From positions 8,885,998 to 8,949,997 of the forward strand of contig JASXTE010000017.1 of the NCBI GenBank assembly GCA_030280995.1: a stretch of DNA of 64,000 nt, read 5' to 3'. This document shows, one piece after another, positions 1-64,000 of the stretch. The position numbers were made by a program, and so were the translations under genes. The notes under the pieces were generated by a model, which saw nothing but the letters and a program-made list of their open reading frames with translations, was not told the DNA's origin and did not search any database. The number at the start of each line of letters is the position of its first letter. Within the stretch, counting starts at the first letter, position 1. This DNA is from Hemileia vastatrix. Its lineage: Eukaryota > Basidiomycota > Pucciniomycetes > Pucciniales > Zaghouaniaceae.

Positions 1-3000
1 CTTTTCTTTTCATATTCAAATGATTTTTGGATGCATTCTTCTGCATGCTTTCTACACATTTGTTGCATATGAATAAAGGATTTAGTGCCAGGGTGTATAT
101 CCAATCTTGGTAATTTATTTAAATGATTTACTGGGGTATTTGGTACGTATCCCAGCCAGAGTTCAAATGGTTTCTTCTCTGTTACAGAATGAGTTGTGCT
201 ATTATAAGCAAATTCAAGGCCAGGAATTAATTTTACCCAGTCATGTGTGAATTTCTCATTGTCTTTGTATTCTAATCCAAAGGCACAATATCTTCTGATC
301 ATGTCTTCTAGAGTTTGTATCATCCTCTCAGCCAGCCCATCAGTTTGTGGATGGTGTGCTGTAGACAATTTTAATTGACAACCTGATACTTCCATCAAAG
401 ATGTCCAGAACTCTGAAGTAAATTTAGGATCTCTGTCAGAGATTATGGCTTTGGGGAACCCAGCAGTATTCATCATCTGAGTCCACCATAGTAATGCCAA
501 GTCTTTTGCAGATACCTCTTTATGGGTAGGGATAAACTTACAAATTTTTGTTAATCTATCCACTATTACCCAGCAAGAATTGAAACTTTCTTTTCCTGCT
601 AATGGCAAGCCAGTTACAAAATCCATGTTTATAATTTCCCATGGAGCTTTTGGCTGCTCTATTTGTTGTAACAACCCAGCTCTCTTCCCAGTTAATCTTT
701 TAGATTTCTGACAAGAGTCACATGTTTCAATGTATTTTTGTACATCCTCTTTCATGTTTATCCACCAGGCTGTATTTTTAACTCTGGTTAATGTTTTGTT
801 AAAGTCAAAATGACCAGCTAAGATGTCATCATGACAAGTACTCAACATTAACTCTTTCATAGAAGGTGGTATTACTATTACATTGCTTAACTTTTTCCTG
901 TAATATATATATCCATCTTCAATTGATAGTTTACCTTTTTCCAACGCATTTTTATACTTTGGAGGCAAGGTTTTAATTAATGCACTCATGGAGGCATTTG
1001 TTGGATCATTAAGAATGGTAGATAGTTTAGAAAAATCTTTATCAGATGAATAATTTTCCAATATAGTTTGCATAAACTCTTCTTCTAAATCCACTATATA
1101 AATCCCAAATATATGTATAACCTCATTTTCAGGTACATAAGCTGGGTTGTCAGCATCATTTGGCAAAGGACTTCTGGATAATAAATCCACATTTGAATGC
1201 AATGTTCCTGCTCTGTGAGTGATTGTCATTCTTCCCCTGTACTCTTGTACAGCTAGTTGCCATCTAAACATGTGCCTATTAGGTGTTTTCATGTTTAGTA
1301 ATGATTTTACTGCACTGCAATCTGTTATAAGTTCAAACTTCTGGTCTTCCAGATAGTAATGAAGTTTCTCCAAAGCCCACACCACGGCTAAACATTCTAG
1401 CTGTGTGGCACCATACCTTAATTCTGTTTTTCTTAAGGTTCTGGATATATAACAGATAACTACTTCAGATAATTTTCCATTTATTATCTGTTTCTGCTGT
1501 AAAGCAGCACCTAAACCTATGAAACTTGCATCAGTGTACAAGATAAAAGGTAGGGTGAAATCTGGCAGTCCCAATATTGGAGCTGACATTAAGCATTCCT
1601 TTAATTTATTAAAGGCGTTTTGTCTTTCATTATTCCAAATGAAAGCCTCATTCTTCCTGATTAATGTTGTTAAAGGGGCTGCAATGGATTGGTAATTTTT
1701 AATATATTGTCTATAATATCCACACATACCCAAAAAACTTTGAACCTCTTTTACATTTTTAGGTATCCCAATGTTTTTAATTGCTGCCACCTTATTCTGG
1801 TCAACACAAATTTGTAATCCAGATACAACATGTCCAAGTACTTTCAAGGATTGAAATCCAAACTTACATTTCTTTAATGCAATAGTCATATTAATTTCAT
1901 CCATTTTTTGAAAGACTCTTTTCAGGTGATTTAAATGTTCATCATATGTTTTTGAAAACACTATAATGTCATCAATATAGACCAATAGCCATCCTTCAAC
2001 AATTTCCTGATGAAAGACACTATCCATCAATTTTTGGAAGACTGAAGGCGCATTCTTTGGGCCAAATGGCATTCTCACATACTTATATATACCCATATGT
2101 GTGGTTATTAATAAGTAATTTTGAGAATTTCTTTCCACAGGAATCTGGTGGTAACCCTTGTTCCCATCCAGACAGGAAATATATTTTGCTCCTTGTAAGG
2201 TAGCATGGATAGAAGCTATCCTTGGTAGAGGGTAAATATCATCTACTGTGTATGTATTCAGAGCTCTATAATCACCGCATAATCTTGCCTTATCTTTTTC
2301 ATAAGAGATTAATACTGGTGAAATGACACAATACTTAGGTGTTGTGTCCACTTTTTCAACAATACCCATTTCCAACAACAATTTTATATTGTCTTCAATA
2401 TCTTTCCTTTTTGCAGGAGATGCTGGGTAAGGTTTCTTTTTTAAGCTGCCAGGAATATTATCCAAATCACAGCTTAGAGAGATTTTCATCTCATGGTCTT
2501 TGACCAATCCTAGTTCATTTGAACCATGAGCAAATGCCATAGGATATGATTTAATCAATCTTAAAATATCTTCTTCTTCAATTTTTGAGAGTTGAGGACT
2601 GAAAGAGGCCTTTTGGATTTCATTTTCCAATTCACCCACTTCATTGGTGGTTCTTCCACCTTGCAGTTGTTCTTCTCTAGGAGAAATGGCATATACTGAA
2701 TTTTCAGAACATATTTTGAATTTTCTTTTACCATTCACGCCTATGGTGAAACAACTGTTTGCAGGATCTAGTTTAATGCCAAATTTCGTCAATAAATCAT
2801 TGCCAATAATAAACCAATCACTACAATTATTATTATCCATTACTACAAATTCACAAACTGCTCTAACATATCCATTATTATATTTAAAGAATACAGCAGT
2901 TTTGTATTTGCCAATTGGATTTAATACTGAACCAAAACCCCTCCAGTTCTTTGTCTGAACAGGTTCTAGTTTTTCCTGGTACTTACTATCAAGTTTCATT

Positions 3001-3254
3001 AATGCATTAAGTGAAACTACACTACCTGCAGCCCCAGTGTCAAGAATGGCATTCATTTCTTTTCCACATATGATAATAGGTGCTCTGATAGGTGTTATTT
3101 TGTAAGTGTCATGAGATACATCTTTGATTATTTCAGCTTCCTCTATGGAAGTTAAAGATGTGTCTGTATGAGGTATAGCATCATTCAGGAACATTATATC
3201 CTGTTCTAATACAAATATCTCATTTTCATCATCACTGTAAGATATGTTACTTTT
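1..3254 (-). CDS. Gypsy-1 pol: protease, RT, RNase H, integrase (partial, open to window edge)
   Basis: This is one continuous open frame of about 1,080 codons on the minus strand, in frame with the gag segment above the stop at 3255. In order it shows an aspartic protease motif (DTGAAGS near 3035), the RT core with YIDD near 1975, RNase H with TDASFIGLG near 1530, an integrase zinc finger ending in CDSCQKSK near 710, and the DDE core (SDRDPKFTSEFW near 430; the Glu in TDGLAERM near 335). The chromodomain expected at the C terminus lies beyond the left edge. I see no nonsense codon inside this stretch, so the damage in Gypsy-1 is confined to gag. Confidence 0.9.
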
Positions 3255-4012
3255 TCAATCCTCACTGGATTCCACATTCTCATCTTCATGATTACTAGGT
3301 TCAGAATTCTGTGAGGTTTCAATAACATTTATTCTTTTCTTACATGTGTGACCTTTAACCCAAGGTTCATTACATTTGTAACAAGTGTTATTTTCTTGTC
3401 TCTTAGGGACAAGGGGAGCTGAAGGTTTTTTCTTTTCCACTGGTAACTTACTTGTAGTAGGTTTTACCACGTCAACACTTTGTCTGTAATTACTATACTT
3501 GGTTTCATACTTGTGGTTTAATAATATCTGATTGCATATATTAATGAATCCAGAGGTGTCTCTGACAGTCTCAGTTCTAGCTACAATAATGTCTCTAACT
3601 GATATAGGCAACTTGTATATTATTTTTTCTTTCCACTCTTCATAATCCATTTTTGGATCCATAGCTTTCATGATTTTTATTAAATTCATTAAGAAGACCA
3701 TGGGTTTATCTCCAGCATTTGGATTATATCTGGCCCTTTCATACAGTCTTTGTTGAGTGATTCTAAATTTTGGGCCACCAAATTGCCTTTCAATTAGTGC
3801 CTTCCATTCATTCCAGGAGTAATTAATTCCCTCACTCAATACAGATTCAAACCATAATAAGTCCACATCTGTAAATAAAGATATTAACTTTGAAGTAATT
3901 TCTTCATCAGGTAATTTATATGAAAATTTTAAGTTATCAATTCTTTGTATGAATTGTTGCCAATCAGATTTTGAATCCCCGTCAAAAGAAGGGTACTGAT
4001 CTAACTTAGGCC
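3255..4012 (-). pseudogene. Gypsy-1 gag C-terminal part with zinc knuckle, broken at both ends
   Basis: This encodes the retrotransposon Gag capsid-like region and zinc knuckle. The knuckle is the variant C-x2-C-x7-H-x-C (CYKCNEPWVKGHTC, near 3345-3390), also present in Gypsy-2, -3 and -4. Compared with Gypsy-2 the frame is entered by a 1-base deletion near 4013: a LysLys pair before the conserved NWPK motif has lost one A. It ends at an in-frame TGA (3255-3257), after which the same frame continues directly into protease. The stop falls in an acidic, poorly conserved linker, so it looks like simple decay, although a readthrough gag/pol boundary cannot be excluded from one copy. Confidence 0.8.
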
Positions 4013-4894
4013 AGTTCTTTTGGCTATTTTAGCTTCCCTAACCTGAGGAATATTGAGTAATTCACTCACTTTAGAAAGATGATCATTAATTTCATCTTTT
4101 ACTGATTTTATATTCTCAGAGCCCATGACACTATGTTCATGTTCCATCATTGGTTTATCATCAGAGTGTTTCATAAAAACTGGTACTCTTTCTACATAAG
4201 AGGTATTATCCTTTATTGTTTCAGTATTTTTCAAAATTTTAGCTACTTCAATTTCAACTCTTTGTAACCTATATTTTATTACAGGTACATGGGTTAAGGT
4301 ATCATTTACATTTGAAAAAGACAATTTTACACGTCCCTCTATGGTGGCCATAATATTCTGAGAATGTTCTAATTTAATTTCTAAATTTTTAATCTCAGAA
4401 TTTAATCTTTTGTTTTCATTGATCAATTCATTATTTGAATTCTCAATAACTTTTAACTTATTGGCTGTTGTACTCAATGATTGTGTGATGTTTAATAATA
4501 CACTTTCTGTATTATTGTTGGACTCTCTAGAGAATTCTTCCAATTTTTCAATTCTTAATAATAATTTACTAATTATTTTTGATTCCATTGGATTTTCTTT
4601 TAGAAAATATTCAATTTTGTCTGTTTCCAATTCAGAAGATTCATCATCAGGGTCAATTTTTAATTCATTTGATTCCATTTTTATATTAATAGTATTTTCC
4701 TGGTGGTCAATAAAACTATGTACATTGTCCTCATTTAATGACAAGTCTAGCATGTTATTTTCAAATGAATAATTTTTTAAATCCTTATCAATTATATCCA
4801 ATAACTCTCTATCAATTTCATTACCTATAAGTAATTCATTGTTAGGATTATATAATTGATCTTGAGAAGATGGATGACTTACCACGGTCTTATT
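4001..4894 (-). pseudogene. Gypsy-1 gag N-terminal coiled-coil region
   Basis: This minus-strand frame follows the in-frame TAG at 4895 and ends at the frameshift near 4013. It encodes an acidic, helical region rich in Leu, Glu, Asn and Lys, consistent with a coiled coil (roughly residues 110-210). Gypsy-2 has the equivalent region between its N-terminal extension and the NWPK motif. There is no ATG at the upstream edge; an apparent start at 4885 is GTG. In intact relatives this is simply the continuation of Gag. Confidence 0.7.
4825..4882 (-). other. Gypsy-1 intron 2 (58 nt)
   Basis: The donor GTAAGT is at 4882-4877, a perfect branch-like CTAAC is at 4845-4841, and the acceptor TATAG ends at 4825. 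The next exon starts GTAA, so the spliced frame reads TGG-TAA. The same junction is found in Gypsy-2 and Gypsy-3. Confidence 0.7.
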
Positions 4895-5416
4895 CTATTT
4901 CCCCTGCCTCTCCTTGGCTTTCCCCTGTAAGGGTGACTGCTGGATCCCTGTTGAGGAGGACTGTTGTAGTTTTGGGCATACCAATCCCACTTCCATTTGC
5001 TTACAGTTATCTTTTGGTCCTCTTCTGGGACTGGAGGTGTTGCTGTGGTATTTGGTGCCACTGGTTGTTGATGAGACCTTATATCCACTAGAGCCTGGTT
5101 GACTTCTATAAAGCCCTGTGCCGCCCTTTTCTCCAGATTGTTGATCTGGTCTAACATATTGTTTACTCTTATTGTTAGTGTATTCAGTAGGGTTGAGAGG
5201 GAGTGAATTTGCTCTTGTAAGGTGTTTTTGGACTTCTTTATTGACATTTGTTTTAAGAGCTTTTCCTTTTCCTCCATGGACATTGGTGGGGTGTTGTTTA
5301 TTGTTACTGGTGATTCTTGACCCTCCATTTGGATTTCCTGTAACAGGTCTTTCAGCTCTAGTTCTTAAGTTATAAGGTTTTGCCTTATTACTTACAATGT
5401 CATTGTTGTCACACAT
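4883..5416 (-). CDS. Gypsy-1 spliced overlapping ORF (KWKWDW protein, 159 aa predicted)
   Basis: Exon 1 is 5416-5396 (seven codons, MCDNNDI), exon 2 is 5337-4883, and exon 3 begins at 4824. Removing the 58-nt first intron moves translation from the Gag frame into a frame that is open to a Trp-stop at the exon 2/3 border. The product has conserved MEGQ and MSMEEKEKLL motifs, a Leu-rich helical stretch (about residues 45-95), KWKWDW at 121-126, HPYRGK at 142-147, a basic tail and a terminal Pro-Trp. The same architecture occurs in Gypsy-2 and Gypsy-3 although their Gag-frame sequences over the same DNA are far less alike. I know of no named family for it. Function is unknown; the Trp-rich and basic motifs could bind nucleic acid or a partner protein, but that is inference. 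Confidence 0.75.
4895..5416 (-). CDS. Gypsy-1 Gag-frame N-terminal extension (unspliced reading)
   Basis: This is the reading of the unspliced RNA from the same ATG (5416). It runs 173 codons, encodes a basic Ser/Gly/Asn/Gln-rich low-complexity segment with YNLRTRAERP near its start, and ends at TAG 4895-4897. In Gypsy-2 and Gypsy-3 the equivalent frame runs on into Gag, so the stop here is probably a lesion specific to this copy. The whole stretch overlaps the spliced ORF in another frame and is more GC-rich than the rest of the element, as expected for a region coding in two frames. Confidence 0.6.
   Translation of the reverse strand: MCDNNDIVSNKAKPYNLRTRAERPVTGNPNGGSRITSNNKQHPTNVHGGKGKALKTNVNKEVQKHLTRANSLPLNPTEYTNNKSKQYVRPDQQSGEKGGTGLYRSQPGSSGYKVSSTTSGTKYHSNTSSPRRGPKDNCKQMEVGLVCPKLQQSSSTGIQQSPLQGKAKERQGK
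5338..5395 (-). other. Gypsy-1 intron 1 (58 nt, frame-switching)
   Basis: The donor GTAAGT is at 5395-5390 and the acceptor CAG is at 5340-5338, followed by GAAATCC. A weak branch-like CTGAA lies about 15 nt before the acceptor. The length is 1 modulo 3, as in the other two copies. No transcript evidence is available here; the call rests on position and signals shared by three elements. Confidence 0.75.
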
Positions 5417-5999
5417 TTTTACGTGGAATTTTAAAGAATTGAAAGTTTAGATATGAAAACTTCAAAAAGGAGTTTAATCAGTATTTATTAATACCACTGA
5501 AGACAATTTTATTGCTTACTTATTGGTATGAAGTGAATCTTTAAGTGCCAAAAGTCAAATATGCTTTTATGTGGTCACTTGATTTAACTGGTCTACAATA
5601 TGTAGCCGTGTATTTATATTTAAAAAAGAAAATTTGTTAGTAAGATTCTTTCCAAATATTAAATGAATTTTACAAACCAATAAAAAGGGATTAAGAGTCC
5701 TGTAAAAAGAAAACAATTAATCAGTTTAATTGGTTATCATCTGCAAAGATCACAAATTTAATTGGTCTATTGACAGACTCCCACTAAGAACAATTATATG
5801 TTAAATTAGTGGTAAAATTGATGATTCAATATCACAATTTTATTATATAACAGGGCTTCTTTTTCTGAAATCACTATATAAGTGACCCCAACCTGTTGTA
5901 ATTATCCAAATATTTCTATAGGGATATTATTTACGTGTACCTTCTTTGAAAATGTCACTTACTGGATTATAACAGAATTCTTGAGGAAAGGCCCCCAAT
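5417..5999 (-). other. Gypsy-1 untranslated leader with primer-binding-like site
   Basis: This is the 583-nt leader between the 5' LTR and the ATG. On the minus strand the bases next to the LTR read ATTGGGGGCCTTTCC (5999-5985), which matches Gypsy-2 except for one base and is the likely primer-binding site. I could not match it to a tRNA, and self-priming is possible. A candidate leader intron runs from GTAAGC (5519) to an AAG acceptor (5460), with CTGAT as branch; it is weaker than the Gypsy-2 equivalent. Otherwise the leader is AT-rich and has no long ORF. Confidence 0.55.
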
Positions 6000-7499
6000 T
6001 GTCAGGCTAAGGTCAAGTACAAGGACGTGAACTAGCTTGAATAGTCAGTTGTCTAGAAGATTTTTATGGTCCTATATGAATACTGTAGTCTTAATCCACT
6101 AAATTGTATAATAAAATTAAATATGAAGGTCTCAGTAATATAATTCTCACTATTCTTATATATGGCTTACAATCTTTATAGTTGGTAGAAAAATAGATTA
6201 TATAAATTCAGATACTATTCAAAAGTCTTATAAAAGTACTAATTGATATGTATTGTAATTGATTTGGTTATATTGGTTAAATTGTAATGATAAAGAATGT
6301 AGAAACAAGACCCAAAAACCTCCTCCTTTTATACACACTGAGTTCCCCAATAAATCCCTTGATATACCATCCAATACACAGTTAATGACGCCTCAAAACA
6401 ACTAATAGATCTTCCCATCAACATCCCTAGTGACCCATGACATAATTAGACAAGTAACAACCGCCAAAATACTGTAATAATAAGGAGATCCATCAAAATT
6501 AAAGAAAAAGACAAAAAGAGAGTATATGCGTATAAAACAATTATATAAAAGACTAAAGGGGACTTTTTAAGGTTAATAATAGCTTAATAATAAAGGGGAT
6601 TTACTGTAGAAATAATGGGGCTAATCCTGACATTATACTACGTGAAATTCCCATTCAAAAATAACCAAAATTGACTGAGAAACCACCCAAAAACTTAAAA
6701 AAGAGCGTGAGATGTGGGGTAACTACATGCAGTTCTTGGCAGGTGCTTGCACGGGTAAATCCTTGAATAAAAATAGGCGAATTTAAGCGTGGTGATGAAA
6801 TAAAGTGCCAAGATTGAGGTTATTAATGAAATTAGTGCATATAAACAAGGTCAATGCATTATTAATTAAGCTAGGACACTAAATAAGCGCCTGTTGCCTA
6901 TTTTAGTGTGTTTCCCCACAGTGGGCGTAGAATGTGGGGTAATTATAGTGTGAAAAAGCTAACTTTGCTAAAAATGAAGCTATTCACACGGGAAAAAAGC
7001 AGGCAGTATGTGGCCAGTACACAGAAGCCATTTCTGGCATAAAAAACACCAAATTTGAAAAGTGTTATTTTTATGCATTTAAATAGCCAAATCAATAGTT
7101 CTAATTGAGCCCAATTGATCTGTCAAAGCGCAATTTTGATATTCTCAATTTTATAGCGCATATAGTCAACTTTTAAGTGAAATAAAGCGCATTTCTTGTT
7201 TTTTGCATAAAACAATGAATGTAACAGCTTTAAGTGTACTTAAAAATTATGTAGCCTTATACTTAAGGTTCTTAAGATTACCCTAACATATTCCAACTTA
7301 ATATTAAGTACATAAGACCTATAAAAGGTGGATATATGCGTGTATATAAGGTGTTATAATGGCATTTTTTGTGTATTATCATAATTTTACTTATGTATAC
7401 TATTTGTGTACTCTTATTTATTGTTCCCATGTATAGTTCATGTGTTTAACATAACTTATAATCACTTTTTACTCAGTCCTGGAGATATACAGGCTGACA
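6000..7499 (-). repeat. Gypsy-1 5' LTR (1500 bp)
   Basis: The edges are TGTCAGGCTA on the plus strand at 6000 and GGCTGACA at 7499, a short inverted TGTCAG...CTGACA pair typical of LTRs. The right edge shares the AGGCTGACA ending with the Gypsy-2 LTR. The partner LTR is outside the window, so its identity cannot be measured. The interior is AT-rich non-coding sequence. Confidence 0.75.
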
Positions 7500-7637
7500 A
7501 CTACCACTAATACTACTGTCACTGCAAATGAATCTTCTGCTTCTGTTTCTGCTAAGCTACCTCTCTCTGATTCTGGTTATGGTTCTGTCAATGTCTATGA
7601 ATCTAATGCTGCTAATCAGAATGTCTATTAATCTAAT
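7500..7637 (+). pseudogene. Copia-1 gag fragment left of Gypsy-3
   Basis: This 138-bp island is trapped between the Gypsy-1 LTR and the Gypsy-3 5' LTR. It translates as a Ser/Thr/Asn-rich segment, and the far side of Gypsy-3 (30652 on) resumes with copia Gag just before its zinc knuckle. The bases at the break, CTAAT (7633-7637) and CTAGT (30652-30656), look like the Gypsy-3 target duplication with one change. Assignment to Copia-1 is inferred from this geometry; the fragment itself is too short to recognise alone. Confidence 0.5.
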
Positions 7638-8410
7638 TGTCAGCCAGGCTACCAGACTTACCCAGTGAAATAATTAATTATTTACTGGATGAAGCTGCAC
7701 CTTATCATTTTAATTATTTAATTATAAATTAGCTACATTAAAATTACTTATAATAAATTAACTAATTACAGAATGATAAAATTAAAAATAAATATAAAAT
7801 TGTCCCTTATATTTTTTCTCAAACACCGTGCTCATTTGACAGGTTGGAAGAAATAAAGATTTATATTAAAAAAAATAGATTTTAATATTCAAATAATATT
7901 AAATATATACAAAAACTCAAATTTCTTATTTAGAATTGACTTCTACAGTAAATATTAAATAAATTGATGTATTTCTGACATACTCTGTAAATACATCTTT
8001 TTGATGCCTTCTTTTTAGAACAACTTTATTATTTGAAAATACTCCTTCTGGAATATCCTTTTTCTCTCTCTCTCATACTACTGTTTTCAGAATTTGATTG
8101 CCGTGCTTTGTCCCTCCTTTGCCTATATAAGGCCTCTCTTTTGGTTGTTTTTGATTCATTCCTTTATTACCTTACTTTATTATCACAACTACAATATAAC
8201 ACTTATCTCTTATATTTTATATCTTTAGTATTTACAAGGACGTAATTCTAATCTATAACTTATATTGATATTTTAAATTTACCTCTTATCATTGAGTAAA
8301 ATCATCTTTGATTGAGAAATACGTACCAAATTATTGAGAGTCCAATTAATCCTTAAAATCTTCATACAAACTCCGTACCAAAACTTCTAGACCAAAAGGG
8401 GAACTTGACA
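7638..8410 (+). repeat. Gypsy-3 5' LTR (773 bp)
   Basis: This LTR is nearly identical to 29880-30651, with a few substitutions and one A deleted near the 3' end of the other copy. It contains a TATATAAGG box near 8124, a plausible promoter, and a TC-rich tract just upstream. It ends ACTTGACA, followed by ATTGAGGGCTTTCC (8411-8424), which resembles the primer-binding-like site of Gypsy-1 and Gypsy-2. Confidence 0.9.
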
Positions 8411-9464
8411 ATTGAGGGCTTTCCAAATTATCAACGGCGCAACAATATTTGAGGCGTAATCAAGGGGACCATCGGTGTGCGAAGTACCTGTAAAGGACGA
8501 GAAAGCGAGAAAACGACAAACGTCATACGTCATGTGACAAAAAATTTTGCTGCGAACGGGAATCAAACCGCGCTCCAAAAATTAAGTTCATATACTGACT
8601 AAACGTCGTATATATCATGGTAATTATTGTTATTACTATTTTTGGGTTACTCTTCACTCTTCATTTGCTACGTATTTCCTTTTACTCAGCACTCTGTAAG
8701 TGGCATTAATTTGCACATTTTTCAGGGGGAGGTGTCTGGTAATTGGACTTTATTTTTATTATTATAATTTTTTTTATTTTTCCTGGTAGACCATAATAGA
8801 GCAATAAGTGCTCTTAGTCCCAGAGGTAATAAATTAATTATATTTTAATATTATTTATTATAATTTTTCAGTTGACATTTGTCCTGATTAATTTAATTGT
8901 TCCAGTTGACAAATTGTCCTGACAATAATATTTTTAATTAATATATAATTAATATTTAATTACTTCAGTTGAATTTGAGTCCTGGTAATTCAATAAATAT
9001 TTTAATTAATAAAACTCACATTTAATTATTTCAGTTGACATTAAGTCCTGGTAATTAAGTGATCAAGCTTAATAAAATTTTAAAATAAAAATTTATATTT
9101 AATTACTTCAGTTGACATTAGGTCCTGGTAGTTAAGTTATCAGTTTAATAAAATTTTGTTAAATTAATAAAGTTTCATATTTGATTACTTCAGTTGACAA
9201 TAATTCCTGGTAATAAATTAGTTGATTTAAATCCTGAAAATAAATAATTAAAAATTATTAATAAAAATTCTAATTTATTTCTACAGTTGATTATATTATA
9301 ATCCTAGTTTTAAATTTTTTTTTCTATTAATAAATTAATTTTATTTAAGTTGATTTTTATCCTGAAAAAGATTTATTTTATTTTATTTTATTTTTTTTAA
9401 AAAATCAAAAATAAAGACTAATTAATCTTATTGTCTCTTTTCTTCATTTCAGTAGAATCTTAAA
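8411..9464 (+). repeat. Gypsy-3 leader with about eight CAG-TTGACA-TCCTGGTAAT repeats
   Basis: This 1,054-nt leader is about twice as long as in Gypsy-1 and Gypsy-2. From about 8868 to 9375 a core reading (T/C)TCAGTTGACATTNAGTCCTGGTAAT recurs near 8874, 8903, 8964, 9032, 9106, 9190, 9284 and 9350, decaying toward the end. AT-rich spacers separate the cores. An earlier looser copy lies near 8720-8745. Each core looks like an acceptor (pyrimidine-CAG), about 16 nt, then a donor (CTG/GTAATT). The leader ends in a classic acceptor, TTTCTTCATTTCAG, at 9438-9451, 13 nt before the ATG. No long ORF is present. Confidence 0.65.
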
Positions 9465-10076
9465 ATGACTGACCAAAGTAGTTCTGCTGCACGTGAAGAA
9501 GAACTAGACTTAATTAATTATGATGAGCCTACTTCTGTAAGTTCTCCTTTAACAAGAAGAATTTCTCAAACTAATAAATCCTTGCCCCAAACAGGATGTA
9601 GAGTTGGAGGAAGTAGAAATCCTAGTGGACACAACTCAGGATCAGAAGCCTATGATAAACCCACCAGAAGAGCTTCCAAAAAGCTTCAGGATAAAAAAGA
9701 TGCCATTGTCTCAGCAGGTAAAGAATCTGTCTACTCACATAAAGGAGTTAAGGACAGAAAGCTTGAGACTAAAGGTAAGGGTAGATGCTTTGGAAGAAAA
9801 GGTGAGAAGAACAGATACTTTTCTCCAAGAGAAGAAGAAATCTCTTCCTCCCAGGGATCAACAACAATTGACTCCCCAGTCCCAAGAGAAGGTGGAAGTG
9901 TCCAAGTGGAAGTGGGACTGGCTAAACACTCAGTGGGACTACCTGGCTCAAAACCAGCATCAGTTACCTCAGGCAGGTCCATCAAGGCTCAACCAGGTCA
10001 ACCCCACTCCTTCTCACCCTTATCAAGGAGGCAAAAGAAGAAGAAAGACCAATATGGTGATACCCAGCAAACCCTG
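9465..10076 (+). CDS. Gypsy-3 spliced overlapping ORF (KWKWDW protein, 185 aa predicted)
   Basis: Exon 1 is 9465-9536 (24 codons), exon 2 is 9595-10076, and exon 3 starts at 10135. The protein has a longer acidic N terminus than the other copies. It then aligns with them: a MINPPEEL...IKK block, a helical Leu/Lys/Glu stretch (about 60-105), SQEK, KWKWDW at 128-133, HPYQGGKRRRK at 165-175 and a terminal Pro-Trp. Without removal of intron 2 the frame would read past the Trp for 28 more codons, because this copy has GTACGT instead of GTAAGT. Splicing joins TG to GTAA and recreates the Trp-stop seen in the other copies. The function is unknown. Confidence 0.8.
9537..9594 (+). other. Gypsy-3 intron 1 (58 nt, frame-switching)
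   Basis: The donor is GTAAGT (9537-9542), the branch is ACTAATA with CTAAT at 9571-9575, and the acceptor is CAG (9592-9594), followed by GATGTAG. The branch-to-acceptor distance of about 19 nt is normal for fungal introns. It occupies the same place as in Gypsy-1 and -2. Confidence 0.8.
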
Positions 10077-10134
10077 GTACGTCCCTCTATTGATTCTCAA
10101 GTGCCTTTTCTTGTGGCTGACTCTGTTCCTTCAG
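10077..10134 (+). other. Gypsy-3 intron 2 (58 nt)
   Basis: The donor is GTACGT (10077-10082), the branch is CTGAC (10117-10121), and the acceptor is TTCAG (10130-10134), followed by GTAAAT. The length is 58 nt, identical to intron 2 of Gypsy-1. Splicing is needed here to regain the conserved stop codon. Confidence 0.75.
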
Positions 10135-11684
10135 GTAAATCAGGAAGAAAGGATGAAACTTTGAGACCTATAGAGGCTGGGAGTAGTAGACAAATCACTC
10201 ATGTATCAAATCCTTTACTTTTAATTGCTACCTCAATGATTAATCCTGATATGGCTGTGATTGATGAAACTCTTGACCCTGAGTTCTATGAGAGTCTGGA
10301 AAGTTACTCAGTTTCCTTATTGAGAAACACTCCAGATGTAGCAAGAATTAATGATGAGCACTTGAGAGATATTATTGCCAAGAAAAATCATATAATGAAA
10401 AATATGCAATTGACTCAGACATATAATAGTTTGTTAACTGATCAGGGTTATCAAGCATTAAGAAGTGAATCACAGAGAGTCTCTGATGAATTGTCTCATT
10501 ACAAAGCAACCCATAAAAAGAAAGTTGCTTTATGGCAAAATATAAAAAATGATTTGTCTAAACTAAAAGATACTGTATCTGCCTGTTGCCAGGAGGTAGA
10601 GATAGATAAGATAAATCTGAAAAGATTGAATGACCATTTGTCATCTTTTCAAAATAAAAATCAATTATCTTTTGCAACTATCAATGAGAGTTTATCTAGT
10701 CTTCCAAGAATGAAAACAAGACTAACAACCATTGAAGAAAAATTGAACTCATTGTTAAATGACCAAAAATATTCTGAAATTTCTGTGAAGGAACATATAG
10801 TGCAGGATGCTCAAATAGTACCTGTGGCTAGTTCATCTAAAGTAAAAATAGCTCCAGAAATACCTGTTGATAACACTGAGTTTCCATCAAAAACTGATGA
10901 TGCACCAGGATCTGCAACAGAAGGATTAAACAATGAGATTTCAGCACAATTAGAGAAATTATAGCTGCTTCTTACTCAGAAACAAACTAGTACTAAGGAG
11001 ACTCCTTCAAATCAAAAGAATTTTCCAAAACTTGACCAGTACCCAACATTTGATGGTGATTCTTCCTCTGATTGGCAACAATTTATTTGCAGAATTGATA
11101 ACTTAAAAAATTCTTACAAACTCCCAGATGAGGAAATTGTGTCCAAGTTAATTTCTTTGTTCACTAATGTTGCCCTGATGTGGTATGAATCTGTTCTCCT
11201 GGATGGGAATGACTACTCATGGGAGGATTGGAAGAAATTAATTAAAGCACAATTTGGTGGCTCCAAGTTCAGAATGGCTCAACAAAGGCAGTATGAGGAA
11301 GCTAGATATATCTCTTCTACTGATAAACCTATTAGGGGGTATCAATGTTGACCAATCCGCAATTAAATTAATTGCGGAAAATAATCTGCATACCCCAATT
11401 ATCTTCCGCAATTATTTTTGCTAATAATTGGGTTATTAGACACTTTACGTGTCAATGTTCACCTCTTATCTGACATTTTTATCCTCAATATTTGATAACC
11501 ACATCTTGGACAACTTTCTGGATATCCCAGCCTTCTACCTTGCTGCGCACTTCCATTCTCATCCCATCCTGTTCATTCTATCCGCTCAGAATTTCTCCCC
11601 ATTTCATCTATTTGATTCTTCTCCTTTTTATCTCACTATCTCATCTGCTTGTTTCTGCTCCTTTTCATCTTCATTTATAATAAC

Positions 11685-13023
11685 ATGCCTCGTCATCCTA
11701 GATCTTCTCAAAGGCAGCCATCACCCAGTTGTTCTTCAATTCCCACTACTTCCTCTTTCCCCCGCTCAGCCAAGAAATCAAAGACTGTTCAATTAAAAAA
11801 AGATGAACATCTCATTCTTATCAACTGGCTGAAAACCAAATCTAACTATGATTCTTGTTTTGGTACTGAGTATGCCACTAAAGTAGGACGGCCCCCCACA
11901 TCAAAAGTTAATGGCTATCTTCTAATGGCAAATGAATTACACAATAAGACCAAGGGAAGGATTGATCTATTGCCTAAACAGATGTCTGAACGCTTCAAGC
12001 ATTATCGAGCAAAATACAAGAAGGCAAAGGCTCTTTCATCTTCCACTGGTTTTGGGGTTACTGACATTGATATAACTAAGGGTATAAAATCCATAGACAA
12101 TAAACTTGATTCTTTATGTCCTTACTTTAAAGAGATGGATGCAATTTTTGGAGAGCGAGCCGATGTTAATCCTGTAAACATGTTGGATGGAGAAGATCCT
12201 ATCTCCGAACATGATGTCAAAGCAAATCTTTTCCCATCCTCTTCCTCCACTCAAGCCTCCCCTCTTCTAAATTCTACGAATCTAGATAGCTTTGCTATTG
12301 ATCCTATTGGCGATTTAACCCAACCCAATCTAACTCAGGTCTGTTTCTTTTATCTTATCAATTCTATTTTTTTATTTACTTATATTTTTCTTATTTCTTA
12401 AAAGGCTGATGAACAAACCCAGGATCCTCAATCAACTGAGTCTGAAGCTAGTGACAATGATGAGGAGGAAAATGCTACGTTGAACAAAAAGAGAAGGGCT
12501 TCAACTAGTCTAAATTTCCTCTCCCAAAGAAGACGAAAAAGTGATACTTCATCACAAACACCTTTTTCTTCGATGGAACAGTTTTTAGAGAAACGTGATG
12601 CTGGTAAGTGATATCATACCTCTTATTACTTTACTCTGCTTTTCTTCTACTTTATGTTAATTTTTATTCTCACTCTAGAACAAGTGGAAATTGCTAAAGA
12701 GACACTGAGCTTTGAAAAGAAGAAATACAAGCTCTCTTTAAGGAGGGATGACAGAGTACAAGATTTGGAAGAGAGGAAGTATGAGCTCTCCTTACGGAAG
12801 GATGATCGGATCCAAGATTTGGAGGAGAAGAAGTTTGAGCTCTCTTTACAGAAGGATGGTAGGGCCCAAGATTTGGAGGAGAAGAAGTTTGAGTTAACTC
12901 TTAGTATTGAAAAATCCAAAAATAAGGAAAAAACACTCAAGCATCAAAACTTAATGGAACAGATGAAGTATAAGCATGATCTCCAAGAAAGTTCTAAAAA
13001 GAAAGATTTCTTGATCGAATGAA
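11685..13023 (+). CDS. Harbinger-1 Myb/SANT-like protein gene
   Basis: Exons are 11685-12338, 12405-12603 and 12679-13023. Donors are GTCTGT and GTAAGT, acceptors AAAAG and CTCTAG; introns are 66 and 75 nt. The N-terminal half is a trihelix/Myb-SANT-like DNA-binding region (LILINWLKTKSNYDSCFG... through ERFKHYRAKYKKAK). A Ser-rich acidic linker follows, then a C-terminal coiled coil with three 18-residue repeats of the type LSLRKDDRIQDLEEKKFE. A TGC-to-TGA change at 13021-13023 removes about 20 C-terminal residues seen in Harbinger-4. In PIF/Harbinger elements such Myb-like proteins act with the transposase in DNA binding and nuclear entry; that role is assumed here. Confidence 0.8.
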
Positions 13024-13225
13024 TTAAAGCAAACAAATCTGTTGAAGAAATAGAACGTTTAATGAAATTTTTTGTTGACTAGTTTCTTTTATTTCTTTCA
13101 CACTTCATGTGTTCATATTTATTTGTACATAAATTTTACAATTATTTTCTGTATTTCTTGAAATATCGTATTTTAATGTTAAATATTCTTTTTTTAAATA
13201 AAATTTTCAAGTCTCCTTTGAAAAT

Positions 13226-13630
13226 TTGACAATCCCCCACCCCTGGATTTTTTTGAAGTAAGGGGTGGGTATCACAAAAATTCTTTCATGTCATGAATCT
13301 TGAAAGTTTTATATGAAAATTTGGCTTTACTACCCCCTGCATTTTACCGGTATCCTAAAAATTCTTACATGTCAAGAATTTCACAAGTCTTATAAAAAAT
13401 TTTGGCACAACCCCCCATGGATTTTATTGAAGTAAGGGACGGGTATCACAAAAATATTTACAAGTCAAAAAAATTCTATATCTGTTTAAAAAAATTGGCA
13501 ATACTCTCCCCTGCATTTTATTGAAGCAAGGGGTGGGTATCACCAAAATTTTTCTAAGTCATCAATTTCACATGTCAGATTTGAAAATTTGGCAATACCC
13601 CCCCCCTGCATTTTATTGAAGTAAGGGGTG
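13226..13630 (+). repeat. Hairpin tandem repeats between convergent Harbinger-1 genes (about 5 units of 85-105 bp)
   Basis: Each unit contains a C-run arm, CCCCTGCATTTTATTGAAG, and a G-run arm, AAGGGGTGGGTATCA, able to fold as a stem-loop. Units are linked by AT-rich sequence with CAAGTC and AAATTTGGC words. The G arm plus GTATCA resembles the element terminus (AGGGGGTATCA). Equivalent arrays are at 46826-46980 in Harbinger-2 and 57625-57960 in Harbinger-4, always between the 3' ends of the Myb/SANT-like and dioxygenase genes. Confidence 0.75.
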
Positions 13631-13931
13631 GAAGTCATCTAAATTTAATATAATTACATAAATTATTAAATAAATATCTAATATATATCAATTTCCCTAG
13701 TTTAAAGTAATGACAATCCCTCAAGCCAAAATGCAGACCAAGTCGAGAAACATAAGTTTGGGACTTTCTACAGGTATAGGAAAGAGGAACCCCATGAAAC
13801 AAATAAATGTTATCATGATTACCTGTTATACAACACAAGGTCGATGGCTCATCACATTATTTGAGAAAATTGATATATAAAAAATATTTATTAAAAATTT
13901 ATGAAAAAATATAAAATTTTCGATGACAACT

Positions 13932-14549
13932 CTAATCCCCATACTTTTTGGATCTAGATAAAGTTTTTTTAAATCGAATAACTTTACCTTCTTTCTTTAC
14001 CTTATTGATTCTTTGTATCAACTTATTACTGATTTGAAATGAGCAACCGAAATGAGTGAAATCTTGACAGGATTTCAAACCAGGAGGAGCTTTGGTCGTT
14101 TGATGATTATCCTTAGAAGAATTCCAAATAGTTTCGATGATACCATTTCCCAAACCAAAATCAATGATGCACCGGTGGTCTGGAAAATATAAACCATGTC
14201 CTTTGATTTTAGCTGGAGATGGTATTGGGTGGCCAGTTATCAGATTGATATATGAGAATATTCCAAAAGTAAGAAAATTGGCATCATTCCTATCGATATG
14301 AATCCTATTGTGGAATCCAGAATGAGTGATAATAACATTAGAAAATAAAAGATATTCGTGGCTGATATCTTCCAATTCGGAGTCACACCAATTCAGTATT
14401 CCAACTTTGGTTGCAAGTTCATGATTTTTTTCAAATGCTTTATTACAGAGCTTGTTGAGTTGAAAAGCAAGAAAAGAGTTAAAGGAAGGTAGAGTGTCCC
14501 ATAAGCAAAAATCTTCATCTTTTTGAGCTTTAGTGATATTCTTGACCAA
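13932..14549 (-). pseudogene. Harbinger-1 Tet-like 2OG-Fe(II) dioxygenase, C-terminal domain
   Basis: This open frame of about 205 codons matches the C-terminal half of the Harbinger-4 gene: NVIITHSGFHN, an HxD iron-binding motif in HIDRND, GIFSYIN, GHGLYFPDHRCIIDFG, TIWNSS, a distal His in NHQTTKAP, and FGCSFQI near the end. This pattern fits the fungal Tet-like/JBP-like 2OG-Fe(II) oxygenases, which oxidise methylated bases in characterised relatives; the activity here is inferred. There is no ATG at the 5' edge (TTG at 14549), and the N-terminal exons seen in Harbinger-4 are absent, so the gene is truncated. The core motifs look intact. Confidence 0.75.
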
Positions 14550-14639
14550 CGAATATATGCCTATATAATTGAAATGCCTAGATAATAATCATATAAGAGT
14601 TTCAGAATCCTTATCCTCTAAATATGCAATATAAAAGTG

Positions 14640-14990
14640 TGAAATAAGACAAGTGAAATTTGGAAAAAAGGCTCAACTTCAAAGGTCAAAATCTCAGCAA
14701 CCACTGAACCTAATTCAAACCTGTTTGTGGAAAATGAAAGATATGCTTTAGTAGAATCTTCAGTTAAAGGACATGCGATTTAAATAAACCTAACCCTAAT
14801 TTGTTACATAAAAAATGAAATAAAAATTTAAATTGGGAAAAAAAAGGCTCAACTTTAACGGTCAATATCTCAGCAACCACTGAATCAAATTCAAATCTGT
14901 TTGCAGGAAATGAAAGGTAGCCTTCAGGAGAATCTTCAGTAAAAAGAACATTAGATTTGAATAAACCTAACCCTAATTCCGAGTCTGATT
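14640..14990 (-). repeat. Two about 175-bp repeats upstream of the Harbinger-1 dioxygenase
   Basis: Two copies of a block with AAAAAAGGCTCAACTT, GGTCAAnATCTCAGCAACCACTGA and AATAAACCTAACCCTAA begin near 14640 and 14820. Harbinger-2 has three copies (47690-48310). They lie where the missing N-terminal exons of the dioxygenase would be expected, so they may be remains of intron or promoter sequence. Confidence 0.65.
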
Positions 14991-15822
14991 TTCAAAATTT
15001 TACAAAAACTTGAAAAGTGGTAATGAAGATGAGATCAAAAGGAGTTTTATAAGTTCACTGTTATCCAGATAAGAGTCATACATATATTTAAGTATGAAGT
15101 TTTCATAAAAGGAATGAGATATCATATAGGCATGAAAAAAAGGAGATGAAACTTACCTTGATTGAAAAGTAGGAAAAATATAGTGAGAAAGATTGATGTT
15201 GGAATTGTGGGGAAATTGAATATGGAGTAAGTGAAATGCATAAAGAATGTGCAATGTATGTGTTTCAATGAAATGGAGCCAAAAAAAAGTGAAATAAGGG
15301 AAAGGGGGGATAATGACAATGCCAAGGAGGGATGAAGAGTAGGGTGATGGAGCTAAAAAATAAAGTAAAGAGGGAGAGAAAAAAAAGGTTAATTATACCA
15401 TTGAAATCCAAAATAACCACTTACAAAAAAAATTTAGATAAAAAAAATAAAATAAACAGAAAAAAACAAAAAAAATTATAATTAGTAATCAAAAAATCAA
15501 AAAAAAAGAATAAAATGACTTACCTGGAGAGATGAGATGACAAAATGAATGAAACCAAATTGTTTGAGGGATGTTGGAGGAGAATAGGAAAAGGATATGA
15601 GGGATGAATGAAAAAAAAAATCACTGACAAAATATGCAATTTCAGAAAATATGTGATTTCATGTTGAGCTGGTGAAAGAAAACCAATGAGCCATCCAAAA
15701 AAAAGATATTCACTGTAAATTCAAAAAAAAAAATGAATATGCAACAAACCAAAATACAAAACCAAGTGATTAAAGTACACAAAGAGGACATTTGGAAAGT
15801 ATGAAAACATAAAAATTAAAAA

Positions 15823-16506
15823 TTAAAAGGGTGAAGAGAAATGTTGGAGAGTAATTGCAGGCTTTTGACTCAAAGGGATGGTTGTGCCATCAACAAAACC
15901 TACACAGCCAGGGAAACCTTCAGCTTGCATTACTTGAGAGGATTCAAGTCGCTGTTCTGGAGTTGGCCAAGCAAGAGTTTGAGACTTGAGGGAAAGGATA
16001 GCAATCATACAGCGCTTGGTGTATAATATCACGGTACCATATCCTATGTTAAAGAGATTATCCAAACGTCTTACGGCAGCACCATTTCCATTTGAGCCAA
16101 AGCGACATAGAGCAACAGCAAGTTGGATGGCAGGATTACGCTGTTTGTTATGAGAATTGTTATGGAAGATAGGATGATCGGAGATGAGTTGATAAAGTTT
16201 GAAGAAAGAATCGGGAGAAGTTCTAAAAAGTTGTGTGAAGTTTAAATGAGGAATGTTGAGAATGGAGGCCAGATCATATCGGGGATCATGATAAAGATTT
16301 GGCCCCCTGGTGATGATGTAACGCTTTTTGGAAAGAAAACACATATAAGCTAAAGCATCTTCCAAATCAGAGTCAGATTTATAGTAAAGAACTAAAAGAA
16401 AAGTAATAGCATTCATTGTTGAGTGAAGTAGCTTCCTAGTAGAGAGGTGTTTCATTGTTGCGGGTGGAAGGGTTATGTGATGAGGGAAGTGGGAATTCAC
16501 CGCCAA
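15823..16506 (-). pseudogene. Harbinger-1 DDE transposase with internal deletion
   Basis: The 227-codon frame starts MAVNSHFPHH and contains the helix-turn-helix-like region (NPAIQLAVALCRFGSNGNGAAVRRL) and the first catalytic Asp in GFVDGT. It then jumps from PLSQKP directly to the C-terminal end ITLQHFSSPF. Harbinger-4 keeps the missing part with the second Asp (VADSAY) and the Glu (IEHAIGILKG) before the same C terminus. So Harbinger-1 has an in-frame deletion of the second half of the DDE_Tnp_4-type catalytic core. The protein could still bind DNA but not cleave it. Confidence 0.85.
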
Positions 16507-16720
16507 ATGTGCAGTTGGGGTGTGTAGATAGAAAAAAAACTTAAGTGTTCGCCACCAAAATTAAGTAGCATAGAGTGAGGAAATACTTAAGGATGGCATC
16601 AGCAATTATAAGTCATGTGACTTTCTTAAAAATCCATCATGGATGAGATGAGTTTGGGATCAGGAATTAGGAATGGAAATTGGGGTATAAGGGGCGGGAT
16701 AATGCATTATCGTGGATTTC

Positions 16721-16750
16721 TTATCCACTAGCCCTGGGGCTAGTGGATAA
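16721..16750. repeat. Perfect subterminal hairpin of Harbinger-1
   Basis: Arms TTATCCACTAGCCC (16721-16734) and its exact complement (16737-16750) are separated by TG. Related hairpins are at 49730-49760 (Harbinger-2) and 51036-51062 (Harbinger-4), with mismatches. This is a likely transposase-binding or RNA-structure site. Confidence 0.8.
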
Positions 16751-16835
16751 GAATCTTCCGCAATTAATAATGTCTGATCCCGGGAAAAAAAATTCCTGAT
16801 CCCTAATTGCGGATCCCTGAACATTGATACCCCCT

Positions 16836-17449
16836 ATTGAGTTTTTAATTAAACTTGTAAAAATCTAAAGGGCAATGGACCCAAATATGGAGTTTGATTT
16901 ATGGAAGGACAGGATCCTCTATAAATTACCAATGTCTCTGAGAGACTTGATAGTGGCTAGGACTGAGTTCTCCAAAGAACCCTCTTCTTTCATTAATACT
17001 TGCAATGAGATACTTCTAAACAATAAGTATGATGCCAGAAGATTCATTCCTAGGGCCCCTTTGGAGAAACCCTCCACTTACCAACAGAAACTCTGGAAAA
17101 GGTTGGTAAACCTTCTGCCCCTGTTGCACCAAAGAAGTATGCAACAAACACTTGCTTCAAGTGCAACAAGCCTTGGCAGAAAGGCCATGTTTGTGACAAG
17201 AAGATAAATCTTGTAGAAAAAACAGAGGAACATGCTGATGACACAGTGGTACTGGATGATACATCAAGTGATTGTGCCAGCAATATTTCATATGAATCTC
17301 AACAAGAAATCTTGATGCTGGAAGAGGATATCCATTATTTAAATACTATTTACATTGATAATAATGATTTATCTGCAGTTGAAGATGCTGAGATCATAAA
17401 GAACATTCAGGATAGCTAATTTATTATTGCCCCTCTTAAGGCACCAGTC
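16836..17449 (+). pseudogene. Gypsy-3 gag, second part with zinc knuckle
   Basis: After Harbinger-1 the Gag frame resumes (IEFLIKLVKI), meets a TAA at about 16867, then reads MDPNMEFDLWKDRILYKLP. A frameshift near 17090 moves it into the frame with the zinc knuckle CFKCNKPWQKGHVC (about 17150-17195) and an acidic linker. A TAA at 17417 precedes the protease. Apart from these lesions the region follows Gypsy-2 Gag closely. Confidence 0.8.
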
Positions 17450-18895
17450 TTGATCAATGGAACCAACATTGAAGTTTTTCTGGATTCTGGAGCTGGAGGA
17501 AGTGTAGTATCTGAAAGAGCACTTTCTTCAGTAGATCAAGACTATAAATCTAAACTGATGCCTATCATTTCTGAAAATTGGAGAGGTTATGGCTTTGTTT
17601 TGTCCCCCATTGGGAAATACAAAGCCACAGTGTTTTTTAAATATAACCATGGTTTTGTAAGAGCTATTTGTGATTTTGTTGTCATGAAAAATGATAACTT
17701 GAGCAATTGGTTTATTGTAGGGAATGATATTTTAACCAAGTATGGTATAAAATTGGATCCTTCAAACCAATTTTTCACAATGGGGATGAATGGGAAGAGA
17801 AAATTTAAGATTTCCTCCCCTAAAAAATTAGTAAAACCAGAATTGAACACATGTAATTCTGTGCTTCAATATAAAGGAAGATCTACAAAGGAAATGCATG
17901 CCCTTATGTCTGAAATTGACAATGCTTCATCTGGAGAACAACTTTCTGGTGAGGATAAAAATTCCATCATTAACTTGATAAAATCTTTTCCTATGGCCTT
18001 TGCTCATGGGTCACATGAACTGGGATTAGTTAAAGAGGAAATGAAACTTTCATTGTCTTGCCCATTAACTGATATACCACCTAGTTTAAAGAAGAAGCCT
18101 TATCCTGCTTCTCCCACAAAGAGAAAAGATATTGAAGACAATATCTCTACCCTTTTAAAAATGAATATTATTGAAAAGGTAGTTGAAACACCTAAATATT
18201 GTGTTATCTCACCTGTCCTAATTTCTTATGAGAAAGATAAATCCAGGTTATGTGGTGATTATAGAGCACTAAACACTTATACTGTTGATGATATCTCCCC
18301 TTTACCTAGAATCAGCTCTCTACATTCTACTTTACAGGGTGCTAAATATATCAGCTGTTTGGATGGTAATAAAGGATATCACCAGGTACCTGTTGAGAAA
18401 AATTCTCAGAACCTTCTGATGATTTCCACTCATATGGGTATTTATAAGTATATTAGGATGCCATTTGGCCCTAAAAATGCCCCTTCAGTTTTCCAAAAAG
18501 TAATGGATAACACATTCCATCAAGAGATAATTGAAGGATGGCTGATGGTTTATATTGATGATATCATTATATTCTCAAAAACATTTGAGGACCATCTTAA
18601 ACACCTGTGTAAAGTATTCCAGAAAATGGATGAAATCAATATGACACTTGCTTTGAAGAAATGTAAATTTGGTTTCCATTCTTTAAAAGTTCTTGGTCAT
18701 GTTGTTTCAGGCTTACAGATATGTGTTGACCAGAACAAAGTGGCAGCCATACAACAGGTGAAGGCTCCTACAACAGTGAGAGAGCTCCAAAGTTTTTTGG
18801 GAATGTGTGGATACTATAGACAGTATATTAAAAATTATAAAGTCATAGCTTTACCCCTTACCCAATTAACTAGAAAGGATGTTGCTTTTGTCTAG
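17450..18895 (+). pseudogene. Gypsy-3 pol: protease and reverse transcriptase
   Basis: A 481-codon open frame contains the retroviral-type protease motif DSGAGGS (about residue 12), the linker with GLVKEEMKLSLSC, and the full RT, including KARLCGDYRALN-like, CLDGNKGYHQ, MPFGPKNAPS and the catalytic YIDD (about residue 367). It ends at TAG 18893-18895, where Gypsy-2 has Trp (TGG), so a G-to-A nonsense change is likely. The same frame then continues into RNase H. Confidence 0.85.
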
Positions 18896-19534
18896 AATAG
18901 TGAAAGACAAAGAGCCTTTGACACTATGAAACACTGTTTGATGTCAGCACCAATTCTTGCTTTACCTGACTTTAATCAACCATTTGTTTTGTACACTGAT
19001 GTCAGTTTCATTGGTCTTGGTGCTGCCCTCCATCAAAAACAAGTGATAAATGATAAAGTTTCAGAAGTAGTAATTTGTTATATTTCAAGAACCTTGAGAA
19101 ATAGTGAATTGAAATATGGTGCTACTCAATTAGAGTGTTTAGCTGTAGTATGGGCTCTAGAAAAGCTTCATTATTACCTAGATGACCAGAAATTTGAACT
19201 TGTCACTGACTGCAGTGCAGTTAAATCCCTTTTAAACTTGAAAACACCTAACAGACATATGTTCAGATGGCAGCTGGCTGTTCAAGAGTACAGAGGGAGA
19301 ATGACAATTATTCATAGGGCTGGTATTGTTCACTCAAATGTGGATATGTTATCTAGGTTACCTTTGCCAAATAATGACTCTAATCCTGCGTATGATCCAG
19401 AGGACGAAATTATTCATATACATGGGATATATGTGGTTGATATGGAGGAAGAGCTATTACAGCTTATTCTGGAATCATATGATAAGGACACTGACTTGAA
19501 AAAGTTATGCACCATATTAAATGATCCAAAGAAT
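18896..19534 (+). pseudogene. Gypsy-3 pol: RNase H and start of integrase linker
   Basis: The same frame as the RT continues with TDVSFIGLGAAL (RNase H, first Asp), YISRTLR, the RNase H core QLECLAVVWALEKLHYYL and DCSAVKSLL. It runs to NDPKNAS, where Gypsy-2 is inserted after GCTTC (19535-19539). The frame resumes at 28387 on the far side of Gypsy-2 with SIQALIKTLP. The break is therefore an insertion, not a deletion. Confidence 0.85.
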
Positions 19535-19539
19535 GCTTC

Positions 19540-20716
19540 TGTCAGTACAGTCTAGTATATAAGTATGATATAATAGTGTTATTTTATGGTCCTACTACTT
19601 ATTAATAAATGATTTAGTGATTAAACCTCAGGGGAAGACTAATAGAATAGTTATACTCAAATAAAACTCACAATACTTGGATTTAAATGCGTGCTAGTGG
19701 TGGAAAATAGAAGAATAAAATATAGTTATAGCTTTTATAAAGATAATATCAATTTATAAGGGCTTTATAATATATTTCTGAATGTTAATAATTGTAGTGT
19801 AATGTTTGTTTGAAGTGTAGTAATTGAATGATGATAATAAACCGTCAAAATCCCTTCTTACTTATACCCAAATCCACTGGAGTGCACAGACCTTCAATCC
19901 AGATGATGTCACTGCTATCCCCGGCAATTACAGCACTGTGAGGGCCCATCACCTCCCCATGGCGTCCACTTCAAGCAGTTTCAACACCCAGACCTCCAGT
20001 AAGGACCCTCCATCACTATTAATAATAACACAGAGTCATACCATAAATAGAAATCCCAGATAAAAGCGGATACCATAAAGAAACAGGTAAAATAAATGAT
20101 CAAAAAGAGATTTAATGAAACTAAAAGCATATAAAGGAAACAAATAAAATGTCCAAGCCCCCAATAACATCCCCAAGCATCCACATTAACCCAAAAACAT
20201 CTTTCCAACCCATAAATCCGTGAATAACCATCCAAGGAAGTAATTTTAGTTGTCCAAACTGGGTGTATGCGCCTGATATAGGTGTCTATGCTTCTGTAGG
20301 TGTTGTGAATCCACTGATTTCGTCCATATGACCTAAAATAAGCAGAAAAACAAAGGTTATAGGCTATTAAGGGGCTAAAACCCACTTACATACCTAAATA
20401 TACATAATATACTGCATATTTCACTGAATATGAGATTTATGTATACATATAAGCTTATGTATGTCAATAATTACTTCATATCACTTAAGATAAGTATATT
20501 ATGACTCCATTAACACCTTAATAAGTATTATTAGGCCATGGATAAGCTATTTAAACTATTATAAATTATATAGTAGAATAATAATTATATATATATATAA
20601 TAAAATAATATATATTATTATTTTAACCTTATTTTTAAGATATAAGCTTAATCTAGTTAAGGTTATCTTATTTTAAGCATAAGAAATACTCAGTCCTAAG
20701 GATATTTAGGCTGACA
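19540..20716 (-). repeat. Gypsy-2 3' LTR (1177 bp)
   Basis: It begins TGTCAGTACAG and ends TTTAGGCTGACA on the plus strand, and is nearly identical to 27210-28386. Next to it the plus strand reads CTCCCTCACCCC (20717-20728), which on the element's own strand is a polypurine tract GGGGTGAGGGAG. Short ORFs inside the LTR are repeated in both LTRs and I do not regard them as genes. Confidence 0.95.
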
Positions 20717-20830
20717 CTCCCTCACCCCAAAAAAAACAATAAAAAAAATGTTAAGACATTTTAATTAATCTTAAGGAATGAAATAATAAAATAAAAAATT
20801 TTTTATAATACATATACTGAATGAACAGTA

Positions 20831-21829
20831 TTATTTAGATTTAAATTTTTTCAAGAGATTTTTAAGATCAGAGATTTCATTTTCTGGAATCCACTGGTCA
20901 TATTCACTTGATTTATTTTTAAATCTTAATAGATACTCAACTCCCTTTTCTTTAGTAAGGTGTCTCTTTTTAAGTATCTTTTCAATTTCTGCTTTTTCCA
21001 CTATTTCTTCAGGTTGCTGTTTATGCCTTCCTGATCTTCTTGGAAAGAGAGCAGTGTCATTAGAATGGTATGGTTTTATAAGAGAAATAGGAAATACTGG
21101 ATGTTTTCTATCATAAGGTGCATATAGAATAACCTCAACAGCATTATTACCAACCATCTTTTTAACTACAAATGGTCCAATGAATGGATCCTTCAATTTA
21201 ACATTACCATTTAAATTGAAATGTAGCGTTGAAATAAGGACTTCATCACCCTCTTTGAACATTTGTTCTTTATGGGCTTTATCCCATCTTTTCTTTTCAT
21301 ACTCAAAAGCCTTATTTATACATTCTTGAGCATGTTTTCTGCATAATTCCTGCATTTGAAGAAAAGATTTAGTACCTGGATGAATATCCAATCTAGGTAA
21401 CTTATTAAGAGTTTTAGCAGGGGTATTAGGTACATAACCCAACCATAACTCAAATGGCTTTTTGCCAGTGACAGAATGTACTGTACTATTATATGCAAAT
21501 TCTAAACCTGGGATAAGGGTTACCCAATCATGCCTGAATTTGTCATTGTCTTTAAAATTAAGACCAAAAGCACAGTATCTTCTTATCATATCTTCTAAGG
21601 TTTGTATCATTCTTTCTGCTAGCCCATCAGTTTGTGGATGGTGTGCTGTAGAAAGTTTTAATTGACACCCTGAAACATCCATAAGTGACGTCCAGAACTC
21701 AGAAGTAAATTTAGGATCTCTGTCAGAAACTATTGCTTTGGGGAAACCTGCTGTATTTAACATTTGTGTCCACCATATAAAAGCTAAGTCCTTTGAAGAA
21801 ACCTCTTTGTGTGTAGGAATAAATTTTCA
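20831..21829 (-). pseudogene. Gypsy-2 pol: integrase C-terminal half with chromodomain
   Basis: This follows a TGA (21827-21829) that replaces the Cys codon of the conserved FTKMCKFIPTHK motif. It contains the integrase second Asp (SDRDPKFTSEFW) and Glu (HPQTDGLAERM), the GPFVVKKMVG C-terminal fold, and a chromodomain-like end (EIEKILKKRHLTK...EYLLRFKNKSSEYDQWIPENE) at about residues 255-305. Chromodomains of this family can guide integration to chromatin marks. The frame ends in a normal TAG/TAA region about 110 bp from the LTR. Confidence 0.9.
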
Positions 21830-23228
21830 CATCTTTGTAAATCTATCTACAATTACCCAGCAGGAGTTATAACTCTTATGCCCTGCTATTGGCAAACCTG
21901 TTATAAAGTCCATGTTAATGATTTCCCATGGAGCTTTTGGTTGCTCAATTTGTTGTAATAAACCAGCTCTTTTTCCTGTTAATCTTTTAGATTTTTGACA
22001 AGAATCACATGTTTCAACATATTTCTGAACATCCTCAGACATGTTAATCCACCAAGCTGTGTTTTTTACTCTGGTTAATGTTTTATGGTAGTCAAAATGA
22101 CCTGCTAATATATCATCATGACATATACTTAACATTAACTCCTTCATTGAAGGGGGAATTACAATCACATTACTTAATTTTTTCCTGTAATATATAAAAC
22201 CATCCTCAATGGAAAATTTTCCTTTTTCTAATGCCTCTTTATACTTAATTGGTAATGTTTTTATTAAAACATTCATTGAAGCATTAGATGGATCATTTAA
22301 TATTGTAGTTAATTTACTTAAGTCAGGATCTGAATTATAATTATCAAGAATTGATTGCATAAATTCATCCTCAAGATCTACAATATAAATGCCATAAATG
22401 TTAATAATCTCTGACTCAGGAACATAAGCAGGATTATCATCATTATTAGGCAGAGGTACTCTAGATAACAGATCTACATTAGAGTGCAAGGTTCCTGCTC
22501 TATGTGTAATAGTCATCCGTCCTCTGTATTCTTGTACAGCTAATTGCCATCTAAACATGTGTCTATTAGGAGTTTTCATGTTTAAGAGTGACTTAACTGC
22601 ACTACAGTCAGTTATTAACTCAAATCTTTGGTCTTCCAGGTAATAATGTAGCTTTTCAAGAGCCCATACTACTGCCAAACATTCAAGTTGAGTAGCACCA
22701 TATTTCAATTCACCACTTCTCAGAGTACGTGAAATATAGCAGATTACTACTTCTGACATTTTACCTTCAATAAGTTGTTTTTGATGCAAAGCAGCACCCA
22801 GTCCAATAAAACTTGCATCTGTATATAATACAAAAGGTAATTGGAAATCTGGTAATCCCAAGATAGGAGCTGTCATTAAACATTCTTTCAACTTATTAAA
22901 AGCTTGTTGTCTTTCATTATTCCAAATGAAAGCTTCTGATTTCTTTATCAGTGTGGTCAGTGGTGCAGCAATTGATTGGTAGTTTTTTATATATTGTCTA
23001 TAATAACCACACATTCCAAGAAAAGATTGTACATCCTTCACATTTTGAGGAATGCCAATATTCTTTATTGCAGCCACTTTATTTTGGTCTACACATATTT
23101 GTAAGCCAGATACAATATGACCAAGCACTTTTAAAGATTCAAACCCAAATTTACATTTTTTCAATGCAAGGGTCATTTTTATTTCATCCATTTTCTGAAA
23201 TACTTTCCTTAAATGGATTAAGTGTTCA
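21830..23228 (-). pseudogene. Gypsy-2 pol: RT end, RNase H, integrase N-terminal half
   Basis: This open frame runs from the frameshift near 23236 to the TGA at 21827. It contains the RT thumb (MDEIKMTLALKKCKFG), RNase H (TDASFIGLGAALHQKQ near 22800), and the integrase HHCC zinc finger (HDDILAGHFDYHKT and CDSCQKSK near 21990-22110), followed by the first catalytic Asp in NMDFITGLP. Confidence 0.9.
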
Positions 23229-26200
23229 TCAAAAATTTTTAGAGAACACTATGATGTCATCAATGTATACCATTAACCATCCCTCAATCATTTCATTATG
23301 GAATGTTATATCCATTAACTTTTGAAATACTGATGGAGCATTCTTTGGTCCAAATGGCATTCTGACATACTTATAAATTCCCATGTGTGTTGTTATCAAC
23401 AAAAAGTTCTGTGAATTCTTTTCAACAGGAATTTGATGGTACCCTTTATTTCCATCTAGGCAACTTATATATTTAGCACCTTTAAGGGTAGCATGTATAG
23501 AGGCAATCCTTGGCAAGGGATAAATATCATCTACTGTAAATGTATTTAATGCTCTATAATCACCGCACAGTCTTGCTTTATCTTGTTCATAAGAAATCAG
23601 CACTGGTGATATTACACAATATTTTGGTGTAGTTTCAACCTTCTCAAGAATGTTCATTTTTAATAACATCTTAATATTATCCTCTATGTCTTTCCTCTTC
23701 ATTGGTGAAGCAGGGTATGGTTTCTTTTTAAGACTAGCAGGAATATTATCCATATCACAGGTTAAACTAATTTTCATTTCATGATCTTTTACAAGGCCAA
23801 GTTCATTTGTACCATGTGCAAAAGCCATTGGAAAAGCTTTAATTAATTCCAAAATATTATCTTTCTCAGTTTCACTTATCTGAGTGCCAAATGATGCTTT
23901 TGAAATTTCTGTTTCCAGAAGTTCCATCTCATTGGATTCTCTTCCTTTAGACGGGGAATTTGTTACTGACTCAATGTGTAAGACTGTGTTAAAAGAATTT
24001 ATTTTAAATTTCCTTTTACCATTCATGCCAATTGTAAAATTGTTATTAGCAGGGTCTAATTTTACACCAAATTTAGTCAGAATATCATTTCCAATGATAA
24101 AACAGTTACTACAATTTGTATTATCCATTACTACAAAGTCACAAGTTACCCTTACATAACCATGTTGGTGTTTAAAGAAAACAGCAGCTTTGTATTTACC
24201 AATGGGGTGTAGTACTGATCCAAAACCTCTCCAATTTTTATTCTGAAGTGGTTCAAGCTTAAACTTATATTCACTATCAATTTTCTGTAATGTATTAGTG
24301 GAAACAACTGAACCAGCAGCTCCTGTGTCCAATACTATATTAACATTTTCACCAGAAATGATAGCTGGAACCGTGATAGGTGTCATTCTAAAGTTATCAG
24401 CTTGTATATCCTTAATGATTTCAGCATCCTCAAAATTCATTAAAGATTCATTTGAGTCCATATTTAATATTGGATTTTCAAAGATGGACAAATCATCTTC
24501 CAACATACAGACTTCATTTTCATCACTATATGAGATATTGCTGTCATAATCACTTGATTCTTTACTTTTTTCAGTTTCAGTTTCAGATTCACGTTGATTT
24601 TCAACAATATTTATGTTTTTCTCACATTTGTGACCTTTGACCCAAGGTTTGTTACACTTATAACAAGTATTTGTTTCATACTTTTTAGGTACTACAGGTG
24701 CAGTAGGTTTTTTCTGCTTCTCCTGAAGTGTTTTTGAATTCTGAGTTTTTACAGGTTCAACATTTTGCTTATAAGTGGAATACCTTGATTCATACTTATG
24801 GTTTAATAATATTTCATTGCAAATATTAATAAAGTCAGAATATTCAGTAACATTTAATGTTCTAGCTACAACAATGTCTCTGACAGATATAGGTAATTTG
24901 TATATTATCTTATCTTTCCATAAGTTAAAATCCATATGAGGCTCAATGGCTTTTAATATTTTGTTTAAATTCATTAAAAATACCATAGGTTTGTCACCAT
25001 TCAACGGATTATACCTAGTCTTCTCATACAGTCTCTGCTGAGTAAGCCTGAATTTATAACCTCCAAATTGTTTTTCAATAAGTTGTTTCCATTCAGCCCA
25101 AGAGTAGTCTCTACCCTCACTTAAGACAGCTTCAAACCATAATAAAGCAACATCCTTAAATAAAGAAATTAATTTTGATGTTATCTCTTCATCTGGTAAC
25201 TTATATGAGAATTTCAAGTTGTCAATTCTTTGAATAAAATGTTGCCAATCAGAGCTGGCTTCCCCATCATAAGTTGGGTACTGATCTATCTTAGGCCAGT
25301 TCTTCTGATTGGATTTTATCTCACTAATCTTAGGTAAATTCAACAACTCATTCACTTTTGATAAATGGTCTTGTATTTCTTCCTGCACGGATTTGTGACT
25401 TACATTTTCAGATTTGACACTACCACCAGATGGTTTCAATTGTGGTGGTATAGGGAAGGAATGAGATTCACTTTTGCCAATGAAAGGATTATTATTATAT
25501 TGATTATACTTATGATTATCCTGGTTCATTAGTAGATTGGCAGTTTCAATCTCAACTTTAGTTAATCTTTGTAGCAACTCAGAGACACTTTGATTTGTCT
25601 GTGCAAAAGATAACTTTGTTCTTGATTCAGTCTTAAATAAGTGTGTTTCATATAATTTTTCTAACTCACAAAATTTGTTTGAAAGGTCATTATATTTATT
25701 ACTCAATGAATCATATTTAAGAGTTAGAGACAAATGTTCTTTCTCTAATTCTTTATTATGTGTTGCTAATTGAGAAATGTTCAATGTTAAGGATGAAATT
25801 GTATCACTAGTGAGTTTAACTGTCTGTTCCTCACAATCAGTCATTCTATTCCACAATGCTGAAACAATTCTATGGACAGTTGGATTATTGTTAAAATATT
25901 CGATGTCCTCCTTTTCAATTCTCTCACTCTCCTGTGAACTTCTCATCTCACTAGTAGGTGGTTGCAACTGAGGATTAACTGTATTATCATTGTATATAGT
26001 ACTGTTATTATGGACAAAAGACAAGTCAGGTGTATCTACTCTAAAACCTAAATTTCTTAAATCCTCCTCTATTTTTTGTACAGATTTAACATCAATAGAA
26101 TTACCTATATTGTAATTATCAGTATTATGTCTAATCTGAGAGGGTAAGTTACTTACCAAGGGATGGTTGCCAGTCCTGATTTTTGGCGCTTTTTTCCCTT

Positions 26201-26699
26201 GTAAGGGTGAGCTGAGGAAGTCAGATGAGGGGGCGGATCCCTGTTGCAACTGTGGCTTGTCCACTGTTGGTGAAACCAGTCCCATTTCCATTTGTCTACC
26301 AGGATTTTCTCCTGGGAGTGAGTGGACCCTCCTTGGGTAGGGGGTTGCTGATTTGATTGATTGGGCTGGCCTCCCTTTAATTCTGCCATTGCCTGATTCA
26401 TCTGCTGAAATCCTACCTTGCAATTGTTTTGCAACTGCTCTACCTCTTTGAACATGAGATATTTTGATTCCTCTAGCTTCAGAACCTGTTTGGCCAGGTG
26501 GGACAGTTGATCCTGAAGAGGAGGAGACGTCTTTTTGATAGTTATCTTTTTTAAGAGGGCGTCCTTTTCCTCTATACTCATGCTTTCTGGCTGGGGGTAC
26601 TGTTGTCCCTCCATGGTGATGTCCTGGAAAGTTTTTATTAGCTTTAGACCTGGTATTATAAGCAGGCTGTTCACTTACACTATCCTGGGGAGCACTCAT
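23229..26699 (-). CDS. Gypsy-2 Gag-Pol polyprotein (unspliced frame, 1156 codons)
   Basis: From ATG 26699 the frame is open through a basic low-complexity N-terminal extension (about 1-190, overlapped by the spliced ORF) and a coiled-coil-like region (about 270-390). Then come the capsid-like region beginning at NWPKIDQYPTYDG (about 475), the zinc knuckle CYKCNKPWVKGHKC (about 676-690), protease DTGAAGS (about 790) and RT to YIDDIIVFSK (about 1145). It stops at a 1-base insertion in a run near 23236. Gag and protease-RT are fused with no frameshift, unlike classical Ty3. Such an undamaged Gag frame through both introns argues that unspliced RNA is translated. Confidence 0.9.
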   Translation of the reverse strand: MSAPQDSVSEQPAYNTRSKANKNFPGHHHGGTTVPPARKHEYRGKGRPLKKDNYQKDVSSSSGSTVPPGQTGSEARGIKISHVQRGRAVAKQLQGRISADESGNGRIKGRPAQSIKSATPYPRRVHSLPGENPGRQMEMGLVSPTVDKPQLQQGSAPSSDFLSSPLQGKKAPKIRTGNHPLVSNLPSQIRHNTDNYNIGNSIDVKSVQKIEEDLRNLGFRVDTPDLSFVHNNSTIYNDNTVNPQLQPPTSEMRSSQESERIEKEDIEYFNNNPTVHRIVSALWNRMTDCEEQTVKLTSDTISSLTLNISQLATHNKELEKEHLSLTLKYDSLSNKYNDLSNKFCELEKLYETHLFKTESRTKLSFAQTNQSVSELLQRLTKVEIETANLLMNQDNHKYNQYNNNPFIGKSESHSFPIPPQLKPSGGSVKSENVSHKSVQEEIQDHLSKVNELLNLPKISEIKSNQKNWPKIDQYPTYDGEASSDWQHFIQRIDNLKFSYKLPDEEITSKLISLFKDVALLWFEAVLSEGRDYSWAEWKQLIEKQFGGYKFRLTQQRLYEKTRYNPLNGDKPMVFLMNLNKILKAIEPHMDFNLWKDKIIYKLPISVRDIVVARTLNVTEYSDFINICNEILLNHKYESRYSTYKQNVEPVKTQNSKTLQEKQKKPTAPVVPKKYETNTCYKCNKPWVKGHKCEKNINIVENQRESETETEKSKESSDYDSNISYSDENEVCMLEDDLSIFENPILNMDSNESLMNFEDAEIIKDIQADNFRMTPITVPAIISGENVNIVLDTGAAGSVVSTNTLQKIDSEYKFKLEPLQNKNWRGFGSVLHPIGKYKAAVFFKHQHGYVRVTCDFVVMDNTNCSNCFIIGNDILTKFGVKLDPANNNFTIGMNGKRKFKINSFNTVLHIESVTNSPSKGRESNEMELLETEISKASFGTQISETEKDNILELIKAFPMAFAHGTNELGLVKDHEMKISLTCDMDNIPASLKKKPYPASPMKRKDIEDNIKMLLKMNILEKVETTPKYCVISPVLISYEQDKARLCGDYRALNTFTVDDIYPLPRIASIHATLKGAKYISCLDGNKGYHQIPVEKNSQNFLLITTHMGIYKYVRMPFGPKNAPSVFQKLMDITFHNEMIEGWLMVYIDDIIVFSKNF
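26105..26156 (-). other. Gypsy-2 intron 2 (52 nt)
   Basis: The donor is GTAAGT (26156-26151), the branch is CTGAT (26122-26118), and the acceptor is TATAG ending at 26105, followed by GTAATTC. Six bases shorter than its homologues, so again a multiple of three. Spliced and unspliced forms both read TGG-TAA here. Confidence 0.7.
26157..26699 (-). CDS. Gypsy-2 spliced overlapping ORF (KWKWDW protein, 163 aa predicted)
   Basis: Exon 1 is 26699-26679 (MSAPQDS), exon 2 is 26623-26157, and exon 3 begins at 26104. The spliced frame reads DITMEGQQYPQPE, then MSIEEKDALLKK, an amphipathic Leu-rich stretch (about 45-90), a Gln/Pro-rich linker, SQEK, KWKWDW at 118-123, HPYKGKKRQK at 146-155 and a terminal Pro-Trp, then a stop. 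Alignment with Gypsy-1 and Gypsy-3 is better in this frame than in the Gag frame over the same DNA. Candidate roles (RNA binding, export, assembly or silencing suppression) cannot be told apart from sequence. Confidence 0.8.
26624..26678 (-). other. Gypsy-2 intron 1 (55 nt, frame-switching)
   Basis: The donor is GTAAGT (26678-26673), the branch is GCTAATA with CTAAT at 26641-26637, and the acceptor is TTTCCAG ending at 26624, followed by GACATCACC. It is three bases shorter than in the other two copies, so the frame switch is preserved. Confidence 0.8.
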
Positions 26700-27209
26700 A
26701 TTGTTCAGAATAACAATATTTTACGTCTACAAAAGGAAAAACTCTGTGGAATTAGTAGACAAAAGATATTAGTAATTATATTACTAATAAAAAAGCAATG
26801 GAGCTTACCCTGAATTTATATCTTTATTTATTTAAATAAAATATAAGAAAAATTAGAAAAAATCTGTTAAAAATATAATAATAAGTTTAACTAGACCTCT
26901 ATAAGGGTGAATAATTAGCTTACCAAGCTTTAGCCAAATACCAATTTAATTGGGTGTTATATTGGTGTCCAAATACCAAGTGAAATTGGGTTTATATTGG
27001 GTACAGTTACTACTGTAAATATCTAATTTTTATGATAAAAAATTAGTACAATTATTATAAGGGTTCTTTTCCGCAATCAATGAGTTATGATGACCCACTA
27101 ATATGCAGCAGACCCAAATATTTGGTTAATTTTGAGTTGTACTAAGGTAAAAATCACGTCCCAAGGCTTATACTAAATAATAAGTAAAATATAAGGAAAG
27201 ACCCCCAAT
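26700..27209 (-). other. Gypsy-2 leader with candidate 65-nt intron
   Basis: This 510-nt untranslated leader contains a strong intron candidate: donor GTAAGC (26808-26803), branch TACTAAT with CTAAT at 26755-26751, and acceptor CCACAG ending at 26744, 44 nt before the ATG. The primer-binding-like site is at 27209-27195. The rest is AT-rich and without ORFs. Confidence 0.6.
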
Positions 27210-28386
27210 TGTCAGTACAGTCTAGTATATAAGTATGATATAATAGTGTTATTTTATGTTCCTACTACTTATTAATAAATGATTTAGTGATTAAACCTCA
27301 GGGGAAGACTAATAGAATAGTTATACTCAAATAAAACTCACAATACTTGGATTTAAATGCGTGCTAGTGGTGGAAAATAGAAGAATAAAATATAGTTATA
27401 GCTTTTATAAAGATAATATCAATTTATAAGGGCTTTATAATATATTTCTGAATGTTAATAATTGTAGTGTAATGTTTGTTTGAAGTGTAGTAATTGAATG
27501 ATGATAATAAACCGTCAAAATCCCTTCTTACTTATACCCAAATCCACTGGAGTGCACAGACCTTCAATCCAGATGATGTCACTGCTATCCCCGGCAATTA
27601 CAGCACTGTGAGGGCCCATCACCTCCCCATGGCGTCCACTTCAAGCAGTTTCAACACCCAGACCTCCAGTAAGGACCCTCCATCACTATTAATAATAACA
27701 CAGAGTCATACCATAAATAGAAATCCCAGATAAAAGCGGATACCATAAAGAAACAGGTAAAATAAATGATCAAAAAGAGATTTAATGAAACTAAAAGCAT
27801 ATAAAGGAAACAAATAAAATGTCCAAGCCCCCAATAACATCCCCAAGCATCCACATTAACCCAAAAACATCTTTCCAACCCATAAATCCATGAATAACCA
27901 TCCAAGGAAGTAATTTTAGTTGTCCAAACTGGGTGTATGCGCCTGATATAGGTGTCTATGCTTCTGTAGGCGTTGTGAATCCACTGATTTCGTCCATATG
28001 ACCTAAAATAAGCAGAAAAACAAAGGTTATAGGCTATTAAGGGGCTAAAACCCACTTATATACCTAAATATACATAATATACTGCATATTTCACTGAATA
28101 TGAGATTTATGTATACATATAAGCTTATGTATGTCAATAATTACTTCATATCACTTAAGATAAGTATATTATGACTCCATTAACACCTTAATAAGTATTA
28201 TTAGGCCATGGATAAGCTATTTAAACTATTATAGATTATATAATAGAATAATAATTATATATATATATAATAAAATAATATATATTATTATTTTAACCTT
28301 ATTTTTAAGATATAAGCTTAATCTAGTTAAGGTTATCTTATTTTAAGCATAAGAAATACTCAGTCCTAAGGATATTTAGGCTGACA
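27210..28386 (-). repeat. Gypsy-2 5' LTR (1177 bp)
   Basis: This is the partner of 19540-20716, flanked outside by GCTTC. Internally it abuts ATTGGGGGTCTTTCC on the minus strand (27209-27195), the likely primer-binding site. Confidence 0.95.
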
Positions 28387-29844
28387 GCTTCAATACAAGC
28401 ATTAATTAAAACCCTTCCACCAAAGTACCAAAAAGCTTTGGAAAAAGGTAAATTTTCAATTGATGAAGGATATCTATATTATAGAAGAAAGTTGAGTAAT
28501 GTTATTGTTATTCCTCCTTCTATGAAAGAAATCATCTTAAAAATTTTTCATGATGACATATTAGCTGGACATTTTGATCTTCACAAAACAATGATCAGAA
28601 TTAAGAACACTGCTTGGTGGGCTAATATGTCTGAAGACACAAAATTATATGTTGAATCTTGTGATTCTTGCCAAAAATCAAAAAGATTAACTGGTAAAAG
28701 AGCAGGATTCATGCAACATATTGAACCTCCTGATGCTTCATGGCAAATAATAAACATGGATTTTGTAACAAGATTACCTATTGCTGGTAAAGACAGTTAT
28801 AACTCTTGTTGGGTTATTGTGGACAGATTCACAAAAATGTGTAAATTTATCCCTACCCACAAGGATGTTTCCACCAAAGAATTAGCTTTCTTATGGTGGT
28901 CTCATATGTTTAATACTGCTGGTTTTCCTAAAGCCATAATCTCTGACAGAGACCCTAAATTTACTTCTGAATTTTGGATGTCTCTGATGGATGTTTGTGG
29001 TTGTGATCTGAAACTTTCTACTGCCCATCACCCTCAGACTGATGGTTTAGCTGAAAGAATGATTCAGACTTTAGAGGACATGATAAGAAGATATTGTGCC
29101 TTTGGCCTTGAGTATAAAGATAATGACAGATTCACTCATGATTGGGTTACCTTACTTCCTGGGTTAGAATTTGCTTATAATAGCACTGTTCATTCTGTTA
29201 CTCAAAGAAAGCCTTTTGAGCTCTGGCTTGGATATGTTCCCAATAGTCCTACCCAAATTCTCAATAACGAAATACCTAAATTGGATATACATCCTGGTGT
29301 AAAATCTTTTCTTCAAATGCAACAACTATGTAGAAATCATGCTCAAAAATGTATTGGAAAGTCATTTGAATATGAGAAGAAAAGATGGGACAAATCCCAT
29401 AAAGAATACACTTTTAAAAAGGGTAATGAAGTGTTGATTTCTACAGTCCACTTCAACTTACAAGTTAATAACAAATTGAAAGATCCATTTGTTGGTCCAT
29501 TTGTTGTCAGAAGAATGATTGGAGGTAATGCAGTTGAAGTTATTCTGTATTCTCCATATGACAGAAAACATCCTGTTTTTCCAATATCTCTTTTGAAACC
29601 TTACACATCCAATAGTGATTTATTTCCAAAAAGGAGGGGTAGACCAAAGAAAACTCCAAATGAAATCACTGAAACAGCAGAAATTGAAAAAATTCTAAAT
29701 GACAGAATAGTCACTGCTGAAAAAGGTACAGAATACTTATTGAGATTCAAGAATAAATCAACTGAATATGATTCTTGGATACCTGGGAAGGAGATATCTA
29801 ATCTTCCTACTCTACTAAAAAAGTATAAAAAGAAAAAATCATAG
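28387..29844 (+). CDS. Gypsy-3 pol: integrase and chromodomain (end of pol)
   Basis: After the Gypsy-2 target repeat the Gypsy-3 frame resumes (QALIKTLPPKYQKALEKGK). It is open to the stop at 29842-29844, with no visible lesion. Features are the HHCC finger (HDDILAGHFDLHKT and CDSCQKSK), first Asp in NMDFVTRLP, second Asp in SDRDPKFTSEFW, Glu in TDGLAERM, a GPFVVRRM C-terminal domain, and a chromodomain-like end (AEIEKILNDR...YLLRFKNKSTEYDSWIPGKE). A GRPKKTP basic AT-hook-like patch precedes the chromodomain. Confidence 0.85.
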   Translation, partial: ASIQALIKTLPPKYQKALEKGKFSIDEGYLYYRRKLSNVIVIPPSMKEIILKIFHDDILAGHFDLHKTMIRIKNTAWWANMSEDTKLYVESCDSCQKSKRLTGKRAGFMQHIEPPDASWQIINMDFVTRLPIAGKDSYNSCWVIVDRFTKMCKFIPTHKDVSTKELAFLWWSHMFNTAGFPKAIISDRDPKFTSEFWMSLMDVCGCDLKLSTAHHPQTDGLAERMIQTLEDMIRRYCAFGLEYKDNDRFTHDWVTLLPGLEFAYNSTVHSVTQRKPFELWLGYVPNSPTQILNNEIPKLDIHPGVKSFLQMQQLCRNHAQKCIGKSFEYEKKRWDKSHKEYTFKKGNEVLISTVHFNLQVNNKLKDPFVGPFVVRRMIGGNAVEVILYSPYDRKHPVFPISLLKPYTSNSDLFPKRRGRPKKTPNEITETAEIEKILNDRIVTAEKGTEYLLRFKNKSTEYDSWIPGKEISNLPTLLKKYKKKKS

Positions 29845-29879
29845 CATTTTTTTTATTTTTTTTTTTTAGAGTGAGGGAG

Positions 29880-30651
29880 TGTCAGCCAGGCTACTAGACT
29901 TACCCAGTGAAATAATTAATTATTTACTGGATGAAGCCGCACCTTATCATTTTAATTATTTAATTATAAATTAGCTACATTAAAATTACTTATAATAAAT
30001 TAACTAATTACAGAATGATAAAATTAAAAATAAATATAAAATTGTCCCTTATATTTTTTCTCAAACACCGTGCTCATTTGACAGGTTGGAAGAAATAAAA
30101 ATTTATATTAAAAAAAATAGATTTTAATATTCAAATAATATTAAATATATACAAAAACTCAAATTTCTTATTTAGAATTGACTTCTACAGTAAATATTAA
30201 ATAAATTGATGTATTTCTGACATACTCTGTAAATACATCTTTTTGATGCCTTCTTTTTAGAACAACTTTATTATTTGAAAATACTCCTTCTGGAATATCC
30301 TTTTTCTCTCTCTCTCATACTACTGTTTTCAGAATTTGATTGCCGTGCTTTGTCCCTCCTTTGCCTATATAAGGCCTCTCTTTTGGTTGTTTTTGATTCA
30401 TTCCTTTATTACCTTACTTTATTATCACAACTACAATATAACACTTATCTCTTATATTTTATATCTTTAGTATTTACAAGGACATAATTCTAATCTATAA
30501 CTTATATTGATATTTTAAATTTACCTCTTATCATTGAGTAAAATCATCTTTGATTGAGAAATACGTACCAAATTATTGAGAGTCCAATTAATCCTTAAAT
30601 CTTCATACAAACTCCGTACCAAAACTTCTAGACCAAAAGGGGACCTTGACA
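29880..30651 (+). repeat. Gypsy-3 3' LTR (772 bp)
   Basis: This is the partner of 7638-8410, preceded by a purine tract and followed directly by Copia-1 coding sequence. An open frame that appears to start in this LTR and run into Copia-1 is an accident of the junction. Confidence 0.9.
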
Positions 30652-32849
30652 CTAGTGCTGCTACTCAAAGATCTCCAGGCAACTGCTATATCTGTAACTC
30701 ATCAGGTCATCTGCAAGCCAACTGTCCTAAAAGAACCCTCAACAACCGTTCCAACTACAATTCTTTTTTCCAAAACAGGCAAGCCGGCTACAGCACACAC
30801 TATCCAATTGTAGTACCGCCCTCTATCATACAACCAACAATCGTCCCTAACAACAATCCTCCACCCAAACCCAATCTACCCATCCACCAGAGGCCTATAC
30901 CACAGAAAATGGATTCTTACCGCCCAATTTATCCTCAACGAAAAACAAACCGTCACAACACCTCACAACCACCTCTAGCGAAATCTGCTTCAGCACAAAT
31001 AGTAGAACTCACTGATGACTCCCCAGAAGCATCTGCAGCTGCTTTTGCTAGAATGCAACTATCAGACAATGAGGCACACTTGGCAAACCCTATTTTTGAC
31101 ACAGGTGCAACTCATCATCTTTCTGGTATTCTGAATGAGTTAGTTGATTTTCTCCCTCTAAAAAATCCCATTGCTTTGAAAGTGGCCACTAATGGTTCCT
31201 CTCCTCTCATTACAGGCAAAGGGTCGATACGCTTCCATGGTCTCAATGGGGAAATCATCAATATTAAGCCAGTATACTACTGTGAAGATGCTAGAGGTAA
31301 GCTAATCTCTCCAGCATCCCTTATCAAGAGTAGTGCTAACTTTTCCTGTGTTAACTTCAATGATTTTCTCATCAGCTATCACGGCCTTCCAATTCTGTCA
31401 GCCATGTTCATCAACAGGAAATGGTCATTTAATAGTCCAATGCATTATAATAATTTAAATATATCTTCTGATGTAACTACTAAATTATCATATTCTGACC
31501 ATAATAAAAATGAATTAAATGTTTTACCTATACAACCAACAATATTCAGTCTTGCGATCCCAACTAAGTATCCTGAATTAAGAAACAGAAACAAAGATGA
31601 AGATATCCTCTACACTTGGCACTGTCTACTCGGCCATGCGAGCCTGAGACAAATACAAAAGATGTGCAAAGAAAAAATGGTTCATGGATTACATGATAAA
31701 CTGCCTAATGGAAATATTATATGTGATTCTTGTCAAATGTGCAAAAGCAGAAGACAATGTTTTCTTGAGTCAACTGGTAGAAAAGTCAGCAAACTTGAAA
31801 TAGTAACTATGGACTTAATTGGCCCAATTGAAGAGGAATCAGTTGACGGTGGTTTATATGCTTTAACCTTCAGAGATTTAGCTACAACATACAGTGAGTG
31901 TCACGTCATCAAAAACAAATCTGAATCGACACATACAGTCATCAACATCATAACAAGATTGGAGAAACAGACAAATCAGAAGGTCAAAATCATTAGATCA
32001 GACAATGGAGGAGAATTCAACAATAAACTGATGGACATGTTCACAACAAAAAACAGAATAATACATGAAAAATCTCTACCATATTTTTATCAACAAAATG
32101 GAAATATTGAAAGATTTAATCATACTCTTGCAGAAATGGGAAGAACTATCCTATTTGACAGCCATCTTGGAAAAACCTTCTGGTCTTTTGCTTTCAAATT
32201 GGCTTCATATCTCCTAAACAGAATACCCAAAACTATTTGCAACTCAATTACACCCTATGAAGCACTCTTCAACACTAAACCACAAATAGATATTCTTAGG
32301 AAATTTGGTGAAGTAGCCTATGTACACATACCTGAAGAAAAAAGAAAAAAGCTAGATGTTAGAGCAAGAAGATGTTACACTGTAGGTTTTCCAGCTGGTA
32401 TGAAAGGCTGGATTTTCTGGGACCCAATAGAAAAGAAATTCTTAACATCTGCGTGGGCCAGCTTCAAAGAATGCAAAACAAAAAGTGAAAATAAAATGTC
32501 CCTCGACTTTGTAATGAACAGTGCAAACACTCTGGCCAACAGCAAACTCATACTAGGAAATTTTGATCTGGAAGAGCAAATGATTGAACAAGATTGTCTA
32601 GTGGAAGACATCCAAATAAATTGTGAATACTTTGCAACACAGCTACCTAAAAAATTTAAAGAAGCCTTACGTTCTGAGAAGGGTGATGAATGGAAAAAAG
32701 CTTGTCAACAAGAAATTGATAACTTAACAAACATGAAGGTCTGGGAGAGAAAAGTACCACCTGAAGGAGCCAGAGTACTGGATGCTAGATGGGTTTTTGC
32801 AGAAAAGAAAGATGCATCAACAGGAAACACAAAACTGAAGGCTTGATAG
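30652..32849 (+). pseudogene. Copia-1 pol: zinc knuckle, protease, integrase, RT start
   Basis: This shows the zinc knuckle CYICNSSGHLQANC (canonical C-x2-C-x4-H-x4-C), protease FDTGATHHLSG, the pre-integrase zinc finger (WHCLLGHASLRQ and CDSCQMCKSRR), the integrase DDE core (TMDLIGPI, RSDNGGEFNN and the Glu in NGNIERFN), and the first RT block (LDARWVFAEKKD). It ends at tandem TGA-TAG codons, where relatives read Ala-Arg-Leu/Trp-Val-Ala-Lys-Gly-Phe. The frame at its left edge has been taken over by the Gypsy-3 LTR. Confidence 0.85.
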
Positions 32850-34169
32850 GTGGCAAAAGGTTTTAAACAAGTAAAAGGTATAGATTACTCTTCCACTTTT
32901 GCTCCCACAGCCTCATTTACAGCCCAAAGAATCATTCTCACAATTGCAGCAATGTATAACTGGCCAGTCCATGCCTTTGATGTCACAGCAGCTTACCTAC
33001 ACTGTCCAATCGACGAAGAACTATGGGTAAAGGACCCACCTGGCTTTGAAAGAAAAGATGGAAAAGTTTTCAAATTGCTCAAAGCTCTTTACGGCACATG
33101 TCAGGCAGCATGTTGCTGGTGGCAACATTTTGGACAGCAACTAAAAAACCTGGGTTATGAAATGTCATCCTATGACAACAGCGTTTATTTTTTGAAGAAT
33201 AACAACACAAAGGCTATGCTTTGGGTTCATGTTGACAATGGAATCGTAACTGGCAACAACAATGAAGTTCTGAAACAACTTGAAAAAGATTTAAGTCAAA
33301 CTCTCATCATCAAATGGCAAGATAGACTGGATGCAATAGTAGGCATCAAGATAGAAAGGAATGAAAGAGGATTTCAACTTAGTCAAGAAAATTTGATTGA
33401 TAGAATTTTAACAACTCATCATATAACAGGAATATGTCACCATCAACCACTGCCAACCAATGTAGACCTTTCCACAGCCCCACCAAACCACTCAGCTATT
33501 AATCCAGGAGTTTATCTGTCAATTATTGGTTCCTTGACTTACCTAACCACAGCAACTTGTCCTGATCTCAGTTTCTCTGTAAATCAATTGGCCAGACACT
33601 CTAAAAACCCCACTGACGAACATTGGAGAGCGTTGAAACACCTACTCGGTTATTTACAATATACATCCACAAAGAAACTTCACTTATATCCACTATCAAC
33701 CTCACATACCATCAATTTAGATGTCTACTCAGATGCAAACTGGGGCAGGGAATTCTCAAGATCAACAGGAGGCATGATTATCAACATGCAAGGTTCCCTA
33801 ATATTCTGGTCCTCAAAACGCATGCCATCTGTTGCTTCCTCCACATGCCATGCAGAATACATGGCTCTCGGGGGTGCCACTAGAATGGGCTTGTGGATTC
33901 AAAATTTACTCAATGATTTGATTAATTTCACAGGCCCGTTCCATTTAAAATGTGATAATCAAGCATCTATAAAGGTATCGAATGACGAAAGCTCAAATAA
34001 AAGGACCAGACACAGTGACAGGGAATTCTTTTTTGTCAATGAACAACTACACAAAAGAAAAGATACAATATCATGGGTATCTACATCAGAACAACTAGCA
34101 GATATAATGACGAAACAACTAAACAAGCAGTTACATGACAGGGGATGTGAAAACTTAGGTATCAAATAA
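32850..34169 (+). pseudogene. Copia-1 pol: RT and RNase H
   Basis: This continues the previous frame after the double stop: VAKGFKQVKGIDYSSTFAP, FDVTAAYLHCPIDEELW, and ALYGTCQAACCWW (copia RT). The catalytic box reads WVHVDNG, whereas copia elements normally have a YVDD-type motif, so one catalytic Asp is replaced by Asn. RNase H follows (SDANWGREFSRSTGG, STCHAEYMAL, TSEQLADIMTKQL). It ends at TAA near 34169. Confidence 0.85.
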
Positions 34170-34294
34170 TAACAATATTAACTTCTTTATCATAGTTTAT
34201 TTTTTTTTACATTCCTGATAGTTATCATAACAACATCATAACAAATTGTAAATAGTTTTATATACTGGAATCAGCGTCTTGTTGGAGGGGCGGG

Positions 34295-34409
34295 TGTTAG
34301 GTTCCAACTACGCCGCAGCAGTGTATATAGTTAGTATCACAGAAACAGTAATTAAGATTATCGATCTTTTACCCCTTTTTCCTAAAACACTGCCGTTGCG
34401 CTAATAACA
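34295..34409 (+). repeat. Putative Copia-1 3' LTR (about 115 bp)
   Basis: Starts TGTTAGG after a purine tract and could end CTAATAACA, an imperfect inverted match. With no partner in the window the right edge is a guess. Confidence 0.35.
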
Positions 34410-34496
34410 TGTACATACAACGTTTCAGAAGCGGTGGATTTTGAAAATAAAGATAAAAAATCAAATAATATTTATGTATTTATTTAATTATTTTTG

Positions 34497-34534
<38 letters not shown>

Positions 34535-34700
34535 AAACAGAGAATCTTAATTAAAAAGACTAGAGTAAGAAAATCCTCCATTATTTTTAGTATTTTTTTC
34601 AAGTCTAAAAAGTAATGGTATAATATAAATCATAATTGAGAAATATGACTAATTTTACTAGTCTTTTTAATATTTTCATTCTGTTGTTCTATGAGGTAAC
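34410..34700. other. AT-rich spacer with A35 run
   Basis: The stretch holds no ORF or recognisable element. A run of 35 A residues (34497-34531) could be the tail of an old retroposed sequence, or a simple repeat. I saw no clear element body or target duplication around it. Confidence 0.5.
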
Positions 34701-34729
34701 TTGGTAGTAGTACGCGGTTTCATATCTCA

Positions 34730-34876
34730 CATGGGGGAAAAGATGCTAAAGAATAAATACAAACCTGATTATTTAAAGATTGTAAATCACATTCTTTTTC
34801 ACTTTTCGATCCTATTCTCAAAATCTGATCAAACCCAAGAGTTAAAAGATTTGATTGAGCTCAACTATTTATTATT
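34730..34876 (+). pseudogene. Unrecognised ORF interrupted by Copia-2
   Basis: A short plus-strand frame (first ATG about 34730) reads MGEKMLKNKYKPDYLK, then a Leu/Ile/Phe-rich helical stretch, up to ELNYLL, where Copia-2 is inserted. The frame continues past the element and its TTATT repeat (40830 on) with about 18 more residues and a stop near 40890. I do not recognise the protein. It might be the end of a host gene or of an older element. Confidence 0.3.
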
Positions 34877-35764
34877 TGAAAGAATAATAAAAGCCTTTAA
34901 TCTAGCGTAAGTCTTCTCCTCTAGTAACACTGTGGATGAAGCTGAAATCGCTGATAGTAATGCGCTAACCTTTAATCTAGCGTAAGTCTTCTCCTCTAGT
35001 AACACTGTGGATGAAGCTGAAATCGCTGATAGTAATGCGCTAACCTGTATGATATGAGATCTACTCGTAAATAATATGGATCACAAGAGAACAGTGTTGT
35101 GCTAACCTTTAATCTAGCGTAAGTCTTCTCCTCTAGTAACACTGTGGATGAAGCTGAAATCGCTGATAGTAATGCGCTAACCTGTATATTCAAGTGAGTA
35201 CGTGTAGAGAGATGAGATGAGATGATGAGCAAAAGAAGACAAAAGATATTTAATTGCAAAGATAAGCACACCTGTATGATATGAGATCTACTCGTAAATA
35301 ATATGGATCACAAGAGAACAGTGTTGTGCTAACCTACAAACATAGTGGAGTATGAATATAATAGTAACAATAGGAAACTACAGTTAGAGCACACCTTTAA
35401 TCTAGCGTAAGTCTTCTCCTCTAGTAACACTGTGGATGAAGCTGAAATCGCTGATAGTAATGCGCTAACCTATAACAATAACAATTAAATGTAAAAATCA
35501 ACTTATGATAGTAATGGTACACACCTGTATATTCAAGTGAGTACGTGTAGAGAGATGAGATGAGATGATGAGCAAAAGAAGACAAAAGATATGGTAATAG
35601 ATGAACACTTGATAGCTATATATACCATAACTACAACTTCTCACGCTAGCACAATACACTTCTCTCTCTTCTACATACAGTTAGTATCAGTCCACTTCGG
35701 GACAAGTAATGCAAAAAAGATTATAATAATAAGTATGAATTAGAATATTATGTATATACTAACA
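34877..35764 (-). repeat. Copia-2 3' LTR (888 bp, modular)
   Basis: On the element strand it runs TGTTAGTATATAC...ATTATTCTTTCA. It contains shuffled repeated modules. Module A (about 75 bp, TTTAATCTAGCG...GCGCTAACCT) occurs four times. Module B (GTATGATATGAG...GTGCTAACCT) and module C (GTATATTCAAGTGAG...AAAGATAT) occur twice each. Every module ends in AACCT or CACACCT on the plus strand. A TATATATA box lies near 35612-35625. Confidence 0.9.
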
Positions 35765-38700
35765 CTCCACCTCATTACTTGAACCAATAGTGCGTCGACA
35801 TTCATTCAGGCCTAGATCTGTTCTAAATTTTTCAAATTTTGTACGATCCAGTGCTTTTGTCATGATGTCTGCAACCATGTCGTGCGTAGAGCAGTATTTG
35901 AGATTTAATTCGCCATCAAGTACTTTTTCCCTGACCCAGTTGAAATGTACTTCAATATGTTTTGTTCGTTTGTGAGCTACGGGATTCTTTGACAATGCTA
36001 TTGCTCCTTGATTATCTCCATAAAGTAACGTTCCTTGATTGTTTTCATACCCTAGTTCACTTAGCAGTTTTCGCAACCATACTCCTTCTAATCCTGCATC
36101 AAGATATCCCTTATACTCAGATTCAGTGGCTGATGTGGAAACAGTGTTTTGCTTTTTGCTCTTCCAAGAAATAGCACCTCCACCGAGCAGAAAGGCATAC
36201 CCATTAGTTGATCTACGTGTTAGATTACATCCAGCCCAATCCGCATCACTGAAACCTGTAGGTGCTTGATTGCTAATATTGATTTTCGTGGGTATTAATG
36301 TTTTGAAGTCTCGTGAGTACAGTAGGCCAACATTGGCTGTACCCTTGAGATATCTTAGAATTCGGAGTGCCGCTTGCCAGTGAGACTGATTTGGTTTTAT
36401 GAGGAACTGAGATAAATAGTTGACAGCATGGGTGATATCCGGTCGAGTACATTGTGCTAGATAGCCAATACTTCCAATGATACTTCGATAGTCATTTCCT
36501 GTTTTCAGAAACTGAGCGTATTGGTCATCATCAGAGGGTAACAGCTGGATATTTGATTGCATTGGAGTAGGATTAATTTTGCAGTCTGTCATACCGAAGG
36601 TTTCTAATAGATCTGCTATGTACTGACTTTGGTGTAGTTGAACAGAAGTACTATTTAGTCGAGTAATTTGTATACCCAGTAGATAAGTTGCTTTTGTGAA
36701 GTCATGTACCTTGAAATCCTTCGATAATTCAGCATGAAATTGATGAGCCCCGTGTCCAATGATAGCCATGTCATCCACCCAAATAAACACATATAAATAG
36801 TCATCATTTGAATCTTTTCTAATAAATAAACAGGGATCGCTATTGCTGGTTTTAAACTTATGTTTATGGAACCACTTAGATACCTCCTGATACCAGGCTC
36901 TAGGTGCCTGCTTTAAACCGTAGAGTGCTTTTTTTAATTTTAAAACTCTGCTACCACCATTTAATTGCTCTATCTCCTTTTTACAGTTCAAGTTTGATCT
37001 ATCCAACCACTCAGTAAAACCTTCTGGAGGTTGAATAAAGATGTCTTCGTCAAGATTACTGTTTAGGAATGCAGTCTTTATATCAAGTTGATGCATCGGT
37101 AATCCTTCAATAGCAGCAAGCGCAAAGATCGTTCGAAGGGTTGCCAGTCTCCCGGTAGGTGCAAACGTTTCGTTGAAGTCTATTCCATGTCTTTGTAGAT
37201 AGCCTTTGATAACCAGTCTTGCTTTAAATTTGTTAAGGACTCCATTTTCATCATACTTTGTTTTGAAGATCCAACGGGTAGGTATTGTTTTTTGATGATT
37301 AGCAGGGACGATACACCACACGTGATTTTCATGAAGTGAGTCAAGTTCTTCTTTAATTGCACTTATCCAGTGTGACCTTTGAGACCCACTGATTGCCTTT
37401 CTGTAATTGTCAGGATCTGTGTTTTGTTGTTCGACAAAGTTTATTAAAGCATTGTGGGTACCTTCAAGTTCATTTATCACCTTCCTGGTATGAGATCTCA
37501 GGGTGGGTCCAGAATACTGATCTGATTGATTTTCAGGTGGCGGTGGACCAAGGCGTAAGATTAGTCGTCTGGTTACTGGATTTTCAGTATCTGCTGACTG
37601 TTCTTCTATTTGTTCCTCTACTGCATCATGAAATTCCTCATCATCTTCAACATTTTGATTTGTTGGTGTCTCTGTTGTGTGACTTATGGTGACGATATTG
37701 AACATTTCTTTTGGGCTGTTGCAATCTTTCATAGGAAACACTGACTCATTGAATGTGGCGTTGTGAGTGAAGATTATTCTTTTTGTTTGAATTTCCATCA
37801 ACTTATAGTTGTTGTTTCCTTCAGAATACCCAAGTAGAACACATCTGGTGCCTGTCGGAGCAAACTTATTTTTCCTCTGTTGTTTTGGAATATTGGCAAT
37901 AGCTAGGCATCCAAACGGGTGTAGATGTGTTATTTTTGGTTTTCTGCCGGTAAGTGCTTCATATGGTGATATCATATTTGCAGCCTTACTAACTATCAGA
38001 TTTTCCAAATATACTGCTGTTATTACTGCTTCTCCCCAATAGCTAAGTGGTAGCCCTGATTGGAACAGCATCGCTCGAGCTTTCTCGGTGGTGATTCGAT
38101 TTCCTCGCTCGCTGATTGGGTTCTGCTCAGGTGTATAAGGCGCAGTGATTTGATGGAAAATACCATTGTCTTTAAGGTATGTTTCAAATTTATTCGAGCA
38201 GTATTCTCCTCCTCCATCTGTTACAATAGTCTTAATTTTTGATTCACAGATATTTTCATATTTTGTCTTAAATTCCGTTAATTTAGATAGTGCCTCATCT
38301 TTGTTTTTTAACAGGTATACTGCACGAGTTGAAGTTAATCCATCTGTGATCTTCATATAGTACTCATAGCCACTGTTGGTTGGTGGATTGATTCTGCCAC
38401 TAAGATCGGTGTGGATCACTTCCAGAGGTTTCTTTGGTGTTGGAAAATGTCCTTGAAATGGTAGTTTCTTCGCTTTTGTCATTTCGCAGATTTCACAGAA
38501 GAACTGACTGTCGTCCAACGTCTCACCAACAGTTGACTTTGTATACTTCGAGTTTGGATGTCCCAGTCTATCATGCCACATTTTTACAGAGCAAATCAGT
38601 GCGGACTCAGCTGGTTTGAAGTTTCCACGCATTTTGCAAAGATTGTTCTCGATATCTGCATTGAATTTAAGATTTTTATTACTGATGATGCATCTTTCGG

Positions 38701-39883
38701 GATTCTTAGCAAATTCAACTTGATAATTTTTTCTCCAAAACTCAATAGTTGCCACAAGATCATACGGTAATTTAGGTACATGTAGTGCATTAAGAGTCAC
38801 AACATTTTTCCCTTCAACCAATTTAACAGTTCCCTTTCCAACACATTCTGTGTTTTCATTTCCAGTCACAATATCGAACTTAGTACTCTGATATGTCCAG
38901 AAGTACTTTCGGTTTCTAATCATCGTTGACGTGGCTCCTGAATCAAGGATTGGTTTCAGGTTGGTGTTGTTGTCGATAGAAGAGATAAGAACATACTGAT
39001 TGTACGCCATCATAGCTGACTCATTAGTTTTTTTATTCTTCTCAGCCATCTCTTTCTTCCATTGATCGCGTTGTTCGACCCAGCTTGGTTTTCCAACCTT
39101 CTCCCAGCATTCGCTTTCAAGATGTCCTGTTTTATTACAGTACGTGCATTTCTTTCGCGGTTTTCTTTCTCTGGACTTCGACGTTTCAGTTTTACTTGAG
39201 TCGGCAATAAGGGCTTTGCTAGTCTTAGATTCGTTCGATTGGTTGTCCTGAAGATTGTGAAATTTGCTAGTCTGTTCGAGTACTGCCAGGACATTCATCA
39301 TGGTTACCTTTCCAGAAGCCAGGATATTTTGAGCTGTGGTTTGATATTGATCAGGTAATTTCATAATTATTTGAGTAGCTACAGTGTCGCCTTCATAGCT
39401 GATTTTAGCATTTCTCAAATTTCGTAGGACTTTTCGGATATCGTTAATAAAGGTTTTGAGATCCGTAGTGTAAGTCAGATCATTTAATGATTTGTAGGCA
39501 GCGGCTTTAGTGAATTGATTTACTTCAGCATGTTTCTCTTTCAGTTTCATCCATGTTTTGTATGGATCTCCTTTTAGCTCTGGACTGTCGCAAATTAGCA
39601 TCGTGTTTTCATGGTCAAGATGTCGAAGAATCATTGAATACGCTTTCATGTTTGTCTTAAGGCGCTTCTTGATCTCATTTGCACTTGGAGACGTGATTGT
39701 TGTCCCATCTTCTTTTTCAGTAGTTGTTATTATAAACTCGTTTTCGGTTACTTCCCACAGTTCATTTTCGAAGAGAAGACCTTCCATGTGAGCAGCCCAG
39801 GTAAAGTAATTGTCACTTCCGAGTTTTGTGTCATTTTTGTTTTCAAGTGCAGAGATTAATTCACGGATGCTATTGTTGTCCAT
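35759..39883 (-). CDS. Copia-2 Gag-Pol polyprotein (1374 aa)
   Basis: The ATG is at 39883. Domains in order: copia Gag (about 1-230); zinc knuckle CTYCNKTGHLESEC (about 246-259); protease ILDSGATS (about 313); pre-integrase finger MWHDRLGHPNSKY (about 432); integrase DDE core (HTDLSG about 490, TDGGGEY about 555, Glu in NPISERGN about 590). RT follows with FIWVDDMAI (about 1036), then RNase H (FSDADWAGC through DIMTKAL, about 1205-1355). All catalytic residues are present. The stop TAG uses bases 4-6 of the 3' LTR (TGTTAG), so the C-terminal EVEC codons overlap the polypurine tract and LTR start. It produces the proteins needed for cytoplasmic reverse transcription and integration. Confidence 0.95.
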   Translation of the reverse strand: MDNNSIRELISALENKNDTKLGSDNYFTWAAHMEGLLFENELWEVTENEFIITTTEKEDGTTITSPSANEIKKRLKTNMKAYSMILRHLDHENTMLICDSPELKGDPYKTWMKLKEKHAEVNQFTKAAAYKSLNDLTYTTDLKTFINDIRKVLRNLRNAKISYEGDTVATQIIMKLPDQYQTTAQNILASGKVTMMNVLAVLEQTSKFHNLQDNQSNESKTSKALIADSSKTETSKSRERKPRKKCTYCNKTGHLESECWEKVGKPSWVEQRDQWKKEMAEKNKKTNESAMMAYNQYVLISSIDNNTNLKPILDSGATSTMIRNRKYFWTYQSTKFDIVTGNENTECVGKGTVKLVEGKNVVTLNALHVPKLPYDLVATIEFWRKNYQVEFAKNPERCIISNKNLKFNADIENNLCKMRGNFKPAESALICSVKMWHDRLGHPNSKYTKSTVGETLDDSQFFCEICEMTKAKKLPFQGHFPTPKKPLEVIHTDLSGRINPPTNSGYEYYMKITDGLTSTRAVYLLKNKDEALSKLTEFKTKYENICESKIKTIVTDGGGEYCSNKFETYLKDNGIFHQITAPYTPEQNPISERGNRITTEKARAMLFQSGLPLSYWGEAVITAVYLENLIVSKAANMISPYEALTGRKPKITHLHPFGCLAIANIPKQQRKNKFAPTGTRCVLLGYSEGNNNYKLMEIQTKRIIFTHNATFNESVFPMKDCNSPKEMFNIVTISHTTETPTNQNVEDDEEFHDAVEEQIEEQSADTENPVTRRLILRLGPPPPENQSDQYSGPTLRSHTRKVINELEGTHNALINFVEQQNTDPDNYRKAISGSQRSHWISAIKEELDSLHENHVWCIVPANHQKTIPTRWIFKTKYDENGVLNKFKARLVIKGYLQRHGIDFNETFAPTGRLATLRTIFALAAIEGLPMHQLDIKTAFLNSNLDEDIFIQPPEGFTEWLDRSNLNCKKEIEQLNGGSRVLKLKKALYGLKQAPRAWYQEVSKWFHKHKFKTSNSDPCLFIRKDSNDDYLYVFIWVDDMAIIGHGAHQFHAELSKDFKVHDFTKATYLLGIQITRLNSTSVQLHQSQYIADLLETFGMTDCKINPTPMQSNIQLLPSDDDQYAQFLKTGNDYRSIIGSIGYLAQCTRPDITHAVNYLSQFLIKPNQSHWQAALRILRYLKGTANVGLLYSRDFKTLIPTKINISNQAPTGFSDADWAGCNLTRRSTNGYAFLLGGGAISWKSKKQNTVSTSATESEYKGYLDAGLEGVWLRKLLSELGYENNQGTLLYGDNQGAIALSKNPVAHKRTKHIEVHFNWVREKVLDGELNLKYCSTHDMVADIMTKALDRTKFEKFRTDLGLNECRRTIGSSNEVEC

Positions 39884-39941
39884 GTTACTAGTGTTACTAG
39901 TTGTTGTTTGTGCTTAAGTACGTGAGCTGGTACTGATAATG

Positions 39942-40829
39942 TGAAAGAATAATAAAAGCCTTTAATCTAGCGTAAGTCTTCTCCTCTAGTAACACTGTGG
40001 ATGAAGCTGAAATCGCTGATAGTAATGCGCTAACCTTTAATCTAGCGTAAGTCTTCTCCTCTAGTAACACTGTGGATGAAGCTGAAATCGCTGATAGTAA
40101 TGCGCTAACCTGTATGATATGAGATCTACTCGTAAATAATATGGATCACAAGAGAACAGTGTTGTGCTAACCTTTAATCTAGCGTAAGTCTTCTCCTCTA
40201 GTAACACTGTGGATGAAGCTGAAATCGCTGATAGTAATGCGCTAACCTGTATATTCAAGTGAGTACGTGTAGAGAGATGAGATGAGATGATGAGCAAAAG
40301 AAGACAAAAGATATTTAATTGCAAAGATAAGCACACCTGTATGATATGAGATCTACTCGTAAATAATATGGATCACAAGAGAACAGTGTTGTGCTAACCT
40401 ACAAACATAGTGGAGTATGAATATAATAGTAACAATAGGAAACTACAGTTAGAGCACACCTTTAATCTAGCGTAAGTCTTCTCCTCTAGTAACACTGTGG
40501 ATGAAGCTGAAATCGCTGATAGTAATGCGCTAACCTATAACAATAACAATTAAATGTAAAAATCAACTTATGATAGTAATGGTACACACCTGTATATTCA
40601 AGTGAGTACGTGTAGAGAGATGAGATGAGATGATGAGCAAAAGAAGACAAAAGATATGGTAATAGATGAACACTTGATAGCTATATATACCATAACTACA
40701 ACTTCTCACGCTAGCACAATACACTTCTCTCTCTTCTACATACAGTTAGTATCAGTCCACTTCGGGACAAGTAATGCAAAAAAGATTATAATAATAAGTA
40801 TGAATTAGAATATTATGTATATACTAACA
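39942..40829 (-). repeat. Copia-2 5' LTR (888 bp, modular)
   Basis: Same module order as 34877-35764 and no difference seen by eye. The internal edge is followed on the element strand by CATTATCAGTACCAGCTC (39941-39924), in the primer-binding position; no tRNA was identified. A 58-nt leader separates the LTR from the ATG. Confidence 0.9.
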
Positions 40830-40923
40830 TTATTGAACGATTTATTGTCAATAACTGATCATTATCTTCGCATCAAAAATAAAAAATAAAAAACACTATG
40901 AAGAAAATGACGATTGCGGTAGG

Positions 40924-41283
40924 ATGAAAATCCAATTTCAAACTAACATCATGATCACAACCCGAGCATCAAAGATAGTAATGATTCCATTGACTCTTCA
41001 CTTTTCCAAGAACATATTACCAATAATATATATATATATTTTCATTTATCAATCAACATGTGTTTCGGAACCAAAATTTCCAATTCTGATTGGTGATGAG
41101 ACCAAACATGAAAATGGAAACTTGCGTTGCTTTTATAAAGGAAACCAAGGAGGCTTCAATCTATACAGGAGATTAGCGGATAATGAGAGTGCCACGCAAA
41201 TTAGGGTGATCGAAGTTGGTGTAGGAGGGACATATAAGATACCTAGTATTACGATTAGAGAGGAAGATTGGATGCAAGAGTGA
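40924..41283 (+). CDS. Small hypothetical protein upstream of TOM40
   Basis: A 119-codon frame (ATG 40924, stop 41281-41283) ends about 100 bp before TOM40. Residues 20-45 are hydrophobic (ILPIIYIYIFIY) and followed by STCVSEPKF, which could be an internal signal peptide or membrane segment. The rest (GDETKHENGNLRCFYKGNQGG...YRRLADNESATQIRVIEV) looks like ordinary protein rather than transposon. I do not recognise a family. It could be a small secreted protein, a 3' exon of the gene cut by Copia-2, or chance. Confidence 0.35.
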   Translation: MKIQFQTNIMITTRASKIVMIPLTLHFSKNILPIIYIYIFIYQSTCVSEPKFPILIGDETKHENGNLRCFYKGNQGGFNLYRRLADNESATQIRVIEVGVGGTYKIPSITIREEDWMQE

Positions 41284-41387
41284 TGGGAGCGAGGACTAAG
41301 GGATAGCTGAGCAGGGGATTGTTGTGTGTTAGAGATGGTTGGATGAGATAAAAGACCCAGAAGACTTCGTCCATCCTGTGATTTAAA

Positions 41388-42795
41388 ATGGCAGAGTCAT
41401 CCCATGCAACGTTGCCAGGACAAGCCAATCTGTCCGTCCCACTTTCCTGTCACACTCCCATGGCAGACTCAGCAACCGCCCCACCCACCCAGAAATCTTC
41501 TTTCAACCCCCTCTGCAACTTTCTCTCCGCTCTCTCCGCATGGCGCCATTCTCTCCTTCTTCCTGAACCCGGAACTTATGAACAGGTCGGCCGTGAAATC
41601 AAAGGTCTTGATGCTTTCTTCTCTTTCTCGTCCTTCTCTGCTCTCTCACTCACCCTTGTTCTTCCTCATTCAGCTACCCATCTCACTAACTATATCTTTG
41701 ATGGCGCAAGAGCTGAGCTTTCAAAGGCTCTCTCCCTCAATCCGGCTTTCAATGTCACTCATTCGTTTAATCTCGGCGCTCAAGGTGGTCCTTTGGCTGG
41801 CATCAATCCTGGTTCTTATAACTTTGGTGCCATGTACGCAACAAATGACGTCAGTCCCCTCTTCTGATAGAAAAAATCGCTCTTTTTTTTTTTTTTTTTT
41901 TTTGTCCTGCCCTTTTTAACTGTCATGAGGACTCTAACCTTATTTATTTCATTTAGATATTTGCTCAATCTGGAATCGATAATGATGGCACGATCACTGG
42001 AAGATTAAACCATCGTTGGGGTCTTCGAGATATCTCAAAAATTCAAATTCAATGGCCTCACAGTTCGGGTTCTCCATCTGTCACTCAATTTGAACATGAT
42101 CGTCGAGGAAAAGATTACTCCCTTTCTTTAAAAGCTTATAATCCTAACATCACAGATATGAGTGGTGTGTATATCGCTCAATATCTACAATCAGTCCATC
42201 CAAGATTCGCAATCGGCATTGAAAGGGTTTTGCAAAGACAGGCTGGAATGCAAGACTCTAATATGAGTTATCTCGTTCGATGGACTGCTCCAGAACGGGA
42301 TTGGATAGCAACTGCTAGTTTGCAAGCTCAAGGTTTATTTCAAGCCACGTATTGGCATAAATTGGCTGAGCGGGTTGAGGCTGGGGCCGATTTGGTTGTT
42401 GTCCCACATCCTCTTCCAAGAGAACGCAAAACATTAGCCACTTTAGGCGCTAAATACGATTTAAGGCAGGCCGTCGTGAGAGGTCAGGTAGATAGCAATG
42501 GCAAAGTTTCAATGTTATTAGAACAACGTATTGCGCCTACCTTTACTTTTTCTGTTGCTGGAGAAATTGACCATGCCAAGGTATTTGATTTGATTTTATT
42601 TTTTGTAATTTTCCTACTCTCATTCATTCAAAACTTGGTAAGCTAATGTGGGAGCATTTCAATTTTTCCCTACCCAAAACTTTTTTTTTGGTGATTTAGT
42701 CTCAATCGAAATTTGGGATAGGTATTCAACTTGAATCATCTCCTCTTGATGAAAGTTCCTTGCAAAATGTTACCCCTCCAACTCCACCCATGTAG
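41388..42795 (+). CDS. TOM40: Mitochondrial import receptor subunit Tom40
   Basis: Three exons, 41388-41849, 41957-42580 and 42700-42795, give 393 residues. Introns are 107 nt (GTCAGT...TTTAG, with a T-run) and 119 nt (GTATTT...TTTAG). Tom40 is the beta-barrel channel of the TOM complex in the mitochondrial outer membrane. Recognisable Tom40 blocks include FNLGAQGG...PGSYNFGAMY, GIDNDGTITGRLNHRW, GKDYSLSLKAYNP, YLQSVHPRFAIGIE and GAKYDLRQAVVRGQVDSNGK. A C-terminal KFGIGIQLES fits a beta-signal for insertion by the SAM complex. The N terminus is Ser/Thr/Pro-rich, as in other fungal Tom40 proteins. This is a single-copy essential host gene and the clearest anchor of the window. Confidence 0.92.
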
Positions 42796-43919
42796 ATAAA
42801 TTATCTTGATATCTTTTTGATCCCCTGCCCTCCCCTACCCCTAAAAAATGAGCTTAAGCTCATTAAATTGTCACTCAGGTAATAAAGTAGCAATCGTCCA
42901 TTAATTCACGTTCAACTGATTTATTGTGTAACCATCCCCCTAAATCTGTTCTACCATATACTTATATATATGGCTTCACAATATGCTGTTTGATTCTTTG
43001 AGAAGATTTTACATTTTTGGTTGATCTGAACAAATCAAAAAAAATTAAATTAAATAAATTAAACTTAAAAATTGAAATTGAAATGAAACTTGAATTAAAA
43101 TTAAAATCAAATTAAAATTGATATTAAAAAGTGTTTATGTTTTTTTCATGTTTCATTTTTTTTTTCTTCATTTTTCATTTTTTTTTTGAGGTCAAATTAA
43201 TTTTGAATTGAGTTATGGGCCAAAGTGAAAATCCTCCCCCCCCAAAAAAAAAAAAATATAATAATAATAATAATAATAATAAAGAAAGAAAGAAAAATAA
43301 GAAAAATAAAATGTGAAGATTATAATAACCACAATAGGGGGGTGTCAAAAGTTACTGTATATGCCTGGAAAACTTGAGCTTCAAATTGCCATTCCAAGAC
43401 ATCATCATAAATGGCTGACCTGGGGTTAGACTTGTCAAACATGAAATCAAATACTTCCTATTCTTGTGCCATCTCCCCAACCACAATCCAGCCCACCAAT
43501 ACACACATCCTCCCTCTACTTCAATTTGTCTTATCTCATTAAATGTTTGTTAGGGAATTTCACTTTCTTATCCATCAAAGTTTTTCATGCACTCATATTT
43601 TTTTTGTTTCTCTCTCTCTCTCTCTGTGTTTAATTCTATTATGCTTTGACCAAGAAAATCATTGCTCAAACGTATACTCAACTAACCAAAAGTGACCTTC
43701 AGATGGTGATCAATTAGTTGCAAACAAAAATCACACTATCATGCCTGCTTAGGCTGGCTGTGAAACGTCTACACATGTGGGATGTCCACCTGGTTCAAAA
43801 AATCAGTGGGTTTCTGAAAATGGAAATTGAACTAATAGATATATATATATATATATATCTAATAAATAAAAAAATGGTAAAATTTACTTAACAACCAAGC
43901 AAACAAGGGAGAGATTCAA
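42796..43919. other. Intergenic region after TOM40 with simple repeats
   Basis: No gene is seen. The stretch contains an AT-rich low-complexity part (43035-43215), an (ATA)n/(AAGA)n microsatellite (43257-43310), a TC repeat (43610-43625) and a TA repeat (43841-43859). GGGGGTGTCA at 43337-43346 resembles a Harbinger-type terminus, but I found no partner end. Confidence 0.6.
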
Positions 43920-44243
43920 GAAATTATTAAACAAGATACAAAAAGGCAAAAAATGGCTTCTTCTTCTTTATCTTCTTTAACTGGCTTTGGAGTAACAGAA
44001 GAAAAATTTAAAAAATGAAATCACCTCAGTTACTGAAAAAACTCAATTCAATGTGCCTATTCTGTCAACAGATGGACAACCTCTTTATAAAAAGAGCCAA
44101 TGAAAATTCTCTACACATTGGAAACTCTTCACTATTAGGTTCTGAAATTAATTATGATTTAGACATGTTGATTGATACAGTACTCAATACACAAGATTTA
44201 GATTCTGATCCTGAGAAGGATGATTCAGTTTTTGTGAGTTTGT
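43920..44243 (+). pseudogene. Old relic of a Harbinger Myb/SANT-like gene
   Basis: Frames read KIQKGKKM...SSLTGFGVTEEKFKK, then after a shift EKLNSMCLFCQQMDNLFIKRANENS. These match in order the KYKKAKALSSSTGFGVTDIDITKG and KLDSLCPYFKEMDAIFGERADVN segments of the Harbinger-1 protein. The relic is much more diverged than the other copies and shows older activity of the family beside TOM40. Confidence 0.6.
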
Positions 44244-44483
44244 GTTTCAGACAGTAACTTGTTTATTATAATAGGTAAACTGGTCTGAAAAAATTTGTTA
44301 TGCAATAATTATTTACTTAATTATTAAGAATATTATAAAATTAGTATTTTAAGTTATTTAAATATTATAATTTATTGTATAATTAGATTATTTAAATTAT
44401 TTAACTATTATACAATTAATATATTTAACTAATAAATATCTTTCTTTAAACTAAAATATTATTATTTCTTTATTGTCTTAATT
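44244..44483. other. Very AT-rich spacer
   Basis: The stretch is almost entirely A/T with short ATTATT words, and holds no ORF. It is the left flank of Harbinger-2, and I cannot recognise it as Gypsy-4 gag, which flanks the right side of the block. Confidence 0.5.
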
Positions 44484-44837
44484 AGGGGGAATCAAAGTTG
44501 ACCAATCTGCAATTAAATAAATTTCAGATAAAAATCCTTATACCCCAATTATTTTTGCTAATAATTGGGTTATTAGACATTTTACATGTCAAAGTTGACC
44601 TCTTATCTGACATTTTTCTACTCAATTTTTCATAACCACATATTGGACAACTTTCTGTCATAACCACATCTTGGCCTACTTTTATTCAAAACAACATCTT
44701 TGACTACTGTCTGGATATTCCTTCTACCTTTCTGTGCACTCCCATTCTCATCTTATCCTGTCTATTCTCTCCATTAAGAACACCTTTCTATCTCATCTGC
44801 TTGTTTTTGCTCCTTTTTCATCTTCAATCATCTTAAC

Positions 44838-46205
44838 ATGCCCTGTCATCATAGATCTTCTCAAAGGAAGCCTTCTCCCATTTGTTCTTCAAATTGCACT
44901 ACTCCCTCTTTCCCCCACTCAGCTGATAAATCAAAGACTTTTCAATTAAAGAAAGATGATCATCTCATTTTTATCAACTGGATGAAAACTAAATCCAACT
45001 ATGATTCTTGTTTTGGTACTGAAAATGCAAGTAAAGTAGGACAGCCCCCTGCATCAAAAGTTAATGTTTATCTACCAATGGCCAATGAATTACATAATAA
45101 GACCAAGGGAGGGATAAATCTTTTACCTAAAAAGATGTCTGAAGGTTTCAAGCATTACCAAGGCAAATAAAAGAAGGCAAAGACTCTTTCATCATTCACT
45201 GGTTTAGGTATTACTGACATCAATATAAGTAAAGGCATAAAATACATAGATGATAAACTTGAATCCTTATGTCCTTAATTTAAAGAGATGGATGCTATTT
45301 TTGGAGAGCATGCTGATGTTAATCCTGCAAACATGTTGGATGGTGAAGATGCTATCTCCAAACATGATGTCAAAATAAATCTTTTCCCATCCTCTTCTTC
45401 CACTCAAGCCTCCCCTGTTCTAAATTCAACAAATCTAGATAGCTTTGCTATATATCCTTATGGTGATATAAACCAACATAATCCCACTCCATTAATTTTT
45501 TTATTTCTTCTCTACTTTTTTTATTTTTTTTTATTTCTAAAAAGGCTAATGAAAGAACCCAGGATCCTCAAGCAAGTGATTCTGAAGCTAGCATCAATGA
45601 TGAAGAGGAAGTTGGTACCTCCAAAAAAAAAAAGCAAAGGCCATGAACTACTTTGACTTTCAACAGTCAAAGAAAGCAAAACAGAGATAGATTCTCCCAA
45701 AACCCTTTTTCTTCCATTGATGATTTTCTGGAGAAACATGAATCTGGTAAGTGATAGAATACCTCTTAATAATTAAGTGAGCTTTTCTTTTTTTTTTTTG
45801 CTAATATTCTTTTTCACTCTAGGTAAAGTTGAAGTTTCAAGAGATACTCTCAACTTTCAGAACAAAAAATATGAGCTCTCTTTATGAAGGGATGATAGGG
45901 CACAAGACTTGGAGGAGAAGAAATTTGAGCTTTCTTTACAGAGGGATGAGAGGACACATGACTTGGAGGAGAAGAAATTCAAGATTTCTTTAAAGAGGGA
46001 TGAGAGGGCTCATGAATTGGACAAGAAAAAATTTAAGATAAAGAAAGAGGAGAAGGCTCTTGAGTACAATTTCATATTGGATCATATGAAACTCAAGTAT
46101 CAACTTGAAGATGGTTCAAGAAAGAAAGATTTTTTGAGAGAATGTTTTAAAGCTAATAAATCTATTGAGGAAATTGAATGCTTAATTAAAATGTTTGATA
46201 AATAG
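44838..46205 (+). pseudogene. Harbinger-2 Myb/SANT-like gene, broken
   Basis: Starts MPCHHRSSQRKPSP at 44838 and follows Harbinger-1, including NWMKTKSNYDSCFG and MSEGFKHYQGK, where a TAA interrupts (45168). Later parts (MDAIFGEHADVNPANMLDGED, then the coiled coil at 45870-46205) are readable between further stops. It has about three 18-residue repeats (ISLKRDERAHELDKKKFK type). The C terminus FLRECFKANKSIEEIECLIKMF is intact and shows what the truncated Harbinger-1 copy has lost. Confidence 0.75.
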
Positions 46206-47383
46206 TTTTTTTTATTTTGTTTAGAGCATTTTCTTGATAGAATGTATTAAAGCTAATAATCAATCCTTGGCACACACTCCTCACTGAGATGTGAAACATT
46301 TTATTGCAACATTTTAGAGTATTTGTTTGTTTGGTCAAATAAATTTTGTTTTATTTCTTTTTGGTGATAATTTCATATGTGCTGACTTTTTAAAGGTTTT
46401 GATTCTAGATGATTTTTTTTTTTTTTTTTTTTTTTTTTGCAAAAATTTGATAAAACTCATACATTTTTTTATTTTTTTTGTTATGATTAAAGAATTTTTC
46501 TTAATTTATTTCTCTTACTCTTAAAAGTTAAACTTGTTGCAGAAAAAGAACAAGTGCAAATTAAAATCATGAAGTGGGAGTCTCATGAAAAACTGCAGAA
46601 CGTCAACTACTTTTTTGAAGAAAGGAAGAGGTTTCATTCACAATCAAAGGAAGAATAATTTTTTGAAATTGAGAAAGATCATTCAGATTTGGAGAGGGAG
46701 AAGGTTAGGATTCAAAGAGAGAATGATGAAAAAATTAAAAAATAATCAATTTCAATTAGAAAACACCAAAAATTCAGTTACAAGCCAATGAATGATAAAT
46801 GATTTATGTCAAAATTTTTTTTTTTGGAAATACCCTCCCCTGCTATTTACCATAACAGGGGGTGAGGATCACCTTTTTTTTTTCTAAGTCAGAAAAAAAT
46901 TTATGACAAACAAAAAATGGCAATACCCTCCCCTGTGTTTTATTGAAGTAGGGGCATAGATTACCAAAATTTATGTTCATTGCATAAATTAGCATGTAAG
47001 CAAGTCTTATAAGATAATTTACAAACCTAAATTAATGACAATTCAAGTAAAAATGTGAGTGGAAATCATCTGTGACCAAAGTCAATGAAATCAAACACAA
47101 ATGTATACATGAACCTCATCAAAAAAAACAAATTTCCTCATGATTAACATTATACAACACACAGCCGATGGCTCATTAATTTAGGTAAGTAGAGTATCAT
47201 GTATGACTTGTAAAAAGTTAATTTGTGAAATAAAAATAAAATTTGACAACATATATTACACCCCATACTTTTTCTTTCTATTTATTTTTTTTGTTTTAAC
47301 TCACCTTTTCCTCTCATACCTTATCAATCCTATTGACCAGCTCCCTATTGATTTAAAAAGAACAGCCAGAGTGAGTAAATTCT

Positions 47384-47560
47384 TCACAGGATTTTTAAAG
47401 TTTTTTTATATTTGTTAAATTTACCTTCATTTTTTAGCTTATTAATTCTGTGGATTAATTTTTGACTTATTTGAAATGAACATCCAGAATGTGTGAACTC
47501 TTGACACGATTTCAAGCCAGGTGGAGCTTTGGTCATTTGTTGATGAGCTTGAGAAATTTT
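47384..47560 (-). pseudogene. Harbinger-2 dioxygenase remnant (C-terminal tail only)
   Basis: Reads TKAPPGLKSCQEFTHSGCSFQISQKLIHRINKLKNEGK on the minus strand, matching the end of the Harbinger-1 dioxygenase. The HxD-containing core is missing; unrelated sequence is joined at about 47545. Confidence 0.7.
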
Positions 47561-47689
47561 TTTAAAGTAAAGAATAGATGTCCATGGAAGTAAAATGAGT
47601 GACATGATTTTAAGAATGAAACATATATTATCAGACATACCAAGAGAATAGCGTTTAGCAAATCCTGGTCTAAACATGAAATAAATTAA

Positions 47690-48310
47690 ATGAAATTTAG
47701 AAAAAAGGCTCAACTTTAAAGGTCAATATCTCAGAAACCACTGAACCAAATTCAAATCCATTTATAGGAAATGAAAGATAGGCTTCAGAAGAATCTTCAG
47801 ATAAAAGAACCTAAGATTCAAGTAAACCTAACCCTAATTTTGACTCTGATTTTCAAAATCGCACAAAAACTTGAAAATTGAAAATGAAAATTCCAACAAG
47901 ATGGAGATATAAGCCTAGGTAATCAACAGATAAGAGTTTCAGAAGCCTTGTTCTCTAATTATGCAATATAAAAACATAAAATTAAGTAAGTAAAATTTGG
48001 AAAAAAAGGCTTAACTTTTAAGGTCAAAATCTCAGCAACCATTGAACCAAATTCAAACCTGTTTATGGGAAATGAAAGATAGGCTTCAGGAGGATCTTCA
48101 CTTAAAGGATATGTGACTTAAATAAGCCTAAACCTAATTTATTACATAAAAATATGAAATAAAAAAATTAAATTGGAAAAAAAAGGCTTAAATATAAAGG
48201 TCAATATATTAGCAACAACTGAACTGAGTTCAAATCTGTTTGTGGGAAACAAAAGTTAGCCTTCTGAAGAGTAATCATTAAAAAAAATTATATTTGAATA
48301 AACCTAACCC
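47690..48310 (-). repeat. Three about 170-bp repeats upstream of the Harbinger-2 dioxygenase remnant
   Basis: Copies begin near 47698, 47998 and 48175. Each has AAAAAAGGCT(C/T)AA, GGTCAA(T/A)ATCTCAG(C/A)AACCA and CCTAACCCT words, as at 14640-14990 in Harbinger-1. Confidence 0.65.
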
Positions 48311-49159
48311 TTATTCTGAGCCTTATTTTTAAAATTTTACAAAAACTTGAAAAGTGGTAATGGAGATGAGAACAAGAAGTGTTTAATAAGTCCACTTTTA
48401 TCCAGATAAGAGTCATGCATATATTTAAGTATAAAATTTTCATAGAAGGAAAGAAATATCATTTAGTTATAAAAAAAGGAGATGAAACTTACCTTGATTG
48501 AAAAGAAGGAGAAATAGAGCAAGAAAGAATGATGTTGGAATTTGGGGGAAATTGAATATGGAGTAAGTGAAATGCATAAAGAATGTGCAATGTATGTGTT
48601 TTAAAGACATGGAACCAAAAAAAAGTGAAATAGGGCAGAGCAGGGATAATAACCATTGCCAAGGAGGAATGATGAGTACGGTGATGGAGCTAAAAAAGAA
48701 AGAAAAGAGGGAGAGAAAAAAAAGGCTAATTTTACCATAAAAATCAAAAATAACCCCTTGCAAAAAAAATTTAGATACAAAAAAGCAAAAAAAAAACAGA
48801 AAAAAAAAACAAAAAATAATAATTAGCAATCAAAAAATTAAAAAAATGAATAAAATGACTTACCTGGAGAGATGAGATGAGAAAATAAATAAAACCAAAT
48901 AGTTTAAGGGATGTTTGAGGAGAGGAGGAAAGGATATGAGGGATGAATGAAAAAAAGAAACGGTGGAAAATAATGCAGTTGCAGAAAATATGTGATTTCA
49001 TGTTGAGCTGGTGAATGAAAACAAATGAGAAATCCAGAAAAGAGACATTCAACATAAATTCAAAATAAAAATGAATATGGAAAAAACAAAAAGACCTAAA
49101 CAAGTGAATAAAGCACGCAAGCTGAGAATTTAGAGAGTATGAAAAAAAAATTAAAAGGT

Positions 49160-49440
49160 CTGTGTTTCAAAATGTTGGCATAATATCAGAGCACATGCTG
49201 GTGGAAAGAATGTTTTGTGATTCAAGGGAGGGGAGATCTGGTGCAGTTTTGGTATCCTCATCTTCATAAAGATCATTGAAAAGAAATATAAGCTAAAGTG
49301 TCTTCCAAACCCAAGTCAGAATCAGATTTAGTAGCTAAAGATAAAGTGATAGCATTCATAGCTCAGTGAAGTTCCTTCCTAGTAGAGAGACACTTTATTA
49401 TTGTTGGTAGAAGGTATAGATGATGAGTGGGAAGTGGCAA
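49160..49440 (-). pseudogene. Harbinger-2 transposase remnant with internal deletion
   Basis: The minus strand reads the transposase N terminus (KCLSTRKELH, AMNAITLSL, KSDSDLG) fused to a piece of the far C-terminal region (DLYEDEDTKTAPDLPSLESQN). The whole catalytic middle is missing. The breakpoints differ from those in Harbinger-1. Confidence 0.65.
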
Positions 49441-50143
49441 TTTGCCACCAAATGAGCAGGTGGAATGTGTAAATAGAAAAAAATGTTATGTGTTCACCAT
49501 TAAAATTAAGTAGCATAGAGTGAAGAGATACATTAGGATGAGAAAAAATGTTATGTGTTCACCACCAAAATTAAGTAGCATAGAGTGAGGAAAGACTTAA
49601 GGATGGCATCAGAAATTATAAGTCATGTGACTTTCTTAAAAACCCATCATGGATGTGATGAGTTTGGGATCAGGAATTGGGAATGGAAATTGGGGTATAA
49701 GAGGCAGGATAATTCATTATTTTGGATTCATTATCCACTAGCCCTGTAGCTAGTGAATAAGAATATTCTGTATTTAATAATCTCTGATCCTGGGAAAAAA
49801 AAATTATGATCCCTGAAAATTGATACCCCCTTATAGGGGGTATCAAAGTTGACTTATCCGCAATTAAATTAATTGCAGATAAAACTCCTTATACCCCAAT
49901 TATCTTCTGCAATTATTTTTGCTAATAATTAGGTTATTAGACATTTTACGTGTCAAAGTTGACCTCTTATCAGACATTTTCATACTAAATTTTTCATTAC
50001 CACATATTTTATTACTCTCTGAATATGCCTTCTACCTTGCTGCGCACTCCCATTCTCATCACATCCTTTCTATTCTCTCCATTCAGAACACCTTGCCATC
50101 TCATCTACTTATTTTTCTCCTTTTCATCTTCAATTATCTTAAC

Positions 50144-51017
50144 ATGCCCTGTCATCATAGATCTTCTCAAAGACACTCTTCCCCTAGTTGTTCTTCAAAT
50201 CAAACTACTCCCTCTTTCCCCCTCTCAGCTGAGAAATCAAAGACCATTCAATTAAAAAATAATGATCATCTCATTCTTATCAAATTGCTGAAAACAAAAT
50301 CTAACTATGATTCTTGTTTTTGTACCAAAAATGCAACTAAAGTAGGAAGGCCCCCAGCATAAAAATTTAATGGTTATCTTCTAATGGTCAACAAATTACA
50401 GAATAAGACCAAGGGAAAGATAGATCTTTTACCTAAACAGATGTCTGAGCGCTTCAAGCATTACCAAGGCAAATAAAAGAAGGCAAAGACTCTTTCATCT
50501 TCTACTGGTTTTGGTGTTACTGACCTTGATATCAGTAAGGGCATCAAATCCATAGACAATAAACGTGATTCTTTATGTCCTTTCTTTAAAGAGATGGATT
50601 CTATTTTTGAAGAGCAAGCTGATGTTAATCCTGAAAGCATGTTGGATGGTGAAGATTCTATCTCTGAACATGATGTTAAAAGAAATCTTTTTCCTTCTTC
50701 TTCTACTCAAGCCTCCCCTCATTTAAAATCTACAAATCAAGATATCTTTTCAATAGATCCTTATGGCAATATAAACCAACCTAATATAACTCAAGTATTT
50801 TTTTTCTTTTATCTTACCTATTCTTTTTTACATTAACATTTTCAAATTTCTAAATAGGCTGAAGAAGAAACACAGGAGACACAATAAACTGAGTCAGAAG
50901 CCAGTGACAATGATGAGGAGGAAAATGTGACCTTGAACAAAAAGTAAAGGGCTTCAAGTAGTATAAATTTCCACTCTCAAAGAAGAAGGAAAAGAGATAC
51001 TTCATATCAAACACATT
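50144..51017 (+). pseudogene. Harbinger-3 Myb/SANT-like gene, truncated
   Basis: Reads MPCHHRSSQRHSSPSC and the SANT-like region with stops (the first TAA in PPA-stop at about 50360). It continues through MDSIFEEQADVNPESMLDGED and the Ser-rich linker to the second exon, and ends abruptly inside that exon where the inverted Harbinger-4 begins. The coiled-coil exon is missing. Confidence 0.7.
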
Positions 51018-51277
51018 AATTGTGGAAGATTCTTGTCCACTAGCCCCAGGGCTAGAGGATAAGGAATGCACAATAATGCATTATCCCGCCTCTTATAACC
51101 CAATTTCCATTCATAATTACTGATCCCAAACTCATCACATCCATGTTGGATTTTTAAGAAAGTCACATGACTTAAATTTGCTGATTCAATCCTTAAGTCT
51201 TTCCTCACTTTATGCTACTTAATTTTGGTGGCAAACACTTTAAGTTTTTTATATCTACACACCCCAACTGCACATTT

Positions 51278-52284
51278 GGAAGTGAATTCCCACTTCCCTC
51301 ATCACATAAGCCTTCCACCAACAACTATGAAATACCTCTCTACTAGGCAGCTACTTCACTCAACTATAAATACTATTGCTTTACTTTAAGTTCTTTACTA
51401 TAAAACAGACTCTGATTTGGAAGATGCTTTATCCTATATGTCTTTTCTTTCCAAAAAGATTACATAAACCCAAGGGGGCCAAATCTTTATCATGATCCCA
51501 GATATGATCTCCACTCCATTCTTAACATTCCTCAACTAAACTTCACTCAACTATTTTGAACTTCTCCCAATTCTTTCTTAAAACTTTATCAACTCATTTG
51601 CAAACTTCCTATATTACATAAAAATTCTCAAAATAAACAGCGTGATCCTGCTATTCAACTTGCTTTTGCGCTATGTTGCTTTGGCTCAAATTGAAATGGT
51701 GCTTTTGTAAGACGTTTGGAAAATCTCTTTACCATAGGATATGGGACGGTGATATTATACACCAAGAGCTGTATGATTGCCATCCTTTACCTCAAGTCTC
51801 AAACACTTGCTTGGCCAACTCCACAACAGCAACTTGAATCATCTTAAGTAATTTGAAAAATCTCAGTACCTTGTTGCAGACTCAGCATATACAAGTGGAA
51901 AGTACATTATACATGCTTTCCATGGTGCAACTATAAAAAATGACCCCAAAAACACCTTTAATTATCACCTTACCCAATCAAGAGTATGGATTGAACATGC
52001 TATTGGAATTTTAAAGGGAATATTTTCTAGTCTCTGGGAGCTCAGAATCCAATTTCAAAAAAAAAATGGAAATCAAAACTGAAAATCATTGGATAATGAC
52101 TTGCATTATACTCCACAGTATCCTAGCTGATTTAAAGGATGAGTGGAGTGATCTTTATGAAGAAGAGGATCCTGAACCAGCACTGGCTCTCTCCTCCCTT
52201 GAATCACAAAACATTCATTCAACTGGCATACGCTCTGTCATTATGCCTATTACTCTCCAACATTTCTCTTCACCACCCTTATAA
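51278..52284 (+). pseudogene. Harbinger-4 DDE transposase, nearly full length but broken
   Basis: The order follows Harbinger-1 (VNSHFPHHISLPPTTMKYLSTRQLLH...) but with stops and frameshifts. Unlike the other copies it keeps the second catalytic Asp (VADSAYTSGKYIIHAFHG, near 51885) and the Glu block (SRVWIEHAIGILKGIFSSLW, near 51980-52040), then the C terminus ITLQHFSSPPL ending at 52284. The segment around the first Asp is absent or degraded near 51840. Together the copies show that the family encoded a complete PIF/Harbinger-type DDE transposase. Confidence 0.75.
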
Positions 52285-54332
52285 ATTATTTTTTCGTACT
52301 CTCCCAATTTTCAAGTTCCTTGTTTTTTTCACTTGTGTTATTTTCATGTTCCATGTTTTATTCACTTGTGTTGGTTATTTTTTTTTGCATAACTAAAATT
52401 TTGAATTTGCTGTAATTCTCTTTTTTGAATGTCTCATTTGTTTCATTTCATCAGCTCAACATGAAATCACATATTTTCTGCAATTGCATAATTTTTCACT
52501 GTTTCATTTTTTCATTCATCCCTCATATCCATTTCCTCCTATCCTCAAACATCTCTCAAATATTTTCAATTCCTCTATTTTCTCATCTCATCTCTCCAGG
52601 TAAGTCATTTTTTTACTTATTTTTTATTTTTTTACTTTCTAATAATTTATTTATTCTGCTTTTTTTTGTCCTTTTTTTTCTTCTTTATTTTTTGTCCTGT
52701 AAGTGCTTTTTTTTTGGTTTTCAAGGTTAGACTAATTCTGGTTTTTTTGTTTTATCTTTTTTTTCTCCCTCCATCATCCCCCTTTCCCCCCTCCTTGCCT
52801 GCCTCCATACCCTCCTTTCTTTCCTTCTTGGCCACCTCAAGTCCCCCCCTTTACCCCCTCCATCATCCCCCTTTTCCCCCTCCTTGCCTGCCTCCATACC
52901 CTCTTTTCTACCCTTCTTGGCCACCTCAAGTCCCCCCTTTACCACCTCCATCATCCCCCTTTCCCCCCTCCTTGTCTTCCTCATTACCCCCCATTCTCCC
53001 CTCCTTGGTCACCTCAACTCCCCCCTTTAATCCCACCTTGCCCACTTCAACCCCCCCTTTACCCCTTCTTTATGCCCCCCTTTACCCCCTCCTTGCCTGC
53101 CTCAAACCCCCCCTTCACCCCCCTTCACCCCCTCAATCCCACCTCAAACCCCCCCCCCAAAGCCCCCCACACACCCCCCAGGACCTAATTATTGAATAGT
53201 TACCAATTTGATAAGTAGGTCCGGGGGGGTGTGTGCAGGGGTTTGAGGTGGGTCTGAGGGGGTAAAGGGGAGGCTTAAGGTGGCTAAGGAGGGGGTGAGG
53301 CGGGGGTTTGAGGCAGGCAAGGAGGGGGTAAAGGGGGTGTAAAGAAGGGGTAAAGGGGGACTAAAGGGGGGGTTGAGACAGGTGAGGATGGGTTAAAAGG
53401 GGGGTAAAGGGGGGTAAAAAAGGGGCAAAGGGGGGTTAAAGGGGGTTAAAGAAGGGGTAAAGGGGGGTTAAAGGGGGGTAAAGAAGGGGTAAAGGGGGGT
53501 TAAAGGGGGGGGGGGTTTGAGGCGGGCAAGGAAAGGATTTAAGGGGGGGTTGAGGTGGTAAAGAGGGGGTAAAGGGGGGTTTTGAGGTGGGAAAGGAGGA
53601 GTTAAAGGGGGGTTTGAGGTGGGCAAGGAAGAGTTAAAGGGGGGGACTTTTTGGGGGGCATTTTGAAGCAAGAAAAAAAAGACTAATCTCTGCTTTTTAA
53701 TTTTTTTTTACAGAATTTTTTTTCTTTCCCTTAGTTCCTGCAAATTTCCCCCTGTCTCCAAAATAAATCAGGTAATTTTTTTTATTTGTGTTTGTTTTTG
53801 CAAATAATTAATTATTCTGAAATTCACTGAATTCAATTTTCTTTAATTTTATTTTAATAAATTGGATTTAATGACATTAAGTGGTATTTCCAATAGCAGG
53901 TAAGTAATATTTATTTATTTATTTTTTATTTATTTATTTTTTTTTTGAAATCAAATTTATTGAATTTATTTTAAATTTTTTTTTTTTACTTTTTTTTTTT
54001 TGGTGAATTTGTTTGTTGTTTCAAGAATTTTATCAGGTATTTCAAAAAATCATTCAGGATTTATTTTTATTTTTATTTTTTTGCAATTTATTTAACTTTT
54101 TTTTTTCTAGGATATTACCTGGTATTTCAATCATAATTCAGGTTTTTATTTTGAATTTTTATTTTTTTCAAAATTTTTTACTGATTTTTTTGAAATTTTT
54201 TTTTTTTTACCAAAAAAAATTATTTCTTTTCAATTATTTTACTGAAATTTTTTATTGTTAATTTTTTTTAACAAATTTATTTTATTTTTATTATTATTTT
54301 TGTTTTATAATTTTTTTTTCTGGGACATTACT
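52285..54332 (+). other. Harbinger-4 region upstream of the dioxygenase
   Basis: The first 350 bp match the inverted Harbinger-1 stretch 15530-15700, ending CATCTCTCCAG/GTAAGTCATTTTTTT near 52600, a likely 5' UTR exon with an intron donor. Then comes the C/G-rich inverted repeat (listed separately), followed by T-rich sequence with several AGGTAA and CAGGTATTTC words (53770-54140). I see no coding gene in it. Confidence 0.5.
52764..53650. repeat. 890-bp C-rich/G-rich inverted repeat
   Basis: About 420 bp of C-runs (CCCCCTCCTTGCCTGCCTC and CCCCTTTACCCC words) are followed by a roughly 38-bp AT-rich centre and about 430 bp of G-runs with the complementary words. The innermost arms are CACACACCCCCC-AGGACCT and AGGTCC-GGGGGGGTGTGTG around 53165-53245. 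It could form a long hairpin, G-quadruplexes or triplex DNA. It is unlike anything else in the window and absent from Harbinger-1 and -2. Confidence 0.85.
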
Positions 54333-56890
54333 ATGGAAAAGTTAACTTGCTCATCTTCATTATCATCAATTTCTTCTGAATCATCTTTATCCTCTCTTTC
54401 TTCCTTGTTTTCAAATCTTGAAAGCTCCAAGAAAAACCATCAAATATATTCAACTTCTTCTTCTTTATATTTACCTTCTTCTATCTCTTCAATGTCCTTC
54501 AATTTTATTCCTTCTCCCAATCAATCTGAGCTTTCCTGACCAGAAAATAAAAAGCAGAAGATCATGTAACCAGCTAAAGAATCAAGCAATTCAATGAAGA
54601 AACTTTATCAAAATAGAAAATTGATTGGGATGAAGATATTTTTCAAAACATTCTGTAGACATTTGGACAAACTCAAATTTTATAAGACTTCAATATCAAA
54701 TCTTAAGAAATTTTTTTTTTACAAAAACATCAAAAACCTTAAAGAAGGCAATATAGATCTTATTGTTGCAGTTTTCAATAATGGATACAAACCTCAATTC
54801 ATCTTAGAAGTTCATTCATTTAATGGGAAAAAGGATGAAGTTTTTTGCCAGCTTTCTGATTTAATTTCTACTCTCAATCAAATGGCTTTGGTTCAACAAC
54901 CCTTATCAAATAAAAATCTGATTTCTGGTGTCATGAAAGGTTTTGGTTGGCAACCAGGATATGATCAAGGAGTTACTTTTGGTATGTAAAATTTTTTTTT
55001 ATTATAAGAAATTTTTAATTTTGTCATATATTTCATGAATTTATTCTTTATTGAAAAATTTGAAACTGGAGAAAATTGATGAAGATCTGAAACAATGGAA
55101 TTCTTTAGGATAATTTAATATTTTCTTGGAAAATTGATTTAAAAAATTATGTATTCAAGCTTTTCAAAAAAACCATCAACTTGCTTTAGAATCTTGTTTA
55201 CCAAATTGGTCTGATCCTGAATGGGAAGAAGAAATAAATGCTTATCTTTTTTGTTTTAATGTTATTGTCAGCCAGGCTATTCCAGGAGTCCAGTAAATGA
55301 TATGTTAACTTATAGGACCTGAAAGAGGGCGTATGAATTATATTTAATGTATATAAATTAATATTTTATTGCATAATAAAATTATATAAATATCTTATTA
55401 CATATAAGTGCTATATTGATTTTATTGTTTATATAAATTTTATACATTTAAATTAAACATAATATATTTTATATTATACAAATAATGGCGCATTTTTATG
55501 TATTTAATAATTATAAATTAGTATTTAATTAATTGAAAATATATATTATAATTATAAGTGTAAAATTGACTTATAATATAATTAAATTAATTATTTACAT
55601 TTATATATTAAATTACATCTTTCATATAGTATTAAACAATAAGTAATGACGCTTCTTTTGACCCTTAAATTGTGTCAGGAAGAAAATTAAATAAATTATA
55701 ATACTTATTTTATAAAATAGTATTATAATTTCTCAAATTAATTTAATTAATGGTTTCAGTTAACTAGTATTTAACTACATAAGTGAAAACAATTAAATTA
55801 TATAAACTTATGCTGAATTAAATTGATTGCATACCTTGTTGCGTCAAAACATGTCAATTGTTTCACTTAGAAATACTGAAAACAGATTGTATTACTTGTT
55901 TTGATTTGTTTTTCCCATAGTTAGTAGATCACATGGTTGTTTAGTTACTTATGAATCTATAGAAACTAATTTGGGGAATTTGGGATGGGAATTTTACAGT
56001 CTTAACTGGGATACTTGTTATTTTTCATATATTTTTCTCTTAGTTACTATGTTAAAAATGTCTACTCTTATCTTTTTGTTTTACTTCATTACTCTTTTGT
56101 ATATAGTCATTTGTAGCGCTTCAGGGGACCATTTCCTATAAAAGGGCCTTGGATAATTCCCTGTAGAGGCATCACTTACTATACACTCAACAACTTAAAT
56201 ATAATTTTATCACGTTTATTATTATTTTTATTAGTATTAAAATCTAATTAAAAATTCTATATAATAATTAAAAGGTTGCCTTAAGTCTGATAGTGATCAA
56301 AGTGTTTGCCGCGCAGAACCCTTACTTTAAATAATATTATTATTAATAAAGCCTCAATTTTTGCATCTCTCAAGTTACTCATTGTTGCTTTTCTTTTAAA
56401 TAAACTAAATAATCTATTATATTTTATTTCTTTTATTTTTCTCCTTGTCCTCCTCCACTTCTCCCCTTTTCCTTACCTTCTTCTAGACGATTGACCGACA
56501 GTTATCATCACTTATAAAGGATTCTACAATAATGTTCATCTAGATAAACATGATAAGAATTGTCTAAAATTTGGAATTTTCTCTTATATTAATCCAGAGA
56601 CTGGTGTTCCTATTCCATCACCCTCTTCTGATGAGGGACATGGCCTTTATTTTCCTGACCATAAATGTATTATTGATTTTGGTACTACCAATGAAATAGT
56701 TGAGGCTATATGGAGTTCTTCTCAACATTGGCATCAAACAACTAAAGCAACTCCAACTTTAGTTTCTTGTCAAGAATTTACCCATTTTGGCTGTTCATTC
56801 CAAATAAATGAAGGTCTAATTAATCATATTAATAATCAAAAAAATTAGATAAAAAAGCTGTTCTTAGTAGATCTGTCAAGTATGGTAACT
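54333..56890 (+). pseudogene. Harbinger-4 Tet-like 2OG-Fe(II) dioxygenase gene, split by a solo LTR
   Basis: A Ser-rich N terminus (ATG 54333) is followed, after a stop at 54538, by a conserved-looking segment (KFYKTSISNLKKFF...DLIVAVFNNGYKPQFILEVHSF...GFGWQPGYDQGVTFG, 54594-54980) with a possible donor GTATGT. A helical exon follows (QAFQKNHQLALESCLPNW, near 55150-55260). The solo LTR interrupts after NVI. The catalytic domain resumes at 56501: HxD in HLDKHD, GIFSYINPETG, GHGLYFPDHKCIIDFG, distal His in WHQTTKATP, and FGCSFQINEG. A shift in an A-run at about 56840 alters the last 15 residues. This copy gives the fullest view of the gene. Confidence 0.75.
55266..56500 (+). repeat. Solo LTR of a Gypsy-3-related family (1235 bp)
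   Basis: Begins TGTCAGCCAGGCTATTCC, like the Gypsy-3 LTR, and ends GACCGACA. It is flanked by a perfect GTTAT duplication (55261-55265, 56501-56505). Contains TATAAAAGGG near 56137. No internal element sequence is present, so it arose by LTR-LTR recombination. Confidence 0.9.
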
Positions 56891-57054
56891 AAAATACTAT
56901 AAAAATTTTTCTATCATTAAATATTTTCTTACAATTTTTTTTTCTTGTTTTTTGCTGTTTTATTGATTTTTTTATTTTTTTTTTATTTTTTATCTTTTTT
57001 AATTTTTTTCAATTTTCCTTTTTGTTTTCCTTTTTAATTTTTTTCATTTAAATT

Positions 57055-57600
57055 TGAATTTTTCTCTTCCAATTAATTTTTAAAGATACATCAAGATAGA
57101 TCACTATTTTTATATAATGGTGGATCTTGCCTTAGGCCATTCTACTGGCTATTATATAAAATAGGAAAACTTGATTCGGACTGGTGATAATAAATAATTG
57201 GTTGTAGAAATTTTCAATTTTAATTTTTTTTCATTTAATTTTGGATTTGTCTCTTCCAATTATTTTTTAAAGTTACATCAAGATAGATTACTATTTTATA
57301 TAATGGTGAATCTGGCCTTAGGTCTTTCTACTGGCTATTATATAAAGTAGGAAAATTTGATTGGGACTGGTGAAAATAATTGGTTGTAGAAATTTCCATT
57401 TTAATTTTTTTCATTCAACTTTGGATTTGTCTCTTCCAATTATTTTTTAAAGTTACATCAAGATAGATTACTATTTTTATATAATGGTGCATCTGGCCTT
57501 AGGTTATTCTACTGGCTATTATAAAAAATAAGAAAACTTCATTGGGACAGGTGAAAATAATTTGTTGTAGAAATTTTCAATTTTAATTTTCTTTCCATTT
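57055..57600 (+). repeat. Three tandem about 180-bp repeats in Harbinger-4
   Basis: Each has CTCTTCCAATTATTTTTTAAAG, TACATCAAGATAGAT, a word CTTAGG...TCTACTGGCTATTAT, and GGTTGTAGAAATTT. Units start near 57060, 57245 and 57420. They lie downstream of the dioxygenase stop and next to the hairpin repeats. Confidence 0.8.
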
Positions 57601-57624
57601 GATTTCTTTGATTCAATAAATTGC

Positions 57625-57960
57625 AGGGGGAGGGTATTGCCAAATTTTCATATCAGACTTTAAAAAAAAATTTGACTTGAAAATTTGGTGATACCCTTCC
57701 CTTAATTCAAGAAAATACTGGGGGGGTATTGCCAAATTTTCATATCAGACTTAAGAAAAAATTTGACTTGAAAATTTGATGATACCCTTTCCTTAATTCA
57801 ATAAAATACTGGGGGGGGGTATTGCCAAATTTTCATATCAGACTTAAAACAAAATTTCATATAAGACTTGCAAAATTCTTTACTTGAAAGAATTTTGGTG
57901 ATACCCAACCCTTAGTTCAATCAAATTCAGGGGTGGGATTGGGAAATTTTCAAATTTGAC
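57625..57960 (-). repeat. Hairpin tandem repeats of Harbinger-4 (about 4 units)
   Basis: Units of about 85-105 bp with GGGGGTATTGCCAAATTTTCATAT and GGTGATACCC arms near 57625, 57720, 57810 and 57930. They are the counterpart of 13226-13630 in Harbinger-1, in inverted orientation and again between the two convergent genes. Confidence 0.75.
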
Positions 57961-58152
57961 TTGAAAATTTAAACTAAAAAAGAATTTTGAACATTAAAAA
58001 ATCTTGAAAATTTTATTTAAAAGTGAATTTATAACATTAAAATATGAAAAATTAAACTAATGATGGATAGAATAAAAAAATACAGGAAATTAAGATAAAA
58101 ATTTATGTACAATTAATTATGAACAGTTGAATTTTGAGATAAATAAAACAAA

Positions 58153-59601
58153 CTAGTCATCAAACAATTTAGTTAAACATTGAATTTCCACAACACATTT
58201 ATTAGCTTTAACACATTCTATCAAGAAATCTTTCTTTTTGGAATTTTCTTCACGATCAAGCTTATATTTCATCTGTTCCATGATGTTTTGATGCTCTAGT
58301 AATTTCTCCTCTCTCTTTGATTTTTCAATACTTAGAGATAACTTGAATTTCTTCTCCTCCAAGTTTTGTGCCCTATCATCCTTATGTAAAGAAAGTTTGT
58401 ACTTCCTCTCCTCCAAGTCTTGTGCCCTATCATCCTTCTGTAAAGAAAGTTCATTCTTCCTCTCCTCCAAGTCTTGTGCCCTATCATCCTTCTGTGAAGA
58501 TATTTCAAACTTCTTCTCTTCCAAATCATGTACCCTGTCATCCCTCCTTAAAGAGAGCTTGTATTTTTGCTTTTCAAACTTTAGAGTCTCTTTAGAAACT
58601 TCCACTTGTTCTAGAGTGATAAGAAATATTAACAAAAATTAGAAGAAAATCAGAGTAAAGTATTAAGAGGTTTGGTATCACTTAACAGCATAACATTTCT
58701 CCAAAAATTCTTTGATAGAAGAAAAAGGGGTTTGAGATAAAGTATCACTTTTCCTTCTTCTTTGAGAGTGGAAATTTAGACTACTTGAAGCCCTTTGATT
58801 TTTGTTCAAAGTCACATTTGCCTTCTTATCATTGTTACTGGCTTCTGACTCAGTTGATTAAGGCTCCTGCATTTGTTCTTCAGCCTATTTAGAAATAAGA
58901 AAATGTAAATAAAAAAAAGAATTGGTAAGATAAAAGAAAAAAAACCATACTTGAGTTAGATCAGGTTGTTTTATATCACCATTAGGATCTATTGAAAAGA
59001 TATCTTGATTTGTGGAAGTTAAATGTGGGGAGGCTTGAGTAGAAGAAGAAGGGGAAAGATTTCATTCAACATCATGTTTGAAGACAGAATCTTCACCATC
59101 CAACATGTTTGTGGGATTAATATCAGCTCGCTCTTCAAAAATAGCATCCATCTATTTAAAGTAAGGACATAAAGAATCAAGTTTATCATCTATGGATTTG
59201 ATGCCCTTAATTATATCAAGGTCAGTAATACCAAAACTAGTAGAAGATGAAAGAATTTTTGCCTTCTTGTATTTGGCTTGATAATTCTTGAAGCTTTCAG
59301 ACATCTGTTTAGGTAAAAGATCTATCTTTCTCTTGGTCTTATTCTGTAATTTGTTGGCCATTAGAAGATAAACATTAGCTTTTGATGCTGGGGGCCATCC
59401 TACTTTAGTTGCATTTTTGGTACCAAAACAAGAATCATAGTTAGATTTAGTTTTCAGCCAGTTGACAAGAATGAGATGATCATCTTTTTTTAATTGAATG
59501 GGCTTTGATTTCTCAGCTTAGCGGGGGAAAGATGGAGTAGTGTGATTTGAAGAACAAATGGGGGTAGGCTGCCTTTGAGAATTTCTATGATGACAGGGCA
59601 T
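58153..59601 (-). pseudogene. Harbinger-4 Myb/SANT-like gene, nearly complete
   Basis: ATG 59601 (MPCHHRNSQRQPTP). There is a TAA at 59518-59520, after FPR, and a few more stops in exon 1 and the linker, but the order matches Harbinger-1. Exon 3 is 58610-58153, open, with acceptor CTCTAG at 58616-58611. It encodes four 18-residue repeats (LSLQKDDRAQDLEERKYK type), one more than Harbinger-1, then EQMKYKLDREENSKKKDFLIECVKANK to the natural stop. The donor before exon 3 reads GTTAAGTG instead of GTAAGTG. Confidence 0.8.
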
Positions 59602-59910
59602 CTTAAGATAATTGAAGATGAAAAGGAGCAAAAACAAGTAGATGAGATGGAAAGGTGTTTGGAATGGAGAGAATATACAGGATGAGATGAGAATGGGAGT
59701 GAGAAACAAGGTAGAAGGCATATCCAGAGAGTAGTCAAAGATGTGGTTATGAAAAATTGAGTAGAAAAATGTTGGATAAGAGGTCAACTTTGACACGTAT
59801 AATGTCTAATAACCCAATTATTAGCAAAAATAATTGCAGAAGATAATTGGGGTATAAGGATTTTTATCTGCAATTAATTTAATTTCAGATCAGTCAACTT
59901 TGATACCCCT

Positions 59911-62900
59911 TATTAAGGCTATATGAGGAAATTAATTATTAGTCAAATTCATCTGAAAAGACCATAGTCTTTTAAATGAAATTAACAAAAATATTAAAGC
60001 CATGGATCCAAAAATGAATTTTGAACTATAGAAAGAAAGAATTTTGTATAAATACCAAATTCATTAACAGATTTAGTAGTATCTAGTCTTAAAAATACTT
60101 ATAACACATCTGCTTTTATTAATATCTGTAATGATGTTTCACTATATCATAGATATGAACTAAGAAGTAATGTGCATGAGTATCAGCAACAAAATGGCAA
60201 TCAAAAATCTGGTTATAAAAATCAAGATAAAATTGTAAACCCTTCTGCACCTATTTTCCTATAGAAATATGCAACAATTACTTGTGTAAAATGTGGAAAG
60301 CAATGGCAGAAAGGCCATGTTTGTGATAAAAAGATAAATCTTTTAGAAAAAATTGAGCCTGAAGAGTCTAAAGGTTCTTGTGAATAATCAGATGTAAAAA
60401 GTTATATTTCTTATGAACAAGAAAATGACATCTTTGTATTAGAACATGATATCCAATATGTAAATAAGGATTTAACTATGATGCATGGAATATTTTCTAA
60501 TATTGAGGATGGAAAAGTCATAACGGATCTCACAAATAATTCCATAGTCATTACACCAATCAAAATTCCTGTTTTAATAAATGGAGGAAGTCCAGAGGTG
60601 ATCTTAGACTCAGGAGCTGGTGGAAGTCTTTTATCTTTATCAGCTCTAAAGAAAATAGATTATGATTATGAGAAGAAATGAAAAGCTGTATCTTCAGGAA
60701 ATTAGAGAGGATATGGGTCAATATTAAACCCTGTAGGTAAATATTCTACATTATTTTTCTTCAAACATACTCATGGGTATGTAATAGCAGCTTGTACTTT
60801 TATTTTTATGAAAAATAATAGTTTAAGTAGCTGGTTTATAATGGGGAATGATATTCTAGCAAAATTTGGAATAAAATTAGACCCAGAAAATCAAGGCTTT
60901 ATAATGGGAAATAATGGTAAAAGTAGATTTAAAATAATTTCAGCTTCTCCAAAAACCTTCCCATATATTGATTCTTATAATAATTTAATTCAATTTAAAG
61001 GAAGAGATTCAGAAGAAATGCTTCAACTTGATGAGGAAAGTTTGAAAGCTGATTTTGGTAAACAATTGAATGAATCAGAAAAAGAAGAAGTCATAAACCT
61101 AGTGAAATTCTTTCCAATGTCTTTTCCACATGGTAAACATGAGTTAGGATTAGTTTTCAATCATGAAATGAATCTACAATTAACTTGTGGATTGGACAAG
61201 ATTTCTCCTTGTTTGAAAAAGAAGCCTTATCCTGCTTCTCCTATAAAAAGGAAAGATATTGAGGATAATATCTTAACACTTTTAAATTTTAATATCATTA
61301 AAAAAGTGGATGTCACTCCTAAATATTGTGTGATTTCACCTGACCTTATATCTTATGAAGAAGATAAAGCTAGACTATGTGGAGATTACAGAGCATTAAA
61401 TACCTATACATTTGATGATATTTATCCTTTACCAAGAATAAATTCAATACATGTGACTTTACAAGGTGAAAAATATATCAGCTGTCTAGATGGAAACAAA
61501 GGATATCATCATATTCCTGTACAGAAATCATCACAAAAAAATTTTTATAATTGTGACTCATAAGTGAATTTATAAATATAAAAGCATTTCCTTTGGACCA
61601 AAAAATGCTCCTTCTGCATTTCAAAAAGTAATGGATAACACTTTTCATCAAGAAATTATGTTAGGATGGTTAATGGTATACATTGATGATATCATTAGTT
61701 TCTCAAAAACTTTTAAGGAAAACATAATTTACCTATCTAAGGTCTTTAAGAAGATGGATGATATCAATATGACTTTGGCTCTTGAAAAGTGTAAATTTGG
61801 TTTTTATTCTTTAAAAGTTCTAGGCCATGATGTTTCAGGGTTACAAATATGAGTTGATCAAAACAAAGTAGCAGCCATACAGAACATTGGTGTGCCTCCC
61901 TCTGTTGACCAAATTCAATCCTTTCTAGGTATATGTGGTTACTATAGACAGTATATAAAAAATTACCAAGTAATTACTTCACCTTTAGCAAATCTGGTTA
62001 GGAAAGATGTTGCTTTTATCTGGAATGATGAAAGACAAAAAGCTTTTTACACTCTGAAAAAATGTTTAATAACAACACCTATTTTAAGATTACCTGATTT
62101 TACTAAACTTTTTGTATTATATACAGATGCAAGGTTTTTAGGGTTAGGAGCTGCACTTCTTCAAAAAAAAAAGTGATGAAGGAGAAGGTTTTAGAAGTAG
62201 TAATATGCTATATTTCAAGAACCTTGAGACCAAGTGAATTGAAATATGGTGCAACTCAGTTGGAGTGCTTAGCAGTATTATGGGCTTTTGATAAGTTGCA
62301 TTACTATTTAGAGCACCAAAAAGTTGAGTTGATAACTGATTTCAGTGCTGTAAAATTATTTTTAAATATGAAAACATCAAACAGACATATTTGTAGGTGG
62401 CAGCTTGCAGTTCAAGAGTATAGAGAAAGAATGACTATTATTCATAGAGCTGGTTTATTACACTATAATGTTGATATGCTATCAAGACTCCCTTTACCAA
62501 ATGATAATTCCAATCCTGCTTTTGTGTCTGAACAAAATATAATTCATATTTTTGATGCGTATATAGTGGGTATGGAAGATGAATGAATACAAATTATTCT
62601 TGAATCATGTAAAGATGATGGAAATTTGAAAACATTATCAACAATCCTTCATGACCCCAAAAAATGCATCACTCCAACCTTTGATAAAAAATCTACCAAT
62701 TAAGTATCAAAAGGCTTTGGAAAAAGGAGAATTTTGAATAAAAGATGACTTCATAGACTATGGAAGAAAACTAAGTAATGTAATAGTTATCTCTTCATCA
62801 ATGAAGGAAATTATTCTTAAATTTTGTCATGATGACATATTAGCAAGGCACTTTGACCTGGAAAAAACCATTATTATATTGATAAATACTGCTTGGTGGG

Positions 62901-63172
62901 CTACTATGTCTGAAGATGCAAATCAACATGTTGATTCTTGTGATTCTTACCAAAAATCTAACAAATTAACTGGTAGAAGAGCAGGATTAATGTAACAAAT
63001 TGAAGGTCTAAATGCACCACGGTAAATAATTAACATGGATTTTGTAACTGGTCTTCCAACAGCAGAAAAATATAATTTTAACTGCTTTTGGGTAATAGTA
63101 GATAGATTTACAAGAATGTGTAAATTTATTCCAATCCATAAAGATGTTTCTACTAAGTAATTGGCTTTTTTA
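59911..63172 (+). pseudogene. Gypsy-4, decayed Ty3/gypsy gag-pol lacking both ends
   Basis: Starts within gag at the composite Harbinger border (GGCTATATGAGGAA, matching QRQYEEARY of Gypsy-3) and runs to the integrase. Readable blocks are the capsid end (KLTKILKAMDPKM, 59980), zinc knuckle CVKCGKQWQKGHVC (about 60280), protease LDSGAGGS (60607), RT (60808-61563, YIDDIISFSK near 61685), RNase H (61892-62586) and integrase finger (CDSYQKSNK, one Cys lost, near 62935). It stops after STK-stop-LAFL at about 63172. Many stops and frameshifts make it the oldest gypsy copy. The 5' half, including the spliced-ORF region, is not in the window. Confidence 0.85.
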
Positions 63173-63272
63173 CAGTGTACTAACAACTTTTGAAATCCAC
63201 CAGTGTTGGGGCTAGTGTGTTTCAGAAATCCACAATTAGATAAGTGCAGATTTGCCAGAACTGACACCCCCT
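63173..63272. mobile_element. Harbinger-like terminal remnant truncating Gypsy-4
   Basis: The right edge reads CTGACACCCCCT followed by ATT. This is similar to the family terminus GATACCCCCT and its ATT flank, and CTAGCCCCAACACTGGTGGA lies inside, like the subterminal hairpin of Harbinger-1. The left end is not identifiable. It is probably a short fragment or a small non-autonomous element. Confidence 0.4.
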
Positions 63273-63356
63273 ATTATGATTTTTATACATACAGGAGTTA
63301 ATAGTACCTTTACTAATATGTCTATTCAATTGTTGCCTTTACCCTTCTCTCTGGGC

Positions 63357-63384
63357 TTGCTTCATAATATATAATATGAAGCAA
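63357..63384. terminator. Near-perfect palindrome downstream of SPT8
   Basis: TTGCTTCATA and its complement TATGAAGCAA flank an AT-only centre. It lies 56 nt beyond the SPT8 stop, in the expected 3' UTR, and could influence 3'-end formation. The role is only suggested. Confidence 0.3.
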
Positions 63385-63439
63385 ACCATGGTATGTTTGC
63401 ACTGCCATATAAACTGTGAGCCAATTATCCAATATTCTT

Positions 63440-64000
63440 TTAAGTCATCTTTTTAATTTCATGAATAACTACAAAATCATTGCTAACATTTTCCCATCCT
63501 CTATCACCAGAAGCAGTGATCAGATATCTTAGTGAAGGTGTGACACCTGTCAACATAAACATGGATTCATTTTATAGTTAGCGAACCAAAAATCACAGGG
63601 TCTTTACCATGATTCGCAGCCATTAAAAAGATTTTTAGCCAAAAACAAATAAAGATGAAAAAAAAAAAAGATGACCAACACATTTGCGAGACCACTCCAC
63701 TCGAATTACCTGGAATGATTCTAAACGGGATTTTGGCTCCATCACATTCTGCTTGAAGATTCCATAACCGAACATTATCAAACGATGCACATAGAATCCC
63801 TTTACCATCAGGCCACGCTTGAACACAACTAACTGGGCCTGAAGAGGTGGGCAAACGAATTGATCTTTGAATTTGAGGTTTCTTTCCCCATTCATGACCA
63901 CGATCATAAGAAGATGGTATAAATCGAAGGTCATAAATATCAACTGAATTATTACGCCGGCCAACATAAACTGACAATCCATCTATTGACCAAACAGCAG
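63440..64000 (-). CDS. SPT8: SAGA complex subunit Spt8 (WD40), C-terminal part
   Basis: Two exons are visible: 64000-63680 (entering from the right edge) and 63546-63440, ending in TAA. The 133-nt intron has donor GTTGGT and acceptor GACAG. The protein reads AVWSIDGLSVYVGRRNNSVD, RSIRLPTSSGPVSCV, GILCASFDNVRLWNL and PFRIIPGNSSGVVSQM, then across the junction RYLITASGDRGWENVSND. These match the last WD40 repeats of Spt8, including its characteristic end. Spt8 is the SAGA coactivator subunit that contacts TATA-binding protein in the nucleus. An unspliced reading through the intron gives a false, T-rich extension. Confidence 0.85.

Follow-up and report, generated by a model that had tools for sequence, protein, structure and literature searches.

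Splicing at the start of gag may select an overprinted accessory protein in three Ty3/gypsy retrotransposons of Hemileia vastatrix

In three related Ty3/gypsy copies of the fungus Hemileia vastatrix, the start of gag probably constitutes a dual-coding exon, from which splicing would select either Gag-Pol or an accessory protein. All three copies, here called G1 (5416-4825), G2 (26699-26105) and G3 (9465-10134), lie within a single stretch of 64,000 nucleotides (the window, position 1 being its first letter). Specifically, on the unspliced RNA, translation from the first AUG would run across both introns and the intervening exon 2 into Gag-Pol, the part read through forming a long, basic and disordered N-terminal extension. 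Following removal of intron 1, and usually of intron 2 as well, the same AUG would lead into the +1 frame, yielding an accessory protein of 159-185 amino acids. We infer both that splicing takes place in cells and that it is partial; the accessory protein, in turn, would self-associate by means of a coiled coil and act on Gag or on the element RNA.

The elements hosting the overlap are chromodomain LTR retrotransposons of the Ty3/gypsy class. In G2 (19540-28386, minus strand; 5′ LTR 27210-28386, 3′ LTR 19540-20716), domain matches to RVT_1, RT_RNaseH, Integrase_H2C2 and Chromo follow one another in that order across three successive open reading frames, with a protease match slightly below the cutoff (20.3 vs 20.7 bits), and the LTRs, 1177 bp long and 99.5% identical, have the target duplication GCTTC on either side. 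G3 (7638-30651, plus strand), which both G2 and a further element (about 11337-16832) interrupt, shows an LTR match of 773 bp with 99.2% identity; given LTRs that are 99% identical, both copies are young. The Gag-PR-RT open frame of G2, encoding 1156 amino acids (23229-26699, minus strand), is readable only if the RNA keeps both predicted introns. Since the Gag-Pol frame is interrupted somewhere in G1, G2 and G3 alike, no copy is demonstrably active. A fourth gypsy copy (59969-63118) matches G2 Gag-Pol only from residue 574 on and is therefore uninformative for the region of the Gag start. A conserved stop in RT was considered and dropped, as the shared gap is a query boundary and the frame changes there in G2 only.

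As the preliminary description of this DNA had proposed, a GTAAGT motif is found 7, 7 and 24 codons into the Gag of G1, G2 and G3, respectively, opening a predicted intron of 58, 55 and 58 nt that ends in CAG and is in each case 1 modulo 3 in length; all the coordinates assigned there to the three elements hold. In G2 (minus strand), exon 1 (26679-26699), consisting of the ATG and six codons common to Gag and the accessory protein (MSAPQDS), is followed by predicted intron 1 (26624-26678; GTAAGT...CTAAT...CAG), in which the Gag frame is open, and by exon 2 (26157-26623; GC 48%), carrying the Gag and the accessory frames (DITMEGQ...WKWDW...IPW). The corresponding features of G1 (minus strand) are exon 1 (5396-5416; MCDNNDI), predicted intron 1 (5338-5395; GTAAGT...CTGAA...CAG) and exon 2 (4883-5337; accessory frame EIQMEGQ...WKWDW...RPW, Gag-frame TAG at 4895-4897). 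In G3 (plus strand) they are an exon 1 of 24 codons (9465-9536), predicted intron 1 (9537-9594; GTAAGT...CTAAT...CAG) and a dual-coding exon 2 (9595-10076; DVELEEV...WKWDW...KPW).

Moreover, a second predicted intron, previously unmentioned, exists in all three elements and strengthens the case for a splicing switch. It begins where the accessory frame ends and measures 58, 52 and 58 nt in G1, G2 and G3, each again 1 modulo 3: 4825-4882 in G1 (GTAAGT...CTAAC...TAG), 26105-26156 in G2 (GTAAGT...CTGAT...TAG, the donor overlapping the accessory TAA stop) and 10077-10134 in G3 (GTACGT...CTGAC...CAG). In other words, exon 2 has splice signals on both sides in each of the three elements. The accessory stop of G1 and G2 is reached without removing intron 2; in G3, its removal makes TGG-TAA, that is, the same PW C-terminus as in the other copies. 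A strict intron model (GTA[AC]GT, CTRAY, YAG, 50-60 nt), scanned over both strands, detects six donors in the window, five of which belong to predicted introns of G1-G3, with settings that were picked once the six introns were known and that, when loosened, give up to 67 other donors. Direct joining of exon 1 to exon 3 was also considered and rejected, as it skips 571, 574 and 598 nt (G1, G2, G3) and falls out of the Gag frame. The regions delimited in the preliminary description end at the 3′ ends of the second predicted introns.

Without intron 1, the accessory frame, which is +1 relative to Gag, is open for 152, 156 and 161 codons of exon 2 in G1, G2 and G3, where at least 135 had been claimed. 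Its translations were held to be one recognisable protein, and they are indeed homologous, if diverged (32-39% identity), sharing WKWDW, HPYxG and the C-terminal PW; exon 2 DNA is only 44-50% identical among the copies, and the accessory frame contains no stop in any of them. In global alignments the accessory frame gives z scores of 19.8, 12.8 and 12.6 for the three pairs (0 of 500 shuffles each), vs 0.8-6.4 for the Gag frame and 3.6-4.0 for the third, non-coding frame; because the latter also scores above shuffles, z alone overstates the accessory homology. With the Gag proteins held fixed, the accessory similarity is reached by 0 of 1000 shuffles in each of the three pairs, and a profile of the accessory protein run against the window returns significant E-values at the G1, G2 and G3 loci only. 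A long coiled coil and a helix carrying WKWDW are predicted for the spliced product of 159-185 amino acids, whose basic tail has PW at its end; the predicted fold places a helix at residues 36-84, with block pLDDT values of 94-98 for residues 41-80.

A real accessory protein might be obtained from unspliced RNA, by leaky scanning to the internal AUG of exon 2 (MEGQ), an alternative that we consider unlikely. In G2, the MEGQ ATG is the first one past the Gag ATG, it lies in the context ACCATGG, and the stretch from the LTR to the Gag ATG is devoid of ATG; G1 has the same MEGQ start. However, one other ATG separates the Gag ATG from the MEGQ ATG in G1, and in G3 the first Met of the accessory frame is residue 20 of exon 2, with other ATGs before it. 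In addition, leaky scanning is hard to reconcile with the GTAAGT or GTACGT donors at both frame ends and with the PW end of G3, which needs the removal of intron 2.

A splicing switch between two coding frames is further supported by the constraint acting on them. The unspliced Gag frame had been described as open too, fully so in G2 and G3, and exon 2 does contain just 1, 0 and 0 Gag-frame stops (G1, G2, G3) vs 5.3-6.1 expected given fixed accessory proteins (P 0.005, 0.0005 and 0.00015); the openness of the accessory frame given fixed Gag proteins is weaker (P = 0.025, 0.075 and 0.159). Moreover, the Gag frame is open through six of the six predicted introns, with 0 stops in 93 interior codons (2 and 19 in the other frames) vs 6.7 expected with splice signals retained (P 0.00085), in a count that excludes stops which lie in, or touch, the splice signals (7 in the +1 frame, 3 in the +2 frame). 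In a frame-neutral alignment, position 3 of the accessory codons varies most in the G1-G2 (p 0.0007) and G1-G3 (p 0.034) pairs; for G2-G3 the codon-position periodicity does not reach significance (p 0.10 or 0.62, depending on the alignment setting), and Gag-frame periodicity is absent from exon 2 (p 0.34-0.60). Gag-frame similarity beyond the shadow of the accessory protein is seen in G1-G2 only (8 of 1000 shuffles; G1-G3 432 and G2-G3 227 of 1000). Judged by eye, the likeness of the G1 and G2 Gag proteins starts with the very first codon past intron 2, ahead of any Met that they share, and therefore Gag is probably entered from upstream. These data indicate an overprinted pair with both frames under selection, the accessory one by sequence conservation and Gag by openness only, the accessory protein being more constrained than Gag. 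Also in favour of the model, exon 2 has a GC content of 44-48% in the three elements, vs a mean of 32% and a maximum of 36.6% in 97 windows downstream in G2, and the leaders are depleted of ATG (0 vs 6.4 expected in the 510-nt leader of G2, 27209-26700; 2 vs 14.6 in G3; 1 vs 9.6 in G1). Codon usage, for which in three of three copies the Gag frame comes nearer to Gag-Pol than the accessory frame does, offers a weak hint that the Gag frame may be the older. With two frames maintained and splice signals at both ends of the second, the original idea of splicing choosing between Gag-Pol and an accessory protein gains support at the sequence level over the alternatives.

The same figures bear on the view, very unlikely in our judgement, that the introns are always spliced, with the Gag frame of exon 2 open by chance and Gag-Pol starting downstream. 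The TAG in exon 2 of the G1 Gag frame would agree with it, as would the Gag likeness of G1-G3 and G2-G3, no greater than the accessory protein predicts; it conflicts with the openness of Gag in exon 2 and in all six introns, as well as with the G1-G2 likeness that precedes any shared Met. Programmed +1 ribosomal frameshifting, used by Ty1 and Ty3 between Gag and Pol, might give access to the second frame within the first codons, which seems highly improbable: the loss of 1 modulo 3 bases has the effect of a +1 shift and the accessory frame is open some way upstream of each acceptor, but a slippery site common to the copies is not seen by eye, and donors, branch-like sites, acceptors and the G3 end would be left unexplained. 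Just as improbable is that the alternate frame is an accident kept by common descent in decayed repeats: the Gag-Pol of all three copies, broken elsewhere, would agree with it, yet such divergent DNA encodes a conserved, stop-free accessory protein with fixed motifs, and the LTRs of G2 and G3 are young.

Complex retroviruses express accessory proteins of the Rev, Rex and Rec type from multiply spliced RNA, and the genes of this type overlap env or pol, not the gag start. The arrangement predicted here is similar, in that a small protein would derive from fully spliced RNA and Gag-Pol from unspliced RNA, with overlapping frames; it differs in that the accessory protein lies at the gag start, and no sequence relation was found. 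A Rev-like feedback switch, in which a self-associating regulator, overprinted on gag and made only from multiply spliced RNA, would decide how genomic RNA that keeps its introns is exported, spliced or packaged, is a tentative and unlikely extension of this model; an RNA-binding or export role is no more than compatible with the predicted long helix and the basic tail. In Ty1, p22/p18 is a truncated Gag that keeps to the Gag frame. The accessory protein resembles it as a small gag-region product that could act on Gag, and departs from it in being no in-frame part of Gag, its frame being +1 to Gag. The transcript for this copy-number control factor is initiated within GAG (PMC8458377).

Splicing of retrotransposon RNA has precedents. 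The Ty1/copia element BARE1 is described as producing a spliced subgenomic Gag RNA by means of a 104-nt intron that changes the frame, Drosophila copia is also named for a spliced subgenomic Gag RNA (PMC3735527), and Arabidopsis EVD produces a spliced subgenomic shGAG RNA (PMC8892269). As in these elements, partial splicing would set a short product against Gag-Pol. However, their splicing stops the frame right after Gag and gives Gag alone, whereas the predicted splicing of G1-G3 exits Gag after 7, 7 and 24 codons, so that the spliced RNA would read the shared nucleotides as another protein instead of Gag. In plant LTR retrotransposons, additional ORFs most often form genes of their own, located between pol and the 3′ LTR in either orientation, and a spliced env-like RNA is known for Bagy2, according to a report that also mentions Rev and others in general terms (PMC7264820). 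G1-G3 are comparable as gypsy elements with an additional conserved protein; unlike the most frequent of those ORFs, it is encoded inside gag, in another frame.

Spliced retrotransposon RNAs being already known, what appears to be new is that splicing leads into an overprinted frame where Gag begins; a literature search that covered few subscription papers returned no such spliced overprinted frame in fungal gypsy elements. If true, splicing-selected accessory proteins would exist beyond retroviruses and a few plant and insect elements, and transposon annotation that considers a single frame and no introns would overlook a conserved gene. The elements would also need means to retain and export unspliced RNA in a host that splices introns, and a family of many copies would allow direct measurement of dual-frame selection and of regulated intron retention.

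Searches for relatives returned no match in protein collections with the G2 spliced protein (13 candidates), accessory alignment A2 (709 candidates) or residues 200-720 of G2 Gag-Pol (7987 candidates), in viral contigs with accessory alignment A1 or G2 Gag-Pol, in genome contigs with alignment A2, in phages with the G2 accessory protein, or in plasmids with G2 DNA 25000-26900; this says little, because the collections searched apparently hold few or no fungal genomes. Pfam yields only weak matches to the three accessory proteins, none of them recurring in a second member (best E 0.0046), and Foldseek against the PDB 0 matches. A PDB profile search retrieved 160 sequences up to E 1; the matches listed, including a designed coiled coil (E 0.00064), APC (0.0047), influenza haemagglutinin HA2 and other chains, cover the coiled-coil part, and none of the best 60 of the 160, which were those considered, extends past alignment position 102, before WKWDW. 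An origin of the accessory coiled coil as a duplicate of Gag's own was rejected, with profile comparison probabilities of 0.3% and 5.6% (E 0.1 and 0.0068).

Three Ty3/gypsy copies in the window, G1, G2 and G3, carry after the Gag ATG a predicted intron (intron 1: 5395-5338, 26678-26624 and 9537-9594, respectively), whose GTAAGT donor comes after the first 21, 21 and 72 nt of the frame. Its length of 58, 55 and 58 nt and its terminal CAG confirm the preliminary description. Removal of this intron produces a +1 shift into an alternative frame open for 152, 156 and 161 codons, where at least 135 had been claimed. The claim that this frame encodes a single recognizable protein also stands, as the three predicted products are 32-39% identical, share the invariant motifs KWKWDW, HPY and a C-terminal PW, and exceed in global alignment all 500 shuffles in 3/3 pairs (z 19.8, 12.8 and 12.6). 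The same alignment of exon 2, the stretch between intron 1 and a second intron, gives z of 6.4, 0.8 and 1.4 in the Gag frame and still reaches 3.6, 4.0 and 3.7 in the third frame despite its many stops; this shows a shadow of the coding frame, and z by itself is not to be over-read. In a stronger control, where synonymous codons are shuffled without altering the Gag proteins, the similarity of the alternative products is reached in none of 1000 trials per pair. Moreover, in a frame-neutral DNA alignment the third position of the alternative frame is the most variable for G1-G2 (p 0.0007) and G1-G3 (p 0.034), and not significantly so for G2-G3 (p 0.10 or 0.62, depending on the alignment setting). 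Taken together, the excess over shuffles, the fixed-Gag control and the third-position variability indicate, at the level of sequence comparison, that the alternative frame of exon 2 is coding. Its openness given the Gag proteins (P 0.025, 0.075 and 0.159 in G1, G2 and G3) is, by itself, weak evidence. All comparisons of the two frames rest on these three copies, located in one window.

The alternative frame terminates at PW, where the second predicted intron starts (4882-4825, 26156-26105 and 10077-10134; 58, 52 and 58 nt, 1 modulo 3 like intron 1), with a GTAAGT donor in G1 and G2 and GTACGT in G3. In G1 and G2 the stop sits within this donor (TG/GTAAGT) and is identical with or without intron 2. 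The G3 donor reads TAC, and without splicing the frame would continue; splicing to /GTAA yields a TGG TAA end, as in the other two copies. A branch-like CTRAY is found 13-19 nt from the intron end in five of the six introns, and CTGAA in the sixth. Scanning both strands for GTA[AC]GT, CTRAY and YAG within 50-60 nt returned six donors, five of them in the six predicted introns, and 24 settings recovered four to six of these introns with 1 to 67 donors elsewhere; the settings were picked after the introns had been seen, and the scan is a description rather than an independent test. Splicing would account for the donors, branch-like sites and acceptors, for the end in G3 and for the homologous segment having matching ends. 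Leaky scanning to an internal ATG of exon 2 (the MEGQ start) could operate in G2 and, though less straightforwardly, in G1, both of which possess this start, but it is not evident in G3.

As previously described, the unspliced Gag frame is open across exon 2, fully in G2 and G3, with 1, 0 and 0 stops against 5.3-6.1 expected (P 0.005, 0.0005 and 0.00015), and it is kept open. Its sequence is hardly conserved: given the alternative proteins, Gag-frame similarity is above expectation in G1-G2 only (reached in 8/1000 shuffles, versus 432/1000 for G1-G3 and 227/1000 for G2-G3), and no codon periodicity of this frame was detected in exon 2 (p 0.60, 0.57 and 0.34 for the three pairs). This frame encodes a strongly basic product (pI 9.9-10.6) with an abundance of disorder-promoting residues. 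The Gag frame is also open through all six predicted introns: outside the splice signals it has 0 stops, against 2 for the +1 frame and 19 for the +2 frame; when intron interiors are resampled with splice signals kept, 6.7 Gag-frame stops are expected and zero occur in 0.085% of trials. By eye, G1-G2 Gag similarity begins with the first codon past intron 2, upstream of any shared Met. ATGs in the leaders number 1, 0 and 2 in G1, G2 and G3 versus 9.6, 6.4 and 14.6 expected. The simplest account is that translation of unspliced RNA starts at the first ATG and runs straight through everything to give Gag-Pol.

Exon 2 is a GC island, with 44-48% versus 33% in the coding reference set; in G2, the mean over 97 downstream windows is 32% and the highest value 36.6%. 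The G3 leader contains at 8945-9239 four tandem units, spaced 66-82 nt, each shaped like an acceptor (TTACTTCAG) followed by a mini-exon of 16 nt (TTGACATTAAGTCCTG) and then by GTAA or GTAG resembling a donor; these are possible leader mini-introns. Shortly upstream of the G2 Gag ATG (26808-26744) lies an intron-like GTAAGC...TACTAAT...CACAG of 65 nt.

An AlphaFold run on the exon-2 sequences of G1-G3 gave for the alternative protein a mean pLDDT of 67.3 and a pTM of 0.33, with a short helix at 17-26, a long confident one at 36-84 (block means 97, 98, 97 and 94 over residues 41-80), a short one at 111-126 with WKWDW, and a basic tail of low confidence. Only generic coiled-coil matches, and no family or homologue, were found in Pfam, among the PDB matches listed, with Foldseek, and in protein, genome-contig and phage collections that seem to include few or no fungi. 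One guess from its shape is that the protein may be an oligomer acting on Gag or on the RNA.

In BARE1, EVD and copia, splicing yields Gag alone (PMC3735527 and PMC8892269). In plant elements the commonest extra ORFs sit between pol and the 3′ LTR (PMC7264820), and the reference list of that paper includes an antisense extra gene of a Botrytis element. Among the listed literature on fungal, spliced, overlapping or overprinted cases, none describes such an arrangement; in two rust-transposon papers, the word "spliced" is absent from the available text of PMC12210899, and "splic" from that of PMC10067951. The predicted spliced, overprinted arrangement therefore appears to be a new form of a known phenomenon.

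The DNA of the window is eukaryotic, with 33% GC, and a fungal origin, assumed in the preliminary description, fits the host TOM40 gene (41388-42646, amid nested transposons), the small size of the introns and the kinds of element present. The apparent TOM40 introns measure, by eye, roughly 70-110 nt. The host may be a rust, given that Austropuccinia psidii, a rust with a gigabase genome, has a GC content of 33.8% and consists to >90% of transposons, Gypsy being predominant (PMC8063080). Four related Ty3/gypsy copies occur in the window: G1 (minus strand; 5′ LTR end at 6000 by LTR motif, continuing past the left edge), G2 (minus, 19540-28386), G3 (plus, 7638-30651, interrupted by G2 and another element) and G4 (plus, 59969-63118, without the 5′ part). 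The order RT, RNase H, integrase, chromodomain is the usual one of chromoviruses. G2 and G3 are young, as judged from LTR identities of 99.5% and 99.2%. Gag-Pol is broken somewhere in each of G1-G3: G1 carries a TAG and also changes frame, G2 changes frame and contains a pol stop codon, and G3 has a TAG plus insertions. The G3 TAG (10962-10964) and the G1 frame change (4022-4028) fall at nearly the same place, just upstream of the Gag capsid region, and could reflect decay or mark a site of recoding.

At least four copies of a second repeat family are present (11330-13620, inside G3; 44450-46217; 49829-51017; 57612-59943). The ORF of this family at 11649-12401 shows weak similarity to Myb/SANT, with a match below the cutoff. 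Finally, a copia element (34871-40829) retains an intact 1374-aa ORF (35759-39883) and LTRs that are 99.8% identical and contain tandem repeats with GTAAGT...TAG motifs.
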